64,000 nt of DNA from Kineococcus rubinsiae. Its GTDB lineage: Bacteria > Actinomycetota > Actinomycetes > Actinomycetales > Kineococcaceae. The DNA lies in NCBI RefSeq assembly GCF_011839805.1, contig NZ_VWPY01000005.1:1-64000 (forward strand). The letters run 5' to 3'. Made by a program: the position numbers and the translations under genes. This document shows positions 1-64,000 of this stretch, piece after piece. The first letter of the stretch is position 1. The number at the start of each line of letters is the position of its first letter. The notes below the pieces were generated by a model. The model was given only the letters and a program-made list of their open reading frames with translations. It made no database searches and had not been told where the DNA came from.

Positions 1-701
1 ACTCCCGGCAAGTCACCTCGAGACCGACGTGAGGGGCTGTGAAACCCGCAGGGCGCGGGCCTGCCCGCGAGTCCAGGTCTGCCCCGAAGCACGAACGATC
101 TTGGGCCGGTCGCGTCCTTGCGACGAGGCACGAGGAGCAGCGAGCGGACGAAGATGGTTCGGGCGTAGCGGGTCGAGCGCAGCGAGCCCGGACTTGGCTC
201 AGCACCGGAGTCGGTCACGATGAGACGCCGGGAGGGGCAAGAGCAGAAACCGCCGGCCCGAAGGGCCGACCACCCGGGCGAGGCACGAGCCCGGCCAGCA
301 CCGCAGGTGCGCGGCCTAGCGACGAAGGAGCGGCCGGGCTGGGGGGAGCGCGAGGGGGCGCGCAGCGACACCCCCTCGCACGTCCGCCAGGACCCAGGGC
401 GGCGACCCGACCGGGTGGCATCACGCCCTGGCCGCGGCGGGCGGGGCCAGTCACCCGCAGGGCGCGACGCAAACGCGGGCCGGGGTGGCCGCAGGCCCAC
501 CGAGAACGAGGAACGAGGACGAACGAGCCCGGCTTGACGCCCCGTCCACCACGGCCCCGATGAGCGCCCGAGAAGCGGTCACCGCCCGCAACCAACACCG
601 CCGCCGCGCAGCGGCGTCCGCGGGTTGGATCGCTGGCGGGACCGGCCCGCGAGCGGGGTGGACGTCCTACCGCCTGAGATCGACCAAGGAGATCAGAGTG
701 A
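1..701. other. GC-rich stretch without a convincing gene
   Basis: No reading frame here looks like a protein: all frames stay open only because the GC content is extreme, and none has a plausible start with a ribosome binding site. The stretch contains copy A of a long repeat (see 281-431) and many GAACGAGGA / GACGAACGAGC-like short repeats. It borders the 3' end of the lectin gene. Confidence 0.6.
281..431 (+). repeat. GC-rich long repeat, copy A, with hairpin
   Basis: About 95 bp (333-427) match 5811-5906 with a single obvious mismatch, and looser similarity extends on both sides, including the GAGGCACGAGC box at the left and the AGCGGTCACC box further right. Inside is a perfect 9-bp inverted repeat, GCGAGGGGG at 350-358 and CCCCCTCGC at 371-379, with a 12-nt loop. 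A shorter relative lies at 7141-7215. Its position outside the coupling-protein operon suggests a transfer- or recombination-related element, but that is inference. Confidence 0.75.
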
Positions 702-1883
702 TCATGACCGCTGAGAGCAGGTGACCTGGGTCACCCACTGGGTGGCGAGGTCCGCCCCGGGCCAGTCTTCGAAGGTCAGGCTCCCGTCGTTGCCGAGCAC
801 CAGACTGGTGGCTGGCGACCCATCCCCCTGCGCCGACGCCACTGCCGCCCGTACGCGGGGGTCCGCGCTCGTGGGGTAGGCGTACAGCACCAGGTTGCCG
901 TCCCGCTGCATCGCCAACGCGACATCGGTGCAGCCGGAGCGCTCGGACTCCCAGACGAGGACACCGTCTGCCGACAGTGCGAGAGAACCCACACTGCTGA
1001 CCGCGAAGCGGTAGCGGCCGTTGGCCGACTGCAGATAGTCACCGGCAGTCAATCGCTCCCCGCGCGCCAACCGGTCCGGCAGTGTGGGGTGTTGGGCTTT
1101 GGTGACCGCCACCTCGCTCGTGCTTTCCCACCACGAGATGCCGTCGGCTGAGGAACGCAGGACCACGTTGCCGTCGTCTCCAACCCTCAGTTCGTCAGCG
1201 GACGTGTCGTCCGTGTTCGTGGCCCACCAGACATGGTCATCACCGCTTGCGGGGAAGATCCCGAAGTTGCCGTCCTCCCGAAAGACTGCAGATGCACCTG
1301 GGGAGAAGTCGCTGCCCACGACCCACACTGACGATCCGTTGTCGGTCAGTTCAAGTTCTCCAGTGCCAAGCATCGACAGCGCGTACCGGCCGCTGGGAGA
1401 AGTAAGACTGTCGCCGACAGAGAGCGCTCGCCCCCGCAGCAGGACGTCCCCCTGCCCAAGATCAGACGATGTCTGGTCTGAGGAGGTGGACCCCAGACCA
1501 GTCGCCGTCCCTCCGATGGGGACGGCTAGCCCTGCAGTCACGCCCACGACGAGACCCAGGATAGCCCCACCGGCGATCACGTATCCCGGACGTGCCCAGA
1601 CACTCTGGGGAGTGGCGCCAGCCTCTGGGGCGGCGACAGGCAGGTGCAGGACAGCGGCTACGGAGCAGGCCAGACCCGTCAGCAGCACGATGATCCCGAG
1701 CGTGCCCAGTTTCGGGGCGCCATGGAACAGCCCGCGCTCCCCCATAAGGGTTCCGAGGACCGCTGCGGCAACTCCAAGCAGTACCAGAATCCCGCGCTGC
1801 TGCCCGCTGAGTGACTTTGGCTCGTAGGGGCCTAACACGGAAACAGGGCTCTGCTCGCCGTGAGGTGCGTCGTCCTGACTCAT
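702..1883 (-). CDS. Membrane-anchored bulb-type (B-lectin) domain protein
   Basis: The 393-residue product starts with a short cytoplasmic tail. Three hydrophobic segments follow at roughly residues 28-45, 58-80 and 98-125, then an extracytoplasmic region. That region contains two bulb-lectin-like repeats (about 150-245 and 265-385) with the typical GDSLTSPSGRYALSML and REDGNFGIF style, i.e. the sheet pattern of mannose-binding monocot-lectin domains; the exact QxDxNxVxY sites are only partly kept (MQRDGNLVLY near the C-terminus is the best). The ATG at 1883 has GAAGGAG eight bases upstream. Carbohydrate binding at the cell surface is expected from the family; the ligand is unknown. It lies downstream of a conjugation-type operon but is separated from it by about 380 bp. 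Confidence 0.7.
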   Translation of the reverse strand: MSQDDAPHGEQSPVSVLGPYEPKSLSGQQRGILVLLGVAAAVLGTLMGERGLFHGAPKLGTLGIIVLLTGLACSVAAVLHLPVAAPEAGATPQSVWARPGYVIAGGAILGLVVGVTAGLAVPIGGTATGLGSTSSDQTSSDLGQGDVLLRGRALSVGDSLTSPSGRYALSMLGTGELELTDNGSSVWVVGSDFSPGASAVFREDGNFGIFPASGDDHVWWATNTDDTSADELRVGDDGNVVLRSSADGISWWESTSEVAVTKAQHPTLPDRLARGERLTAGDYLQSANGRYRFAVSSVGSLALSADGVLVWESERSGCTDVALAMQRDGNLVLYAYPTSADPRVRAAVASAQGDGSPATSLVLGNDGSLTFEDWPGADLATQWVTQVTCSQRS

Positions 1884-2265
1884 CGGATCGACTCCTTCTC
1901 GCCCACGTCCTCGGGTCGGCGCTGCTACACCGCTGCCACCGGGAGTATGGACGCTGACAGTCGGGTGAGGGGAGAACTTGGAAGAATCCCTGGCCTAAGC
2001 ACAGGTGATCAAGACGTGCGCTAGCTGTACTGACCAGGGATGTTGGTCCAGTAAGTGCGTCCCGCGTGTCTAGAACCAGCAGGTTCGCCCTGACCGTCCA
2101 ACGCGTCGAGGGCCTCAGCCTCGCCGAGATGATCGCAGACCTCAAAGGTCAGATCGCGGCAATGCGAGCCTGACGTCTGCATTGCCCGCCAGCCGACCGG
2201 CAGTTCTGACAACGCTTGCCCGGGCTCGACAGCTGCACCAACGATCCGACACTTGTTCATCCGAC
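1884..2265. other. Intergenic region with one small possible ORF
   Basis: No solid gene. A 35-codon frame on the + strand (GTG at 2066, stop at 2173) ends in a peptide (LSLAEMIADLKGQIAAMRA) that reads like the amphipathic C-terminus of a real protein; it may be a gene remnant. No ribosome binding site is visible. Confidence 0.3.
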
Positions 2266-3057
2266 TCACATGCCGCCGCGACCTTTACCCTTCGCGATGA
2301 CTGCACCCTTCACAGGCGGGGCCTTCTTGGAAGCCATGTAGTCCCTCATGAAGACCTTCGGATCCTTCGCGCTCGGGGGGCTTCCACGGGGTGCAAGCAC
2401 CACCGGCGGGGGCGTCGCCGGTTTCGCGGGGGTGTATGCAGCGCCTCGGCCCCTGCCGGTCCCGCGCCACTTCTGGGTCCTTCCCCTACGTACGAACCCC
2501 GGCTCGTGACGTGCAGACGCCCGGTCCTGCGTCTCAAGGCGGTTCCGGCGACCTTCAACCGGGAGGTTCGGCGACAGTCCGCCGCGCTGGCGCTTGCGAG
2601 TAGCCCTACTTGGCCTGCGTCGCGCACCTTCTGATCGCCTCCTGTCTTCCTGTTTCCGCTCAGGGCTGGCACTTCGACTGCCTGGGGGCGTGCCGCGCGG
2701 ACGCGGCGGCATCTGTGAAGTGCCGGGTGACCTGGCCTTCACCGCACGCTCCATCCTCTCCTGCCGCTGATTGCGCGCGTCGTGCGTCCTCTCATACCGC
2801 CTGCCGCCGTCCTTAACGGCCTTGGTGTACTCATTGGCGGTCGGCACCCCCAATGGCTTCGGAGTGGACGAAGAGTGCACGGCCGAAGGACGGCTTTGAA
2901 CGACTAGCTGCGACGGGGGAGCGGCGGTCGGCACCGTACCTGCGTAGCCTGAGGCCGCCACCATGCCGACATATATTCCGCGCTTCAAACCAGCCCTAGC
3001 GGCCTGCTGAAACTTGCGTGCCCAGCGCGGCGTGTGAGTCTGTTCCGGCTCACTCAT
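2266..3057 (-). CDS. Basic hypothetical protein coupled to the TraG-like gene
   Basis: The 263-residue product is very rich in Arg, Pro and Lys. It has one short hydrophobic stretch near residues 27-45 (GIYVGMVAASGYAGTVP), and the rest looks disordered and nucleic-acid-binding in charge. Its ATG overlaps the stop of the upstream coupling-protein gene (ATGA at 3054-3057), so the two are translated together. I do not recognise a family. The context argues for an accessory mobilisation or transfer protein; the low sequence complexity means the assignment cannot go further. Confidence 0.6.
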   Translation of the reverse strand: MSEPEQTHTPRWARKFQQAARAGLKRGIYVGMVAASGYAGTVPTAAPPSQLVVQSRPSAVHSSSTPKPLGVPTANEYTKAVKDGGRRYERTHDARNQRQERMERAVKARSPGTSQMPPRPRGTPPGSRSASPERKQEDRRRSEGARRRPSRATRKRQRGGLSPNLPVEGRRNRLETQDRASARHEPGFVRRGRTQKWRGTGRGRGAAYTPAKPATPPPVVLAPRGSPPSAKDPKVFMRDYMASKKAPPVKGAVIAKGKGRGGM

Positions 3058-5075
3058 CCTTCCTTCCCTCCGACAGTTCCCTGCTCGCCTCGCTCATCAG
3101 GAACCATATCCTCGGCGTGGCGTAAGTCGACGTCCGAGGCGCCATCCCGCGCTCCGCGGCTCGGCCCGGGTTCGCTCTTCGCGACCTCATGCCCGATCGT
3201 CGGGCCGAAGTTCCAGGCACCGCCACCACCACCACCACCACCGAAGAATCGCCCGAGCCCCGAGCCTTTCGGTCGGGCACTGTATTGACTGAGGTATGGG
3301 TTGACGGCTGGAAGCGGTGGGACGGCCTTGACGGGGGCAGGCTCAGTAACCGCCGCTTGCGCACGTTCTAGGAACTCGCCGGACGAGATGCTCTTCCACG
3401 GTAGGTCCCGGTAGTAGGGCGTGCACTGGATGAGGCCCCAGTTACCACTGCGGAGGGTTAAGGCATTCCCTGCTGGGATGTTAGCCAGTGTTGCTGCGGT
3501 CAACTGACGCTCGCGCTGGACGCTGTGGGTGGTGGACTGGGAGGTGTTGGATCCGATGGTCCCACCCAGTGGCAGGCCGAAACTGGTGCTGCGGCCGCTG
3601 GTGGAGTTGTAGACGACGTAGGGCCGGTCCCAGTCGCCCGCAAGAGTGGACAGTGCGTCGAGGGTCTTAACGTCACCGATGCCCGGGAATACGACCTTGG
3701 TGCCAAACAGGGTGAGGAAACCGTCTGCCGCTTCCTTCCAGCGAACGCGTGCTTGCGACAGGTCCTGGAAGCAGGCCATGACTTGCAAGCCTTGGCCGCC
3801 ACTTTCCGAGACGATACTGGGCAGTTTCTTGATGGGCGCGATGTTGGCGACCTCATCCAAAGCCCAGAGCATTGGAGGACGCTCGTGTTGGTGCAGGTTG
3901 ATTGTGGCGTTGGCCCGGTAGGTGGCGTGCCGGATCTCTTCGAGCAGGCCCACGACCAGGGGGGCGGCTATGTTTTGTGCGTCGGAGGGCGCCACGATGT
4001 AGACCGTGTCGCAGGATGCGGCGAACTCGTCGGCCTTGAAGTTCTGTACCTGACTGACGGCGGCAACCGCATCCGAGCCGTATGCGTTCAAGACCAGTCG
4101 GGCTGTGGAGCAGATGGAACTGCGTTCTCGCTCCTCGGTGGATTCGAGGATGGCTGCCACGTCTTCAATAGCCGAGAATTGGTCGTGCTCGGTGAGGATT
4201 CGAAGGACCTCGTCCCGGTAGTAGTCGGGTCGCGAGATCCACCGGCGAACGACGGAGATCGAGCAGTCGTCGAGGTAGGCCGCGCGCAAGAGCGGCGCGA
4301 GGATGGTCTTGGCGGATTCCGTCCAATGCGAGGCGTTCTCGACGCCAGCGCCTGCTTGCGAGGAATCGACCATGGCGTCGGCGATGGTGCGGGCGCCATC
4401 CCAGGTCCTGGCACTGGTGACCGGGGTCCAGTGCAATGCGGTAGCACCCTCGGGGACGGAGTACGACTGAGTGGGGTCGAACACCCAAATGCGTCCCAGG
4501 CGTCCACGCGCCAACTTTGTCGCATCCAGCACGTCGAGTTTTGTTGAAGTAACCACGGCAGGCCCGGAGGCGGAAAGGATTGCCGGGACGATGAGCCCGC
4601 TGGTCTTGCCCGAGCGTGGTGGGCCCAGCACGAGGACGGCTTGCTCGCGGGCCGCGGTAGACCATTCCCGGCGGTCAGGCGTCAAGCCAAGGTAGATCCC
4701 GCCGCCTTGGGATGCGGTCAGGCTCATCGCTGCCGCGTGCGGGTCCTGTGCTTTGGCTGCGACGCTGTCCGGACGAGCGGCGAGCCAAGTCTGATGCTGC
4801 TTGGCCGCGACGTCCTGGCGGACCTGCTGTTCGGTGCGCTCGCGCCCTGGCCTGGTCGCCAAGACAATGAAGTAGGCGGCTGGCGGCCCCACGCCGATGA
4901 TGAGGCTGACCACCGCCATGGCGGGCATCTGTAGCCCGAGGGACATGAAGAAGTAGAGCAGGCCGCCTGCTGCCCAGACGCTGAAGAAGGCGAGCGCGCA
5001 CCCGGAGGGGCCTTTGCCCTTCGGGGTCAGGGGTTGTGTCGGTTGACCTGCGGCCGGTCCCCACTGTTGCGCCAT
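3054..5075 (-). CDS. Type IV coupling protein, TraG/TraD/VirD4-like ATPase
   Basis: The 673-residue product has two membrane segments at about residues 26-47 and 50-73, Walker A GPPRSGKT at 151-158 and Walker B PMLWALDEVA at about 401-410 (Asp407-Glu408). A TraG_D C-terminal 'TraM recognition' region follows (ESGGQGLQVMACFQDLSQAR, about 424-443). The family pumps relaxase-DNA complexes to a type IV secretion channel. A poly-Gly run (about 610-620) precedes the C-terminus. The ATG at 5075 follows GAGGAGGAT five bases upstream. It overlaps the next gene by ATGA. No relaxase or VirB-type genes are visible here, so it may belong to a larger element extending outside the window or be an orphan. 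Confidence 0.88.
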   Translation of the reverse strand: MAQQWGPAAGQPTQPLTPKGKGPSGCALAFFSVWAAGGLLYFFMSLGLQMPAMAVVSLIIGVGPPAAYFIVLATRPGRERTEQQVRQDVAAKQHQTWLAARPDSVAAKAQDPHAAAMSLTASQGGGIYLGLTPDRREWSTAAREQAVLVLGPPRSGKTSGLIVPAILSASGPAVVTSTKLDVLDATKLARGRLGRIWVFDPTQSYSVPEGATALHWTPVTSARTWDGARTIADAMVDSSQAGAGVENASHWTESAKTILAPLLRAAYLDDCSISVVRRWISRPDYYRDEVLRILTEHDQFSAIEDVAAILESTEERERSSICSTARLVLNAYGSDAVAAVSQVQNFKADEFAASCDTVYIVAPSDAQNIAAPLVVGLLEEIRHATYRANATINLHQHERPPMLWALDEVANIAPIKKLPSIVSESGGQGLQVMACFQDLSQARVRWKEAADGFLTLFGTKVVFPGIGDVKTLDALSTLAGDWDRPYVVYNSTSGRSTSFGLPLGGTIGSNTSQSTTHSVQRERQLTAATLANIPAGNALTLRSGNWGLIQCTPYYRDLPWKSISSGEFLERAQAAVTEPAPVKAVPPLPAVNPYLSQYSARPKGSGLGRFFGGGGGGGGAWNFGPTIGHEVAKSEPGPSRGARDGASDVDLRHAEDMVPDERGEQGTVGGKEG

Positions 5076-5379
5076 GCGTGATCCTCCTCGGTCACCGTTC
5101 GCGCGGGCAGTAAGAACCCGGGCAGAAATCGATCAAATCCCCGAGTCGGCCCCTGACGCCAACGCCCTCGTTCATCTAGAGGTACGGAGCGTAGGGGACG
5201 TAGACGGTCTGTGGGAGGGGTTGCACCAAACGTGTGAAGGACCGTTGCTGCTCGCCTTGGGTGGGCTGTGGATCACGGTCTTCGCCAGGAGCCGCGTGGG
5301 GCGTCGATGGACTCACGGCGGTGGGCCAAGACCGCCCTGAGGCGTTGCGGGCGGTCCCGCGGGAGCGGGTGCACCGTCA

Positions 5380-5604
5380 GTCGCGGCAGTCGTTAACCGC
5401 TGTGGTGTGGACGTTGGCCGCCGCGGCCGACTTCAACGACGGGCCTCGCACGATCTCCTTGCCCCGGTGCTAGCGCGGGAGGCTGGGGTGGGGGATCGGG
5501 CCTGGCAAAAGCGCACCGCGTGGCTGCGTGAGCGCGGCTGTCTCGAGCATGGCGAGAAGGGTGCGAAGGACGGGTGGCGGCTGCGCACCGTAGACATGGT
5601 CTGA
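5380..5604 (+). pseudogene. Winged-helix replication/regulatory protein remnant
   Basis: Two frames join to give a plausible helix-turn-helix segment: one frame gives TAVVWTLAAAADFNDGPRT around 5395-5455, and the next frame gives VLAREAGVGDRAWQKRTAWL, then LRERGCLEHGEKG, to the stop at 5604. This resembles the wHTH part of actinobacterial plasmid replication or transfer regulators. The frameshift near 5460-5470 and the lack of an N-terminus suggest a decayed gene. The family is a guess. Confidence 0.35.
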
Positions 5605-5756
5605 GCCTTCCAGGGCCCCGGCCGGGCCTTGCGGTCACGTCCACGGCCTGCTGCGCTTGAGCCGCGCGCCTCCTATGCGACCCCTCAGCGCGCCCATCCG
5701 CGGACGCATCGCGGTCTTAGGGCTCGGACGTCGCCGGCCCGTAGGGCCGACCACCG

Positions 5757-5965
5757 CGAGGCACGAGCGCCAGCACCGTAGGCGCACCGGCCTGGTGACG
5801 AAGGAGTGGGGCCGGGCTGGGGGGAGCGCGAGGGGGCGCGCAGCGACACCCCCTCGCACGTCCGCCAGGACCAAGGGCGGCGACCCGACCGGGTGGCATC
5901 ACGCCCCCACCCGCCACGGCCACGATGACCGCCCGGGTAGCGGTCACCACCCGCAACCGATACCG
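5757..5965 (+). repeat. GC-rich long repeat, copy B, with hairpin
   Basis: This is the second copy of the element at 281-431. The near-identical core lies at 5811-5906. The hairpin GCGAGGGGG (5828-5836) / CCCCCTCGC (5849-5857) and its loop are fully conserved, and the flanks keep GAGGCACGAGCG and AGCGGTCACC boxes. The gap 5076-6069 otherwise holds only the wHTH remnant. Confidence 0.75.
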
Positions 5966-6069
5966 CCGGCCCGCAGGGCCGCCCGCCTCCCGCGACGAAG
6001 GCGTCCAGTCGGCCACGGCCGACGCTCCTGAAGTGCAACTCGAGCTTCGGCTGACTACAGCCGGGTCTT

Positions 6070-7095
6070 TTAGGCCGACGGGCCCTCCCCGCGACGCCCG
6101 TCCTCCTCCGAGGCGGGGCGGTCGGCGTCGGCCGACGCCGACGTACTCGCTCGCTCCTCCAGCTCGGTCAAGTCAGCGGTCGGAGGAGACGGACGCAGGC
6201 TGGGCGGCTCGGTCGTGCCCTCCGAGGAGGTTTCCCGGCCGATGTCGCCGGGGCTACGGGGCGCCCAAGCCCAACGAGGTTGCTTTGGCTGAGGGACAGC
6301 CGGAAGCGCTAGCGACGAAGGCTCGCTGGGCGTATCGACGTCCGTCCTGGCGTAGGGGTCGGGGATCGCGATGTCATCCACGAAGAACCGCTGAGGTTCA
6401 CGGATCCGGTCCAGGATCCAGTCGAAGGGCCCCTTCTTAATGCTGAGCCTGTAGTACCGCCACTCCTGGTGCGTCTCGAGAAAGCCTTCTATCGTGTTCT
6501 CACCAGGCCACGGACCCTTTGATGTCAGCTGGCCGTTGCGTCGCTCCCACCAAATGCCCTGCGCGTCGACGAAGGTACACCTGATGCTCCACCTCAGACC
6601 CGACTGAACCCTCTGCCTCGTACCGGGGGCCTTTGGTCCAGGATCGGGGGACCTGACGAACCCCTGTCGCAGGCGAGGGACCACGGTGACCTCTGAGTAG
6701 CCAGGCGGCCAGTCAGAAGCGCTCAGGTAGTAGCGCTCAACGATCCTTTTGTACTTACCAGGTGCCCCCGCCCACAGGTCGATCGTCACTCGTACCGCTG
6801 GCATGTCGGAGAGGTTCAAGCACCGCACGGCGACGGTGGTGGCACTTGTCTCAGTCACCCAGGCACCGATCTTGGCGGCCTGAACGCGCAGTCGCTGGTC
6901 AGCGTTGATTTCGTCTCGTCGGCTCTCGCGACGATAGGCGCCCAGGGCGAGGAGCGCGGCGACGGAGCCCGCGGTGACGGCTGCCCAGCTCGGCGCGTTG
7001 CCCCAGTCGATGCTGTCCCACGGGATGCCTGCCCAGGGAGGACCGGGCCAGTCGATTCCCGCCCACCAGTTCTGGATGTTGTCCCACCAGCTCAC
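6070..7095 (-). CDS. Hypothetical protein with Trp-rich N-terminus and one membrane segment
   Basis: The 341-residue product begins with an unusual Trp/Pro/Ile/Asp-rich stretch (repeats of the type W-x-G-I-x-W, residues 1-35). A single hydrophobic segment follows (about 37-53, WAAVTAGSVAALLALGAYRR), then a soluble region with beta-rich character and a charged Ser/Glu/Asp tail. The GTG at 7095 has no clear Shine-Dalgarno but sits beside an inverted repeat (GCTCAC / GTGAGC). No family recognised; similar one-TM proteins often occur next to mobile-element genes. Confidence 0.55.
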   Translation of the reverse strand: MSWWDNIQNWWAGIDWPGPPWAGIPWDSIDWGNAPSWAAVTAGSVAALLALGAYRRESRRDEINADQRLRVQAAKIGAWVTETSATTVAVRCLNLSDMPAVRVTIDLWAGAPGKYKRIVERYYLSASDWPPGYSEVTVVPRLRQGFVRSPDPGPKAPGTRQRVQSGLRWSIRCTFVDAQGIWWERRNGQLTSKGPWPGENTIEGFLETHQEWRYYRLSIKKGPFDWILDRIREPQRFFVDDIAIPDPYARTDVDTPSEPSSLALPAVPQPKQPRWAWAPRSPGDIGRETSSEGTTEPPSLRPSPPTADLTELEERASTSASADADRPASEEDGRRGEGPSA

Positions 7096-7140
7096 GCTCG
7101 GTGAGCGTAGGGCGTCGGGGTCAGGTCAGGAGGACGAACG

Positions 7141-7215
7141 GAGATACGAGCCCGGCCCGCACCGTAGGTGCGCTGGCCCAGCAACGAAGGAGCGAGCGGG
7201 GCTGAAGGGTGCTTG
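7141..7215 (+). repeat. Short third relative of the GC-rich repeat
   Basis: The segment GAGCCCGGCCCGCACCGTAG, followed by GGTGCGC and AACGAAGGAGCG, matches the left part of copies A and B, but it lacks the hairpin half. It lies just upstream of the 341-residue gene. Confidence 0.5.
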
Positions 7216-7279
7216 ATGAAGTCGAATCCGCAGCCAGTGGTGATGCTGCGAGCCCGGCCTTATACAGATTGAAAGAGGA

Positions 7280-8110
7280 TTAAGCTTGGTCATTCAGGTG
7301 CAGTAAGTCTCTAACGACGGCAACGATGTTAGGATCAATCGGGGACAGTCCTAGATCCAGATTCGAGTGAACGTCCGCATCGGTGAGTGGACGGTTGGGC
7401 AGGTCCACCAAAAAGGGTTCCGCCTCCCTATCTGCGCAGTATTGGTAAAAGCTCTCTAGTATGGGGAGAGCGAGTTTTATTTCGTCGCTCCTCCATGTCA
7501 GGATTAGGTTGTGCAGTCTGACGAAAGACTCAAACGCACCATGTACGATGGCAGTCACGTCCAGACGTTCTGGAGAACTGAATAAATCGGACCTTACTCG
7601 AGCCCCCCAATTGAATGATCCAGCGAGCAGTCGGTCGCGAGAGGCGAACAACGCTACTCGACTACCGACGGATACGAAATCGACTGGTAGTCGATAGTGC
7701 TGTGCGTAATCGCGTAACTTGTAGGAGAAGCGATACGTCACATTCGAGTCATACTCCGCACTGGTTGCGGCCTTGAAATCGGCGGCCTGACTGCCACGTG
7801 CTTCTACTGTTGTGTTATCTAAGAACATGCGGAAACGAACAGGATAGTCTACCGCCGACCCGCAAAGGTCCTGCGATAGGTAAGGTCGGCTATGCGCACC
7901 GAAAGGGTCCGTCTCAACAATGCGACATAGGTCTATCCACGTCTGATAGGCACGAACGACAAGGACGCCCGGACTCCGGCTCACTTCGGCTAATAATCGC
8001 CAAGCAGCTAACCATGCTTCAGCATCTTCATATACTTCCGGTCGCAGCCTATGGAGCCGGTAGTTACCGACTCCGTCGCGTTTCGTGGCGATCGCTAGAT
8101 ACTGTCCCAT
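7280..8110 (-). CDS. Uncharacterised protein of lower GC content beside the integrase
   Basis: From the ATG at 8110, which has GGAGG four bases upstream, the product is 276 residues (MGQYLAIATKRDGVGNYRLH...). An upstream in-frame start at 8179 would overlap the integrase and lacks such a site. The protein is soluble and mixed alpha/beta with no motif I recognise. The coding DNA is clearly less GC-rich than its neighbours and uses A/T-ending codons, a sign of recent transfer. It lies immediately downstream of the tyrosine recombinase, a typical cargo position; a defence role is possible but nothing in the sequence proves it. Confidence 0.7.
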   Translation of the reverse strand: MGQYLAIATKRDGVGNYRLHRLRPEVYEDAEAWLAAWRLLAEVSRSPGVLVVRAYQTWIDLCRIVETDPFGAHSRPYLSQDLCGSAVDYPVRFRMFLDNTTVEARGSQAADFKAATSAEYDSNVTYRFSYKLRDYAQHYRLPVDFVSVGSRVALFASRDRLLAGSFNWGARVRSDLFSSPERLDVTAIVHGAFESFVRLHNLILTWRSDEIKLALPILESFYQYCADREAEPFLVDLPNRPLTDADVHSNLDLGLSPIDPNIVAVVRDLLHLNDQA

Positions 8111-8144
8111 GGGTCCTCCAAGTAGGTTCTGAAACGCTAAACCT

Positions 8145-9449
8145 CTAAAGTCCGAGGTGACCGGCGGCGTTGGAGTCATCGAACAGCTCGCCGCGGCGGA
8201 TGTAGCTGCGGGCGACGGCCACGGACTTCCAGCGGCCGTGGTTCATGATGTCGCGTTCGGCGACGCCGTTGTCGGCGGCTTGGGTGGCGAACCCGGCTCG
8301 GGTGGAGTGTGCGGAGTAGTAGCGCCCGCTGGTGTCGGGAGCTTGGAGTCCGGCGGTGCGGGCGCGGGCGGTGATGGTCTTGGTGATGGCCAGGCGGGCC
8401 ATGCGAGCTTGGTGAGGGTTCGGGGTGGTGGTGTTGCCCACGCGGCCGTTGTGGAATAGCGACCGCAGCACCGCCCCGTGCAGGTCGGCGACCAGTCCGC
8501 GGCGGGCGGGCAGGCTGTAGCGACCGGTGGTGTTCGTGCGTGGGCTGGCCCCGGTGTGGGGGGTGTAGTCGGGGTCTTGGACGGTGAGCTGCTGGCGTAG
8601 GCGGTCCAGCCAGGTGTCGAGTGCGCGGACCGGGCACAGGTGAGCGCGGCGGGCACAGGGGATCGCGATGAAGGTGCCGGCGCCTTCCTGGTCGGTCTTG
8701 GAGGAGCGGATGCGCACGATGAGCCCGGCGGTGTCGGGTTCGAGGTCGTCGAGGTTGAGAGCGGCGAGTTTGGAGGCGCGCATCGCGGAGGTGAAAGCCA
8801 GCAGGACCAGGGCGCGGTCACGGACCTCGAGCAGGGACTGGCCCCGGGTGGGGGAGGAGTCGATGGCGGTCACGATGCGCTCGACGTGTTCGGTGAGCAG
8901 GGCCGGCGCCGGACGGGGCGGGGTTGCGGTGGTGACCATGTCTCGGCGCAGACCGCGCAGGACGCTTTTCAGGGCGGGGTCCTCCAGCGGGCTGGGGTGA
9001 CCGGCGCGGCGGTGGACGAAGGCGACCGCAGCCATCCACGTGTTCAAGGTGGAGGCTCTGATGCCGCGCGGGGTGCTCGACGAGCGGGCGGGTGACGAGG
9101 TGGTGCGTCGCGACTTCACAGAGGTGGAGCCGCGGGTGCTGGCGTCTCGGGTGTGCTCGAGGTCGTGGGCCGCGGCTGTGTCGGTGGTGGGTGGGTAGAC
9201 CGAGGCGTTGGCCCACGCACCAAGGTCGTGCGGGTCGGCCGGTAGGACCGGGCGATCGTTCGCTATGGCCCAGGTGGCCCACCGCTGCCACGCGCTGAGG
9301 TAGGTGGCCCAGGTGGAGTCGGAGAGGGACTTGTCCCGCAGCTGCGACAGACGCTCGGCCTCCACGGACCGGGTCTCAGCGGCTGGGGTCTCAGCTGCCA
9401 CTTCCGCGCCCGCAGAGGTCTCGGGGGAGCCGTGGGTCCGCTTGCTCAC
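8145..9449 (-). CDS. Tyrosine recombinase / integrase
   Basis: The 434-residue product has an N-terminal SAM-like core-binding region (about 40-170) and a C-terminal catalytic domain. The catalytic set is complete: Arg224 (SAMRASKLAAL), Lys251, His381-x-x-Arg384 (HSTRAGFATQ), His404 and Tyr416 (ARSYIRR). The usual Glu after the first Arg (RxSEL) is Lys here. The GTG start at 9449 has GGGAG about eight bases upstream. Enzymes of this type move islands or plasmids by site-specific strand exchange. A second, different member sits at 17676-18851, so the pair brackets the Avs/AbiE region. Confidence 0.88.
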   Translation of the reverse strand: MSKRTHGSPETSAGAEVAAETPAAETRSVEAERLSQLRDKSLSDSTWATYLSAWQRWATWAIANDRPVLPADPHDLGAWANASVYPPTTDTAAAHDLEHTRDASTRGSTSVKSRRTTSSPARSSSTPRGIRASTLNTWMAAVAFVHRRAGHPSPLEDPALKSVLRGLRRDMVTTATPPRPAPALLTEHVERIVTAIDSSPTRGQSLLEVRDRALVLLAFTSAMRASKLAALNLDDLEPDTAGLIVRIRSSKTDQEGAGTFIAIPCARRAHLCPVRALDTWLDRLRQQLTVQDPDYTPHTGASPRTNTTGRYSLPARRGLVADLHGAVLRSLFHNGRVGNTTTPNPHQARMARLAITKTITARARTAGLQAPDTSGRYYSAHSTRAGFATQAADNGVAERDIMNHGRWKSVAVARSYIRRGELFDDSNAAGHLGL

Positions 9450-9607
9450 GGGTGCTCTCCCTTCCGGTGGTGCAGGTCATGGTGGGGCGAGCTCGTCAAG
9501 ACGTCTGGGGCTGTGGTGCTGCGACGGTGGTGCAGGCGCGAGATCGGGTGGCGTGATCGTGCTGGGTGTCAGTGCAGGTCACGTCAGCGCGCGGTGGGCG
9601 CCGGCGC

Positions 9608-10159
9608 TCAGCGCGGATCGGTGCCGGCCGCGCCGGGCGTGGTGTCGGTGGGGAGCTCGTAGAGCCCGGTGGAGAAGTCGGTGCGCAGGACGAAGGAGGG
9701 GTCCAAGACCTCTTCCTCGTCGGCCAGCAGGAGATACGCGCCGCCGGTGATGGTCAGGACGTGACGGTGCAGCTCGAACCCGCCGGGGTCCAGGGGGACG
9801 TCGATGGCGATGGGCCGGTCGTCAGGGACACCGAGCAGGGCTGCGCGCAGATCGCCGACGGTGAGGGCCCGGGCCTGGTGCAGCACGGTGACGTGGCCCG
9901 GGGCCGCTTCGAGCCCAGCGGCAGCGTGCTTCGGGACGTCGCCGGCGGCGGAGGCGTCATCGTCGGGGGTGCTTTCGTCGTCGGCGGGGTGCGGGGTGTT
10001 CCACATCCGCAGCAGCAGCGCGTGCTCTGCGTCGACGTCGTGCAGGTGCTGGGCCAGGACGTCCTCCAGGCAGTGCCCTGTCTCCTCGTGCGGCGCCGTG
10101 GGTGAGGAAGCGTAGAAGTCGTCGCGGGTGATGGGGTCGGGCAGGTCGTCATGGTTCAT
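9608..10159 (-). CDS. Acidic hypothetical protein (LRAAL..VPDDRPI motif)
   Basis: The ATG at 10159 (MNHDDLPDPITRDDF...) follows GGAAGGA at about ten bases; the longer frame upstream is unlikely. The 183-residue product is acidic, low-complexity in its first half, and ends in a compact domain with ALTVGDLRAALLGVPDDRPI, a pattern I associate with small actinobacterial DUF6225-like proteins (weak recollection). It precedes the integrase gene by about 150 bp on the same strand. Function unknown. Confidence 0.6.
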   Translation of the reverse strand: MNHDDLPDPITRDDFYASSPTAPHEETGHCLEDVLAQHLHDVDAEHALLLRMWNTPHPADDESTPDDDASAAGDVPKHAAAGLEAAPGHVTVLHQARALTVGDLRAALLGVPDDRPIAIDVPLDPGGFELHRHVLTITGGAYLLLADEEEVLDPSFVLRTDFSTGLYELPTDTTPGAAGTDPR

Positions 10160-10199
10160 TATCGGGAATCCTTCCGAGTGGGGTGCACGGTGATGGCTC

Positions 10200-10448
10200 T
10201 CAGGAACGCACCCATGCAAGCCGAGCCTCAGGGACGGCTTGAGCAGAGCGACCGGTAAAAACCTCCGGCAAGTACGGCAGCAAGCTCAAGTGCGGGGCTA
10301 GGACCGTGGCGTAGGTTTCGCGGTAACCCCCGAAGGGCATCGACGCCTTGGTTCGGGCCGGGTAAGCCCCGAGGGCCTTTAGGTCGGCCATCATCTGCTT
10401 CTCCACGCGCTTGGCGACCCGGCCCTCGCAGTAGGCAACCTCCAGCAC
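10200..10448 (-). pseudogene. Probable GIY-YIG / T5orf172-type nuclease C-terminal fragment
   Basis: The 82-residue frame LEVAYCEGRVAKRVEKQMMA, then DLKALGAYPARTKASMPFGG, resembles the second half of GIY-YIG-like domains (T5orf172/MUG113), where an 'LEV..' strand precedes a helix containing a Glu and then a G-rich end. The expected N-terminal GIY..YIG half is absent; upstream codons end in a stop within about 20 residues. It lies between the Avs-like gene and the acidic gene. Either a fragment or a small unrelated gene. Confidence 0.4.
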
Positions 10449-10528
10449 CTGTGGCAGTCCCTGTCGGTGAGGATATTGAAGTCAGCGATACTGAGCAGAG
10501 TAGTTGTTGTGCGCTAGCAGAAGTTCGA

Positions 10529-13500
10529 TCAAGCGTTGTCGATATTGCCAGCGAGGTCGCGGCGCAGCGTCAGCGCAGGTCCAGCAACGTTCGGTGGGTC
10601 AGTCGCGGTGATGAGCCCGACGTAGGTGACGTCGGAGAAGGCCATGCTGCGGTCGTTGTCCTCGTCGGGGGACATGGCATGCCTTTCGCTCATCACAGCA
10701 AGGACCAGGTCTGCGTCGAGTTCGTCAAGCCGGTGGTGAAGCCAGTTGGCGTCGGCGAGCAGAACTGATTGCCCGTCGTCGGCTCCCAAGCCGTCGTCAT
10801 CGTTGCCGGCGTCGACGGCGAGGCAGACGGTGGTGCCGTCGTGGGCCCAGGAGGTGGTGTGGGGCTGCCATGTCGCGTCGCCGAGAAGTTCGATGCTGGG
10901 CAGGGTGAGGTTGATGGTCTCGTCCAGTGAGCAGTCCTTGGTGTTGCCTTCCCACAGCCACTCTTCGCCAGCGGGTCTGATGTCGTGCAGCCTCGCGTCG
11001 AGGATGCCTTGCGGCATGTGCAGCCCCGATTGCCTGCTCTGCTCGATGGGGGACCAGCCTGCTTCACCGAGGTACTGACCATGGGTGCGTTGTCCTTCCA
11101 TCGACTTCATCCACCGCCCGCACATGCTCTTCGTGCGGAGCACGTCGAGGAGACGCTGACCGTCTCCGCGAGGGGCAAGCCAGGCGAACTGGAGGATGAA
11201 GGTGTCGCGGTCGCGGGTGCTGATGTCGCGGCGGCGGGCGTCGTCGCGGTTCCAGCTGGCGTAGCGGTGCAGCGCCACCCACGACCGGCCGGTCTCGTCG
11301 ACGGGGTTGAACAGCTGCTCGGGAGTGGGGAGGTCTGCGGTTGAGGTTACCCATGCGTCAGGGTCGGTGGGGTAGTTGAGATTGGGGGCTGGCAGCCACA
11401 CCTGCGGGATTTGAGGCTGCTGCAGGCGGCAGACGCGGCGGCCGTCGCGATTGCGGCTCGGAGGGAGACTTGGGTCGAGGTCTCGGCCGTACCAGGGCCA
11501 AGGGCCTTGGTAGGACGCAGGGCCTTCGCGCCAGCCTTCATGGGCGGGGTGGTAGTTGTCGGCGAGGCGGGCCAGAAGCTCGTGTAGGGCGACCCACTGG
11601 TACTTCTTGCCGATGCGTTCGACCTTGTGTGCGTCTCGGCCGCTGTGCAGGTCGCGGGAGGACTCGAAAGCGTCAAAGCGTTCCGTGCTCCAGCCCAGCT
11701 CGAGGGCGCGGTGAGCGATCCAGCGTCCGGCCCAGTTGGCGTTGACCTCGCCGAGGGGGTCGTTGTACCGATCGGTGGGAGGAGGACAGGCCAGGAGGTG
11801 GAGACTGAAGTAGCCGACGTCACTCTTGACGACGTACTTGTTGAAGTCGCCCATCCAGTCCAGGCAGGAGGAGAGGATGGAGTGGGCACGCCAGTCCGTG
11901 TAGTCGCCGGTGTCGTCCTTCAGCGGGCCGTGCTGCTGCTGCTCCAGCGCCTCGGCGGTGGGCGGTTCCGTCGGCGCGGAGGCACCGTAGGGCGGTTCGA
12001 AGCACTGGAGCTCTGCGGCATCGATCAATCCGTGGTGGTGGGCCCAGGTCATGATCCCGCGGGCGGCGTCACGGGCCAGGACGTTGATCGGCAGCTGCGC
12101 CGCGCGCCAGTGGCTAAGGACCGTGCACACCTCCTGCACCCCGGCGAGGTCAGCGTCGCCACCGGTCATGACGGCCCCGTAGGCGCAGGTCAGCATCCGC
12201 TCCTGCACATAAAGGTCGTCGACCTGGCGTGCGGTCTCCAGCAGGTACGCGGTGACGCTTAAGCGCTGGCTCAGCAGCAGGCTGAGCAGCTTGCTGGTGT
12301 GATCACGCAGGAACCGGTTGGAGGAGGTGAGGAGCCACATCAGCAGCAGCCCGGCCAGGCGGATCTGCTCGGATGGGCTGGCCGGTGAGATGCCCGTGCG
12401 TACCCAGCCTTCCAGGCGCTGGTAGGCGCCGGATTCCTGAACGTCGACGGTGGCCACTGTCCACCAGGCGTCACGCTCGGGCATGGCCATGGCCAGCAGG
12501 CGCTCGGTGAGCCAGTCGGCGTTGGCGGGGTGCCCCGGCCGCGGAGCCAGCGAGAGTAGCACCTCGAGCATGCCCGGGTTGTGTAGGTCCAGGCTTGCCT
12601 CGAGAAGTTCCAAGGTGCGGGGGCTGAAGGCGGAGGTGGCCCGCTCGAGGAAGCTGATCCACGTGACGGAGGTGAGCGAGGCTTCGTCTTCACGGTCACC
12701 AAGTAGGTCGATCAACTCCACACCCTGCTGCTCAGGCAGTAGTACCGCTAGTGACCGCCACAACCATCGCTCACTGCTCAGACGAGCCGCTAGTGCCGTC
12801 CGCGCCGGTGCCTCACTGGACGCGTCAAGGGGATGGGATGCGTCGTGCAGGGCGAGCAGGCGGGTGCCGAGAACGTGCTCGGAGAGAGCCTGAAAGGGTA
12901 GGCCTACGTGTTCGTCGCCGCCGGCGGCGGGGCGCAGTTCTAGGACGCCGTCGCTGACCATGCTCTGGAACAGCGTTCCTGGCCACAACCGCCCTGGCAG
13001 CAGCGCGTCCACGCCGGCTTCGGCGGGACCACGCGGCACGGGGCGGCCCTGGTTGGCGATGAGAAGATCTGACACCTGGTCCAGGGCCTGCTGAGCCAGC
13101 TTGGCGGTGGGGGTCAGGCGGAGCCGGTGACGGACGCGGTCCATCTTGATCTTGGCGAAGCGAGAGAACAGGGTGGACCGAGTCGGTGAAGTGAGCGTTG
13201 CGGCTGGCTCCTTGGCCAGTACCTCGCAGTACATGCGCAGGAACAGCGGGTTGGTGAACGCGGCGTCCAGGAGGGAGTCGGCGGGGACGGCGACGTTGAA
13301 GAGGCGGCAGTAGCGCTGAAGAGCTTCCTGCTCATGACCGGCGATCCCCGGATGATTGAACACCGGCAGGAGGTCGTCTGAGGAGAGAACGACATCGCGG
13401 TAGTCGTTGCGGAAGGAGACCAGCAGCGCTACGTGCGGGTGCTCACGAACTGCTTCGAGGAGGGCGGGCAGCTCGGTGCGCCAACGGTAGGGATCTTCCG

Positions 13501-14734
13501 ACTCGTTGAGGGCATCAATGATGAGCACGGCGCGGCAGCCGCGGGCCTCAGCCATGGAGTCCAGGGCCTGGAAGAACTCGTCACTGCTGGTGAGACCACC
13601 GCCTAGGACGCCGGCGAGGGCAGGCCACCAGTTGTCGCCACGCATGCGGTCTCCGAGCACCACCACGGTGGGGAGCTTGGCGTCAAGAAGACCTCGAGCA
13701 CAGCGCAGCAGAGCGTGGGTCTTACCTTGACCCGCCGCGCCGACCACGGCGGCGACACGCTGGGTACAGACACGGGCGCGCTTGCTCCTGGCCGAAGCGT
13801 CGAGGGTGTCGATCGCGGAGAGCGCGTCCTGCAGGTTCCCCCGCCTGTAGGGATCCAGCACTCCATGGCGCTGCCACGCCATCGTCGACAGGGTGCCTGT
13901 CAGGTCGCTGAGGGCAGCGAAGTCGGGATCGTGAGTTGCGACAAGGTCGTCACCGCCCGACCCGACCTGGGGTGCCGTCACCTGCAGCCAGGCGTCGAGG
14001 CGCATGAGCAGCTCTCCGACGGGTTCATCCCCCCACATGCCGATGTCGCTGCGGCAGGCGCTGAGGACCTTCTCCACCTGAACCCGGAGCTGGTGGAGGT
14101 ATGTGCGGCTTCGGACTACGGCCGCGAGGATGTCGTTGATGGGGGAGGGGGTGTCGGCCTCGGGGGTGTAGCGCTCCCCAGCTCCTCGACGTGCCTCGTT
14201 CCAGCGGCGATTGAACCACTCGTCAGTCAGCTCCAGCTGCTTGAACCAGTACGCGCGCCGGCCGGCGTGCTCTGCGCGCGTCAGCTGGGCGGTGATGTCA
14301 CCGCCGCGGATGATGCGGAAGTCGATGTCACTGGCCCCTGAGACGTTCTTCTTCCACGTGGCGACCTTGTTCGTCCATCGGTCCTGGTCGGTGATCCTGT
14401 CGTCTGTCCCACTGTCGCTGAAGTCGTAGGGCACGACGAACGTCAGACGGGTCATCTGGGGCCGCTTCATGGTGACGGCCTTGACCGACTGATCCATGCC
14501 GCCGAGGGTCGCGGCGAGGTCTCGATAGAACTTGGCTTGGAAGCCCTCTTCGTGGCCATCGGCGTAGACCTCATACCACTCGACCCCACCGTCGGGGGCG
14601 CGGGTCTTCCGCGTCTCTACGTGGCCAGGCCCGGGCGTCGGCCGCAGCTGGTAGGCGAGCTCTTCCCATGCCCGGGCCTGGGAGCCCTCATGAGAGCGAA
14701 TGTCGTGAAGGCGGATGTCGCGGTCGCCGGCCAT
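10529..14734 (-). CDS. Avs-like STAND NTPase with N-terminal nuclease-like domain
   Basis: The 1,401-residue product has three parts. Residues 1-150 look like a PD-(D/E)XK nuclease-type effector: GSQARAWEELAYQL, Glu52 and the Gln66-Ala-Lys68 (QAK) signature, then PQMTRLTFVVPYD. A STAND NTPase core follows with Walker A GAAGQGKT (332-339), Walker B AVLIIDALNE (402-411) and the downstream LLVSFRNDYRD segment. About 800 alpha-helical residues form a likely sensor. This is the architecture of antiviral STAND (Avs/AVAST) proteins, which recognise phage proteins, assemble and activate a nuclease. The trigger and the exact Avs class cannot be read here. The ATG at 14734 has no strong ribosome binding site. 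It lies with AbiE between two integrases. Confidence 0.82.
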   Translation of the reverse strand: MAGDRDIRLHDIRSHEGSQARAWEELAYQLRPTPGPGHVETRKTRAPDGGVEWYEVYADGHEEGFQAKFYRDLAATLGGMDQSVKAVTMKRPQMTRLTFVVPYDFSDSGTDDRITDQDRWTNKVATWKKNVSGASDIDFRIIRGGDITAQLTRAEHAGRRAYWFKQLELTDEWFNRRWNEARRGAGERYTPEADTPSPINDILAAVVRSRTYLHQLRVQVEKVLSACRSDIGMWGDEPVGELLMRLDAWLQVTAPQVGSGGDDLVATHDPDFAALSDLTGTLSTMAWQRHGVLDPYRRGNLQDALSAIDTLDASARSKRARVCTQRVAAVVGAAGQGKTHALLRCARGLLDAKLPTVVVLGDRMRGDNWWPALAGVLGGGLTSSDEFFQALDSMAEARGCRAVLIIDALNESEDPYRWRTELPALLEAVREHPHVALLVSFRNDYRDVVLSSDDLLPVFNHPGIAGHEQEALQRYCRLFNVAVPADSLLDAAFTNPLFLRMYCEVLAKEPAATLTSPTRSTLFSRFAKIKMDRVRHRLRLTPTAKLAQQALDQVSDLLIANQGRPVPRGPAEAGVDALLPGRLWPGTLFQSMVSDGVLELRPAAGGDEHVGLPFQALSEHVLGTRLLALHDASHPLDASSEAPARTALAARLSSERWLWRSLAVLLPEQQGVELIDLLGDREDEASLTSVTWISFLERATSAFSPRTLELLEASLDLHNPGMLEVLLSLAPRPGHPANADWLTERLLAMAMPERDAWWTVATVDVQESGAYQRLEGWVRTGISPASPSEQIRLAGLLLMWLLTSSNRFLRDHTSKLLSLLLSQRLSVTAYLLETARQVDDLYVQERMLTCAYGAVMTGGDADLAGVQEVCTVLSHWRAAQLPINVLARDAARGIMTWAHHHGLIDAAELQCFEPPYGASAPTEPPTAEALEQQQHGPLKDDTGDYTDWRAHSILSSCLDWMGDFNKYVVKSDVGYFSLHLLACPPPTDRYNDPLGEVNANWAGRWIAHRALELGWSTERFDAFESSRDLHSGRDAHKVERIGKKYQWVALHELLARLADNYHPAHEGWREGPASYQGPWPWYGRDLDPSLPPSRNRDGRRVCRLQQPQIPQVWLPAPNLNYPTDPDAWVTSTADLPTPEQLFNPVDETGRSWVALHRYASWNRDDARRRDISTRDRDTFILQFAWLAPRGDGQRLLDVLRTKSMCGRWMKSMEGQRTHGQYLGEAGWSPIEQSRQSGLHMPQGILDARLHDIRPAGEEWLWEGNTKDCSLDETINLTLPSIELLGDATWQPHTTSWAHDGTTVCLAVDAGNDDDGLGADDGQSVLLADANWLHHRLDELDADLVLAVMSERHAMSPDEDNDRSMAFSDVTYVGLITATDPPNVAGPALTLRRDLAGNIDNA

Positions 14735-15073
14735 CTGAGCACGCTATCGGGCGCCCCCGACAGAGTCCGTTCACCGGATCTGTCCCAGACCCGCGTTCGT
14801 GAGCTGCAGCGGGGACAAGTCGCGCATGACGCCCGGCAGGCTGCTCGTCTCATCCAACTTGTCCTAGTCAAAGATCGCTAGAGCGTGCCAGGGACAGACG
14901 GCAACTGCTTCAACGCAAGACTTGACCCTTCCAGCTGGGCACATCACATACGATAATGTAGAGAATGGTGTGCAATAGCAGCACCAGATGACTTGTCGCT
15001 TACAACCGATCCCCCCGTGCGTGTTCGCGTCATACGGGGTCGTGTCGGGCCTGTCATGACTGGCGGTTGGTCG
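14735..15073. other. Intergenic gap with a transposon-end fragment
   Basis: No gene is visible. At 14849-14876 the sequence CTCATCCAACTTGTCC, followed by TAGTCAAAGATC, is nearly the same as the right part of the repeated arrays at 27437 and 34317, so a third, truncated copy of that element lies just upstream of the Avs-like gene. A weak GGGGACAAGTCGC box occurs at 14812-14824. Confidence 0.55.
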
Positions 15074-16018
15074 CTACGTCCATCGCTGGACGGCGGGGTT
15101 CCACGTTTCACCAGCAATAGAGCCGATCATGACGGGGTCGATGAAGGCGGCTACCGCGCGCACCTGATCGCTCAGCAGCGGCTTGCAAAGGTCGTCTCGC
15201 GCCGCTTGGTCCATTGCGAGGTCCCCACGCCACCGGGCGTACTTCGCTTGCGCCTGCGCGTCGAACTCCTCAGCCAGTCCGCCGATGGTCTCGAGCCTTA
15301 CCTGACGGGATGCGGCTACGCGCTCGAGGGACTCGCGCACGGTGTCGGCCACGAAGGACTGGCGGCAGGACAGGGCGTAGACGTCGAGGAAGTCACGCCA
15401 GCGGGTGTTGGCGGCACCGCGCTGGAGCATGGTGATGGTCTTCTCCGCGATGACGTTCCCCAGCGGGTGACCCATGATCGTGAGTTGCTCACCGGGCAGG
15501 ATCCCGGGGATCGTCACGAGGGCTGGAGCGGGGCTGACGGGGTCGCCGGTGCTGATGTCCAGCTGCATGCGGAGCCGTGCGCTGGCCAGTGTGGCGTCGA
15601 AGCGGACGCGGTGACCGACGTAAAGGTCATCGGTTCCCTCGCGGATGGCGTCGATGGTGATGTCGTCGCTGAGGTAGGTCATGCCGTCGCTGACCTGGAC
15701 GGCCGCGACCGCATGCACGACTCGACGCAGGTAGTCGGCGTCCAAGGGGTGGTCGACGACCTGCATGTCGACGTCCTTGGTGGGGCGGCGCACGTCGTAG
15801 GCGGCGAGAAGCACGCCACCCTTGAGCAGGAAGTGCGAGGCATAGTCGGTCATGGTCAGGCGACGCAGGAAGCACTCCAACGCGTACAAGGTCTGGATGC
15901 TCGCGGTGGTACGCCCCAGGGTGCGCGCCTGACGCTGACACGCGAGGTACTTCGCCCGCGCCACGGCCGGATCCGCCTGTTCAGCGAAGGAGCCGGGGCT
16001 TGGCTCGGAAGGGCTCAC
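15074..16018 (-). CDS. abiEii: AbiEii-type nucleotidyltransferase toxin
   Basis: The GTG at 16018 overlaps the antitoxin stop (GTGA), giving a 314-residue protein; the longer open frame upstream is a shadow of the antitoxin gene. The nucleotidyltransferase core shows LLKGGVLLAAYDVRRPTKDV followed by DMQV, with the paired Asp residues of the DxD metal site. Later come IAEKTITML and RWRDFLDVYAL, all typical of AbiEii/AbiGii toxins. The family arrests growth during phage infection by modifying tRNA 3' ends or a related target. Sequence and gene order fit a type IV toxin-antitoxin system. Confidence 0.88.
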   Translation of the reverse strand: MSPSEPSPGSFAEQADPAVARAKYLACQRQARTLGRTTASIQTLYALECFLRRLTMTDYASHFLLKGGVLLAAYDVRRPTKDVDMQVVDHPLDADYLRRVVHAVAAVQVSDGMTYLSDDITIDAIREGTDDLYVGHRVRFDATLASARLRMQLDISTGDPVSPAPALVTIPGILPGEQLTIMGHPLGNVIAEKTITMLQRGAANTRWRDFLDVYALSCRQSFVADTVRESLERVAASRQVRLETIGGLAEEFDAQAQAKYARWRGDLAMDQAARDDLCKPLLSDQVRAVAAFIDPVMIGSIAGETWNPAVQRWT

Positions 16019-16680
16019 AGCAGTACCGCTAACGCCTCGGCGATGGGCCGGCGGGCTCGGGGCAGTTGGGCGGCGGTGCGCAGCAGGTCTGCGGGGGACG
16101 CTCCGGGCCGGCGTAGCCAGGTGCGCAACGCCTCCACCGCGACCTCTTGACCGACTTGGTGACGCAGCCGGAACGCGTCGGCGATGCTGCGCTCGGGGCT
16201 GTAGAGCCCGATCGTCGCTGCGGTGCCCTCGATGGACACCTGGGTACGGCCCACGTCGAAGGTGGCGGCGTCGAAGTAGTGCCAGGCCACTGGGGCGGGC
16301 GTAGTGACCGAGCCGTGACCGCGGGGGAGGGCGATGTCGTGGTGTTCGGGGATAGCGGTGATCAGGTCGTGGCGGGCCAGGGCGCTGACCAGGCACAGGG
16401 TCCCTAGAGGCGCCCGGGCCGCGACTTCAGCCAGGTCTAGGTCGACGAGGGGTGCGTCCAGGCGCCGGTACAGGCCGTGCCCGACCTTCTCGATGATCCC
16501 CGCCTGTAGCAGGCGTCGCAAGGTGGGATGGCTCAAGCCGGTGTCGGCAGGCCGGAAGACCGGAGTGGTTGGAAGCGCTCGAAGCGTGGAGGCTCGAACC
16601 CCGGCAGCCGTGACCCGGCGGGCCGTCTCCTCCTCAACAGGATCGGTGGGCTCGAAGGCTGCGGTACTGCCGCTACTCAT
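16015..16680 (-). CDS. abiEi: AbiEi-type antitoxin and autorepressor
   Basis: The 221-residue product has a winged-helix N-terminal half (about 30-75: LSHPTLRRLLQAGIIEKVGH then GLYRR) and the AbiEi C-terminal domain (about 95-200: LVSALARHDL, YSPERSIADAFR). AbiEi proteins counter the toxin and repress their own promoter by binding inverted repeats; the matching inverted repeat lies just upstream (16696-16740). The gene overlaps the toxin gene by GTGA. The ATG at 16680 has no strong Shine-Dalgarno. Confidence 0.88.
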   Translation of the reverse strand: MSSGSTAAFEPTDPVEEETARRVTAAGVRASTLRALPTTPVFRPADTGLSHPTLRRLLQAGIIEKVGHGLYRRLDAPLVDLDLAEVAARAPLGTLCLVSALARHDLITAIPEHHDIALPRGHGSVTTPAPVAWHYFDAATFDVGRTQVSIEGTAATIGLYSPERSIADAFRLRHQVGQEVAVEALRTWLRRPGASPADLLRTAAQLPRARRPIAEALAVLL

Positions 16681-16695
16681 CGGACCGCCCCTACA

Positions 16696-16746
16696 TTCGT
16701 TATCTGCGACAGGTTCGGGGCAAGTGTCGCATGAAGCGAATATATA
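16696..16746 (-). promoter_or_regulatory. abiE operator-promoter region with inverted repeat
   Basis: A perfect 7-bp inverted repeat, TGCGACA (16705-16711) and TGTCGCA (16725-16731), extends imperfectly outward to TTCGT (16696-16700) and GCGAA (16736-16740). It lies 15-60 bp upstream of abiEi, where AbiEi antitoxins bind. An A/T-rich TATATA box (16741-16746, minus strand) directly abuts it and may be the -10 element; the TTGACG at 16769-16774 is too far away (22 bp) for a standard spacer. Confidence 0.6.
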
Positions 16747-17224
16747 GTCGCGGGCTTGGGTCGGGCGTCGTCAAGTCCGGTCGTCGAGCAGGACGACTCG
16801 TGAGCCCCGTACCGCCGGACTCCACTCGGATACTACGAGTCGCTCGCGTCGCGCAGTGTCACCCGGCATGGCCCCGCCGGCCAGTGGCCTACCGCGCGAC
16901 GTCGGCAGCACCGAGGCCGCAGCCTTAGCTGCGAGATGCCAGCCCGCGACCTGCCTCAACTAGGCCACCGGTGCTCCGCGAGCCCGATCCACTCGACGCA
17001 GGGTCCTGCCACGCGGTGACAAAGGACGTCCCTGCGCGGACCCACCCTTTTCTCGCGGTAGTTGGCGTCCCTCAGCCACGCACTACGTCACAGCGTTGGT
17101 CAGCTGGACCCTCAAGCAAACTCAAGCGAAGGCTGCATGGGATACCACCGGGGACCGACTGGTGATACGACTTCTTGGCTTCACGATGACATTCGTGGTG
17201 CGTACGATGTGCAATGATGTGGTT
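16747..17224. other. Intergenic region between abiE and lsr2
   Basis: About 480 bp with no convincing gene. It must contain the divergent promoters for abiE (left) and lsr2 (right). A TACGAT hexamer 19 bp before the lsr2 start could be a -10 box, implying a very short leader. No riboswitch or strong terminator is visible. Confidence 0.4.
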
Positions 17225-17566
17225 ATGGCTCAAAAGACGCAGGTTGTGCTGACCGATGACATTGACGGGTCGGAGGCGACCCAGACGGTCACCTTCGCTT
17301 TTCAGGGTGTGTCGTATGAGATCGACTTGAACGACGACCACGCGTCGGCGTTGGAGGAGTCCTTTCATGACTGGATCGAATCCGCTCGTAAGGTGACCGG
17401 CTCCCGGGGCACTAAGCCTCGGCGCAGCGGTGTCAGCGCTGGTGCTTCTGGGAGTGGCCGTGACCTGAACGAGGTCCGTGCGTGGCTGCGTTCCAACGGT
17501 CACGAGGTCGCCGACCGTGGTCGCGTCTCGCAGACGCTGCTGGAGGAGTACGACAAGGCGCACTGA
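17225..17566 (+). CDS. lsr2: Lsr2 family nucleoid-associated xenogeneic silencer
   Basis: The 113-residue product is a full-length Lsr2: N-terminal dimerisation part (MAQKTQVVLTDDIDGSEATQ; FQGVSYEIDLND), a basic Gly/Ser-rich linker and a C-terminal DNA-binding domain (EVRAWLRSNGHEVADRGRVS) with the AT-hook-like RGR at 98-100. Lsr2 binds A/T-rich, often foreign DNA and silences it. The ATG at 17225 starts the conserved protein; an open frame upstream is not part of it. Its place inside a mobile defence-type island suggests an element-borne copy that could silence the island or host loci. Confidence 0.92.
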   Translation: MAQKTQVVLTDDIDGSEATQTVTFAFQGVSYEIDLNDDHASALEESFHDWIESARKVTGSRGTKPRRSGVSAGASGSGRDLNEVRAWLRSNGHEVADRGRVSQTLLEEYDKAH

Positions 17567-17675
17567 CCCGCCGCACCGCCCACAGGTGGGGCAGCGGCGC
17601 ACCTTCAACCACGGGGCGCCGCGGCCGCCGGCCATCGGGCCGCTCAACGCGCAGGTACGCCCGGGCGACCGGGGT

Positions 17676-18851
17676 TCACAGCCCAAGCAGGGTGGCAGCG
17701 TTGTCGGTCCAGGCCTGCTGGACGCGGACGTAGGTGCCCAGGGTCGCCAGAGAGCGGTGACGTGTCTGATGGGCGATGGCTCGGTCGGAGGCGCCGCGTA
17801 GGTGGGCGTAGGTGACGAAGCCCGCCCGCAGGCTGTGCGCGGAGTAGGTGTTGGCGTCCATGCCGGCGCGGGTGATCGCGGCCTGGACGAGGGTGTTGAT
17901 GGACTCCGGGTGCAGTGCCTTGTCGGTGGCACGGTTGTTCTTGCCCACCCCCCGGAAGACGGGCCCCTCCACGACGCCGGCCAGTGACATCCACCGCTGC
18001 AGGGCGGTGACCGGGCACCGGTCGGGGTTGCTGGCCCGGGGCAGGACGACCAGCTCGGTGCTCTCCCCAGTCTGGTTGGTCTTCGAGCGCGGCAAGGTCA
18101 GGACCAGACCGTTGGCGTGCTCCTCAATGTCCTCCACCCGCAGCGCAGCGAGCTCACTGCGGCGCAGGGCGGCGACGAAGCCCACCAGCAGCAGGGCGCG
18201 GTCGCGGGCCCCGGCCAGGTCCGGTTCGGCGACACGCCCCTTGGTCTTCCACACCTTGGTGGGCGGGCAAGCCTCGACGACGTCGAACAGCTCCGGCGGC
18301 ATGAGAGGGGCGGACTGCTCCGGAGGCGCACCATGGGTGCGCCGGATGCCCTCCCAGACGGCCACAACGCGGGCGTTGCGGGTGGGGTCGGGCAGGTTGC
18401 GCAGCTGATGAACGAACTTCAACGCCGACAGGCGACGGCTCATGGTCCCGACTTTCGCGCCGGCGTGGGCGAGGTCGGTGAGGTAGCCAGTCACGGTCGC
18501 CGGCGCCGCCGGCAGCGGCGGCACACCACGCCCAGCGCACCAGGCGGTGAACTCACGCCAGTCCGAGCGATACCCGCGCATCGTGTTCGCCGCCCGAGCC
18601 GCGTCGACGTACCCGGCTTCGACGTCGGTCAGGGGGACGTCCTCGAGCAGCTGCACCGCGTCGGTGTCCGCCGCCACGGTGGAGCTGCGAGCAGGCCGGC
18701 GTGGGGGAAGGGAGTCCCGCAACGGCTGCTCGTTCACACCACCCACCCTGCCAGGTGACCACCGCACCCCTGCGCTAGCGACATGCAGGCGATCGCGTCC
18801 CGCAGGCTGAGCAGCCGGGGCGGCACACGGGGCCTCGGAAGACCCCGCCAT
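17676..18851 (-). CDS. Tyrosine recombinase / integrase (second)
   Basis: The 391-residue product carries all catalytic residues: Arg230 (ALRRSELAAL), Lys257, His339-x-x-Arg342 (HSLRAGFVTYAH), His365 and Tyr374 (LGTYVR). The N-terminal core-binding region is at about 75-175. The true start may be the GTG at 18737 (VNEQPLRDSL), since the first 38 residues look unstructured. It is only distantly similar to the integrase at 8145-9449 but has the same orientation, and it stands 110 bp from the convergent lsr2 gene. Confidence 0.88.
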   Translation of the reverse strand: MAGSSEAPCAAPAAQPAGRDRLHVASAGVRWSPGRVGGVNEQPLRDSLPPRRPARSSTVAADTDAVQLLEDVPLTDVEAGYVDAARAANTMRGYRSDWREFTAWCAGRGVPPLPAAPATVTGYLTDLAHAGAKVGTMSRRLSALKFVHQLRNLPDPTRNARVVAVWEGIRRTHGAPPEQSAPLMPPELFDVVEACPPTKVWKTKGRVAEPDLAGARDRALLLVGFVAALRRSELAALRVEDIEEHANGLVLTLPRSKTNQTGESTELVVLPRASNPDRCPVTALQRWMSLAGVVEGPVFRGVGKNNRATDKALHPESINTLVQAAITRAGMDANTYSAHSLRAGFVTYAHLRGASDRAIAHQTRHRSLATLGTYVRVQQAWTDNAATLLGL

Positions 18852-19017
18852 CGGCCGGCAGCCTCAGGCCTGGGCCGTGCACCACGCACGGCGTGGAGCC
18901 GACGAGAGCGTTCACGCCGAGGCACAGGGCGGCCGACTTCAAGCGAGGCCCCAGCGGGCCGGATTCGCTGCCTTATCCCGTGCGCTGGCATGACGGCGAC
19001 AGCTGCGCCTCGTCTCG

Positions 19018-19145
19018 CCATCGACCGGTTGCGAGACCCGGTAGGAGAGGGGCCTCAGCGTGGGACCTGCAGCGGTAAGCGGTGTCTTGCTGACGGCGCT
19101 ACATGGCGGGCCGACTGCGTACCGAGCGCGGCATGACCGTGAAGT
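19018..19145 (+). repeat. Dispersed repeat copy 1 (short form)
   Basis: Shares the boxes GACCGGTTGCGAGAC, GACCTGCAGCGGTAAGCGG, CTACATGGCGGGCCGACTGC and GCGCGGCATGACCG with the repeats at 20466-20765 and 42720-43018. Only the right-hand part of the longer element is present. It fills part of the 300-bp gap between the integrase and the NUDIX gene, which holds no gene. Confidence 0.75.
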
Positions 19146-19158
19146 CGGGCAAGTCCCG

Positions 19159-19607
19159 TCAGGTTGCCTCGAGGGTGGGATGGCTAAGCATGTCGCTCAG
19201 CATCTGACAGTGCTCAGGGTGCGCCCAGAGCAGCTGATCGAGCCCGTCGGCGCTGAACCAGGCGAGGCGGTCGTGCTCGTCGGGGCAGGTGTTGGTGGGC
19301 TGTCCGCTCCAGGTCCGTACCCGCCAGGTGCTCAGGTGCAGCTCGGTGTCGGGTGCGCCGGGGGTGAGGTGTAGCCGGGAGGTGGGTTCATCCTCGCAGT
19401 CGAGGACGGTGATGCCGAGCTCCTCGTGCAGCTCTCGGTGCAGGGCCTGGAGCTCGGACTCGCCCGGCTCGACGTGGCCTCCCGGTAGGCCCACGTGGCG
19501 GGGTAGGCGCGGCGATCGGCGCTGCGCCGTGCCAGGAGCACGCGGTGGTCGTGGATGAGGATACCGACGGCAACGGTGTGCACCGGCGAAGCCAAGCAGA
19601 CGCTCAC
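19159..19607 (-). pseudogene. NUDIX hydrolase broken by a one-base deletion
   Basis: The N-terminal half reads in one frame (TVAVGILIHDHRVLLARRSA up to PATW), and the rest reads in another, giving a perfect Nudix box GHVEPGESELQALHRELHEE followed by LGI. At about 19494 the minus strand has TGGGCCTA where TGGGGCCTA would restore a continuous Nudix fold (PATWGLPGGHVEPGE), so exactly one G is missing. Either a recent inactivating deletion or a sequencing/assembly error in a G-run. NUDIX enzymes hydrolyse nucleoside diphosphate derivatives. Confidence 0.8.
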
Positions 19608-19711
19608 GACGGTGCCAGGTCAGCCGCACTGACCGCGCGCTCATCGCGGCATGACCGGTAGAGGTGTTTGATCTTCAGGCGGGAGCTGAGGTGTCATGCC
19701 AGGCTGCGAGG

Positions 19712-20023
19712 ATGAGGCAGGACAGCAGACGAGGACGTCAAATCTGTGGTGCGGGACTCTTGGCCGTCGTGCTCGGCGGGTGCGGTGGGTCCGCTCCTCT
19801 GGAGGGACGTGAGGCCGCCGTCGCTAGCTGCAAGCAGTTGGCGACCGAGCAGTACGACCTCAAAGACGCAGGTGACGACCTTGACGTACGCGAGCTGTCG
19901 ATCGAGAACGGCGAGTCGTTCCGAGTGGATGGCGCATCCGATGACGTCAGCTGGACCTGCACGTGGACTTTCACTCTCACCGGCGAGACGCGGAAGGTTG
20001 AGGTCAGCGTCGACCAGCAGTGA
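19712..20023 (+). CDS. Small lipoprotein
   Basis: From the ATG at 19712 the 103-residue product has a basic N-terminus, a short hydrophobic core and a lipobox (LAVVLGGC, Cys about residue 24), followed by a soluble domain with two further Cys residues (Cys in AVASCKQL and WTCTWTF). An upstream GTG at 19664 would place the signal too deep. Likely exported and lipid-anchored; function unknown. It is divergent from the broken NUDIX gene. Confidence 0.65.
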   Translation: MRQDSRRGRQICGAGLLAVVLGGCGGSAPLEGREAAVASCKQLATEQYDLKDAGDDLDVRELSIENGESFRVDGASDDVSWTCTWTFTLTGETRKVEVSVDQQ

Positions 20024-20101
20024 CGTGGGGTGCCGCGTCACGTCCAGCAGCAGGTGCGAGTCCGGTCAGTCTGGTGCCGGAACAACCACTGCTCGCAGAT
20101 C

Positions 20102-20460
20102 GACATGAGTGCAAGATCATCTGGGGCTCGGGACGCTGGTCAGCCGTGCTCGGATCCGGGAGCTGATATCCACGTCGTGCGGTAGCGCCGCCTCCTCCTG
20201 GTAGGAGCGCCCTTCGAGCGGCTCGTCGGCCGACCACCGTGCACGCGGTCTGTGTCAGCGTCTCCAACGACTCGTAGGACCAGATGCCGCTGAGGCCACT
20301 GGCGGACCAGCCGCGGTCATCGAGCAACGTCAGCCGCCGCCCAGCGGCAAGCTCGAGCTCGTGCAGCGCCGAGATGGACAAACGGTCATCGTTGTCGAAC
20401 TCAACTCCTGGCCGTCTCGTCGATATCGATGAAGGTGATCAGTCGCCTGGCATCGGGCAT
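20102..20460 (-). pseudogene. Decayed copy of the repeat-borne ~136-aa gene (copy 2)
   Basis: The start MPDARRLITFIDIDETA at 20460 is soon followed by a stop; the later segment RRLTLLDDRGWSASGLSGIW to LETLTQTACTVVG reads in another frame. About 85 bp present in the sister copy (41110-41200) are missing, and the normal stop is lost. It is clearly homologous to 41030-41440. Confidence 0.75.
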
Positions 20461-20465
20461 GCCTA

Positions 20466-20765
20466 CAGCGTGGCGCACGCCAGTCCTGCACAAGCCCGGA
20501 CGCGGGGCCGAGATGCTGACTCTGCGTGACGCCAGTACTTGCCGGGTGGAGGTCACCCCATGGGAGCCGTCGTCGGGCGCGCAGTCGGGCACCGGTCAGT
20601 CACCTGGGAGGTTCTCTACAACAGCAAGTCGTGTCCCACAGCCGACCGGTTGTGAGACGCGGCAGGGGAGTGCTCAGCATGTGATCTGCAGCGGTAAGCG
20701 GCGTCTTGTTGGCGGCGCTGTATGGCGGGCCGACTGCCCACTGAGCGCGGCATGACCGCGCGCTC
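20466..20765 (+). repeat. Dispersed repeat copy 2 (right part)
   Basis: Follows the decayed gene and matches 42720-43018 nearly along its length, including GGTCAGTCACCT, CCCACAGCCGACCGGTTGTG then AGACGCGG, GCAGCGGTAAGCGGCGTCTT and GAGCGCGGCATGACCG. The latter can form a small hairpin (GCGCGG-CATGA-CCGCGC). A TGAGACGC box like that upstream of the resolvase at 44488 is included. Confidence 0.75.
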
Positions 20766-20834
20766 CGCGGGTCGCCATTCCAGAGTGTTAACAGGGGGTT
20801 GACGGTTCCTCCGAGTCGCGGTTCTCTTGGCGCC

Positions 20835-21344
20835 ATGGACGACCTGGCCGGATGGGGACAAGTGCTGGTGCACCGACCGGCGCACGAGCGGAATGAGACA
20901 GGAGCGCGACTGCAGACCAGTGGCGCTGACGTCGCCCGCGTAGGGCAGGTGCTGCTCGATGCTGGAGACGCTTTGACCGCAGCGGCCACCGCAGCAGAAG
21001 CAGCGGCGGAGGGGAGTGGGCGTTGGGCTGAGGAGTTCGGTGGAGCCGTCGCCGTCGCGGCAGCGTTGACGGAGCTGCAAGCTCATGCCGCCGCTGTGCT
21101 GGAGCGGGCCGCCACGTTGCGCGGGCAGGTGTACGCGAGCTTGCTGCAGCAGCACAGTCTGGCCGAGGTCGCCCGTGCGCAGGGAGTCAGCCGTCAGGCG
21201 GTGCACCGCGCCGCCCGCACGGCCGGTTCACTGCACGATCACCCCGCGAGCTTGCGCCCGGTAGATCCTCGCCCCCTAGGGCTGCAGCCGGCTGACCAGA
21301 CTCGCATCGCTCAAGGCGGTCGAACGAAGCAGAGCACGGACTAA
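20835..21344 (+). CDS. Helix-turn-helix protein, sigma-region-4-like
   Basis: The ATG at 20835 gives 169 residues (MDDLAGWGQVLVHR...). The first 90 residues are Ala-rich and helical. Residues about 112-137 form a helix-turn-helix (HSLAEVARAQGVSRQAVHRA) of the type seen in region 4 or small HTH regulators. A TTGACGG hexamer is about 40 bp upstream. It is followed after 11 bp by a membrane protein gene with a strong ribosome binding site, so the two probably form an operon, possibly a regulator and its membrane partner. Confidence 0.65.
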   Translation: MDDLAGWGQVLVHRPAHERNETGARLQTSGADVARVGQVLLDAGDALTAAATAAEAAAEGSGRWAEEFGGAVAVAAALTELQAHAAAVLERAATLRGQVYASLLQQHSLAEVARAQGVSRQAVHRAARTAGSLHDHPASLRPVDPRPLGLQPADQTRIAQGGRTKQSTD

Positions 21345-21355
21345 GGAGGAGAGCG

Positions 21356-22072
21356 GTGAGCTCTCTGGTGCAGGGGGACGCTACGGCCGGCGCTGAGGAG
21401 GATGCTCACCGTGCCGCCCGGTGGGCGATGGCAGCGCAGCTGCTGCGTCGGGTGACGGTGGCGCTGCTGATGGTGGTGCCGATGGCGATGTACGCCGCGG
21501 CGTTGGCTGAGAGCAGCCGCGCGGTCGGGTGGGGGCTGCTGGTCGTCGTGGCGCTGGCCGTGTGGTTCGCCGCCGACGCGGTGCAGGTGCGCGCCGGCTG
21601 GCACGTGCTGCCCGATCAGCATCTGCCACGTCGACGTGACGTGGCGCTGCTGGCGGGGGTAGACGTGGTCGGCGCGGTGCTGCTGATCGCTGGTTTCGGT
21701 GCGGTATCTGAAGCGGTGGGGCAGGTGCCAGCGTTGTCGGCGGTCCCAGGAGCTTTCCTGCTGTACGAGCTGGCCTGGTTCTGCAGCGCGGCCGCTATCG
21801 GTGCTGTTGTGAAGGTGCTGCCCACCCGGCGTGAGGCTGCTCGTGCGGGTCGCGGCGGGCGGCAACAAGGCTTGGTGAGGCGAACCCGGGTGGGCGTATG
21901 GGTGCTGGCCCCGGTGCACTTGGCCTTCGCGGTGGCCACGCTGCTGGTGGCGCAGGCGCGGGCGTTGCCGGAGGTGCGGGCCGACGATCTCGTCTTCAGT
22001 GCGTTGGCGGCTGCGGCGTTGCTAGCGGCTCCTCCTTTGCTGCGTCAAGGGCTGTCAGCACTTCGTCGCTAG
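21356..22072 (+). CDS. Six-segment membrane protein
   Basis: The GTG start at 21356 is preceded by AAGGAGGAG at six bases, an excellent ribosome binding site. The 238-residue product has about six hydrophobic segments (roughly residues 33-50, 58-75, 96-118, 132-152, 180-200 and 212-230) with a basic loop near 158-175. No family recognised. It lies 11 bp after the HTH gene on the same strand. Confidence 0.68.
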   Translation: MSSLVQGDATAGAEEDAHRAARWAMAAQLLRRVTVALLMVVPMAMYAAALAESSRAVGWGLLVVVALAVWFAADAVQVRAGWHVLPDQHLPRRRDVALLAGVDVVGAVLLIAGFGAVSEAVGQVPALSAVPGAFLLYELAWFCSAAAIGAVVKVLPTRREAARAGRGGRQQGLVRRTRVGVWVLAPVHLAFAVATLLVAQARALPEVRADDLVFSALAAAALLAAPPLLRQGLSALRR

Positions 22073-22146
22073 AAGCAAGCGGTGCCCCGAGCGCGCCATC
22101 TGCGGCGTGACCGAGTGCTCGGAGGCGTCCGACTCGGTACGGGCGG

Positions 22147-23019
22147 CTACATCGGGACGTTGGTCCCTCTGCTGAACACCTCAATGCTGTTGAGCGCGGT
22201 ACGCGGTTGGTACATGGTCAAGCCGTAGGAGTGCCCACTGCTGGTGGAGATCCATCCGATGCTGGTTCCGGACTCAGCAAGCTGCACCACCGCAGGCTCG
22301 TCGTTATTCAGCGTCACGCTCGTTGCGTCCGGACGATGTGCCTGCCCTTGACCCTGGATCGCCTGCAGGTCACTGCCGTAAGACAGCAGGATCCAGCTCA
22401 TCCCCTCGGCGGCAGCCTCAGCCGTGGTCGCTGTCTGCTCGTCGACGCTGGGAGGCAGGTAGAAGATCTCGACCTGGGTCAGGTCGGCGTCGGTGACACC
22501 TGATCCGGTGAGCGGGACGTCGCGATCGAAGATGGCATCACCGGTGCCGCTGGTGCACAGCATCCGGTAGCCCCTGAGCCGGGGGAAGGTCGGCAACGTG
22601 ATGCCCAGGTGCTCGCTCAGGCGTGAGCAGGACACCGGCGTCGTGTCCGCGGCCACTGGGATCTCCTGGATGAAGGGGTCATTCGTACCCTCCTGCAGAC
22701 CGTGCGGTTGTAGGGCGGTGACGGCGCGTTCGACGTCGGGCGTCACGTCCAGCGGCGTGCCTGTGGAGACATGCGGGTCGGAGGTGGCTGGGGTCAAGGG
22801 CACCTGTTCCTGCGCCCACGGGTGGGACCAGCCCAGCACGCCCACACCCACAAGCACCGCGGCGAGGGGCACGGACTGCAGCACGCGACGGTGTCGATGA
22901 CGGCGCACACCTGCGCTGTGAGCCCGCCGGCTCAGCCCTTCAGGCACAGGCAGCTGCTCGGCGGTGTCGTGCAGCTGCTGCCGCAGGCGGGTCTCGAAGT
23001 GGTCTTCGGAATCGATCAC
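22147..23019 (-). CDS. Membrane-anchored partner of a (truncated) sigma factor
   Basis: GTG at 23019 overlaps the stop of the upstream sigma remnant (GTGA) and has GGAGGG four bases before it, so it is preferred to the ATG at 23031. The 290-residue product has a basic N-terminal part with RRHRHRRVLQ, one membrane segment at about 46-65, and a large extracytoplasmic domain with a Cys pair (SCSRL, MLCTS). It matches the other sigma-partner proteins in this window in layout. It probably senses an envelope signal or acts as an anti-sigma. Its sigma gene has been cut by an IS110, so regulation is presumably lost. Confidence 0.68.
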   Translation of the reverse strand: MIDSEDHFETRLRQQLHDTAEQLPVPEGLSRRAHSAGVRRHRHRRVLQSVPLAAVLVGVGVLGWSHPWAQEQVPLTPATSDPHVSTGTPLDVTPDVERAVTALQPHGLQEGTNDPFIQEIPVAADTTPVSCSRLSEHLGITLPTFPRLRGYRMLCTSGTGDAIFDRDVPLTGSGVTDADLTQVEIFYLPPSVDEQTATTAEAAAEGMSWILLSYGSDLQAIQGQGQAHRPDATSVTLNNDEPAVVQLAESGTSIGWISTSSGHSYGLTMYQPRTALNSIEVFSRGTNVPM

Positions 23020-23172
23020 TGCACCCTCCATGGTCCTCGTGAGTCTGCCGCGTCAGTGGCCTGGCGTCGGGGCTCCTCCTGAGACGGCTGCTGCCGCTCG
23101 GCGGGCCCGGATTGATCGCCGCTGAGACGGCGCAGGGTGCGCAGCGCCTTGGAGGCCTGGGACTTCACCGAT
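23016..23172 (-). pseudogene. C-terminal remnant of a SigE-type sigma factor
   Basis: The frame reads SVKSQASKALRTLRRLSGDQ and continues to a TGA that overlaps the partner gene's GTG. The VKSQASKALRTLRR segment is the end of sigma region 4.2, as in the intact sigma genes at 35538 and 30021. Everything upstream is missing: the reading frame ends at the IS110 boundary (GGTCCTAT at 23173). Confidence 0.75.
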
Positions 23173-24470
23173 GGTCCTATAGATCGTCAAGTCGTCATCG
23201 CAGCTGGTTGGAGTGCTGACGAGACGTTGAGCTGACTGAAGTCTTCCATGATCGCGTGGTAGGCCTGGCGGGCGATGTAGCGCTTCAGGCAGCGCAGGAT
23301 GTCCCGCTTGGACAGACCCTCTTTGGTGCGGCGTTCGACGTAGGCGCGGGTCTGGGTGCAAAAGCGCATCCGGACGACGGCGATCATGTAGAGGGCGGAG
23401 TTGGCGGCCCGGTCACCGCCTCGTTGTAGGCGGTGGCGGTTGGTGATTCCGCTGCTGGCGGGGATCGGGCTGGCTCCGCAGAGCGCGGCGAACGCCGATT
23501 CGGAGCTCAGCCGCTGTGGGTTGCCGCCGGCGGTGACCAGGAGTTGACCGGCGTGCTCGGTGCCGACCCCGAACAGGGCCATGGTCTTGGGTGCTGTGGT
23601 GGTCAGCAGGTTCGTGAGGTGGACGTTGAGGCCGTCGATCTCGGTGGTGAGGTCCTCGACGCGGCGGCCGATGCATCGCATCGCCCACTTCGTGGCCTGC
23701 AGCGGCTCGTGCAGCCGGGCGGCGTCGGGGCGGTAGCGGGCCGCTTCCGCGGCCGCGGTCTTCAGCGGACGCTGGCGTAGTTCGTCTCGCAGCTGCTCAG
23801 GAGCGGTGATGATCAGAGCCTTGAGCTGGTTCAGCGCCGCGGTGCGGGCTTTGACGGCTCCCTGACGGGCAACGCGCAGCGCCCGAACAGCTTCCACGAC
23901 CGTGGTGGTGTCCTTCGGGGTGGCCACCGCCTCGCCGGGAAGTGTCCGTGTGGTGTTGCGCCGGCCTCGTGCCGGTTCAGTTGAGGCGGTCGTGGAGCCT
24001 GTCGCCGTGTGGGTACTGGCCAGGGCGCGGCGAGCGGCGTTCTCCGCATCGAGGGAGTCGGACTTGCCGCGCAGAGCCCGTAGTCGCCGGTCGGGGCGGT
24101 TGACCTCCAGCACGCTGACGTGTTCCTGCTGCAGGTAGCGGGTTAGCCCGGCGCCGCAGCTGCTGGTGCCCTCGACCCCGACCACGTGCAGGGTTCCGAA
24201 GCTTCGCAGCCAAGTCAGGACTTGCTCATAGCCGGTGGCGTCGGCGGTGAACTGGGCTGAGCCCAGCAACCGGCCCTGGCCGTCCAGGGCGGCGGCGTGG
24301 TGGGTGCGGCTGTGGGTGTCGACGCCGGCGATGACCTCGGCGGCTTTGCCGCTGCTGACATCGACGACTGCTGCGGTCATGCTGGTCATGTCCGTCCCTT
24401 TCCTCGCGGTGAGGGCGGGCTGGCCGGGTCGGGCGGACAAGACGGTGACGGGCTCTGGGCAGGGTCCTAT
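23173..24470 (-). mobile_element. IS110-family insertion sequence
   Basis: An intact IS110-type transposase gene (23187-24389) is flanked by the octamer GGTCCTAT at 23173-23180 and again at 24463-24470, which would define an element of about 1.29 kb, a usual size. There are no long terminal inverted repeats, as expected for IS110. The insertion joins the 3' end of a sigma gene on the left; the 5' part of that gene is not found on the right, so DNA was lost, possibly with the second IS110 insertion. Confidence 0.65.
23187..24389 (-). CDS. IS110-family transposase
   Basis: The ATG at 24389 (MTSMTAAVVDVSSGK) with AAAGGGAC upstream gives 400 residues. The N-terminal DEDD catalytic domain shows AGVDTHSRTHHAAALD, VEGTSSCGAG and KSDSLDAENAARR. 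The C-terminal Transposase_20 region has ALFGVGTEHAGQLLV and AFAALCGASPIPASSG with the nucleophilic Ser. No frameshift or stop is seen, so it looks active. These DEDD enzymes are RNA-guided (bridge RNA encoded in the noncoding ends), so the flanks at 23173-23186 and 24390-24470 are of interest. Confidence 0.9.
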   Translation of the reverse strand: MTSMTAAVVDVSSGKAAEVIAGVDTHSRTHHAAALDGQGRLLGSAQFTADATGYEQVLTWLRSFGTLHVVGVEGTSSCGAGLTRYLQQEHVSVLEVNRPDRRLRALRGKSDSLDAENAARRALASTHTATGSTTASTEPARGRRNTTRTLPGEAVATPKDTTTVVEAVRALRVARQGAVKARTAALNQLKALIITAPEQLRDELRQRPLKTAAAEAARYRPDAARLHEPLQATKWAMRCIGRRVEDLTTEIDGLNVHLTNLLTTTAPKTMALFGVGTEHAGQLLVTAGGNPQRLSSESAFAALCGASPIPASSGITNRHRLQRGGDRAANSALYMIAVVRMRFCTQTRAYVERRTKEGLSKRDILRCLKRYIARQAYHAIMEDFSQLNVSSALQPAAMTT

Positions 24471-24614
24471 GAGGTCACGTCCGCCCGGCTCAGCGCCGCC
24501 GAGGTGGTCGTGCAGCTGCCGGGTCGACAGATCACAGGTAAGACATCCACCGTGGTGGAGTCGGTCAAGCATGAGGTCAGACCCGGCGGCTGCACGACCA
24601 TCTCATCTTCACCG

Positions 24615-25869
24615 TCAACCAGCCGCCGCGAGAACGGTCTGTAGGGCCCGGTGCCGGGCGGGGTCGTAGGCGACGCCGTCTTACCAGCAACGCCAGATCA
24701 CGTGGAGCCAAGCGCGGGCGAGGATGCGGGTGGCGTGGGGGTGGTCGCAGCCGCGAGCACGGGCCTTGCGGTAGAGGTCAGCAGCCCAGGCGTTGGCGTG
24801 GTGGGAGTCCCCGGCGAAGTCGGTGACCGCTCCTCTGAGTTCCTTGTCGACGGCCCAGCGGAAGCTGACGATGCGGACCTTGCCGGACTGCCTGGTCGAT
24901 GGCGTCGCCCCAGCGAGGCTGGTCAGGGACTCCGGCGTTGGGGTAGCGGCCGCGGCAGTCGCCGATCTCGACGAGCAGCCGGGCGGCGCGGACGATCCCG
25001 GCCTTGGGTAGCGAGGTGAACACGACGGCGTCGGGGTGCGCGAGCAGCTGGGTCTCGATCTGCTCTTCCAGTGCCTTGATCTGCGTCCGCAGCGCGCTCA
25101 GGCCGGCGACGAGGGCGGTCGTGATGTGGGCTCGGGCCTCGGCCTAGTCCCCGACCGTGCCGCGGGTCGCCGCGCTCAGGTGGGCGTGCAGCTGCTCGGC
25201 GCGGGCGGGTTGGGGGTAGTGCTGGGTCCGCAACCAGGCTTCGAGTCGACGCGGGGTGAGCCAGTCGACCTTGGCCTGGGTGGGGAAGCGGGTGAGGAAG
25301 GCGAGGGTGATCGCGGAGTCGACGTCACGGAACAGCTTGATCGCCCCGGGTAGGACGTCTTCGAGCTGCGCGCGTAGTTGATTGGCCATCGCGATGCGGG
25401 CCGCGACGAGGTCCTTGCGGGCCCGGACGGTCATCCGCAGCGTGACCGTGGCGGGGGAGTCTGGGGTGAGGGGGTGCAACCGGCGGCGGTCGGTGCGGAC
25501 GGTGTCGGCCAGGACGTAGGCGTCGAAATGGTCGTCCTTGTTCCCTGCTGCGCCGTAGCGGTGGCTCAGGTTCTTCACCTGCCCGGGGACGATGACGAAG
25601 ACGGCGAACCCGGCCTCGAGCAGCGCGTCGACGATGGGCCCGTCGCCGCGCTCGATCGCGACCTCGCCGACCCCAGCACGGGTCAGCAGGCGAGTCATCC
25701 GGTGCAGGCCGGCGGTGGTGTGCTCGACCATCTCCCGGACGGTCTGGACGCCCGAGGCGTCGACGACGAAGACGGCGTGGTCAGCGCTGGCCCAGTCGAT
25801 ACCCGCGGTGGGTGCGGTGAAAAGGTCCTTGACCTCTCGACGTGCGGCGTTGACGTATTCGACACTCAT
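24615..25869 (-). pseudogene. Decayed IS110-family transposase (copy 1)
   Basis: Starts at ATG 25869 (MSVEYVNAARREVKD) with CAAGGAGGACC upstream. The DEDD part is intact in sequence (TAGIDWASADHAVFVVDASG, NKDDHFDAYVLADTVR). It is then interrupted by a nonsense codon (CAG to TAG) near 25144, an extra base near 24944 that shifts the frame before the C-terminal serine region, and a TAA near 24690. It is the closest relative of 50381-51634, with different inactivating changes. Confidence 0.88.
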
Positions 25870-26145
25870 GGTCCTCCTTGCTGTTGGCGCAGCAGGTGGG
25901 CACCTGGTGGTCTCAGGACGTGGAAGCCGGTCGCTCACTGATCGGCGCTCGATGGCGCATAGCCCTGTCGCCAGTCACTCCCGTCCTGGGACCACCGGAC
26001 CCCGCAGTACTCATGCCGGACTTGGAGGGTCAGCGCGCGTGGGGCGGTGGTCCGGTGGTGTCCAAGTGCACCAGCAGCCTGGTGCTGCTGGCACCGCACA
26101 CGGTGCCGCAGGGGACCGCTGGCGGGGAAGAGTCTGCGCAGTGAG
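24615..26145 (-). mobile_element. Decayed IS110 element plus long 5' region (copy 1)
   Basis: Besides the transposase pseudogene, about 275 bp upstream of its start (25870-26145) are shared with the region 50105-50380 in reverse orientation, ending at a CTGCGCAGTGAGCGCG / CGCGCTCACTGCGCAG boundary. The shared 5' region is where IS110-type elements often keep their guide RNA. The two copies are inverted relative to each other, 24 kb apart. Confidence 0.75.
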
Positions 26146-26160
26146 CGCGAAGAGCTGGAG

Positions 26161-27174
26161 TCAGTGGGGGGTCGGACGTGTGGTGTCTTCTTCGCTGTCG
26201 AGCAGCCACTGCCAGAGGTGGATGGTGCTGTCTTCGCCACCGGTGCGTAGTGCGACGAGGGTGCGGGCGATGCGGTCGACGTCGCGCATCTGCGGGCTGT
26301 TAGCACCATAGGCCTCGGCGGTGGAGGTGTAGAGCGAGCCCAGCGTGTCCTTGTCGTTGTCGGTCAGGCTCGCGGCCGCGCCACGTAGGCGGGAGGCGAA
26401 GGCAGCGAATCGATCTTGACCGCCGCTGGTGCTGTGGCCCATGCCGCCGAGCACCTGTTGTGGGGTGAGTACTGCGCCGGCAGCCTGGAGCAGGGCGAGG
26501 CGCTGGCGGGGGCGGGGCGCCAAGACCGCGGAGGGGTCGCTCTCACCATTGGAGCCGGTCCTAGAGGTGGCGTAGACCAAGCTTTCCAAGGCGTTGAAAT
26601 CGCTGGCTCCCATGGGAGCCAACCCGGGGTTGAGGCGCTGGCGCAGGAAGTCCTCCGGCAGAGCGCTGTCCTTGATCGCCTTGCTGGTCAGGATGCGTTG
26701 GGCGGCGGCTTCATCGTCAGGGCTGAACTCGAAGACCACGGGCTGACCGTGCTCGTTGAACGTTTTTCCGACGGCATCGACCATAATCTCTGGTGGGACG
26801 CTGCGGTAGTCAGCGAGGTCGAAGGCGATCTCGTCAACACGCTTAAGATCGACACCTTGCTCACGTGCGGTGTCGTACAGGGTGCTCAACGCGTCGCGGT
26901 CGGTGGCGGTGAGGTAGTTGAAGACAAGGCCGCTGGAGGGCTGAGGGCCGTAGGCGGACTTCGGTTGCGCGGTGGAGTCGCCGTGGAAGAGGCGGTTGAG
27001 CATCGTCGCTCGGCCACTGATCTGGACGCTGTCGACAGCGGTAGGCCCAGCCGTGCCCGCGGTGCTGGTGCCCACCTTGGGTGCAGCATGGGGGGTGGTC
27101 ACCCTGGCGATGGGGGTGCTTGCTGAAGTGGCGGCGGACCGGTAGATGGACCTGACCTGGTCGACGGTGCTCAT
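26161..27174 (-). CDS. Hypothetical secreted-or-cytosolic protein (DSVQISGRA motif)
   Basis: From the ATG at 27174 (MSTVDQVRSIYRSAATSAST) the product has 337 residues; the longer frame reaches into the repeat array and lacks a better start. It begins with a disordered Thr/Ala/Pro region. The motif VDSVQISGRATMLNRLF at about 52-68 is like flagellar-regulator or effector leader patterns (weak). A helical body with an EF-hand-free, charged composition follows. No membrane segment. No family recognised. The C-terminal end is Thr/Asp-rich. Confidence 0.55.
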   Translation of the reverse strand: MSTVDQVRSIYRSAATSASTPIARVTTPHAAPKVGTSTAGTAGPTAVDSVQISGRATMLNRLFHGDSTAQPKSAYGPQPSSGLVFNYLTATDRDALSTLYDTAREQGVDLKRVDEIAFDLADYRSVPPEIMVDAVGKTFNEHGQPVVFEFSPDDEAAAQRILTSKAIKDSALPEDFLRQRLNPGLAPMGASDFNALESLVYATSRTGSNGESDPSAVLAPRPRQRLALLQAAGAVLTPQQVLGGMGHSTSGGQDRFAAFASRLRGAAASLTDNDKDTLGSLYTSTAEAYGANSPQMRDVDRIARTLVALRTGGEDSTIHLWQWLLDSEEDTTRPTPH

Positions 27175-27258
27175 AGTGGTCTGCTTCCGCTGGTAACGGT
27201 CCCTCCGGTCTTCCTTTGCCTCATCGGCGGTGAGGCCGGGACCTGACCCCCACCTGGC

Positions 27259-27476
27259 TTGGACAAGTAGCTGAGACGTTGGGACAAGTCCACTGAGACG
27301 TGGGACAAGTTCACTGAGACTGGGACATCTGTACTGAGACGGGACAAGATGTCCGTTCTCAGTCATCTTGTCCCGGCCCGAGGCTGCGACCTGCGGTGGG
27401 ACGGATCACTTGAGACAACCAGGGCCCGACCTGGCTCATCCAACTTGTCCTTGTCGAAGGTCACCGGGACCCTGGG
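27259..27476 (+). repeat. Transposon-end-like array, copy 1
   Basis: Contains a series of GGGACAAGT ... CTGAGACG units at about 20-22 bp spacing (27260, 27281, 27302, 27321 and 27341). A perfect 11-bp inverted repeat GGGACAAGATG (27341-27351) / CATCTTGTCCC (27364-27374) follows, and the right side ends in CTCATCCAACTTGTCCTTGT then CGAAGGTCACCGGGAC. A second copy lies at 34131-34365 and a fragment at 14849. The layout resembles multiple transposase binding sites at a Tn7/Mu/Tn5053-type end. Confidence 0.75.
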
Positions 27477-27593
27477 GCGCCGCGCCCGGCAGTGAGGCGG
27501 GGGGAGTGGTACCCCAAGATCGCGCCCGGACGGCGCCATGATCGCGAGGTCGGCGGTCTGCTCGAGGGCGTGCTGGGTTGCCATGCTGGTTGC

Positions 27594-28014
27594 ATGCACC
27601 CCGAGCTGGACGCAGCGCTGGCACCGCTCTTGGTCGACCTGCAGGTGCCCAGCGGTGTCGTGCCAACCGTGGGCAACCGTGAGTGGCAGGACTACCCCGG
27701 TGCTGCCAGCTGCTGGTTGCACAGCCCCGATGGCACCGGCATGGGGGTGGGTCCAGACCGGGCAGCCCTTCACCGTGCAGGTGCTCGCCCTGGCCGACCA
27801 GGTGCAGGAGTGGGCGGTGGAGGCGCTGTGGCAGCTCGGGCGGCCAGCGTCGTGGCCGGCCTGCCCGTACCACCCCGACCGGCACCCTCTGGCTGCGCGT
27901 GAGCACGACGATCACGCGGTGTGGGTCTGCCCCGTCCTGGACGCCAGGGTCAGCACCATCGGAGCCTTGGTGGGCTTCCGCAGCCGCAAGCGGCACCTAC
28001 GGCGCCGCACCTAA
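27594..28014 (+). pseudogene. Hypothetical gene with a frameshift
   Basis: Frame one gives MHPELDAALAPLLVDLQVPS through REWQDYPGAASCWLH to about 27745. The neighbouring frame then continues as QTGQPFTVQVLALADQVQEW and WPACPYHPDRHPL to the stop at 28014. The joint product of about 140 residues looks natural (W-x-C and HPL blocks recur in an actinobacterial family of unknown function). The shift sits in the G-rich ATGGGGGTGGGT run, so error or decay are both possible. Confidence 0.6.
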
Positions 28015-28053
28015 TCGCGCCATGACCGCGCGTGTGTAGGTGATGCTGGATCG

Positions 28054-28386
28054 GTGCAAGCGAGCCTGACTGATGAGCAGTGGAACGCAGTGGAGTCAGG
28101 GCAGGTGATCAGCCCTGCCGGCCGCCGGTTCACGCGCCGCTCGAGCCGCATCAAGCGTCGAGACGCTGACCCGCTGATCGCAGGTGGGGCTCCGCTGGTC
28201 CTCTACTGGTTCGGTGGTCGGCAGCTCGACTACTTCGACGGCACCGAAGCCGTGGAGCAGTGGAAGGTCGTGCGCCAGGCCTTGACTAGTCAGACACCAC
28301 AGTTGCGTGGCGACGTCGTCTGGACCGGCGGGCTCTGGGTCGGTGATGACGACGAGGATCTGCTGCTACTGACCGGGCAGTGCTGA
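28054..28386 (+). CDS. Small hypothetical protein
   Basis: The 110-residue product (GTG start at 28054) is soluble, with MQASLTDEQWNAVESGQVIS at its N-terminus and an acidic C-terminus. The start has only a weak ribosome binding site (GGTGATG region). It lies 40 bp after the frameshifted gene on the same strand, separated by a CGCCATGACCGCGCG motif. No family recognised. Confidence 0.5.
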   Translation: MQASLTDEQWNAVESGQVISPAGRRFTRRSSRIKRRDADPLIAGGAPLVLYWFGGRQLDYFDGTEAVEQWKVVRQALTSQTPQLRGDVVWTGGLWVGDDDEDLLLLTGQC

Positions 28387-28521
28387 GCTCACAACACACG
28401 ACATGACCGTGCGGTCACGCGAAGGCAGTGAGGACCTCAGCTGGGCTGAGCCGGCGCGGTGCGGACCGTCCCCTCCCAGGCAGTCCGCACCAGCACCGGC
28501 TCGACCGGGCGTTGCCGAACC

Positions 28522-29481
28522 TCAGTGCGCGGCGGCGCCGACACTCCGGCGGCCGCGCCGAAGCGCCCGAACGAGGAGAAGCACGGCCAGCAGGAACAAG
28601 ATCGACATGAAGGTGGGCGACTGCCACGAGGCGGTCAGCAGTGCCTGCCGGCTCAGCACTACTGCCGCGGCTAAGGCGGCGCGGCCATCGACGATGCTGG
28701 CCAGCACGAGTAGCGCCAGCGCGATGAGCGGTGCAAGTGCTACAGCGGTGTCCTGCGGACTGTTCGGTGCTGTCGCCTGCAACACGCCACCCAGACCGGC
28801 CACGGCCATCACCAGCCAGCTGAACCGCCACCGCCACGGCCGTGTCGCCGCCGCCACTGCGGCTACCCCGCTGCGAGATGAGGCGACAGCGACTGCGGCC
28901 ACCAGTAGTAGCGCGAACACCGGTAACCCCAGGTTGTCCAGCCACGGGTTGACCACGCCGTAGCGGCTGATTGTCTCGCCGGGGCCGCTGTTCACGAGGT
29001 TGTTGGCCATCACGGTCAGCAGGTTCAACGCCGCCATCACCGCCGCCGCAGTGACCTTCCCGCGCATCACCAGCAGGAAGCCGGCCAGCGCTGACACCAG
29101 GCTGGCGACACCGAGGCCGGTCAACACCGGAGTCGTGGAGATGTCGCCACGGGCCCCTGCGAGCAGGAACCAAATGTGGCCCGACATCGAGCTAGCCAGG
29201 AGGAGGACCATCGCCCAGCGCAAGCCCTCCAGGAGGGTGCTCGGGCGCTGGCTGAGTCCGATCTGCGCGCGGGCGCGCAGCGCGCCGTTGACCAGTGCGA
29301 GAACCTCCTGAGCTCGTACGCGGGGCGGGTCGCCGGCGGTGTCCAGCAAGGTGCTGAGCGCCTCCTCGCCGTGCTCATGGCGGAAGGGGCCCGGGTACAG
29401 GCGCAGCCACCGGCGGTAGGTGCGCTCGACCCGCAGAGAGCGTTCCTGCGCCCGGTTGGTCGACTGCTGCGCGGAGCTCAT
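28522..29481 (-). CDS. Polytopic membrane protein coupled to a PadR regulator
   Basis: The ATG at 29481 overlaps the PadR stop (ATGA), giving 319 residues. A cytoplasmic segment (VERTYRRWLRLYPGPFRHEH, then GEEALSTLLD) precedes about seven hydrophobic stretches. The YRRxxRLYPxxxRxxxG.E block is common in permease-associated actinobacterial membrane proteins. The coupled PadR strongly suggests PadR-controlled expression of this protein, perhaps in membrane stress or export. Exact role unknown. Confidence 0.7.
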   Translation of the reverse strand: MSSAQQSTNRAQERSLRVERTYRRWLRLYPGPFRHEHGEEALSTLLDTAGDPPRVRAQEVLALVNGALRARAQIGLSQRPSTLLEGLRWAMVLLLASSMSGHIWFLLAGARGDISTTPVLTGLGVASLVSALAGFLLVMRGKVTAAAVMAALNLLTVMANNLVNSGPGETISRYGVVNPWLDNLGLPVFALLLVAAVAVASSRSGVAAVAAATRPWRWRFSWLVMAVAGLGGVLQATAPNSPQDTAVALAPLIALALLVLASIVDGRAALAAAVVLSRQALLTASWQSPTFMSILFLLAVLLLVRALRRGRRSVGAAAH

Positions 29482-29843
29482 GCCATCCCCCATCCAGGTG
29501 CGAAAGCGGTGCCGGCCGCACCGATGCCTCGACCACGCGTGGCTGCGCCCGTCACGACACGTGCAGCTGCGGTCATCCGCTCGGCCTCCGCGTGTACCGC
29601 CGTCCGTCCGGCCGAAGTCAGGGAGTAAGTGCGGCGAGTGCGGCCACCGACCACTTCAGGTTCCCCCGCACTGATGAGTCCCTCGCCGGCCAGGCGGTCC
29701 AGTGCGCCGTACAAGGTGCCCGTGGACAGGTGCACACGGTCTTCGGACAGAGCACTGACCTGTTGGAGGATCGCGTAGCCGTGCTTAGGACCGTCCAGCA
29801 GGGCAGCGAGGGTGAAGTAGGTGGGCTCACGCAGCGGAGGCAT
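29478..29843 (-). CDS. PadR-family transcriptional regulator
   Basis: The start MPPLREPTYFTLAALLDGPK at 29843 fits PadR proteins (121 residues). The winged helix shows HGYAILQQVSALSEDRVHLS and TGTLYGALDRLAGEGLI, then RRTYSLTSAGRTAV, all canonical. PadR proteins are usually repressors that respond to small molecules and control an adjacent membrane protein; here the partner overlaps by four bases. Confidence 0.85.
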   Translation of the reverse strand: MPPLREPTYFTLAALLDGPKHGYAILQQVSALSEDRVHLSTGTLYGALDRLAGEGLISAGEPEVVGGRTRRTYSLTSAGRTAVHAEAERMTAAARVVTGAATRGRGIGAAGTAFAPGWGMA

Positions 29844-30020
29844 GAACCGACCATAGGTTGGTAGCCGACATGTCGACGTCCGACACGCCGCTGTCCTGTG
29901 CCCTGTGCTTGGCGCGAGCAGCGGCATGACCTTGAGATGCGGGGGTCCGTCGCGCGAGCTTGAGTCGATCGGCGCGATGCTCTGTCAACCTTTCGAGACG
30001 CTGACCTCGTTGAAGGAGAC

Positions 30021-30719
30021 ATGGGGCTACTGGGCCGGCGCGACGAGGAGTTCACCACCTTCGTCGCCCAACACGGCGACGCGCTGCTGCGCGCCGCCCA
30101 CTTCTTGACCGGTGACCCGTGGGCGGCGGAGGACCTTGTCCAACTCGCCTTGACCAAGACCTACCTGGCCTGGCCAGCGGCTCAAGGCAAGGTGTCTTAC
30201 GCCTACGCCCGGCAAGCTTTGCTGAGTGCCCACACCGACACCTGGCGGCGACGTCGCTGGCGTGAGGACACCACCGCCCCCGAAGACCTGCCTGCTCACC
30301 CACCTGCCGGTGCCGCTGCTGGCGCGCCGACCTGGGCCGATCCCGCGCACACGGTGGCCGACCATGACGCGGTGGATCAGGCGCTGCGACGACTGACACC
30401 GCGCGAACGCGCCGTCATCGTCTTGCGCTACCTCGAAGACCTGACCGAGAAGGACACCGCTGCCCTGCTGAACGTCAGCATCGGCACCGTCAAGGCCCTG
30501 CACTCTCGAGCTTTGGCCAAGCTGCGCGCGGACCCTGCCAGCGCACAGATGAGCGATGAACCACCCAGCCCGCTCGGCGCAGCCGTCGCTGCGCACTCAC
30601 CGGTGGGCAAGAGCGCTGAGCCCCTCGGCAGCGCCGAGCTCACCACCGGTCGTGGGCTCGGCATCTCCCGCTTCGTCAGTCGCGCTACCAGGAAGGACAG
30701 CAGCTGTGTCGATCAGTGA
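30021..30719 (+). CDS. SigE-family ECF RNA polymerase sigma factor
   Basis: The 232-residue product has region 2 at about 8-75 (EFTTFVAQHGDALLRAAHFL, DPWAAEDLVQLALTKTY) and region 4 at about 125-180 (RERAVIVLRYLEDLTEKDTA, SIGTVKALHSRALAKLR). It is followed by about 50 low-complexity residues, unusual for the family. The ATG at 30021 has GAAGGAG seven bases upstream. The next gene starts 14 bases before its stop. ECF factors direct RNA polymerase to a small regulon and are normally held by an anti-sigma. Confidence 0.88.
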   Translation: MGLLGRRDEEFTTFVAQHGDALLRAAHFLTGDPWAAEDLVQLALTKTYLAWPAAQGKVSYAYARQALLSAHTDTWRRRRWREDTTAPEDLPAHPPAGAAAGAPTWADPAHTVADHDAVDQALRRLTPRERAVIVLRYLEDLTEKDTAALLNVSIGTVKALHSRALAKLRADPASAQMSDEPPSPLGAAVAAHSPVGKSAEPLGSAELTTGRGLGISRFVSRATRKDSSCVDQ

Positions 30720-31338
30720 GCAGCAGATCCGCCAACACCTACGCACCGCCCCCGTCACCGGCGCGGTCGATGTTGCGGCCATCATCGCCACCGGCCGCCG
30801 TCGCCTGCGGGCACGCCGCCAGCGACGTGTTCTGGCCGCGGTCGTCCCCGCCCTCGCGGTGGTCATCGCCACCGGTGTGGCCCTCGAGCACCCAGGCCGC
30901 GGTGGCTACGAGCTGGTGGCGGCAGGCCTCACCTTGAGCGCGAGTTCGCAGGGGTCGGTACAGGTCGACACAGACCGGGTCGACATGGGCAACGGGCTGC
31001 AGGCCTGGCGCGAAGGTGACGTCGTCAATGTTGGCTACCCCAACGGTGCTTATAGCTGGATGGACATGAAGGAGTGGACACAACAGCAGCGTCCACAAGG
31101 CCAGTACGACCTCGCGACCTACGGTGGGGAGGGAGCTGGCGCGAGCAGCACAGTCGTCGTAGGAGCTGTGCGCGGTGAGCCGAAGCAGGTGAGCGCGACC
31201 ATCGAGGGAACCACGGCCACAGCCACCATCGCCTGTTTCACCCAAGCCGAAGGCTGGTGCGTCTACGCCGCCCTGGTGCCGGCGATGGTGACTGACTACT
31301 CCATCGACCCGGCGGCGGAGGTCGACATCCAGTTCTAA
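30706..31338 (+). CDS. Membrane-anchored sigma-partner protein
   Basis: GTG at 30706 (VSISEQQIRQHLRTAPVTGA) overlaps the sigma gene. The 210-residue product has a cytoplasmic N-terminus, a basic RRRLRARRQRR block, one membrane segment (about 41-60) and an extracytoplasmic domain with two Cys residues (IACFTQAEGWC). Same gene order and topology as four other sigma/partner pairs in the window, so it is probably an anti-sigma or sensor. No ZAS zinc motif is visible. Confidence 0.68.
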   Translation: MSISEQQIRQHLRTAPVTGAVDVAAIIATGRRRLRARRQRRVLAAVVPALAVVIATGVALEHPGRGGYELVAAGLTLSASSQGSVQVDTDRVDMGNGLQAWREGDVVNVGYPNGAYSWMDMKEWTQQQRPQGQYDLATYGGEGAGASSTVVVGAVRGEPKQVSATIEGTTATATIACFTQAEGWCVYAALVPAMVTDYSIDPAAEVDIQF

Positions 31339-31454
31339 GGCGCACGTCACGTTGGTACGTCGCAGACTCCGACTGCGCGGACGGCGGCGTGAGTGCGTCT
31401 TCACCCCACCGGCGCTATGACCGTGCGTCTGGCCATAGAGTCGGGCAGCCCCAA

Positions 31455-32039
31455 TCAGCTCTGTGAAGCAGCGCCGAGGCGCTGCGTAGCGGGACGTACA
31501 CCTGGCTCGTTGTTGGCTGCGCTCCACAAAGCGTGGGCGATGGCGAAGTACCCGAACAAGCGCCCACCAGACTCCGTGCGCATAGCCAGAGCGTCGATCG
31601 CGTCGGCGCCGAGGTCGACGTAGTTGCGGCAGCGGTGGGTGAGCTGGTCGAAATCATCAGGAGCCAGGCTGGTCGCGCGCCCGATCGTGACATCGATGAG
31701 CTGAGGGCTCCCTTGTCCAGCCTGCAAAGCCGCTGTAAAGGCTCGTCCCTGCTTGATGCACTCGGCAGCGCTGGTCAACCAGGACTGAAGCGCTCCGCTA
31801 CTGGCTTCCGGATCAGCCCACGGTGGGACCGGTAGCTCTTCCAGCTGCTTGCGCAGCATGCTCACAGCCTCGAGAGGAGCTGCAGCGTCCACGTCCACGC
31901 CGAGGGCACGCCCCATCTCGATGAGCTGGTGCTCGAGGGTGCGGGTGGTCAGGGTGAGCCGGGCCAGGGCCAACAGGTACGGCTCGGCTTCGGTGGAGTC
32001 TTCCCAATGCGTCCTGTTCACCTGGTCAGCGTGGTCCAT
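31455..32039 (-). CDS. Hypothetical helical protein
   Basis: The ATG at 32039 (MDHADQVNRTHWEDSTEAEP) gives 194 residues; the longer frame upstream has no conserved look. The protein is helical, with no membrane segment, and ends in a Ser/Ala tail. No family recognised. It faces the sigma/partner operon at 30706 (convergent). Confidence 0.55.
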   Translation of the reverse strand: MDHADQVNRTHWEDSTEAEPYLLALARLTLTTRTLEHQLIEMGRALGVDVDAAAPLEAVSMLRKQLEELPVPPWADPEASSGALQSWLTSAAECIKQGRAFTAALQAGQGSPQLIDVTIGRATSLAPDDFDQLTHRCRNYVDLGADAIDALAMRTESGGRLFGYFAIAHALWSAANNEPGVRPATQRLGAASQS

Positions 32040-32230
32040 GCCGCCGAACGAAAGCATCCACCTCTGGGGGGACCTAGACGCCTGCTTCAAGGACGTGGCG
32101 GTACACCCTCGATCAAGACGCCACCTTTGGCTGGGATCGCGCAGGCAACGACGTCTCAACATCAGTGCGGGTCTCCTGCGGTGGGTCTGGCGGTGCAGCT
32201 CCTCTCTTGTCACCGCACCGCCGACCCACT

Positions 32231-33181
32231 TCAGCAGCTGTGCTCGGGCACCGAGCCAGGCCCGCACAGTGGGGGCTGCGCTTGGGGTGCGGTGTCGCTG
32301 GGCTCCTGCACGAGCTGGGTCATGCGCCACTCCACGTCCCCGTGCTCGTCGAGGTAGTGGCTCTCGAGCAGGGTCCCGGTCTCGGGATCGAGGATGTAGA
32401 CGATGCGGAACCAGCCTTGGTCGAGCTCATCACGCTCGATCGCGGTGCCGTGACGGCCGATGGCGTCGGTCATGGGACCCACGAGCTCGACATCGGGGAT
32501 CTGCGCGGCAACTTCCCACAGCGCTTGACGCAGTGCCGGTGATGCGGGGCTCTCCCGCAACATGCCGGTCACGGTCTCCCACAGCTCGTTGTCCTCCCCG
32601 GAAGGATGGCCGGCGACGTTCTCGCGCAGCAGGGCCCCGAGTGCGTCGGGGTCGGTGGGCAGGGCCTCGAGGTCCTGCCAGGAGAACGCGGCGCCACCGC
32701 CGGCGGGAAACCTGGCCGGGACACCGTCTGAATCCGTCCGGACCTTCGTGGGGTCGACGACATCCCCGGTCACACCGCTGCCCTCATCACGCATGACGCT
32801 CTCTTGGGTTCGTCCCAACCAGATCTCGCGCTGGTACGGCTTGGTAGCGGGGTAGTCGACTTCGGAGCGCACGTACCAGTACGGGGCCCCGGTGGCCGGG
32901 TCGGGCTGCTGACCTGCCGCCTTAGCGGTCACGAGCAGCACTTGCTCTGCTGAGGCTGACGGGGCAGTGGCCAGAGGCAGAACCAAGACCGTCGCGGCTA
33001 CAGCGGCTGCGCCGGCCAGAGCGGTGATGGCCCAGCGGCGCGAGCGACGACGGCGAAGCGCTACGACGCCGGTGTCGGCCTGCCCCATCGCGTCCTGGAG
33101 TTGACGGTGCCCGGTGTGCAGCTGATCGTGGGTCGGCTCGCTCACGCTGCCGGCCTGCTTGGCGAGGATGTCGATGTTCAT
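32231..33181 (-). CDS. CU044_5270-like membrane protein coupled to an ECF sigma gene
   Basis: The 316-residue product has a cytoplasmic N-terminus, a basic RRRRSRRWAI, one membrane segment at about 52-72, then an extracytoplasmic domain with PYWYVRSEVDYP and a conserved ALRQALWEVAAQIPDVEL section and a Cys near the C-terminus. This layout is typical of the CU044_5270 family found beside ECF sigma genes. It overlaps the upstream sigma gene by ATGA. Role inferred as anti-sigma or envelope sensor. Confidence 0.75.
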   Translation of the reverse strand: MNIDILAKQAGSVSEPTHDQLHTGHRQLQDAMGQADTGVVALRRRRSRRWAITALAGAAAVAATVLVLPLATAPSASAEQVLLVTAKAAGQQPDPATGAPYWYVRSEVDYPATKPYQREIWLGRTQESVMRDEGSGVTGDVVDPTKVRTDSDGVPARFPAGGGAAFSWQDLEALPTDPDALGALLRENVAGHPSGEDNELWETVTGMLRESPASPALRQALWEVAAQIPDVELVGPMTDAIGRHGTAIERDELDQGWFRIVYILDPETGTLLESHYLDEHGDVEWRMTQLVQEPSDTAPQAQPPLCGPGSVPEHSC

Positions 33182-33744
33182 GGGGAGTCCTCCAACGGAA
33201 CGAGGGAGCGAGCAGCAGTGGCCAAGAAGGTCTGAGCCCGCTGGCGGGCCCGGAAGAGACGCGTACGAACGACCGTCGAGGCCACCCCGAGGGCTTGTGC
33301 GGCCTCGGTGACACTGAGTCTTTCCCAGGCGACGAGGAGGAAGGCCTCTCGTTCGGCAGGGCTCAGTGATGCCAGTGCCTGGCGTAGCTGGTCGCGCTGC
33401 GCGCGGGCATCGACTCGCTCGTCGACCGCATGCCAGTCGACCCCCACGTCGGTGTCGATCACAGCGCTGGGTCGCTGCTTGCGCAGGTGGGCCCGCACGA
33501 TGTTGCCGCTGATGCCGTACAGCCAGGGCAGGGCTGAGCCGCTCTTGTGGGGGCGGTAGCGCTCCCGAGCCTCCAGCGCCGCGACGAAGACGTCACCGAG
33601 CAGGTCTTCAGCCGCCACCGGCCCGGCGCGCCGGGCGATGAAGCGGAACACTGCCGCCGCATGCCGCTCGTAGAGCTCACCCAAGGCCTCCGGGCGCAGC
33701 AACGACCGGGCCAAGAGCTCACCATCTGTCGACTCGTTGGTCAC
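33178..33744 (-). CDS. ECF RNA polymerase sigma factor
   Basis: The GTG at 33744 (VTNESTDGELLARSLLR) has TAGGAG four to five bases upstream, giving 188 residues. Region 2: RHAAAVFRFIARRAGPVAAE, DLLGDVFVAALEAR. Region 4: LASLSPAEREAFLLVAWERL, TEAAQALGVASTVVRTRLFR. It overlaps its membrane partner by ATGA at the 3' end. This is a compact ECF factor without a C-terminal extension. Confidence 0.88.
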   Translation of the reverse strand: MTNESTDGELLARSLLRPEALGELYERHAAAVFRFIARRAGPVAAEDLLGDVFVAALEARERYRPHKSGSALPWLYGISGNIVRAHLRKQRPSAVIDTDVGVDWHAVDERVDARAQRDQLRQALASLSPAEREAFLLVAWERLSVTEAAQALGVASTVVRTRLFRARQRAQTFLATAARSLVPLEDSP

Positions 33745-34446
33745 CACACTCCTATGCGTCACGGGCCAAGAGCGTGACAGCCGAGGCGACGTGCGCAGCA
33801 AGACGTGTCTGCGCACCCCGGCAGGCAACCGCACGCAGGAGGGTCCCTACATGCGCTTGGCGGTGACCATGACGTCGTCCCTCGGCGGGGGAGTAGATCA
33901 CCCTGTGTGCCGTCATCTTGCTGGCGGCTCTCAGCGTCCGTTAGGTGACCCGGCCGCCGCCAGGTGATTACTGGGCGCCGGCCCTGAGTCCGAATTGGTC
34001 GCGGTCACGGTCAGGTCCGCCCGGCCACCTATGGGGCGTTGGAGCCCCTTCAGGTGCTGCTTGACCCGCGTCCAGTCGAAGCACCTTCGGTGCTGGCGTG
34101 TCCTTCGTTGCCGGGTGCAGCCTGGGGTCGCTGGGACAAGTAGCTGGGACGTTGGGACAACAAGACTGGGACGTGGGACAGGTTCACTGGGATTGGGACA
34201 TCTTTACTGGGACGGGACACAAACCGCCGCCTGTCCGTTCTCAGTCATCTTGTCCCAGCTCGAGGCTGTGACCAGCGGTAGGACAGGTCACTTGAGACGG
34301 TCGGGGCCCGACCTGTCTCATCCAACCTGTCCTTGTCGAAGATCACCGGGACCTGGGGGCGTCACGATTGGTAGCCAGGCCCTGCTGGGACCCTCCCGTG
34401 AAGGTGCGTTGGCTGGCTGGTCCCCGACGCCCGGCAGCATGGACTG
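33745..34446. other. Intergenic stretch with transposon-end array
   Basis: No gene is visible. The right part is the array at 34131-34365. The left part (33745-34130) has no clear structure beyond a GGGGAGTAGATCACC-type stretch. The expected promoter of the sigma operon must lie close to 33750-33850. Confidence 0.4.
34131..34365 (+). repeat. Transposon-end-like array, copy 2
   Basis: Same order of units as at 27259-27476: GGGACAAGTAGCTGGGACG, GGGACAACAAG, GGGACAGGTTCACTGGG, then CTGTCCGTTCTCAGTCATCT then TGTCCC, and CTCATCCAACCTGTCCTTGT followed by CGAAGATCACCGGGAC. The TGAGAC units of copy 1 are mostly TGGGAC here and the perfect hairpin is weakened by an insertion, so this copy has diverged. 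Confidence 0.75.
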
Positions 34447-34598
34447 ATGCGGACCACGGACGAGAAGCTGACGGTCGAGCTGGCGGAAGGTATCGACGCC
34501 GAACGCGAGGCAGCAGGCATCTGGGCCCGCGCGACCGCCAGGAGGACCAGCTGCCTTCGGCGGCCCCGGTGGAGGACAAGCTCGCGGGCATCCGGTAG
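34447..34598 (+). pseudogene. Small hypothetical gene, frameshifted
   Basis: MRTTDEKLTVELAEGIDAER, then EAAGIWARATARR, reads in one frame; after about 34545 the next frame gives DQLPSAAPVEDKLAGIR and a stop. The joint product is about 50 residues. The pattern is that of a small conserved actinobacterial protein, but I cannot name it. Confidence 0.4.
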
Positions 34599-34692
34599 AC
34601 GCTGGCCGAGCGGCATCTGCGGTCGCCGTCAGCCGCGCGACCGCACGGACGGCGGCGTGAGCGCACAGCCAGCGGCCTGCCTGGACGGCTTC

Positions 34693-35541
34693 CTATGGCC
34701 AGGAGATGTCGGTGAAGGACGGGTTGGTGGCCAGGGCTCGTAGCTGGGCGGTGCTGATGAGAGGGGAGTCGAAGGAGCGGCCAGGGGCTAGGTCGGCTTC
34801 GGTACTGGCGTCGAGACGGGTGTCGGCGCTGACGACGCGCCCATCGGGGTAGATCGCGGTGACGCTGGTGTGCCAGCCCTGCAGCTCGCCCCCAGGTGAC
34901 TGATTTTCTCGCACGAGGCGAGTGTCGAGGATTCGTGTGGTGACCAGCCGAATGCCTTCGGTCAGTTGCTCGGTGGTGCACTGGGCCTGCGGCAGGCAGG
35001 TGGTCTGTTCGGTGGAGATGAAGCCGTCGGCCAGGCTGCCGACTTGGACGCTGAGGGCAGCTAGGGGAGTGCTGCGCCGGTCCTGGTAGGTCATCGACCA
35101 GCCCAGCATCTTCCCGGTGTCGCCGTCGCTCACCGGTCCGACTGAGACGGTCCGGTTCAGGTCGGCGTCGATGCTGAGGAGGGCGTCGCGGAAGACGGTG
35201 GTGGCGATGGACTGCGGGTCAGGGATCCGCGACGGGGACGGGACAGCCGGCTTCGGACTGGCCGGCGGTGCGCTGGCGACCGGTACCTGGGTGGTGGATG
35301 TCCACGACCCGTGCGAGGTCCACAGCGCACCGGTGACGACGAGCAGGGCGGCGGCGGTCGGTAGGGCCACCAGGGTGCGGCGCCGGGTGCGTCGGCGGCG
35401 GCCGCGTTGACGTACCTCGTCCAGGTCAATACTCGGGGGTGGGGGGCGGACGCCCGTGATGGCGTCGGCCACGGCTCGCGCGAGGGGGTCGGTGGCCCCG
35501 CCCGGACCGGCCGGGCCGGTGGTGTCGAAGGAGCGGGTCAT
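34693..35541 (-). CDS. Membrane-anchored sigma-partner protein
   Basis: The ATG at 35541 (MTRSFDTTGPAG) overlaps the sigma stop (ATGA), giving 282 residues. A Pro-rich cytoplasmic part, an Arg block (RQRGRRRRTRRRT), one membrane segment (about 58-75) and a large external domain with two Cys residues (TTCLPQAQCTT). Same topology as the other partner proteins. Probably anti-sigma or sensor. Confidence 0.7.
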   Translation of the reverse strand: MTRSFDTTGPAGPGGATDPLARAVADAITGVRPPPPSIDLDEVRQRGRRRRTRRRTLVALPTAAALLVVTGALWTSHGSWTSTTQVPVASAPPASPKPAVPSPSRIPDPQSIATTVFRDALLSIDADLNRTVSVGPVSDGDTGKMLGWSMTYQDRRSTPLAALSVQVGSLADGFISTEQTTCLPQAQCTTEQLTEGIRLVTTRILDTRLVRENQSPGGELQGWHTSVTAIYPDGRVVSADTRLDASTEADLAPGRSFDSPLISTAQLRALATNPSFTDISWP

Positions 35542-36149
35542 GACTGGCCTCCGGTCTTCGTGCACTCACCTGAAGGACGAGCGGGGCTGACGCGAGGTTC
35601 GGGGCCGCCGCGGTGGTGGTCGCCGTAGTCATCGCGGTAGCCGGGTCCGAGATGGGCCTGCAGAGCGGTGCGGGCGTGGTGGGCCTGGCTCTTGACGGTG
35701 CCTTCGCTGATGTTCAAGGTGTCGGCGACTTCGCTGACGGTGAGGTCTTCGACGTAGCGCAGCAGGACGACGGCGCGTTGCCGCGCTGGTAGTGCGGCGA
35801 TGGCGGTGAGCAGGTCGAGGTTGAGGCTGGTGGCCTCAGCGGTGGGTGTCTGCGGGTCTGGTGGGTCTTCGTCGGCGTGGAGGCCGAGGTGGAGTCCGGT
35901 GGTCTCTCGTCGGCGCCAGGGGCGGCGTTGCTCGGAGATGAGGTGGCGCAGCATGGTGGTGCGGGCGTAGGCGAAGGGGTGCTCGTCGCGGCGCACTCGT
36001 GGCCAGGCGGCGTAGACGCGTTCGAAGGTGTCTTGGACGAGGTCGTCGGCGCGGTGCCAGTCCCGGCTCCAGGCGAAGGCCAGTTGCCGTAGCCGGGGCA
36101 TGGCTGCAACGGCGAAGGCGTCGAACGACGCCTCCAGCTCCTGTCTCAT
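35538..36149 (-). CDS. SigE-family ECF sigma factor
   Basis: The 203-residue product has region 2 (FDAFAVAAMPRLRQLAFAWS, WHRADDLVQDTFERVYAAWP) and region 4 (LPARQRAVVLLRYVEDLTVS, LNISEGTVKSQAHHARTAL). The ATG at 36149 is preceded by GGAGGTGG. It overlaps its partner by ATGA. The sequence is typical of SigE-family factors in actinobacteria. Confidence 0.9.
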   Translation of the reverse strand: MRQELEASFDAFAVAAMPRLRQLAFAWSRDWHRADDLVQDTFERVYAAWPRVRRDEHPFAYARTTMLRHLISEQRRPWRRRETTGLHLGLHADEDPPDPQTPTAEATSLNLDLLTAIAALPARQRAVVLLRYVEDLTVSEVADTLNISEGTVKSQAHHARTALQAHLGPGYRDDYGDHHRGGPEPRVSPARPSGECTKTGGQS

Positions 36150-36374
36150 CAGGCACCACCTCCTGCCTCATGTACGCAGCAGCCGTCCGGGAGGTTGCAC
36201 GAGCTCGCGCGGAAAGTGTGACGACATCACAAGGTCCCGCAGAGGATGCCGTGACTGCGTGACAACGCGCTTCGCGACTTGATCGTTCGTCCCGCGCCGC
36301 GGCATGAGCGGTAAATGTTCGGGGCCTGCTCGACGAGGTCGACGACTCAGTAGTGGGCCGCTACCTTGTGAGGC

Positions 36375-36752
36375 ATGATAGTTGGGCCCGGTACCGCCGC
36401 AGATGGTGAACGACGAGCGCAACTGCTGCGCGGATCGCTGGACTTGTGTGTCCTGGCCGCACTCGATCAGCAACCCAGCCACGCCTACGAGCTCGCCACC
36501 CGCCTGGCCGAGGCGGGCTTGGGTGAGGTCAGCTACGGCACCGTGTACCCGCTGATCACCAGGCTGCGTCGATCCGGTCTGCTGCACGAGCAGCAACAAC
36601 TCAGCCCGCTGGGTCCAGCCCGAAAGGTCTTCTCCCTGACCAAGGCCGGGCGCGCGGCCCTCACCGACTGGCTGGCGCTATGGCAGCGCAGCACCAGTGA
36701 CGTCGAGGCCGTGTTGCGGGCCACCGGGGTCTGGGCGGGGGAGCGACGATGA
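36375..36752 (+). CDS. PadR-family transcriptional regulator
   Basis: The 125-residue product shows the PadR winged helix: LLRGSLDLCVLAALDQQPSH, AYELATRLAEAGLGEVSYGT, VYPLITRLRRSGLL, then KVFSLTKAGRAALTDW. It overlaps the following membrane-protein gene by ATGA. It lies divergently from the sigma gene at 36149 across about 225 bp. Confidence 0.88.
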   Translation: MIVGPGTAADGERRAQLLRGSLDLCVLAALDQQPSHAYELATRLAEAGLGEVSYGTVYPLITRLRRSGLLHEQQQLSPLGPARKVFSLTKAGRAALTDWLALWQRSTSDVEAVLRATGVWAGERR

Positions 36753-37456
36753 TCACTCCGTCAGGCCGGGACCGGGACGCGCCGGCCGCGGTGCAGTCGG
36801 TGGTCCGGGACGCGGAACGGTCCTGGCGACGACTAGGCGTGCCCCGTGCGCTGCGGGACCCGGTGGTCGCGGACGTCTGCGCTGACCTGCACGCCGCCTA
36901 CGGTCAAGGACGGACCCCGGAGACGGTTCTGGGGATGACGGTGGCGGAGTTCGCCGAGCAGGTGGCCCGTGAGAACGGCTGGCTGGTGGCGTGGCCGATG
37001 TACGGACGTCTACTGGCCAGTGCAGCCGTGGGCGCAGCGGCCGCGATACTGGCTGGGTTCGCCCTGGTGCTTCCGTCGATGTACCTGGTGCTCGCGGCCG
37101 TTGGTCACGTCCTCGTGTGGGCTGGTTCGGACGCCGAGGGCTATCGCGAGAGCAGCCTGAACGCGGGGATCGTGTACGCGATGTACGCACTCTTCGGGGT
37201 GGGGTTCGTGGCGGCGGTGCTGACTGCGGTGCGGTGGGGGCTCAAGGCTGCAGTGCAGCTGCGCCAGACCTTGAGTGCGGGGGCAGTGCTGATTGCTGTC
37301 TCGGCCGCCGTTTCCGTGCCGTTGGCGGTGGCCATTGGACATGTGAGCCGCTTCAGCAGTGCGCCCCTGGTGGTGGCGGCGGAGTTCGGGCTGGTGCTGG
37401 GCTTGGCCGGCGCTGCGTTGGTCGCCGCTAGAGCATGGGCGCTGCGCCTGTCCTGA
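36749..37456 (+). CDS. Membrane protein coupled to PadR
   Basis: The 235-residue product has an N-terminal cytoplasmic helical region (about 1-75, VVRDAERSWRRLGVPRALRD) followed by about five hydrophobic segments. Starts in an ATGA overlap with the PadR gene. This PadR/DUF1700-like layout is common; the role is likely to be PadR-regulated, but the substrate or function is unknown. Confidence 0.72.
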   Translation: MITPSGRDRDAPAAVQSVVRDAERSWRRLGVPRALRDPVVADVCADLHAAYGQGRTPETVLGMTVAEFAEQVARENGWLVAWPMYGRLLASAAVGAAAAILAGFALVLPSMYLVLAAVGHVLVWAGSDAEGYRESSLNAGIVYAMYALFGVGFVAAVLTAVRWGLKAAVQLRQTLSAGAVLIAVSAAVSVPLAVAIGHVSRFSSAPLVVAAEFGLVLGLAGAALVAARAWALRLS

Positions 37457-37574
37457 CCTCCCGCAACGCGGCATGAGCACGCGTTCCGGGCGGCCAGCGG
37501 CATGAGCAGATATTCGGCGGTAGCGCCGCGTGGTCGATGCCGCAGGAGCCTGGCTGCTTGGCGGCACTGACTGC

Positions 37575-38441
37575 TTAAGAGGGCAGGGTCGGCTGGACAT
37601 CGTGCAAGACGGTGCCGTCGACCAGGGTGAGGTCGTAGGTCAGGACCGGCTCTGGCCCTCGCCGACCGCTGGGTTGGGCGGGTTCGTGCTCTAAAGCGGT
37701 TCCTGGCCACCAGGCTACGTATCGCCCACCTGCGACCGAGGCGCGCACGAGGATCGCGCCGGCGTGGATGGTCACCCCCAGCACCTCGGTCCCCACCGCG
37801 CCGTCGGTGACTGACGCCTCGTGGTACTCGAAGATTGCCCCTTGGGTGAAAGCCCTCGCCGAAGCGACCTGGGCCGGTCCGTCGCTGCCCGCTGCGCCGG
37901 CGGAAACGTCGTCGACGTCAGCGCTTCCGCGGGGATTGCGCGCCAGGCAGGCGCCGGACATGTCCGGGTCCTCGGTGCGATACAGCAGGACGACGTGATC
38001 GCCGCGCCGCTCAGCCAATACTAGGCGGGCTTGCTGCAGGTCCAGGGAACCTCCGCGCAGTTGGGCTCGACAGGCGGGTGCCACCACGTCGATTTCATGC
38101 TCGCTCAGAGGTGCGGGCTGCGGGGTCCAGGACGCGTAGGCCATGTCGTCGTCTCCTGGGTTGAGGAAGGTCAGGCAGGTGAAGGTGAGGGTGGCCGCGG
38201 CTGCGCCGGACAGAAGGACACGCCGCCCGGGGTGTCGTCGCGCAGGCTGTCGTGCGGGGGCGTGCGGGTGGCCGGCCCCGGTGGCGGGCTCGGTGGAGGG
38301 GTCGGTGGCCAGGATCCGCTCAAGCGTCGCGCCGGCGCGCTGTTGCTCCTGGGCGGTAAGGGCCGCGGCAGCCGGGTCTAGAGAGCGCAGTGCAGCCCTG
38401 AGGTCGGAGTCGTCGGGGCGGGGGGTGGTGGGCGTGGTCAT
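37575..38441 (-). CDS. Membrane-anchored sigma-partner protein
   Basis: The 288-residue product starts with a helical cytoplasmic part (LRAALRSLDPAAAALTAQEQ), then a basic His/Arg-rich patch, one membrane segment (about 76-93, LLSGAAAATLTFTCLTFL) and an external domain with two Cys residues. It overlaps the upstream sigma gene by ATGA. Fifth example in the window of this sigma plus one-TM partner layout. Confidence 0.7.
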   Translation of the reverse strand: MTTPTTPRPDDSDLRAALRSLDPAAAALTAQEQQRAGATLERILATDPSTEPATGAGHPHAPARQPARRHPGRRVLLSGAAAATLTFTCLTFLNPGDDDMAYASWTPQPAPLSEHEIDVVAPACRAQLRGGSLDLQQARLVLAERRGDHVVLLYRTEDPDMSGACLARNPRGSADVDDVSAGAAGSDGPAQVASARAFTQGAIFEYHEASVTDGAVGTEVLGVTIHAGAILVRASVAGGRYVAWWPGTALEHEPAQPSGRRGPEPVLTYDLTLVDGTVLHDVQPTLPS

Positions 38442-38998
38442 GGCTGGGTCTCCAGCTGCGTGGAGGGAGTGTCGGTGGGGGTGAGGTGGGCGCGCAGTGC
38501 GCGGCGGGCGCGCACCAGCCGCAGGCGGTAGGCGGTGGCGCTGATCCCTAGGACTTGGGCTGCTTGCGGGGAGGTCAGATCGTCCAGCGACGTCAGGGCG
38601 AGGACCTCTTGCTGCACGATGCTCAGACGTCGCCAGGCGGCGGCCAGGTCCAGGCGTTGGGCGATCAGGTCGGCTTGGGCGTCGGCGGCGCTGAAGTTCT
38701 CCGTGGAGGCGAGTGCGGCCGCGTCGATGAGTCGCACGGCGAGGGCTTGCTGGCGTTGCTGGCCGCGGTGGGTGTTAAGTAAACAGTGGCGGGTGATGCC
38801 GAACAGCCACGCTCGCGCGTCGTCGTGTCTGCTGGGTGCATCGTCCAGGCGTCGCCAGGCCACGAGGAAGGCGTCGGCGACGACGTCTTCGGCCTGGGTG
38901 GGGTGCACGCGACGGCGCGTGAAGCGCAGCACGTCGGCGTGTGCGTCTGCGTACAGCGCCCGGAAGCGTGCTTCACGCTCGGGCTGCAGTGCTCTCAC
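38438..38998 (-). CDS. ECF RNA polymerase sigma factor
   Basis: The GTG at 38998 gives 186 residues. Region 2 (EARFRALYADAHADVLRFTR, AEDVVADAFLVAWRRLDDA, ARAWLFGITRHCLLNTHRG) and region 4 (LSIVQQEVLALTSLDDLTSP, AQVLGISATAYRLRLVRARR) are clear. The HTH contains ATAYRLRL in place of the common TVKSR. Overlaps the partner gene by ATGA. Confidence 0.88.
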   Translation of the reverse strand: MRALQPEREARFRALYADAHADVLRFTRRRVHPTQAEDVVADAFLVAWRRLDDAPSRHDDARAWLFGITRHCLLNTHRGQQRQQALAVRLIDAAALASTENFSAADAQADLIAQRLDLAAAWRRLSIVQQEVLALTSLDDLTSPQAAQVLGISATAYRLRLVRARRALRAHLTPTDTPSTQLETQP

Positions 38999-39143
38999 AT
39001 CCCCTACCTGTCCACTAGGGCAGGAAGTGTGTCACCGGACGTCGTAAAAGATCAGCGACTCAGCGCTCTTCGACAAGACCGTGACGTCGTCGACGTCCTG
39101 GTCGCGGCATCACCGCTCGTTCTTCGAGGTGCTGATGAACAGG

Positions 39144-39770
39144 TCAGAGGGAGGGCCATACCGGCTGAGCGCGAGCGGCAGCGTCAAGGAAGGGCTGGGC
39201 GTCCAGTTCGTGGACGGTGGTCTCGATGCCCCGGTCCATCCACTGGCAAACCAGCTTCAGCTGCCCCACTGGCGGTAGCGGCCACAGCCAGTAGTCCCGG
39301 TCGACCGAGCGCGGACCGCCGCCTCCGCCGCCGCCGTTGAGGACGGGGCGGTCGGGCTGCCACAGACGGTCGTCCGCGCCTTGATGGTCCTGGTTGGGCT
39401 GCTCGTCCCACACCGGGGGGTCGACGTTGGTGGCCCGGCGTCCGTCGGCCAGCTCGAAGCCCCACTTCAACCGCCCCGCCTGCCAATCGGGTCCCATGCT
39501 GTGGGCGTAGGGCCCGTCGAAGACCTCGGCATTCAGGTCGTGGCCCTGTGCCCGCCCGCGGATGCGCACACCCAGGGTCATGGCGAGCCCGGTCGGGAAG
39601 GCACGGACACCGGTCAGCAGGACCACCGCGTTCTCGGAGCGGCCTAGGACCAGCTCGAGAGGCACCACGCCGGGGACGACGTCATCGGGGGCGTTGGACC
39701 AGACCGGTTGCGGCGGGTCGTCGTGCTCCCCGTCGTCGGAGGGCGGGGGCGGGTCGGGGAAGAAGTCCAC
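39144..39770 (-). CDS. Hypothetical protein, paralogue of 40297-40938
   Basis: GTG at 39770 (VDFFPDPPPPSDDGEHDDP) follows AGGAGG at eight bases, giving 208 residues. It has a Pro/Asp-rich N-terminus and conserved blocks shared with its paralogue: PVWSNAPDDVVPGVVPLELV, LLTGVRAFPTGLAMTLGVRI, YWLWPLPPVGQLKLVCQWMD, then RGIETTVHELDA. A poly-Gly stretch lies before the WLWPLPP block. No membrane segment. Function unknown, but clearly a conserved family. Confidence 0.7.
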   Translation of the reverse strand: MDFFPDPPPPSDDGEHDDPPQPVWSNAPDDVVPGVVPLELVLGRSENAVVLLTGVRAFPTGLAMTLGVRIRGRAQGHDLNAEVFDGPYAHSMGPDWQAGRLKWGFELADGRRATNVDPPVWDEQPNQDHQGADDRLWQPDRPVLNGGGGGGGPRSVDRDYWLWPLPPVGQLKLVCQWMDRGIETTVHELDAQPFLDAAARAQPVWPSL

Positions 39771-39925
39771 GGGTGGTCCTCCTGCGCGTGTCGGTGCGAA
39801 AGGGCAGCATGCCACTCGCTCGTCGGCAAGATCGTGAAGTCGTCGACCGTCCTTGATCGCGCGCGGACGGCGGCATGACCGGACGTTCCGCCTCGGGCGA
39901 GTGTGCGACCTGTGACCATGGCGGG

Positions 39926-40231
39926 ATGGACGTCCACGGCGTAGATCCCCGCGACATCAGCTGGGAGCTAGCTCAGCCGGTCTACCGCGTGTATTTCTGG
40001 GGCTTGCCGGGGCCGGATGTCGCACGGGCCTGCGATGAGCGACGGATCAGCGGAGCCGGCGACGTCGAGGAGGTCTTGGAGTGGGCGCACCGTCACGCTC
40101 AAGGACGCGTTTTCGTCGCCTACGTCGAAACGAGCGATGCCGACGCGCGAGGTCTACTGCGCCTGTTTGGCGAGGACCCCCTGCTTAGCGACGGGGGAAC
40201 GCCTGGGGTCCCCGCGACGGCCGCTGGCTGA
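39926..40231 (+). CDS. Small hypothetical protein
   Basis: The ATG at 39926 (MDVHGVDPRDISWELAQPVY) gives 101 residues and has GGCGGG upstream. The protein is mixed alpha/beta with FVAYVETSDADARGLLRLFG near its centre, the style of small conserved unknown proteins. It lies between the two paralogous genes (39144, 40297), divergent from one and convergent to the other. Confidence 0.55.
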   Translation: MDVHGVDPRDISWELAQPVYRVYFWGLPGPDVARACDERRISGAGDVEEVLEWAHRHAQGRVFVAYVETSDADARGLLRLFGEDPLLSDGGTPGVPATAAG

Positions 40232-40296
40232 TGCACTGAGGCGCCACCGTGGCGGCATGATCGCGCGACCAGCGGTATGAGCGCGCAGGTGACCAG

Positions 40297-40938
40297 TCAG
40301 GGCCACAGGAGACGGGAGTGTTCGGCGGCCTGGCGCAAGACCTCGGCGTCGACCTCGGTGACCGTTTCGCCGATGCCCCGCTCGGCCCAGGAGCACACCA
40401 GGCGCAGCACCCCGGGCGGCGGCAGCGGCCATAACCAGACGTCCCGGCTCCAGGTATTCATGAAAGTGCTGGGGCGGGTGGTGGCCTCCATGACCGGGTG
40501 ATCGACCAGCCACTCGGCAAGATCCACGCCCTCAGGCACCCCGGTGGCCTCCCATGGGGACTCATCTAGTGAGGTGACCTTCTGGCCGTCGGCGAACTGC
40601 ACTCCCCAGCGCAGGCCGCCGGCGGGCAGCGCCAGGCTGAGGCTGCCGCGGCCGTGGTGCAGATTTAGCCGTTCGACCAGGTCCCGTGCTGCGCGGCGGT
40701 GGGTCTCGCGGAAGCGCAACACCAGCCGCAACTCGACGCCGTGGGGGTAGGCGCGGGCTCCCTCGAGCAGGACCACGGTGTTGGTTGAGCGGCCCAGCTC
40801 GACGCTGAAACCGACGACGCCGGGGATGAGGTCGGCCGGCGGCGCGGCCCAGACGGGGGTGGAAAAAGGGACGTCATCGAGGTCGTCGGCAGCCAGGGTG
40901 TCGCTTGGGATGGGGAAGAACGAGGCTTCGCTGCCCAT
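40297..40938 (-). CDS. Hypothetical protein, paralogue of 39144-39770
   Basis: The 213-residue product from ATG 40938 (GAAGAGG upstream) shows the same blocks as its paralogue: PVWAAPPADLIPGVVGFSVE, VLLEGARAYPHGVELRLVLR, VWLWPLPPPGVLRLVCSWAE, RGIGETVTEVDA. The paralogy and the conserved WLWPLPP and RGI blocks indicate a real family. No membrane or known catalytic motif. Confidence 0.72.
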   Translation of the reverse strand: MGSEASFFPIPSDTLAADDLDDVPFSTPVWAAPPADLIPGVVGFSVELGRSTNTVVLLEGARAYPHGVELRLVLRFRETHRRAARDLVERLNLHHGRGSLSLALPAGGLRWGVQFADGQKVTSLDESPWEATGVPEGVDLAEWLVDHPVMEATTRPSTFMNTWSRDVWLWPLPPPGVLRLVCSWAERGIGETVTEVDAEVLRQAAEHSRLLWP

Positions 40939-41029
40939 GGTGACCTCTTCGTCGGTGGGTGAGCACTATTGATCGAAGGTAGCTGGTGGTCTTGTTTGAG
41001 ATCGCCCGCATCTCGACATGAGGGCAAGA

Positions 41030-41440
41030 TTACCCGGGGCTCGGGACGCCGGTCAGCCGTGCTCGGATCTGGGCGCTGATGTCCACGTCGTGGGGAAACG
41101 CCGCCAGCTCGCCCGCCCCAACGGGCACCCCCTGCTCCTGGGCGATACCCGCCAGGTAGGCCCAGTGCAGCGCCGCACCCTCTTCATAGGAGCGCCCTTC
41201 GAGCGGCTCGTCGGGCCCGACCACCGTGCGTGCGGTCTGCGTCAGCGTTTCCACCGACTCGTAGGACCAGATACCGCTGGGGCCACTGGCGGCTCAGCCG
41301 CGGTCGTCGAGCAACGTCAGTCGCCGTCCACCAGTGAGCTCGTGCAGCGCAGAGACGGACAGACGTCGATCGTCGTTGGGCTCAGGTCCTGCCGTCTCGT
41401 CGATGTCGATGGACGTGATCAGTCGCCTGGCATCGCACAT
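41030..41440 (-). pseudogene. Repeat-borne ~136-aa gene with one nonsense codon (copy 3)
   Basis: One continuous frame runs from ATG 41440 to TAA 41030 except for a single TGA at 41294-41296 (codon 49), where copy 2 has TGG (DDRGW). Recognisable segments are MCDARRLITSIDIDETAGPE, SGIWSYESVETLTQTARTVV, GPDEPLEGRSYEEGAALHWA and AAFPHDVDISAQIRARLTGV. This is the least damaged copy and shows what the gene looked like; a conserved actinobacterial family of unknown function. It is part of a dispersed repeat (see 20102 and 42600). Confidence 0.8.
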
Positions 41441-41585
41441 GCCTGCAGCGTGACTCACGACGGTCCTGCACGGACCCGGCCAGCACCGATCGGTCCCTTT
41501 AGCAGTTATCCATACAGCATCCCGCGTCCCACAGCCGACCCGTTATGAGACGTCGACCGCGCAAGGTCAGCGGCATGAGTAGCCC
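41441..41585 (+). repeat. Dispersed repeat copy 3 (right part, shortened)
   Basis: Contains ATGCCTGCAGCGTGACTCAC and CCCACAGCCGACCCGTTATG then AGACGTCG followed by GTCAGCGGCATGAGT. It matches the right-hand part of copies 2 and 4 but lacks the central ~150 bp. Confidence 0.65.
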
Positions 41586-41710
41586 GCACAGGAAAATGCA
41601 TAGATCTCCCAGAGTTTTGCGCCCCTAAGGGGGGCCGCGAAACTGTTGTCCAGCGTTAGGATTTCCGGGCCGGGCGAAGATGGCCGGCCTTACTCGAACG
41701 GGGGGTCCTC

Positions 41711-42271
41711 ATGAACGGACGTTCGATTGTACGGGCTGCGGCATTGGCCGCCGTCGTCACGTTGTTGCCAACGGCAGCCGCCCACGCCGCCAGTCCCGTC
41801 CCGAGCGCTACAACAGCGCCGACACCAACCACGACCATCGTCCCTGCCACCTCGACTGATCTACCCAAGGGTCATGCGAACTACACCACCCAAGGCAGCG
41901 GTCAGGCCGTTGCGCCTGCCAGCCTCGCTCAGGCTGCTGCCGCCTCTTGGGTCTGCACCGTCTACGCATCTGACCCCCGCAAGGCCGGCATCTTCATCGA
42001 CGGGGACGGCAGCCAGTTCTGCAGTGGCGCCGGTTACGCTCCTCAGAGGTTCACCGTTTCCGTGCAGCGCAGCCGCTGGTACGGGTGGCAGGGCATGCAC
42101 AGTCAGTCGTCGTCTTGGAGCTCGAGTTCCTTCTCGGAGCTCTACGGCGTCGGCTATGACTGCAGTGGCGACGGTACCTACACCTACCGTATTGTCACGA
42201 CTGGGAAGGCGGCCGGCGGCACCTCCACAGGATCCGTGCAGTCGTTAAACTACCTTCGCGTCAGCTGCTGA
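41711..42271 (+). CDS. Small secreted protein
   Basis: The 186-residue product has a clear signal peptide (basic MNGRSIVR, hydrophobic core, AHA-A cleavage site near residue 26). A Thr/Pro linker and a compact Trp/Ser/Cys domain with three Cys residues (SWVCTVYASD, SQFCSGAGYA, GYDCSGDG) and a terminal Cys follow. The ATG at 41711 is preceded by GGGGGGTCCTC, a partial ribosome binding site. Probably exported with disulphide bonds; role unknown. Followed at 42300 by a small gene and a terminator. Confidence 0.7.
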   Translation: MNGRSIVRAAALAAVVTLLPTAAAHAASPVPSATTAPTPTTTIVPATSTDLPKGHANYTTQGSGQAVAPASLAQAAAASWVCTVYASDPRKAGIFIDGDGSQFCSGAGYAPQRFTVSVQRSRWYGWQGMHSQSSSWSSSSFSELYGVGYDCSGDGTYTYRIVTTGKAAGGTSTGSVQSLNYLRVSC

Positions 42272-42299
42272 CTATCTGGGGTTCCAGGTGGAGGAGACA

Positions 42300-42488
42300 A
42301 TGAAGTTCGAGCACTTGCATCCACACATCACACTGCGATCCCGCGCCGCGTCTTTTCGTTACAGCTTGCACGAAAGCTGGCGTCGGTTGAGGGGACGACC
42401 CTCTCCCGAGGGGCACATACCAGCTTTCGACCGCTCCTTGCCGACCTCGCAAGCAAGTTACAGCGGCGAGCAGGGGCAAGAGCGCTAA
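42300..42488 (+). CDS. Small protein of 62 residues
   Basis: The ATG at 42300 has GGAGGAG five bases upstream, an excellent site. The product (MKFEHLHPHITLRSRAASFR, then YSLHESWRRLRGRPS) is basic and soluble. It sits 28 bp after the secreted-protein stop and is followed directly by a terminator, so both belong to one transcription unit. No family recognised. Confidence 0.55.
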   Translation: MKFEHLHPHITLRSRAASFRYSLHESWRRLRGRPSPEGHIPAFDRSLPTSQASYSGEQGQER

Positions 42489-42529
42489 AGTGCCCTCTCG
42501 TCTGAGTTCGCGAACCGAGAACAATGGGA

Positions 42530-42563
42530 GTGCCCCGACCCAAGGTGGCCGGGGCACTTTCGT
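42530..42563 (+). terminator. Rho-independent terminator
   Basis: A perfect 8-bp stem, GTGCCCCG (42530-42537) and CGGGGCAC (42550-42557), with a 12-nt loop is followed by TTTCGTTTG. It closes the secreted-protein / 62-residue operon. This is the clearest terminator I can see in the window. Confidence 0.8.
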
Positions 42564-42599
42564 TTGCCGCTAAGTGGATAAGCGGCAGTCAGTAGCGTG

Positions 42600-43018
42600 C
42601 AGGTAGTGGGGACGTCGTCTCGCTGGTGGGGGTGGACATCCGGCGATCGTTGTTGGACTCAGGTCCGCCGTTTCGTCGATGTCGATGGACACATGATTAG
42701 TCGCCTGACGTCGGACATGCCTACAGCCTGGCTACGCCGCTCCTGCCCAGGCCAGACGCGGGACCGAGGTGCCGACTCTGCGTGGCGCCCGCCCCTCAGG
42801 ATGAGGGTCACCCCACGGAGCCGTCGTCGGGCGCGGCCAAACACCGGTCAGTCACCTTGGAGATTTCTACAACGGCATCTCCTGTCCCACAGCCGACCGG
42901 TTGTGAGACGCGGTGGAGGAACGGCCTCAGCGTGTGACCTGCAGCGGTGAGCGGCGTCTTGCTGACGGCGCTACATGGCGGGCCGACTGCGCACTGAGCG
43001 CGGCGTGATCGTGAATAC
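42600..43018 (+). repeat. Dispersed repeat copy 4
   Basis: Its left part is a broken N-terminal fragment of the repeat gene (minus strand, about 42650-42718: MSDVRRLIM then out of frame). The rest matches 20466-20765, with GAGGGTCACCCCACGGAGCC, GGTCAGTCACCTTGGAG, CCGACCGGTTGTGAGACGCG, GACCTGCAGCGGTGAGCGGC, TACATGGCGGGCCGACTGCG. It ends at a GCGCGGCGTGATCG motif just before the GNAT gene. Confidence 0.75.
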
Positions 43019-43046
43019 TTCGCGGGCTACCTGGCAGGCTTGATCG

Positions 43047-43637
43047 GTGACTGATCTTGATCAAGAGGACCCCACCCCGCTCCAGACGGTGTCGTGGCCG
43101 TTGCACACTGCCCGGTTGAGCATCCGGCGGGCCACCGCTGAGGACGAGGACTCGATGTGGGTCTACCGGCGACTGGACGACGTCAGTCAGTGGGGGTCCT
43201 GGGGCCCCGTCGATCAGGAGGACTGGCGGACGATTCTGGCGCCGCGCCTGCGCGACGTGCTCGTCATCGAGCTCGACGGCCGCATCGTGGGCGACTTCAT
43301 GGTGAAGGTCGTGGCGGGCTGGGCCCAGCGTGAGATCCGCGACCACGCCCGCGGAGTGCAGGCTGAGCTCAGCTGGGCGCTGGACCCGGGCGTGGGAGGA
43401 CACGGATACGCCACCGAGGCACTGCGGGAGGTGCTGCGGATGTGCTTCGAGGACCTGCACGTGCGCCGCGTGGTGGCCAACGCCTTTGCTGCGAACGAGG
43501 CCTCGTGCCGGCTGGCTGAACGGGTGGGGATGCGCCGGGTGCTCTACGCCCCCGCTGAGCTCCTGCACCGCGACCTGGGGTGGCTGGACGGGGTTGGGTA
43601 CGCCTTGCTGGCGCAGGAGTGGTCGGCGACTCGCTAA
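43047..43637 (+). CDS. GNAT-family N-acetyltransferase
   Basis: The GTG at 43047 gives 196 residues. The GNAT fold is evident: TARLSIRRATAEDEDSMWVY, VLVIELDGRIVGDFMVKV, ELSWALDPGVGGHGYATEAL (acetyl-CoA-binding V-x-x-x-G-x-G-Y-A-x-E-A), then VANAFAANEASCRLAERVGM. Resembles RimJ/RimL-type enzymes that acetylate small molecules or protein N-termini. Substrate unknown. Convergent with the LysE gene. Confidence 0.85.
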   Translation: MTDLDQEDPTPLQTVSWPLHTARLSIRRATAEDEDSMWVYRRLDDVSQWGSWGPVDQEDWRTILAPRLRDVLVIELDGRIVGDFMVKVVAGWAQREIRDHARGVQAELSWALDPGVGGHGYATEALREVLRMCFEDLHVRRVVANAFAANEASCRLAERVGMRRVLYAPAELLHRDLGWLDGVGYALLAQEWSATR

Positions 43638-43692
43638 GCACCGGCGGGCTAGTGCCCGCCTCATGCGTCACCGACCCCTGGGGGCGGGGCGT

Positions 43693-44328
43693 CTAGATCT
43701 CGCGGACTCCCTCGACGGCCAGGCCCACACCGAACGCCGTGAGGACGCCACCGCTGCCGCCCAGAAGCAGCTTCTTGGCTCGTTGGCCGGCCACGAGGCG
43801 TCGGGAGGCGCTGAAAACCAGCGCGTAGGCGACGCTCGCTGCGAAGCCGACCACGGCGAAGGTCAGGCCGTAGACGGCCACGTCTGCGGGGGTGGCGTGG
43901 GCGGGCAGGAAGGGCGGGATCAGCGTGGTGAAGATCAGCAGCGTCTTGGGGTTGGACAGCTCCGCCAGGACCCCCTCGAGGTAGGCCCGGCCTGTACGGC
44001 CCCGCGCGGACTGCGCCGGCGCCTGGTCCTCGTCGCTGCCGTGCCCGCGGTTGAGGAAGAGCCGGACACCGAGGTAGATCAGGTAGGCCGCCCCGAGGAA
44101 GCGAAGCGCCTCGAACGCGGGGCGGTAGGCGACGAGTAGCGCGGTCAGACCGGCGATCGAGGCGCTCACCCAGACCAGGTCGCTGGAGAACACCCCAGCC
44201 GCAGTGATCAGGGCACCCTTGCGGCCGCGCAGGACCGCGTTCTTCATGATCAAGACGATGGCGGGGCCTGGGATGATCGTCAGGACGGCAGCGAAGGCGA
44301 CGAACGAGAAGTACCCGAGAGACACCAT
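43693..44328 (-). CDS. LysE/RhtB-family amino-acid exporter
   Basis: The ATG at 44328 (MVSLGYFSFVAFAAVLTIIP) gives 211 residues with six hydrophobic segments. Conserved motifs include TIIPGPAIVLIMKNAVLRGR, FLGAAYLIYLGVRLF and LAELSNPKTLLIFTTLIPPF, all typical of LysE translocators. Exports amino acids or related small molecules by proton exchange. The upstream open frame is not coding. Confidence 0.88.
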   Translation of the reverse strand: MVSLGYFSFVAFAAVLTIIPGPAIVLIMKNAVLRGRKGALITAAGVFSSDLVWVSASIAGLTALLVAYRPAFEALRFLGAAYLIYLGVRLFLNRGHGSDEDQAPAQSARGRTGRAYLEGVLAELSNPKTLLIFTTLIPPFLPAHATPADVAVYGLTFAVVGFAASVAYALVFSASRRLVAGQRAKKLLLGGSGGVLTAFGVGLAVEGVREI

Positions 44329-44465
44329 TGGATCGTAGGTGTCCTGCACCCCTGCCGGGCTCGTCGCTGGCCTGTGGCGCCGCAGCCCTGACGCCTTGGC
44401 GACCTCCCGCCTTCGACATGACCGAGAGATCGTTAAGGAGTCATGGCGCTTCATGGTGCTGGTGG

Positions 44466-44596
44466 GCGTCTCGGAACCGACCGGTTGTGAGACGCGACGG
44501 GGGAGTGGCCGGAAAGCCCGACACGCCGTCTCAGAACCCGTGTCCACAACCGGCGTCTCACCCACGCGACGTCGGCGCTTTCTGAGACCGTCCGGC
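44466..44596 (+). promoter_or_regulatory. Candidate res region of the serine resolvase
   Basis: Four TGAGAC boxes in about 130 bp, in both orientations (TGAGAC at 44488 and 44583; GTCTCA at 44528 and 44555), combine with GGTTGTG / CACAACC. The best units are CCGGTTGTGAGACGCG at 44481-44496 and CACAACCGGCGTCTCA at 44545-44560 (inverted). Directly upstream of the resolvase, where such sites normally lie. The same GGTTGTGAGACGC box occurs in the dispersed repeats at 20640 and 42898. Confidence 0.6.
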
Positions 44597-44597
44597 T

Positions 44598-45170
44598 GTG
44601 CCCGTCTCTGCGCCTGCTCACCTGCTCGGCTACGCCCGCGTCTCCACCACCGCCCAGGACCCCGCCCTGCAGCACGATGCCCTCACTGCGGCCGGCTGCT
44701 ACCGGGTGTGGACCGACACCGCCTCCGGTGCCCTGACCGCCCGCCCTGCGCTGGACGACGTCCTCGAACGCCTAGGTCCCGGCGATGTCCTCGTCGTGTG
44801 GCGACTGGACCGCCTGGCCCGCTCTCTGCGCCACCTGCTGCAGCTCGTCGACGAGCTGGCGAGCAGGGGAGTGGGCTTCCGCTCTCTGACGGAGTCCATC
44901 GACACCACCACCGCCACCGGCCGCCTCGTTCTGCACCTTTTCGGCGCACTGGGCGAGTTCGAGCGTGACCTGCTTCGTGAGCGCACCGCCGCGGGGCTGC
45001 AGGCCGCAGCAGCACGCGGGCGACGCGGCGGGCGGCCGGCGCTGATGACCCCAGCCAAGCTGGCCGCGGCGAAGGCGCTGCTCACTGATGGGCAACATTC
45101 AGTGGGCGGGGCCGCGGCCGCCGTAGGCGTCTCGCGCGCCACCTTGTATCGAGCGTTGCAGGACAGTTAA
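44598..45170 (+). CDS. Serine recombinase (resolvase/invertase)
   Basis: The GTG at 44598 gives 190 residues with the catalytic Ser16 (YARVSTTAQD), the helix with WRLDRLARSLRHL and the E-helix region GALGEFERDLLRERTAAGLQ. A C-terminal helix-turn-helix (GGAAAAVGVSRATLYRALQD) follows. Full length for the Tn3 resolvase / invertase class. No Tn3 transposase is nearby, so it may act as a plasmid dimer resolvase or on the dispersed repeats. Confidence 0.9.
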   Translation: MPVSAPAHLLGYARVSTTAQDPALQHDALTAAGCYRVWTDTASGALTARPALDDVLERLGPGDVLVVWRLDRLARSLRHLLQLVDELASRGVGFRSLTESIDTTTATGRLVLHLFGALGEFERDLLRERTAAGLQAAAARGRRGGRPALMTPAKLAAAKALLTDGQHSVGGAAAAVGVSRATLYRALQDS

Positions 45171-45184
45171 TCCGGTGCTGGCGA

Positions 45185-45640
45185 CTACTGGTCGTAGAGG
45201 GTGGGCTGCCAGACCACCACAGGCTCGCTGACGGCGGTGCCTTCGACGTTTTGGCCGTGCGGGAAGCCCCGGTCGAAGCTCATGAAGTGGTCGGCCTTGC
45301 GGCGCACCGCGGTCGCAAGGTGGACGGCATCACCGGCACGCAGGCGGTACTCCCAGGCCAGGCGTCGAGCCTCCCGGGTCACGAGCAGGTCGACCTCGAC
45401 CCACTCGGTGCCCACTCCGTCCAGGAAGCGGGTGAGCAGGTCCTCGGCGGGTCCTGGGCCTGGGCGGTCGCCGCCGTAGCCGCCGACCTCGACGGCCAAC
45501 AGCCTGGAGGCGACCAGCTGAATGTCACGGCGTTCGGCTGCCTCTAGGACCCGCAAGGCCTCTGCGTGGCGCGGCTCGCCCTTCAAGACGCTGAGGAAGA
45601 GGTCGGCATCGGCGTAGACGCGAGGACGACTAACGGGCAC
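45185..45640 (-). CDS. PIN-domain toxin-like nuclease
   Basis: The GTG at 45640 gives 151 residues; it overlaps the upstream gene by 11 bp. The PIN fold has YADADLFLSVLKGEP, SRLLAVEVGGYGGD and RAGDAVHLATAVRRKADHFM, then SFDRGFP, with the acidic residues of the metal site. VapC-like toxins of this type cleave RNA. The usual small antitoxin is absent; the partner is a 271-residue protein directly upstream. Confidence 0.8.
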   Translation of the reverse strand: MPVSRPRVYADADLFLSVLKGEPRHAEALRVLEAAERRDIQLVASRLLAVEVGGYGGDRPGPGPAEDLLTRFLDGVGTEWVEVDLLVTREARRLAWEYRLRAGDAVHLATAVRRKADHFMSFDRGFPHGQNVEGTAVSEPVVVWQPTLYDQ

Positions 45641-46445
45641 GTTGCCTCGCGAGGTATTCGCTGACACTCAAGCCGTCCCCGAGATCCGGCAAGGCTCCGA
45701 TTAGGTCCGCTGCCCGCACTGGCGACAAGCCTGGGACCAGTTCCAAGTGGTCGGCGTCCAAGCGCACGACCTGTCCACGGCTGTTGCGGCGCAGCAGCCC
45801 GCCGACGATTACCCGCTTGTTGAAGAAGCCAACCACCACGTCATCGGCCAGCTTGTCGACGTTGCAGCTGACCGCAGGGCCGTAGTCAGGCAGCAGGCCG
45901 ATGCGCCGCTTGTGTCGACGGGCGCTGATGACGTCGAGCGTGCCGACCAGTGAGCCGTAGGCGTAGGAAGTGCCCGTCACCGCCGCTCGGGCATTGCGGT
46001 CGACGGCTTCGCTGACCTCCGCCGGGATAGAGCGGGCGCCGTTGACGCTGATGAGGGTGACCGCCTGCAGGCCGCGGTGGCGTCCGTCGACCTGCCGACG
46101 CACATTGCCGATGCGCTCGATGACCCCCTCGCTGAAGCCGTCGGGGATCTCCGGCACCTCGCTGAGGGTCAAGACGCCGTCGACCAGAGCCCGTGCGGGC
46201 CGGCTGATGTCTTCCTCCGAACGGCGCCGCGGGTCGGCATCGGGAGTCAAGATGACCACCGGACCACTGCTGGCCGTCCAGTCGGTGCGGGTGACCGACC
46301 ATGCCGGCCGGGTGGCCCGCATCGGGTGGGTGATCCGGTCGATCTCCTCAAGCGCGAAAGTCACCTGCTGCAGCACACTGGCGTAGGCGCGAGCGGGCAC
46401 ACCGGCCGCAGCGCCTCCCAGTCGCACCTCCACAGCAGTAACCAC
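45630..46445 (-). CDS. Large partner protein of the PIN gene
   Basis: From the GTG at 46445 (VVTAVEVRLGGAAAGVPARA) the product has 271 residues; other starts up to 46502 (TTG) are possible. The body is soluble and helical, with a beta-rich segment (GTLDVISARRHKRRIGLLPD, DDVVVGFFNKRVIVGGLLRR). It ends in LPDLGDGLSVSEYLARQRAR, a tail like those of small antitoxins that bind PIN toxins. Translational overlap makes it a strong candidate for an unusually large antitoxin. The assignment is inference. Confidence 0.6.
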   Translation of the reverse strand: MVTAVEVRLGGAAAGVPARAYASVLQQVTFALEEIDRITHPMRATRPAWSVTRTDWTASSGPVVILTPDADPRRRSEEDISRPARALVDGVLTLSEVPEIPDGFSEGVIERIGNVRRQVDGRHRGLQAVTLISVNGARSIPAEVSEAVDRNARAAVTGTSYAYGSLVGTLDVISARRHKRRIGLLPDYGPAVSCNVDKLADDVVVGFFNKRVIVGGLLRRNSRGQVVRLDADHLELVPGLSPVRAADLIGALPDLGDGLSVSEYLARQRAR

Positions 46446-46680
46446 CAGCGCAACATAGCCGCCACCACCACCGTCGTCTGCTCGGAAAGCACTGACGCCC
46501 AAGGTGGCGCAGCGTCAGCTAAGTCTGTTCGATCCTGCTGAGCTGACCGCAGAGCCATTGCCTTAGCAGTGACCCAAGTCACACCAGTCGGATCCTCAAG
46601 TCCTGCGCAGATCTGCCGATGCACGACGTGGCGGACGTAATGGAGTCAAGTCGGAGCGTGCTCAAGCCGAATACCTTTAT

Positions 46681-47022
46681 GTGCATATTTTTGTTGACTC
46701 CTTGCCCACCGTCTCCGGCCCAGCAGCACTCGTGACCGCGCTCTGGATGCTCCTTCGGCTCGTCCGCTCAGTGCCCTCGCTCATCGACGCCTGCAGACGT
46801 TCACGGGCCCACCGAAACCTCATGGCCCAACTGCCGGAGCTCACTGCGTTGGCCGCAGTCTCACCTCAGGTTGCCGCCGGCCTGGTGGCTAGCGTGTCGA
46901 CTGCCTCGCCTGCACCTCCTAAGCCTGCACCTCCGGATCATCGGGTCATCGATGTCTCTGAGTCCGCCACCCCGTCGACAGACGTCTCGCCGCCCTCAAG
47001 CTCTCCTACGCGGAAGCTTTAG
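46681..47022 (+). CDS. Small protein with one hydrophobic segment
   Basis: The GTG at 46681 gives 113 residues. An N-terminal hydrophobic stretch (about 9-28, LPTVSGPAALVTALWMLLRL) is followed by a basic part and a Pro/Ser-rich tail. No clear ribosome binding site and a slightly less GC-rich upstream region. The tail is repeat-like (PAPPKPAPPD). Confidence 0.42.
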   Translation: MHIFVDSLPTVSGPAALVTALWMLLRLVRSVPSLIDACRRSRAHRNLMAQLPELTALAAVSPQVAAGLVASVSTASPAPPKPAPPDHRVIDVSESATPSTDVSPPSSSPTRKL

Positions 47023-47285
47023 CTCGAATCACCCCCGTGAGGAAATGACCGTTAGAGCAGCTTTAGCGGTCACGCCCGCAGATAACGTCCTTTATCTCTG
47101 GGCAGCCCCAGGGGCGTACCCGACCCCGTCAGCGTCCTACTGGACGCGGTCGTCGCGAATGTGCCGGACGGCGAGGTGCTCGAGTCCGTCGACACCACCG
47201 GCACCGGCCGTCTCGTGCTAGCAGAGTCGATGATCGAGCAGTCGAAGGACCACGTTGATGCACTGCGTAGAGCATGCTCCACACC

Positions 47286-47627
47286 ATGAGCACTTTTGCC
47301 CGCATCACAGCCTGGACGGTGGGGGTCATGACCGCCGCTCTTCTACTCTTGACTGCGCTACTTCTCCGTTCATCAGTCAGGTTGGACAGTGGCGTCCTAT
47401 GCGGCTCGGTCTGGCACGTGCGCCGAATGAGTCGTGAAGTTTTCGGCGGAGAGATGTCTAACGCGACCCGGCTGAGCGTGACTCAACAGTGCTATAGCGC
47501 CAGTAAGGCGCAGTGGGACGTGGTCCGTTGGTTGTTAGCGGCTGCCGTTTTCTTACTAGTTATCGGCATCACCATTATGCTTGTATCTCGATTTGGCCCG
47601 CGGAGGAAATTGGTTACTAAGAGATGA
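47286..47627 (+). CDS. Small two-segment membrane protein
   Basis: ATG at 47286 (MSTFARITAWTVGVMTAALL) gives 113 residues with hydrophobic segments at about 10-28 and 85-103 and a loop containing two Cys residues (VLCGSVWHVR, TQQCYSASK). The 3' part of the gene is less GC-rich than its neighbours. Upstream, 47040-47280 holds a possible short frame with VDTTGTGRLVLAESMIEQSK that may be a remnant. Confidence 0.5.
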   Translation: MSTFARITAWTVGVMTAALLLLTALLLRSSVRLDSGVLCGSVWHVRRMSREVFGGEMSNATRLSVTQQCYSASKAQWDVVRWLLAAAVFLLVIGITIMLVSRFGPRRKLVTKR

Positions 47628-48089
47628 CAACCACCTTATGTGGGATGGCGCACGTTCTCCGACATAAGGGGTGCCTACCTTTTATCGATCAGGTCACGAT
47701 AGACGGATACCAAGTCGTACCCGAGTAACCCTGCTGGTTTAGCGTGGTAATGACGACGGACAAGGGCCAGTTGTGCCTATCGGTTGTGTGATAGGTAAGC
47801 AATGGCTCTTTGCCGCTGTAACCCGTGACGATAGTGCTGTGGCGTGAGGCTCACCGCGCCTCCCCGTTGGGAGCAGAAGGCGCAGGAGCGGAAGCAGGCG
47901 GCGGCGGCACCGCTGGACCTGCTGGCCCAGGCCCGGGCCGCGGGTAGCGCGAGTCACGGCCCAAACAGCCCATCCCAGTCCGCCCCTGCACTAGGGGTGA
48001 CCGCGCGAATAAGGCGACCATTGACCGTTCGTCACAGCATGCTCACACTGAACGTCCCGGCTACGGGGGACAACCTTCTAGGAGGCGTG
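47628..48089. other. Intergenic region, no clear gene
   Basis: Lower-GC, with CCGACATAAGGGG and TTATCGATC stretches near 47660-47690. A frame extending into the next gene from 47844 lacks a start signal; the strong ribosome binding site at 48081 fixes the real start at 48090. Confidence 0.4.
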
Positions 48090-48566
48090 ATGAGTCACCG
48101 ACCCCGTCGACTGATCCCCGCAATGTTCGGCACTGCCGCGCTGGCCCTCAGCATGCTGGTCGTTGCTCCTGCCGCCTCGGCGTCGGGTACCGGGGTGGAG
48201 TGCGACCCCAGCCCGTCCGTGAACCGCGTGATCATCGCAACCGCGTGCGTACAGATCGCCCCTGGGCCCTACGTCAAGCAGGTCCGCTACGGCGTCCGGC
48301 TGACGAACACGTGGCGTGAAGACCGGTACGTCAGGTACATGCACGATCGTGGGGTCGATTGGCCCGGCCAGCTGCCTCAATGGTCGCGTGATGCAGAGCG
48401 CGCCTTCGTTGTACCTGCTGGGAAAACCATCGAGGTGTGGTTCGGCGGTCGCCCCAGCGTGCCCACCTCTCAGGGCCGTGACCCGCTTTGCTACACGTCT
48501 GCAGGTCAGGCGAGGTACGGCACCCTTCCATGGTCCGGCACGTCTACGGCTCGAATCTGCACCTAG
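48090..48566 (+). CDS. Secreted protein with signal peptide
   Basis: ATG at 48090 has TAGGAGG six bases upstream. The 158-residue product has a signal peptide (MSHRPRRLIPAMFGTAALAL, ASA-S cleavage near residue 32). A compact domain with about four Cys residues (VECDPS, TACVQIAPG, PLCYTSAG, RICT) follows, so disulphides are likely. Similar in general design to the secreted protein at 41711. Function unknown. Confidence 0.68.
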   Translation: MSHRPRRLIPAMFGTAALALSMLVVAPAASASGTGVECDPSPSVNRVIIATACVQIAPGPYVKQVRYGVRLTNTWREDRYVRYMHDRGVDWPGQLPQWSRDAERAFVVPAGKTIEVWFGGRPSVPTSQGRDPLCYTSAGQARYGTLPWSGTSTARICT

Positions 48567-48874
48567 CTGCTGAGTCGCCGCAGGTTACGTGGTGAGCAAT
48601 GACGCATGCCCCACAGCCGTCGTCGTCGACCCCTGTTGAGGTCAAGAGGACGATCACCGCCATCAACGTGATCTGCGGACCACGATGAGAGGCACTGCGT
48701 CAACCGCTTCCAGCGCGTGAGGCTCACTTGGCCCATTCCCGTCTTACGGCAACGATCTCGTGCGTCAGTCAGACCACGCACGCTGCAGTGCGGACCACGC
48801 CGACGCTGACAGACCGACGACGTGTACCTCCTTGGTCATCATAACACGGGATTCCGTACATTATCCCGTCCGAT
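48567..48874. other. Intergenic region, no clear gene
   Basis: About 300 bp with no convincing reading frame, repeat or terminator. It lies before a sensor kinase whose N-terminus is missing, so it may be a deletion scar. Confidence 0.35.
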
Positions 48875-50029
48875 ATGGAGGGTGGAGAAGGCCCAGCACC
48901 CACCTTGCCGAGGATGACCACAGCCGCGGTGCACGCCCACGCTGGGACACCCTTCACCGTGCCGGACGCCGACGGCGGTGACGACTGGCGTGTGATCATC
49001 CGCAGCGCCGCCGACTACCCCATCAACGTCGCCGTTGCCCTACCGCTCAGCGGGACCAGCCAGACCGTCGACGACTTCCAGGCCGTCTCCCTGCTCGGAG
49101 GCGCTGTCTTGGCCGCTGTGGCGATCCGCCGCTCCTTCCGGCCCCTACAAAGCATCGAGCGCACCGCCTCAGCCATCGCCGCAGGTGATCTCACGCAACG
49201 TGTGCCGGCCACAGCCGCCACTACAGAAGTAGGCCGGCTATCCAGCGCCGTGAACGCGATGCTCAGCCAGATCGAGCAAGCCTTCATCGCACGACAGCGC
49301 ATCGATGACCAGATGCGCCGCTTCGTCGCCGACGCCAGCCACGAGCTGCGCACCCCCCTAACCGCCATCCGAGGCTTCGCGGAGCTCTACCGTCTTGGAG
49401 CGGTGAGCAAGGCCGATGACGTCGCCCACGTCATGGGCCGCATCGAAGCGGAGTCCACACGGCTAGGCGTCTTGGTGGAAGACCTGCTGACTCTGGCCCG
49501 CCTGGAAGAAAGCCAGCGCCAGCACAAGCACGAGTACCAAATCGTCGACCTCGCTGTCCTGGCCTCAGACGCCGTTCACGACGCGCGAGCTCTCGCGCCG
49601 CAGCGCAGCGTGCGACTGATGGGCCTCCGCGATGACACCGGGCCCGGCCCTGCCCCAGTGCTCGGACAGGACGGGAGCTTGCGTCAAGTTCTGACCAACC
49701 TGCTGGCCAACGCCATCCACCACACACCACCCACGACACCCATCGAGGTTGCGGTCGGGACCACAGAGACCCCAACAGGAGCCGAAGCCGTCGTCGAAGT
49801 TCGTGATCACGGACCCGGCTTGACGCGGGAGCAGTCTGAGAAGGTCTTCGAGCGCTTCTATCGAGTGGACGACTCCCGCCAACGAGGCACCGGTGGCGGA
49901 TCCGGCTTAGGCCTGGCCATCGCCTCCACGATCATCGACCACCACGAGGGCAGCATCCGCGTCGTACCCACCCCCTCAGGTGGTGCCACCTTCCAGCTCC
50001 GCTTTCACGCCCAAGACCCACCCGCGTAG
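48875..50029 (+). pseudogene. Truncated two-component sensor histidine kinase
   Basis: The frame encodes a short, deleted input region, a shortened membrane piece (LLGGAVLAAVAIRRSFRPLQ), HAMP (SIERTASAIAAGDLTQRVPA), HisKA with FVADASHELRTPLTAIRGFA (catalytic His), then HATPase with LRQVLTNLLANAIHHTPP, VRDHGPGL and GGGSGLGLAIASTI. The first membrane segment and most of the sensor are absent and no response regulator is adjacent. The ATG at 48875 has no ribosome binding site. It is probably a decayed MprB/TcrY-like kinase, although the catalytic part is intact. Confidence 0.65.
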
Positions 50030-50104
50030 CCGTCACCGCCACCACCCCTGGACCAGCCGAACGATCCTGCCCTCACCCAACGAAGTCGCTCGTCCCTCCA
50101 CACG

Positions 50105-51640
50105 CGCGCTCACTGCGCAGACTCTTCCCGCCAGCGGTCGCCTGCGGCACCGTGTGCGGTGCCAGCGGCAAGGGGCTGCTGGTGCACTTGGACACCACCG
50201 GACCACCGCCCACCTCGCGCAGACCCGGAGAGGTCCGGCATAAGTACTGCGGGGTCCGGTGGCCCCAGGACGGGAGTGACTGGCGACAGGGCTATGCGCC
50301 ATCGAGCGCCGATCAGTGAGCGACCGGCGTCCTGAGACCACCAGGTGCCCACCTGCTGCTCCAACAGCAAGGAGGACACCATGAGTGTCGAACACGTCAA
50401 CGCCGCACGTCGAGAGGTCAAGGACCCTTTCACCGCACCCACCGGCGGTATCGACTGGGCCAGCACTGACCACGCCGTCGCCGTCGTCGACGCCTCGGGC
50501 GTCCAGACCGTCCGAGAGATGGTCGAGCACACCACCGCCGGCCTGGCGCGGATGACCCGGTTGCTGACCCGCGCCGGTGTCAACGAGGTCGCCATCGAAC
50601 GCGGCGACGGGCCCATCGTCGACGCGCTCCTCGAGGCCGGGTTCACCGTCTTCGTCATCGCCCCGAACCAGGTAAGAACCTGCGCCACCGCTACGGCGCG
50701 GCCGGGAACAAGGACGACCACTTCGACGCCTACGTCCTGGCCGACGCCGTCCGCACCGACCGCCGCCGCCTGCACCCGCTGACGCCGGACTCCCCCGCCA
50801 CGGTCACTTTGCGGATGACCGTGCGGGCACGCAAGGACCTCGTCGCCGCACGCGTCGGGATGGCTAATCAGCTACGCGCGCAGCTGGAACACGTCCTGCC
50901 CGGGGCGATCAAGTTGTTTCGTGACGTCGACTCCGCGATCACCCTAGCGTTCCTGACCCGCTTCCCCACCCAGGCACGCGTCGACTGGCTCACCCCGAAG
51001 CGGCTGGAGAACTGGCTTCGCACCCAGCACTACCCCCAGCCCGCCCGCGCGCAGCAGCTGCACGCCCACCTGGCCGCGGCGACCCGCGGAACGGTCGGGG
51101 ACCAGGCCGACGCCCGCGCCCACATCACCGCCGCCCTCGTCGCCGGCCTGACCGCGCTGCGGACCCAGATCAAGGCACTGGAAGAGCAGATCGAGACCCA
51201 GCTCCTGGCGCACCCCGACGCCGTCGTGTTCACCTCGCTACCCAAGGCCGGGATCGTCCGCGCCGCCCGACTCCTCGTCGAGATCGGTGACTGCCGCGGC
51301 CGCTACCCCACCCCGGAGTCGTTGACCAGCCTCGCCGGGGGCGACACCATCGACCAGACAGTCCGGCAAGGTCCGCATCGTCAGCTTCCGCTGGGCCGTC
51401 GACAAAGAACTCCGCGGGGCGGTCACCGACTTCGCCAGCGACTCCCACCACGCCAACGCCTGGGCCGCGGACCTCTACCGCAAAGCTCGCGCCCGCGGCT
51501 GCGACCACCCGCACGCCACCCGCATCCTCGCCCGCGCCTGGCTGCACGTCATCTGGCGCTGCTGGCAAGACCGCGTGGCCTACGACCCCGCCCAACACCG
51601 CGCCTTGCAGACCGTCCTCGCGGCGGCCGCTTGACACAGG
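50105..51640 (+). mobile_element. Decayed IS110 element plus 5' region (copy 2)
   Basis: The inverted sister of 24615-26145: the shared 5' region (about 50105-50380) and the transposase pseudogene (50381-51634). The left edge begins with CGCGCTCACTGCGCAGACTC. The right edge falls shortly after the stop (TTGACACAGGG). Confidence 0.75.
50381..51634 (+). pseudogene. Decayed IS110-family transposase (copy 2)
   Basis: The ATG at 50381 (MSVEHVNAARREVKDPFTAP) has AAGGAGG upstream. The catalytic part (GGIDWASTDHAVAVVDASG) is normal until about 50670, where one base is missing (CAGGTAAGAACC against CAGGTGAAGAACC in copy 1). The following half is open again, and a further inserted G near 51340 shifts the frame before VRIVSFRWAVDKELRGAVTD and the C-terminus LHVIWRCWQDRVAYDPAQHR. 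The mutations differ from those in copy 1, so the copies decayed independently. Confidence 0.88.
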
Positions 51641-51724
51641 GCTACTCATGCCGCTGGTCGCGCGGTCGCCAACAACTTGGGCTGTTGCCTGAGGAGGCAC
51701 CATCGTTGCCGCTACGTTGCGTTC

Positions 51725-52356
51725 ATGAGCGCACCTGACTCGCCGCCCGCCCTGCGGACCTTCGGTACGACCCAGGAAATCATCAACACTGCGGGACGAC
51801 GCGGCTCCTTCGCGCCGGTCGTCGTCTCCCGCGAGGTGGCCTACTGCGTCGCGGTGCTGGACGGCCCGGCAGACCACGAACCGACCCCCCTGACCATCGA
51901 GGCGCTGGTCGGAGGTGTCTGGACCCCCCTGCAATGGCTCAGCGCTCACGCCAGCCTCAGCGACCCCGAGGTGCAGGTCACCCGCTGGGACGCCCGCACC
52001 AGGCGCAAGCCTTCCGACCCGCCACCGGCTGGCACAGCGGTGCGACGATCTCCACACCCGTACCCGCCGCTGCTCGACCCCTGACCGACGGTGACGTCGA
52101 TGGCTTCTGGGGGCCAGCGATCGCACGTGGCGATGCTCTGGCTTGCCTGTTCGTGTCCTACGCGTTGGAGCCATGGAGGTCGCCGCTGCCGGAGGCGCCG
52201 GCACTCGAGGGACGCCTCGGTGGGCAGTGGCAGTCGTTGCCCTTCATCGAGGGTGGGGCGGGTAGCGCCGACAACGGTGTGCTCATCCAGCACGGGCGCT
52301 GGAGCATCGATGAAGATGTGAGCGACGTGCGCATCTCTGAGGCTGTCAGCGTCTGA
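51725..52356 (+). pseudogene. Hypothetical gene with a frameshift
   Basis: Frame one (MSAPDSPPALRTFGTTQEII, VVSREVAYCVAVLDGPADHE) runs to about 51995. The next frame then continues as PLTDGDVDGFWGPAIARGDA, FVSYALEPWRSPLPEA, LIQHGRWSIDEDVSD to the stop at 52356. Joined, the product would be about 210 residues and looks natural. The shift point is around 51995-52010. Confidence 0.6.
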
Positions 52357-52502
52357 ACTCGCACCAGCGCAATCCGCCCAGCCTGTACACAGCAGGTCTC
52401 GGTGGCTCGGGCCGTCCACCGCTCATGCCGCGATACGGGTGCGTGACGAGCGGCCGGGCACCTCGCGGTCTTCTCGCCCTTCGGGCGATCCGAGACGGCA
52501 TC

Positions 52503-52958
52503 ATGGCCGAAGTGGAAGGCCTTCGCCGTGCTCGAGCCCGCGCTCTGCTGCGCCTGCTGACACCGGAGCAGATGCCCGCCTGGGCCACGGAGGCACTGGT
52601 CAACGGGTACGACTCCCCCTTGTTGGGGGAGGTCGCAGGCATGGACGGCGGCGATGCTCGAGATGTCCGAGACGCCTTCACCGCTGCCCTCGACGAGCTG
52701 GGTGCCCCCACGTTGACCGAAGAGGACGCCCTCTGGGAGATGTCCCGCGCCTGGGCCCACGCCGCCGTGGAGGGGACCATGACGCCCTACGAAGCTGCCC
52801 GGCGCATCTGGCTGGACGCCTCCTTCGACCTGGACCAACCGGACGCCCTGATGCGCTTCGTCGGGCCGGCCAGCGAGTGGGAGGACAACCCCGAACACCG
52901 TGCCGCCTACGACGCCGACATCCTCCAAGCAGCGCGGGACCTGCTCGCCGACAGCTGA
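52503..52958 (+). CDS. Small conserved hypothetical protein
   Basis: ATG at 52503 (MAEVEGLRRARARALLRLLT) gives 151 residues; the upstream extension is unlikely. Helical and soluble with TPEQMPAWATEALVNGYDSP, LLGEVAGMDGGDARDVRDAF and MTPYEAARRIWLDASFDLDQ. I recall proteins of this pattern in actinobacteria next to toxin-immunity or polymorphic-toxin loci, but am not certain. No catalytic motif. Confidence 0.6.
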   Translation: MAEVEGLRRARARALLRLLTPEQMPAWATEALVNGYDSPLLGEVAGMDGGDARDVRDAFTAALDELGAPTLTEEDALWEMSRAWAHAAVEGTMTPYEAARRIWLDASFDLDQPDALMRFVGPASEWEDNPEHRAAYDADILQAARDLLADS

Positions 52959-53139
52959 GCGCCCTTATGCGGTTGCCCGTCGTGGTCGCTCGGCAGACTG
53001 GCCGCCGGCTGGTCGCTCACACCCGTCCTGACCGCAGCTCGTCGACGGCGGTGCGCAACTGCTCGACGCCGACGGGCACGCTCATTCAAGGGCAGCTCCC
53101 GCTGCTGGTTAGGGCACCGGGCCGAAGCCGGGATGCACC

Positions 53140-53364
53140 TCATCCTGCGCTCAGCTCGTCGAGCTCACCGCCTGCATTCAAACGCAGGTTCAGGCGGTCG
53201 GGACGGAAATCCAGCGTCACCTCAGAGCCTGGTCGTATGACCCTTATGGCTCGACCCTCGGCCGTCGCCTTCGCAATAGCCGCCTCGAGCGACAGGCCCG
53301 CGAAGTCTCTTAACCAAGTGTTGTCGAACTGGTCCCAGATACGTTCACCCTCCGGCTCATCCAC
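53140..53364 (-). CDS. Peptidase inhibitor I78-like protein
   Basis: The 74-residue product has the pattern of the I78 (elastase-inhibitor-like) family: AIRVIRPGSEVTLDFRPDRL followed by NLRLNAGGELDELSAG, i.e. RPGS..T.D...RLN....G.I. There is no signal peptide, so it would act in the cytosol, or it may be a diverged non-inhibitory member. Start ATG at 53364. Confidence 0.7.
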   Translation of the reverse strand: MDEPEGERIWDQFDNTWLRDFAGLSLEAAIAKATAEGRAIRVIRPGSEVTLDFRPDRLNLRLNAGGELDELSAG

Positions 53365-53445
53365 ACGGCAAGCATGTCAGGCAGGCTCGACCAACGTGCG
53401 CTCATGCCGCTGGTCGTGCGGAACCAGTCAGGTCCGGTCGCGTCC

Positions 53446-53709
53446 CTACAGGTCCACCCTGGGTTTAGGCCGACGGCGACGCTGCTCGCAGGCAGCGAAA
53501 GTGCGCCCCCACCGCACCGCGAACGCCTCGAGCTCCTCAGCCGTGTCACAGCCGGCCAAGAGCAAGTCCTCCTCCGCAGACCAGGGCTCCTGCCGACGCC
53601 AAGCCGCCATGGACGTGCGCCACTGACGGGCCTTGTGCGATGACGGCGAGCCTGCAAACGGTGGTGGCCTCACCATCCGAGCATCGGCAGGTGACGGGGC
53701 GGCATGCAC
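53446..53709 (-). CDS. Small basic protein with SANT/Myb-like pattern
   Basis: Of the 87-residue frame the part from about residue 28 (RQWRTSMAAWRRQEPWSAEE, DLLLAGCDTAEELEAFAVRW) looks like a small SANT-like helical bundle with W-S-x-E-E-D. The first 27 residues look non-coding, so the real start may be internal. DNA binding is a weak guess. Confidence 0.4.
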   Translation of the reverse strand: MHAAPSPADARMVRPPPFAGSPSSHKARQWRTSMAAWRRQEPWSAEEDLLLAGCDTAEELEAFAVRWGRTFAACEQRRRRPKPRVDL

Positions 53710-53808
53710 GCCCAGCCAGCGCGCATGACGATGCTCACGTGAAGGCGCGCTTATGCCGAGATGGGGGCGCCACAGTCACCCACCGCGGCACCCGTAGAGC
53801 AATAGAGA

Positions 53809-54195
53809 TCAACGCGGCCAGGCCTCCAACACGCGTGCGCGGTCCAGCTCAGCGAGCTCAGGCAACAGCACTTCCCCGCCATCGCGACGACGAACGCGCA
53901 TCCGGCGGGGCCCACCAGGAGGATCCACGCTCACCGCATCTACGTCTTGCCATGCGGTGAAGTGGTCCTTCAACCCACCAGTATTCACCAGGAGCCCCCG
54001 CTCATCGACGACGACCTTGGCCCTCCGGAGCAGGAGTCCTCGCGCGATCCAAGACAGTCCCAACACGACGAGCGGCGACAAGGCCCAGTTTCTTGTGATC
54101 ACTACGAACCCGGCAACCAGTACGGCGTACACGGCCCCCATCACCACCCAGGTCACGCTGCCACGCATCGACGACGGGAGTGGGCGCAAGAGCAT
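53809..54195 (-). CDS. Small membrane protein with PH-like domain
   Basis: The 128-residue product has two hydrophobic segments (about 14-33 and 38-52) followed by VVVDERGLLVNTGGLKDHFT, AWQDVDAVSVDPPGGPRRMR, VRRRDGGEVLLPELAEL, the pattern of bacterial PH-like domains. ATG at 54195; an internal Met at residue 10 is an alternative start. Confidence 0.65.
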   Translation of the reverse strand: MLLRPLPSSMRGSVTWVVMGAVYAVLVAGFVVITRNWALSPLVVLGLSWIARGLLLRRAKVVVDERGLLVNTGGLKDHFTAWQDVDAVSVDPPGGPRRMRVRRRDGGEVLLPELAELDRARVLEAWPR

Positions 54196-54426
54196 GAAGC
54201 CACTATGGCTCTAGCCCTGCAGCCGAGTGCGTCGATCACTCGATCGGCGCACAGGGCTGCGTTCACGCGCACTGGCGTCAGCGTCTAGCTGCGCGCGCCC
54301 ATGCCGCTGGTCGTGCGCTGACGCGCGGCCGGCGACCTTGTAGTCATGTCGATGACTACTCGTCAGGGGTCTTGTGCGCCCCCTCACCCGGGCCGCGCTG
54401 CCTACACAGGAGGCTGGCCTGAAGGG

Positions 54427-55086
54427 TTAAGCGCCCTCAGCTGCGACGGCCTCGATCATCGCCAGGGTCTGCGCGGCGGGGTAGTCAGCGAAGGTGCGGT
54501 AACGACCGCGGTAGTAGAGGTCCCAGTAGCTCAGCGCCCGCTGACGGGTCAGCTCCATGAAGCCGGCGTTCTCGCTGGCGAAACGGGCATACCGCGCTCG
54601 CTGCCACGATCCGGCAACCGCCACCTCGCTCAACCCCGCGTGCACGTCCTGGACGATCTCGAGGACGTACTCACCCAACAACGCCAGCACGTAAGGGGCC
54701 ACCCACGCCCGATCGACGTCGATGATCTTCTTCAGGTGCGCTTGGCGCACGTACCCGTCGTGGTGGCGGGTCAGGGCGCACTGCGCCATCAGCCGCGCGT
54801 CCCCATCGAGCGTGTCGAACAGCTCCATCGGAGCCGCGGACTCATAGATGCGGACGGGGATGCGCAGCAGCTCCCCATCGACGAACACCTCCCGCCAACG
54901 GCGGGGATGCTGGTCGTTCAGCACTCGCGCCGCCTGGGCCACGGCGGAAGTCATCGACATTGGGAAAGCCTGCTGCACCACTTCCGTCAACGACACCTGC
55001 TCCCTACGCTCCTCCCCTGCCTTCCCGGTCACGTCGGCCGACCTTGCCAGGTCGACGAGGGCTGCGCTAGGAGAAGCAGACTGCAC
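54427..55086 (-). CDS. Hypothetical protein
   Basis: The 219-residue product (start around 55086) is helical: AQAARVLNDQHPRRWREVFV, DRAWVAPYVLALLGEYVLEI, ARFASENAGFMELTRQRALS then YWDLYYRGRY. No membrane segment, no motif I know. Start uncertain: the conserved-looking part begins at MSMTSAVAQAARV. It lies in an area with few other intact genes. Confidence 0.55.
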   Translation of the reverse strand: MQSASPSAALVDLARSADVTGKAGEERREQVSLTEVVQQAFPMSMTSAVAQAARVLNDQHPRRWREVFVDGELLRIPVRIYESAAPMELFDTLDGDARLMAQCALTRHHDGYVRQAHLKKIIDVDRAWVAPYVLALLGEYVLEIVQDVHAGLSEVAVAGSWQRARYARFASENAGFMELTRQRALSYWDLYYRGRYRTFADYPAAQTLAMIEAVAAEGA

Positions 55087-55339
55087 TCCTCCACCCGAGC
55101 GACGGGCACCTTCCGGTCATGGCACCCCTCTCTATCAACCAATGCTCCTGCGGGGCCGATGAGTGCGGGTGGACGATGGCGTCGCGGGTCCGGGAAGTGA
55201 CTTCTCCGAAGGGCCGGTCTGGGGACACGAGCCGGCCGCGCTGGAGCCAGTAGACGCCCCCACTTGTCCTCCCGGACCCGTCACCAACTCCTCCTGCACC
55301 ACGTCATTGAGCATGACGAGGTCCAGCTCGTCGGCGACC

Positions 55340-55890
55340 TCGGGTGCGGGCGTGCCGGCGCCGAAGGCGTTTTCGGTCAGCGCGGCGTAGCGCGATCACG
55401 CGGCGTGGCTGTACGTAGCAAGCACCTCAGTGCTCTCGGCCGGGGTCAAGAGCTCCAGCACCGCCAGCGCCTGCGGTACCCCCACGTCAGCAGGGCCACC
55501 GAGGCGCTCTCCAAGCACGTCGACGAACGACAGCCGCGCATCCTCGGGAGTGGACAACTGATTGTGCGTGACGCCGAAGACGTCGGTGAGTCCGTGCGGG
55601 CGCGGTCGTACCAGGCCGTGAGGTTGTCACCGGCCACGGCCGTCCGCATCGTGGCGAAGAGGTGGCCACCCTGCGTAACGTAGGCGGGCAGGGCGTCCAC
55701 AGTGCTTGCGCGCGGCGTACAGCGCCGCGGTGAGGACGAGGGCCTACTCGGCAAGATTGATGGCGTCGTGGGGCACGAAGTCGACCTCGACGTTCAGCTC
55801 GAACAGGGCGTCGTACACCCAGCACGGCACGTCGTTGTAGCTCAGCGGGTCGCCGGCGGCCGCTGACGGTTCGGTGTCCGGTAAGGCGAC
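55340..55890 (-). pseudogene. Beta-galactosidase (GH42-like) remnant
   Basis: On the minus strand, LSYNDVPCWVYDALFELNVE, VDFVPHDAINLAE (then TAG where Tyr is expected), ALVLTAALYAA, YVTQGGHLFATMRTAVAGDN, then after a frameshift GLTDVFGVTHNQLSTPEDAR, LSFVDVLGERLGG and LLTPAESTEVLATYSHAA (TGA) SRYAALTENAFGAGT. This is the trimerisation domain of GH42-type beta-galactosidases. At least two stops and two frameshifts; the catalytic barrel is missing. Confidence 0.8.
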
Positions 55891-56026
55891 CGAGCTGGGT
55901 GTGTCGGTCCGCACGTCCAGCGCTGTGGCGTTGAGCTTTCGCGCTGCCGGCGTCGCAGTCCCGACAAACGCTCGCCTTCTGAGTTCTCAGGCGAACGTCA
56001 TGGCGTGCGCGAGTGCTGGCGCCGGG

Positions 56027-56881
56027 TCAGCGCGGGCTGGTGCTCTCCGCCAGCCCGCGCAGCCGCGCGCCGCCGACCCAGCTCCGCACCGCTGCGAGGT
56101 CGGTGCGGGTGGCCATGTCGTCTTGGTCGTGCGGACAGGCCGGGCCGCCGGACTCGATGCCTACCAGGCGCACCCCTGTCGGGGTCTCACGGAAGTACGG
56201 GGCCCCGGAGTCGTACGGGCAGGGGCTGGTGGTGGCCTCGGGGCTGCGGCCGCGTACCGTCAGGTTCGTCGTCGTTGTGCCGGTGACCGTGAACAGACCG
56301 GTTTGCATCCGGTTCGGCCGCTGCGTAATAGAAGCGGGGCTTGCGGTGGCGCCCCACCCGGCGAGCCGGACAACCTCGTCGGACGCGGCAGGTTCCACCG
56401 CCAGCCGGACCGGCGCCACGTCCGTCACGGGACGGTCGAGGCGGGCCAGCGCGAGGTCGGTACCGGCGATCGGGACCTGCTGGACGTACACGACCTGACG
56501 CCGTTGGCCGCCGGTGCCTGAGCGGGTGGCCTGGCCGAGTAGGACGTCCACGCGGTACGGCACGGCCTGCCCCGGTCCCACCCAACCTGAGGTGGGCGTG
56601 CGCCCGGCGGGGTCGCCGTTGTGGAAGCAGTGACCGGCGCTGACCAACCACTCCGAAGCGATCAGCGCCGCGGAGCAGGCGCTGTCGCGTGTTCCGCCGC
56701 CGACTGCCGGGATGCCGCGGGCCTCGAGGTCCGCAACGAACCCGTACCGGCCGTCCGGCACATCCTCGCCGTTCGCAATTGCCTGCGCAGGAGCAGCGGA
56801 CAGCGTGCTGACCGCGACGGCGGCAGCGACGCCGACGCCGCCCAGGGCGACGCGGGTGGAGGAGGGGAAGCGGATCGCCAT
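56027..56881 (-). CDS. Secreted trypsin-like serine protease (S1)
   Basis: From the ATG at 56881 (MAIRFPSSTRVALGGVGVAA) with GAAGGG upstream, 284 residues: signal peptide to about residue 34, mature start IANGEDVPDGRYGFVA, catalytic His84 (SAGHC), Asp142 (GTDLALARL) and Ser225 (CPYDSGAPYF). The Ser motif is YDSGAP rather than GDSGGP, so the oxyanion Gly is altered. Secretion and a proteolytic or pseudo-protease role are expected. It faces away from the NarL-type system across a 240-bp gap. Confidence 0.85.
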   Translation of the reverse strand: MAIRFPSSTRVALGGVGVAAAVAVSTLSAAPAQAIANGEDVPDGRYGFVADLEARGIPAVGGGTRDSACSAALIASEWLVSAGHCFHNGDPAGRTPTSGWVGPGQAVPYRVDVLLGQATRSGTGGQRRQVVYVQQVPIAGTDLALARLDRPVTDVAPVRLAVEPAASDEVVRLAGWGATASPASITQRPNRMQTGLFTVTGTTTTNLTVRGRSPEATTSPCPYDSGAPYFRETPTGVRLVGIESGGPACPHDQDDMATRTDLAAVRSWVGGARLRGLAESTSPR

Positions 56882-57120
56882 GAACTGCACCCTTCGACGC
56901 GGATTGATTGGACGTAGGCGGCACACTGCCCGGTCTAGTGATCCTCGTTCTATTGCACCTGTGGGTGCCGCCGAATGCTATCCCGACACCTTGTCGTCTT
57001 GCAGACTGGTCTTGCGCAGCAGGTGTGGGCCTTCCACGCGGCGTCGACATGTGCGGTGCGTCGTGGCTCCGTGCGCATGAGGTGGCGACCCTGGGTCGCC
57101 GACCTGGCACGGTGGGACCC

Positions 57121-58314
57121 GTGAGGAACGCACTGGGTTGGTTGGGCAGGCCGTGGACCGGCCTCCTGGTGATGCTGGTGGTGTTGCTGGCCGCCTTCGA
57201 CGGCCTTGTGATCACGCCAGGCTGGCCCTACGCGGTGGTGTTCGGCGTCCCCGCACTGGCGGGTGCCTCCCTGGCGATCGGAGAGCCGCACCGCCGCGAT
57301 GCCCTGGCCGTGGCCGCGGTGCTGCTCTCCCTCACCGGGACCTCAGTTCTTGCCGGTCTGGACTACCGGTACCTGGGAACATGGGGACTCACCGAGACCG
57401 CGGTCCTGCTGCTGCTCCTAGCCTCGCGGTGGCGCTCCGCGACCGGTCGAAAGGACCGGGTTCTAATGGGGAGTCTGGTCGTGGCGGTCCTCGCCCAGTC
57501 CCTACGGGAAGACGTGCGCGACGCGCCGCTATACGCCGCCCTGCTCGCGGTCGGAGTCACCGCGGCCGCGGCGACCGGGATCGGCCTGCGCGCCGTCGAC
57601 TCTCAGCAGCGCATGCTCGTCGCCGCGGTGCGCCGCGCCGAACGTCAGGAGATCGCCCGCGAGCTGCACGACGTCGTCGCCCACCACGTGACCGGAATGG
57701 TCGTGGCCACCCAGGCAGCTCGAACGGTCCTCACCGCGACCCCGGGGCAGGCACCCGCGCCGGTGGTCGAGGCGCTGTCCTCCGTCGAGATCGCAGGAAC
57801 GGAGGCGCTGGCCGCCATGCGGCGCCTGGTTGGAGTCTTGCGCACCGACCCAACGCCCGGCGCGCACCGGCTGCCGACGCCCCGGCTGGCCGATGTGACC
57901 GGCCTGGTGGGTCGCTTTCGCGCCGCGGGCGCCGCCGATGCGGTCGAGCTGCAGGTGGATGGCGACGGCACCGGGCTGCTCGCGGAGGTGCAGGCCGGGG
58001 TCTACCGCGTGGTGCAGGAGAGCCTCACCAACGTCCAGCGTCACGCGCGAGGCGCAGCGCTGGTGCGCGTGCAGGTCCGCTGCACCGGCGCTGGGGTGGG
58101 CGTCCGGGTGCTGAACACTCGTGGCCGGGCTGATCCCACCCCGACGCCTGCGGGTGGAGGCTTCGGTGTCGTCGGCATGCGCGAACGCGTCACGGCCCTG
58201 GGTGGCACGCTAACCGCGGGTCCTCACGAGGGCGGGTGGGTGGTCGACGCCGTCATCCCGGCCGGCGCCGTCTCACCCGACGCCACGACGCGCCGGTCCA
58301 GGAGTGGCGGATGA
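57121..58314 (+). CDS. NarL-type sensor histidine kinase
   Basis: GTG at 57121 gives 397 residues; the open frame upstream is not coding-like. Five or six N-terminal membrane segments, then HisKA_3 with QEIARELHDVVAHHVTGMVV (His183) and HATPase with VYRVVQESLTNVQRHARGAA and GGGFGVVGMRERVTALGGT. Kinases of this type phosphorylate LuxR-type regulators; the partner gene overlaps by ATGA at 58311. The input signal is unknown. Confidence 0.88.
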   Translation: MRNALGWLGRPWTGLLVMLVVLLAAFDGLVITPGWPYAVVFGVPALAGASLAIGEPHRRDALAVAAVLLSLTGTSVLAGLDYRYLGTWGLTETAVLLLLLASRWRSATGRKDRVLMGSLVVAVLAQSLREDVRDAPLYAALLAVGVTAAAATGIGLRAVDSQQRMLVAAVRRAERQEIARELHDVVAHHVTGMVVATQAARTVLTATPGQAPAPVVEALSSVEIAGTEALAAMRRLVGVLRTDPTPGAHRLPTPRLADVTGLVGRFRAAGAADAVELQVDGDGTGLLAEVQAGVYRVVQESLTNVQRHARGAALVRVQVRCTGAGVGVRVLNTRGRADPTPTPAGGGFGVVGMRERVTALGGTLTAGPHEGGWVVDAVIPAGAVSPDATTRRSRSGG

Positions 58315-58961
58315 ACATCCGCGTGCTCATCGCCGACGACCAGGAGATGGTCCGCGCCGGCTTCACGATGATCCTTGACGCCCAGGACGACATCAACGTC
58401 GTCGCCTCCTGCGCCGACGGCGCCCAAGCCGTCGAGGCCGCACGCCGGCTGCGTCCCGACGTCGTGCTGGTCGACATCCGCATGCCCCACCTGAACGGCC
58501 TGGAGGTCACCCGCCTACTGGCCGGGCCAGAAGTGACCGACCCCGCGAAGGTCGTCGTGGTCACCACCTTCGACCTCGACGAGTACGTCGACGCAGCCCT
58601 GCGCAGCGGGGCAGTGGGGTTCCTGCTTAAAGACTCCGGTCCCGCGCTGCTGGTTGAGGCCGTACGCGCCGCAGCGGTCGGTGAGTCCCTCATCAGCCCC
58701 GCCGTCACGGTACGCCTGCTCCAGCAGCTGTCCACCCGGTCCACGGCCCGGACACCGGACGAGCCGCTGACCGCCCGCGAGCTCGACGTCCTGCCCCTCG
58801 TAGCCAGGGGCCTGACCAACGCCGAGGTCGCGGCGGAGCTGTTCATCTCCCTCGGCACGGTGAAGACCCACCTGGCGTCCATCCAGGCCAAGCTCGGGGC
58901 CCGCAACCGGGTCGAGGTCGCCGCGTGGGCCTGGGAGTCCGGACAGGTCGGCTCCCCTTGA
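58311..58961 (+). CDS. NarL/FixJ-type response regulator
   Basis: The ATG at 58311 (MNIRVLIADDQEMVRAGFTM) gives 216 residues. Receiver domain with Asp9-Asp10, phosphoacceptor Asp55 (VVLVDIRMP), Thr (VVVVTTFDLDEYV) and Lys (GFLLKDSGP). LuxR-type HTH with LTARELDVLPLVARGLTNAE, LFISLGTVKTHLASIQAKLG. Coupled to the kinase. It probably regulates adjacent genes such as the DUF418 protein or the protease, which is inference. Confidence 0.92.
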   Translation: MNIRVLIADDQEMVRAGFTMILDAQDDINVVASCADGAQAVEAARRLRPDVVLVDIRMPHLNGLEVTRLLAGPEVTDPAKVVVVTTFDLDEYVDAALRSGAVGFLLKDSGPALLVEAVRAAAVGESLISPAVTVRLLQQLSTRSTARTPDEPLTARELDVLPLVARGLTNAEVAAELFISLGTVKTHLASIQAKLGARNRVEVAAWAWESGQVGSP

Positions 58962-59063
58962 AAAGCGTGCTGGGTGCAGGTCGGCCGTCCGGCCGACCCG
59001 GCCGCGGTCGTCCCAGCCGTGCGGCCGATCCGCGCCCGCACGGCCGAACACCAAGATCGTGAT

Positions 59064-60089
59064 GTGAACAACGACGTCGCCGCCTCGGCGCCCGGTCCGG
59101 CAATCATCGCGGTGCAACCCGCCGACGGCGGGCGGTCGCGTATCCCCGCCCTAGACGTCCTGCGAGGCTTCGCGCTTTGCGGGATCGCCTTCGTCAACAT
59201 CGAGGGAGTCGGCCACTTCCCCGGGGCGCTGCCGAGCCTCGACAACCCGGGCGGCTGGCTACAGCTCCTCGTCCAGCAGCGGTTCTTCCCCATCTTCTCC
59301 CTGCTGTTTGGAATGGGATTCTCGCTGTTCCTCGCCTCCGCCGCCCAGCGAACCGCCCATCCGCGAGTGATCCTGCTGCGCCGGCTCGCGCTGCTCCTGC
59401 CGCTCGGCTTCCTGCACCAGCAGCTGCACCCCGGTGAGGCCCTGCTCTTCTATGCGGTCTTCGGGCTGCTCGTGCTACTGCCGTCCTCCTGGCTGCCCCG
59501 CTGGGTCGTGGCCCTCGGTGCGGCGGTGCTCCTGCCGACCACCGTCCTGCTCGCCGGCGGCGGCTGGGCGCTCATCCCGGCGCTGTTCCTGCTCGGTTCG
59601 GCGCTGGTCCGCTACGGCGTCGTCGACCGCTTGGGCACTTCTACGCGCGGGCCGGCGGTGCTGCTCACCTGCTTCGCCGCCGCGGCTGTACCGGCGCTCG
59701 TCTGGCAGGGCGGCGACCTGGCGGACTCGAACTTCTCCACCTCCTCCGCCGTCGCCGGCCTCGCACTGGCCGGGACCTACGTCACGGCCGTTCTGATCCT
59801 CCTGCGGACCCCGCTGCGGCAGACGCTGCAGATGGTGTTCGTGCCGCTCGGGCGGATGGCCCTGACGAACTACGTCGCCGCCACCCCCGTCATGGTCCTC
59901 GCGGGCTCCGCCCTGGACTGGACACACGACGGCTCCTGGACCCAGGTGCTCCTCGTGGCAGCCGCCATCCTCGTCGTCCAGTGGGTGCTCTCCACCCTCT
60001 GGTTGCGACGCTTCCGGCAGGGCCCGCTTGAACGGCTGTGGCGGTGGGCCACCTGGGCAGGCGCCCGGCCGCTGCAACCGCGACACTGA
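59064..60089 (+). CDS. DUF418-type membrane protein
   Basis: From the GTG at 59064 (VNNDVAASAPGPAIIAVQ) the product has 341 residues. SRIPALDVLRGFALCGIAFV starts the conserved part, then about eight to nine hydrophobic segments and the C-terminal DUF418 block (GRMALTNYVAATPVMVLAGS, QWVLSTLWLRRFRQGPLERL, WRWATW). These proteins are often linked to antimicrobial peptide or acyltransferase-like processes; function not certain. A start at 58974 is possible but unlikely. Confidence 0.82.
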   Translation: MNNDVAASAPGPAIIAVQPADGGRSRIPALDVLRGFALCGIAFVNIEGVGHFPGALPSLDNPGGWLQLLVQQRFFPIFSLLFGMGFSLFLASAAQRTAHPRVILLRRLALLLPLGFLHQQLHPGEALLFYAVFGLLVLLPSSWLPRWVVALGAAVLLPTTVLLAGGGWALIPALFLLGSALVRYGVVDRLGTSTRGPAVLLTCFAAAAVPALVWQGGDLADSNFSTSSAVAGLALAGTYVTAVLILLRTPLRQTLQMVFVPLGRMALTNYVAATPVMVLAGSALDWTHDGSWTQVLLVAAAILVVQWVLSTLWLRRFRQGPLERLWRWATWAGARPLQPRH

Positions 60090-60149
60090 CGGTACCTTCG
60101 GCCGAATCGAACCCGCCGTCTCGTTGCGCACTGGGCAACCGACTACCAC

Positions 60150-60366
60150 TGGCGCATCCAGAAGGGCCACTCGACGCCGCCGTCAGCCGCACCACGTCCA
60201 TCCGCAGCGTCTCCACGACCGCGGCCTTCACCGCTAACGACTGTCCCCGCGGACCGCAACGTTTACCGCTCGAGCCAAGCTGGTTCATGTTCGACCCGAT
60301 CGCCGACAACTCCCCCAACACCTGAAGATCCAGCGCTGACGTCGACGTCCTGACCGCCGACGTCAT
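60150..60366 (-). pseudogene. MobC-like mobilisation protein remnant
   Basis: A short stretch LDLQVLGELSAIGSNMNQLG and VVETLRMDVVRLTAAS resembles the C-terminal part of MobC-type relaxosome proteins (LxELxxIGxNxNQL block). The surrounding frame looks shuffled, and no N-terminal ribbon-helix-helix is visible. The match is short, so this is tentative. Confidence 0.4.
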
Positions 60367-60447
60367 CCAGTCGTGTCAGTTCTAGTCGCTTGGTCTTGGT
60401 GAAGTCTCGCCGTCACGTTCGGAACCGGAACGGGGGGCGCCGCCTAA

Positions 60448-60655
60448 AGCGCCGTCGGCCAGACGCACTTCAGTAGGTCGCTCATCTGTGGGACCTGCAT
60501 GGTCAGCAGCCGTTCATGGCGGGCGCCGAGGTGCCGCAGGCGGCTCTACGTCCCATCGATGACCTGGGGGCGTAGCAGCGCAGCTGCGCGCTCACACGCG
60601 CGGTGATCACCGCATCCTTCTCATTGATCTTGTCGGTGCTGTCCGACCAGCCCAT
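60448..60655 (-). pseudogene. IS110-family transposase fragment
   Basis: On the minus strand, DSTDKINEKDAVITARVSAQ then LRCYAPQVIDGT is followed by a stop, then RLRHLGARHERLLTMQVPQM and SDLLKCVWPTAL. This follows the K-T-D...KDA / R.H..LVARRE.L / LLE.VWPAAL pattern of one IS110 subgroup. Only about 70 residues remain. It differs from the other IS110 elements of the window. Confidence 0.55.
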
Positions 60656-60784
60656 GACGGGCGTGGCTGAATTCAGTCTCGGCGCCGCCTCCATGCGGGC
60701 CGACGCGGGGCCTGAGCTCGGTCCTCGTCGTGAACAACCCGATCGGGCGCTGTCGGAGGTCCGTCCGCCGGCCGATGAGTCAGC

Positions 60785-63108
60785 ATGCCCGCCGAGACGA
60801 GAAGGCCGCGGCCGGTCGGGGTGGTCCTGGCGGCGCTGGCCGCCTGTCTGCTGCCGCTGGCGGCCGCGTTGCTGCTGGACCGCGGGCTGCTGTCGCGGCA
60901 CTGGTGGGACAACTGGGGCTACAGCACGATCATCGTCGGTGCCGCCGTCCTGGTGCTGGCGCGGGCCGCGCTGCGCCGACGGGGCCGAGTGGGCTGGCTG
61001 CTGATCGGTACCGGGATGCTGTCGACCACCGCCGGAAACCTCACTTACGCCTTCGGCGGGTTCGATGCCGAGCCTTTTGTCAGCCCGAACGCCGTAGACG
61101 TGCTCTGGCTCGTCGCCTACCCCCTGCAGGCCGCAGGCGTCATCGAGCTCGCCCGCAGCGAGATCACCCGGTTGCGGCGCAGCGCTGCCCTGGACGCGCT
61201 GGTCGCCGCGCTGGGTACCGCAACACTGACCGCGCTCGTCTTCGGACCGGTCGAGGCGACCGCCACCGGCAGCCGGGCGGCGGTCCTGACGCTGCTGGCC
61301 TACCCGGCCGGTGACCTGCTGCTGGTCGCGATCTGCCTAGGGGCGCTGGCCGCGCTGGGCTGGCCGCTGCGTGGCTGCTGGGGCTGGCTGGGCCTGGGAT
61401 TCGTGCTCTCGACCGGCGCTGACATCGTCTACCTGCTGCTGTCGGCCCACGGCATCTACGTGGACGGCACGCTGGTCGACCTGGCCTGGCCGGTCGCGGC
61501 GCTGATGACCGCGACCGCGGCGTGGCAGAGCCCGCGGCCCGTTCTGGTCCGTAGCGGGGTGAGCCTGCTGGTCGTCCCGGGCGGTGTCACCGCCGTCTCG
61601 CTGGTCGTGCTGCTCGCTGACACCACCAACCTGCACGTGCCGGTGCTGGCCAAGGCGCTGGCCGCCGCCGCCGTCGTGGCCGTCGTGGTGCGCACAGCGA
61701 TGACGTTCCGCGAGGTCGCTGAGCTCGCCCACACCCGCCGGCTCGCCCACACCGACGACCTGACCGGCCTGCCGAACCGCCGCCACTACTACACCGCCGT
61801 CACCGACGCCGTCGCCGGGGCCCGAACCCCGGGCGGGCCGCAGGTGGCGGTGCTGCTGCTGGACCTGGACCGGTTCAAGGAGATCAACGACAGCCTGGGT
61901 CACCACGTCGGCGACGAGCTGCTGACCCAGCTCGGCCCGCGACTGCGCGGCGTGCTCGGCGAGCACGACGTGCTCGCCCGGCTCGGCGGCGACGAGTTCG
62001 CCGTCCTGCTGCCCGGCACCGACAGCGCCGGCGCAGCCCGGGTCGCCGGGCTGGTGCTGTCCGCCCTGCGCGAGCCGTTCAACCTGGACGGCACCGGCTT
62101 GCACGTCGAAGCCAGCATCGGGATCGCGCTATGCCCCCAGCACGCCGAGGGCATCGGCGGCCTGCTGCAGCACGCCGACATCGCGATGTACCGGGCGAAG
62201 GCCACCCGCAGCGGGTACGAGGTCAGCTCCGGCGAGCTCCCCGGAGCCGACCGGCTCCGGCTGCAGACCCTGGAGCAGCTGCGGGCCGCGCTGGACACCG
62301 ACGAGCTCCTCCTGCACTACCAACCCAAGCTCGACCTGACCAGCCGCACCGTCACCGGTGTCGAGGCCCTGGTGCGCTGGCAGCACCCCACCCGCGGGCT
62401 GCTCTACCCCGACGGCTTCCTGCCGCTGGCCGAGCAGAGCGGCCTGATGCGCCGGCTCACCTTACACGTCCTGCAGCTCGCCCTGCAGCAGGCCGACGCC
62501 TGGCGCCGCGCCGGTCTGGACCTGACCGTCGCGTTAACCTGTCCGCCTCCGACCTGCTCGACGTGCAGCTTCCCGGCCAGATCGATCTGCCCCTGCGCTC
62601 TTTGGACCTGCCGGCGAACCTGCTCGAGTTGGAGATCACCGAGACCGTACTGATGGCCGACCCGGCCCGCGCCCACCAGGTGCTGTACGCGCTGCGCGCT
62701 CTCGGCATCCGGATCGCCGTCGACGACTACGGCACCGGCTACAGCTCGCTGTCCTACCTGCAGGACCTGCCCGTCGACGACCTCAAGCTCGACCGGTCCT
62801 TCGTCATGCGCAGCGCCGATGATCCCCGCTCGGCCGCAATCGTCAGCTCCACCGTTGGACTCGCCCACGCCCTGCAGATGCGCATCATCGCCGAGGGCGT
62901 CGAGACCGAAGCCGTCCTGGACCAACTCACCGCCACCGGTTGCGACCTCGCTCAGGGCTACCACCTCGCCCGCCCACAACCCGCCAACCAGCTCACTGCC
63001 TGGCTTACCCGCGACTTGCCCGGCCAGCCCGCGAGCGCGGCGCTTCCCGCCCGCCGGGCCGAGCGCCGGGCCACCGCTGGGCAGGCCTACCCACCCACCC
63101 CCTGGTGA
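60785..63108 (+). pseudogene. GGDEF-EAL cyclic-di-GMP protein split by a one-base deletion
   Basis: Reading across a frameshift at about 62533 gives about 774 residues: eight to nine N-terminal membrane segments (1-310, MASE-like), GGDEF with the intact motif at 401-405 (ARLGGDEFAVLLPG) and EAL with GVEALVRW (Glu527), ELEITETVLM, AVDDYGTGYSSLSYL and AEGVETEAVLDQL. The minus-one shift removes one G from GCGGTTAACCTG (would read AVNLSAS), so the upstream frame stops at 62653. Both domains keep key residues. A sequencing error or a recent mutation are both possible. Such proteins make and degrade cyclic-di-GMP at the membrane. Confidence 0.88.
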
Positions 63109-63301
63109 CCATCGCCGCCGTCGACCGTCAGCGACTACACGTGCTAACGGTACACGGCAAGACCTCTTGCCCCGTTGATTGAATGCTCGGACACGAGCCG
63201 GCGGGTCTCATACAGCGCACCCACCCGCCATCTCTACCGGCCAGGACGTTGGTAGCACCGTGGCGTCTTGAACGTGAAAGGACCTCTGGGTGGGGTTTGG
63301 C

Positions 63302-63463
63302 TTGTCTAAGGCTCACATCCACCCGCAGGTCCTCGTGGCCCACGCTCATGCCCGCACCACCGTCCACGGCCGGTTGCTGATCCTCCAACGCTACCAAGCC
63401 GGCCGGGCCCAGACTCACATCGCGACAGCATGGGAGTGTCCCGCATGCGCGTCCCTTGGGTAG
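63302..63463 (+). pseudogene. IS481-type transposase N-terminal fragment
   Basis: The frame reads VLVAHAHARTTVHGRLLILQ and RYQAGRAQTHIATAWE up to a stop at 63461, the HTH start of IS481-like transposases (HANARLTxxGRxxLVxRxxxGRxxxxxA). The DDE domain is missing. Confidence 0.5.
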
Positions 63464-63472
63464 CGTCACAGC

Positions 63473-64000
63473 ATGGATCACCGCAAAGTCCCCAACGGCT
63501 GGGCGGCATGGTTTCTCGTCCTCGCCGCCGCACTGCCCATAGTCGTGATCATCTGCTTCGGCGGCAAGGTGCTGACCGGCGCCGCTGATGAAGTCTTCGG
63601 CTTGCAAGATCGGGCGTTGACCGGTCTAGATCTGCTCGGCAGCCGCTGGTCCAGCCTCTGGCTGATCCAGCCGGTCTTAATTCTTCCCTTGGTCGGGCTG
63701 CTGCCGCTGATCGTGCTCGCCGCCCTCGTGGTCGCTGACCGCCCTCAGGCGCTCGTGCCCGTCAGCGTCGGCCGCGGCGCTGCAGCACTTGTCGCGGCCA
63801 TCACCAGCTTGTTGGGACTGGCCGCGAGTGTCGCAGTCATCGCGCAGCTCCTGGGTCTGCTGCCAGGCCTCGGCTGGGGCAGCGTCACCGGCTCGCAGAT
63901 GGAAGCCTACGCACCCGTCGCTGCGATCGTCTTCACTACGTCAGTCCTAGGGATCGCCGCGACCGCGGTCCTGTGGCCGCGAAGGCACGGACAGCACGAT
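63473..64000 (+). CDS. Membrane protein, running off the end of the window
   Basis: The ATG at 63473 (MDHRKVPNGWAAWFLVLAAA) opens a frame that stays open to position 64000, 176 codons. Four hydrophobic segments are seen (about 12-28, 62-85, 98-122 and 148-165). No family recognised. No strong ribosome binding site upstream (GTCACAGC). Confidence 0.6.
   Translation, partial: MDHRKVPNGWAAWFLVLAAALPIVVIICFGGKVLTGAADEVFGLQDRALTGLDLLGSRWSSLWLIQPVLILPLVGLLPLIVLAALVVADRPQALVPVSVGRGAAALVAAITSLLGLAASVAVIAQLLGLLPGLGWGSVTGSQMEAYAPVAAIVFTTSVLGIAATAVLWPRRHGQHD

Follow-up and report, generated by a model that had tools for sequence, protein, structure and literature searches.

Abutting right and left ends of a Tn7-like transposon family without detected tns genes in Kineococcus rubinsiae

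IS21 ends carry several transposase sites, and Tn5053/Tn402 elements, which have a resolvase gene with a res site and are without TnsA, target the res sites of serine resolvases. For Tn7, the consulted sections of PMC8649781 give three sites in the left end (LE) and four in the right end (RE), and Tn5053 ends are described there as multi-site as well; the same sections present the actinobacteria-dominated Tn7-like clade of Benler et al. 2021, of which no member had been experimentally characterised. The repeat array studied here occupies positions 27259–27476 of a 64,000-nucleotide stretch of Kineococcus rubinsiae DNA (the window), which lies on contig C54. A first-pass annotation, made from the letters alone, had taken it for a TnsB- or Mu-like multi-site transposon end without a transposase. 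We conclude that this segment is very probably a head-to-tail junction of two Tn7-like transposons, formed by the RE of a first element (E1), 3 bp and the LE of a second (E2), and that the junction recurs at 34133–34344.

The array begins with four units on the plus strand, which start at 27260, 27281, 27302 and 27322 (spacing 21, 21 and 20 bp) and have the consensus GGGACAAGTNNACTGAGAC. When the window was searched for this unit with up to five mismatches, six hits were obtained on the plus strand, in two tight clusters, and six on the minus strand, five of them within the ends described below. Sixty dinucleotide shuffles gave a mean of 1.4 hits over the two strands together and at most 5; in none did three hits come together within 70 bp, as against two clusters of at least three sites in the real window. 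The regular repetition at about 20 bp noted at first pass is thus borne out, and so is the diverged second copy, which we place at 34130–34361, with 83% identity to the first and an unchanged layout. By BLAST against its own genome the array was found in three places, namely the two window copies and contig C34 (10485–10607), where the LE stands alone. A search of 59 genomes, the own genome included, returned a match in six, and a search of the PLSDB plasmids with the array returned none.

The sites of the array itself all lie on the plus strand, those in the part beyond the hairpin run minus, plus, minus, and the tips of two different ends face each other. Outside the window copies there are 11 matches, of which four cover the first half only (query positions about 12–98), five the second half only (about 100–222) and two, in G011 and on contig C27 of G002, both halves. 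The aligned first half ends in GGGACA; the second starts with TGTCCGTTCTCAG and has three sites, forward, reverse and forward as read from the tip. On sequence grounds, the repeats are multi-site transposon ends of the TnsB type, and the two halves are the RE and the LE of one kind of transposon. The idea of TnsB-type ends without a transposase is therefore supported, no tns gene having been detected in the window copies, and the accompanying idea of solo ends is refuted by the facing halves, which are RE–LE junctions of neighbouring elements.

From left to right the window holds an LE starting at 14764 and an RE ending at 27346, an LE starting at 27350 and an RE ending at 34219, and finally an LE starting at 34232. 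E1 (14764–27346, plus strand, about 12.6 kb) and E2 (27350–34219, plus strand, 6,870 bp) are each bounded by their own ends. The RE of E1 (27260–27346, plus strand) has four TnsB-type sites and the tip GGGACA at 27341–27346; a spacer of 3 bp (AGA, 27347–27349) separates it from the facing LE of E2 (27350–27462, plus strand), which has the tip TGTCCG, sites at 27356 (minus), 27398 (plus) and 27433 (minus) and a conserved inner stretch after these. At the second junction the RE of E2 (34133–34219, plus strand), again with four units and the tip GGGACA, is followed by a 12-bp spacer (34220–34231) and the LE of a third element, E3 (34232–34344, plus strand), whose RE was not found on C54 in the orientation of E3. 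The two REs (27260 versus 34133) agree at 75 of 87 positions and the two LEs (27350 versus 34232) at 99 of 113. The inner LE stretch past the third site (GTCGAAGATCACCGGGACC-like; 27452–27475 and 34334–34357) is conserved in the LEs of relatives too. Just past the window, at C54:65809–65895, lies an RE-like four-site array in the opposite orientation, for which an LE partner was not found.

The remaining end, the LE of E1 (14764–14876, plus strand), is worn: it has the tip AGTCCG and three sites and, aligned from 14768, shares 63% and 68% identity with the other two LEs, compared to 49–55% for eight shuffles. The match reported earlier at 14849–14876 (28 bp, 89% identity) does lie beside an Avs gene, confirmed as Avs2 (10529–14734, minus strand; PADLOC, E=1.6e-264), but it is the inner portion of this three-site LE rather than a mere fragment. 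With its start 29 bp beyond the LE of E1, Avs2 is a neighbour, not cargo of that element. The cargo of E1 comprises an AbiEii-type gene at 15074–16396 (PF08843, 4.3e-28), a tyrosine recombinase at 17676–18851 and IS110-type pieces at 23187–24572 and 25144–25938, and that of E2 includes sigma-70-family genes at 30021–30719 and 33178–33834; E1 and E2 are recognisable as head-to-tail elements with different cargo. In the stretch 32231–38998, the sigma-70-family genes at 33178–33834 and 35538–36149 and a similar frame at 38438–38998 (by eye) are each followed by a frame without a known family, a regulator pair repeated around the second junction. Eight Tns queries against C54 and C109:20001–80000 detected no tns gene in the window elements (best E=0.12). 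A target-site duplication, the check proposed at first pass, was not readable around E1 or E2, the flanks of which mismatch, and a plain 5-bp duplication does not match the spacers of 3 and 12 bp; such a duplication could have vanished through wear or later insertion.

Across the first junction runs a perfect inverted repeat of 12 bp (27340–27351 and 27364–27375), in place of which copy 2 has imperfect 26-nt arms that are 73% complementary. The perfect hairpin announced by the first-pass annotation is therefore present, but it occurs at the first junction only and is read as incidental. If it were given weight, together with the overlap between the array and the start of a minus-strand open frame (26161–27366), it would point to a structured RNA or to a regulatory array of a neighbouring gene. 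We consider this exceedingly improbable: the hairpin is not conserved between the copies, the window has no Rfam match and in relatives this sequence forms the end of a transposon.

The relatives in question are two of 11 congeneric genomes, G010 (locus L014) and G002 (Kineococcus siccus R8, locus L016), where the frame just inside the same RE encodes TnsA (PF08722, E=1.9e-06 and 1.3e-08, respectively); TnsA was found in these two only, the own genome being negative. A TnsB query from locus L087, described below, gave a near full-length match in G002, with rve and Mu-C domains above the Pfam cut-offs, and a weak, fragmentary one of 26 bits in G010. All four tns genes beside this RE are not visible in K. 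siccus because the contig ends within tnsB. The search for a linked transposase proposed at first pass thus has a positive answer, and the tnsA and TnsB linkage excludes the outcome named there as contrary to the transposon reading, namely an array without a linked transposase in any genome. In the K. rubinsiae genome neither the TnsA nor the TnsB search gave a match, so that no helper was found in the own genome.

With tnsA among the linked genes the family is Tn7-like rather than Tn5053-like. The ends could also belong to another multi-site DDE element, either of the IS21 type or of the Tn5053/Tn402 type without TnsA, both of which have several transposase sites in their ends as well; IS21 was considered first for this very reason. 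However, TnsA and then TnsB adjoin this RE, the linkage to tnsA being present in two genomes, and an IstB profile gave only partial matches in the own genome, in frames of 435–904 aa, none of them IstB-sized. An origin from such elements is accordingly very unlikely, and IS21 was rejected on the partial IstB matches and on the linked genes being tns.

When the order was searched for TnsA, 37 of 396 genomes gave a match; tnsA, tnsB, tnsC and tniQ were seen together in L087 and L135 only, both more distant than the congeners. In the compact element L087 (genome G380), an RE tip at 7452 is followed by TnsA, TnsB, a TniB-type TnsC, a TniQ of about 293 aa and an LE tip at 12985, so that the ends lie 5.5 kb apart with the tns genes between them; its LE sites are ordered forward, reverse, forward as in the window, and apart from the four tns genes a single open frame, of 99 aa, is listed in it. 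TnsC, TniQ and Mu-C of L087 pass the Pfam cut-offs, and TnsA (21.9 and 19.9 bits) and rve (26.1 bits) are below them. The full set of four is also present in L135, from Kribbella, where TnsA scores 26.7 bits against a cut-off of 26.5, and TniQ measures about 290–340 aa in the two loci. Directly outside both tips of L087 there is a 17-bp near-repeat with one difference (7435–7451 and 12986–13002), which is too long for an ordinary 5-bp duplication.

Junctions of RE and LE were also seen by eye in L005 (8 bp between the tips) and in L004 (6 bp, the RE being worn). Three tnsA genes share one strand within 22 kb of G288, and the RE of one tnsA-bearing element abuts a facing tip with 6 bp between them (by eye), which extends stacking beyond the gene-less copies. 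The RE–LE unit of about 210 bp might itself be a small element that is mobile or was duplicated, comparable to a MITE with inward tips, or a captured circle junction, as the two junction units of the window are alike throughout (86–88% identity over both halves), such units exist in L004 and L005 too, and E2 as a unit was not found in the 11 congeneric genomes searched, 10 of which matched a 10.2-kb E2 query in pieces only. Against this, outside the window there are nine matches to a single half and only two to both, the RE borders tnsA by itself in L014 and L016, the ends of L087 enclose tns genes, and the spacers vary (3, 12, 8 and 6 bp). We therefore hold a small element of this kind to be improbable. 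What can be established from the letters is an abutting RE and LE of a Tn7-like family without detected tns genes, and the best reading of the window elements is that they belong to an actinobacterial Tn7-like family as cargo-only members and were stacked via repeated insertion.

The chromosomal relatives give an indication of where such insertion takes place. In L014, L015 and L016 the RE is adjoined by a short palindrome, CCGATAATNNNCATTATGWCA, which we take to be dif-like. An exact dif-like pattern was present in 144 of 394 genomes of the class, once in 143 of them and twice in G720, and the reversed control gave none; the core is thus mostly single copy per genome. Within the genus, seven of 11 genomes have the site, one each, and in five of these seven an RE-like array lies 37–43 bp away on the same side, with gaps of 43 (G000), 42 (G002), 39 (G006), 40 (G010) and 37 bp (G005), the last (locus L188) being counted with an ambiguous tip. 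Inspection by eye of the other two, G001 and G007, from 120 bp ahead of the site to 230 bp past it showed no RE-like array. TnsA was found only in G002 and G010 among the five array-bearing congeners, which means that gene-less copies may occur at dif. The site of the own genome is on contig C109, where the RE is diverged and LE remnants are found about 2.5 and 4.4 kb beyond. A strict pattern of dif plus tip matched one of the 394 class genomes, the own one, in a sample that lists no other congener.

Other lineages have a comparable arrangement, with gaps of 64 bp in L087, 38 bp in L090, 54 bp in L135 and 61 bp in L175 (dif reversed); in L099 a dif-like site also precedes tnsA. Among 69 TnsB loci, that is 79 less the 10 with under 1.5 kb upstream, six have a site with at most two mismatches 0.8–1.5 kb before tnsB, versus none of 432 control windows. 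When a looser core was applied to all 79 loci, seven had a dif-like site, L145 being the additional one. The site is reversed in L140, L151 and L182, about 1.2 kb before tnsB. By eye, L087, L090, L135 and L165 have a second small palindrome around TTCATCAGATGAATC, about 20–30 bp from the dif-like core, which is absent by eye from the Kineococcus sites. Altogether, these data strongly suggest that chromosomal relatives insert beside a dif-like site, and some lineages appear to home to dif. A single dif-homing clade found no support: the six dif-labelled TnsB rows need 5 changes versus 5.9 when shuffled, and 45 of 500 shuffles were as low, on a quick tree of 97 rows in which L103 and L086 form very long branches. 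Among the best 21 TnsA matches outside the genus (48 listed), three are at dif, nine lie upstream of dnaK, four are at ATAACGG-type positions and five are unlabelled; the dnaK-upstream and ATAACGG-type positions look like two further attachment sites. The elements upstream of dnaK (L091, L093, L096, L097, L098, L100, L101, L102 and L104) point away from that gene.

From these arrangements we infer a course of events in which TnsB would bind the sites of both ends, four in the RE and three in the LE, the element would be excised by TnsA and TnsB, and TnsC together with TniQ, possibly in contact with Xer, would place it at a fixed distance from the target, which for the chromosomal Kineococcus copies would be the dif-like site. 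Repeated homing at the same distance would push the older element away and leave an RE and an LE separated by a few bp. The cargo-only E1 and E2 may have been moved by a transposase acting in trans, or may have lost their tns genes after insertion; both are now located on a plasmid-like contig in which no dif was detected.

This contig, C54, has 155,692 bp and a GC content of 0.65–0.71, compared to 0.71–0.77 on C109:20001–80000, and encodes a ParA-like protein, a MobA/VirD2-type relaxase, a TraG/TraD-type protein and two serine resolvases. Given the GC contrast and the ParA-like, relaxase and TraG/TraD-type genes, C54 is probably a plasmid; its ends do not overlap, and it could instead be an integrated element of large size. 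A search of it for dif-like sites gave nothing below four mismatches, and the stack may have arrived there through another insertion pathway or have moved there after stacking at dif. About 1–2.5 kb from the two serine resolvase genes are copies of a near-palindrome around AGATAACGTCCTTTATCT (47079–47104 and C54:130951–130979), possibly a recombination site.

A reading that joins all of this would be that several actinobacterial Tn7-like lineages, that of Kineococcus included, home to dif at 37–64 bp from the core, that a small TniQ reads the bound host XerC/XerD, and that cargo-only copies keep just their ends, are mobilised in trans, stack head to tail and reach plasmids, as in the window stack beside Avs2. 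We put this joint reading forward tentatively and with some doubt. If it were true that TniQ reads XerCD at dif, a testable Tn7-like element guided by a host recombinase would be at hand. At the level of the locus, an unexplained repeat has become a boundary, and a plasmid-like contig can be said to carry two elements whose ends and cargo are defined. The dif site, single-copy in most genomes that show the pattern, is indicated as an attachment site for transposons with TnsA, TnsB, TnsC and TniQ, and stacking offers a route by which cargo islands could grow at one site. The literature searched, with most subscription papers outside its scope, yielded no account of a dif-homing TnsABC-TniQ element, nor was one present in the consulted parts of PMC11472951, PMC12907356 and PMC8987985.

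What that literature does describe, in the consulted part of PMC10132070, is dif hunting by single-gene TnsB-like insertion sequences of Acinetobacter. Elements of the IS1202 family such as ISAjo2 share with the present family, as far as those pages go, a TnsB-like transposase, TGT/ACA tips, an extra transposase site near each end and insertion beside dif or pdif. They differ in being about 1.5 kb long, without TnsA, TnsC and TniQ, and in lying 5 bp from the XerC site; here the gap is 37–64 bp, relatives have a Tns operon with tnsA and tnsB, and the window elements measure 6.9 and 12.6 kb.

A second likeness is to Tn6022, in which, according to the consulted part of PMC10293859 (Faure 2023), an Xer-recombinase-like TnsF guides insertion and TniQ is small, a feature given there as a hallmark of elements that have further target selectors. 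TnsF is encoded by the element and targets comM, and the sole mention of Xer in those pages is that TnsF resembles XerH. With the "res site hunters" Tn5053/Tn402 the family has in common that its probable target is a recombination site for resolving DNA, and it differs from them in that the site is dif-like and TnsA, in relatives, adjoins the same RE.

The closest match is the Tn7-like actinobacterial clade. The window copies depart from it in being stacked head to tail and in having neither detected tns genes, which autonomy would entail, nor a 5-bp duplication, and copies in Kineococcus and in part of the other relatives adjoin a dif-like site, a position that the consulted sections of PMC8649781 do not mention for the clade. 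They agree with it in the arrays of TnsB-type sites at about 20 bp in both ends, three in the LE and four in the RE, in the TGT...ACA tips (worn in the LE of E1), in defence-type cargo and, to judge from relatives, perhaps also in a tnsA-tnsB-tnsC-tniQ operon, seen whole in the more distant ones, and in insertion at a fixed distance from a target.
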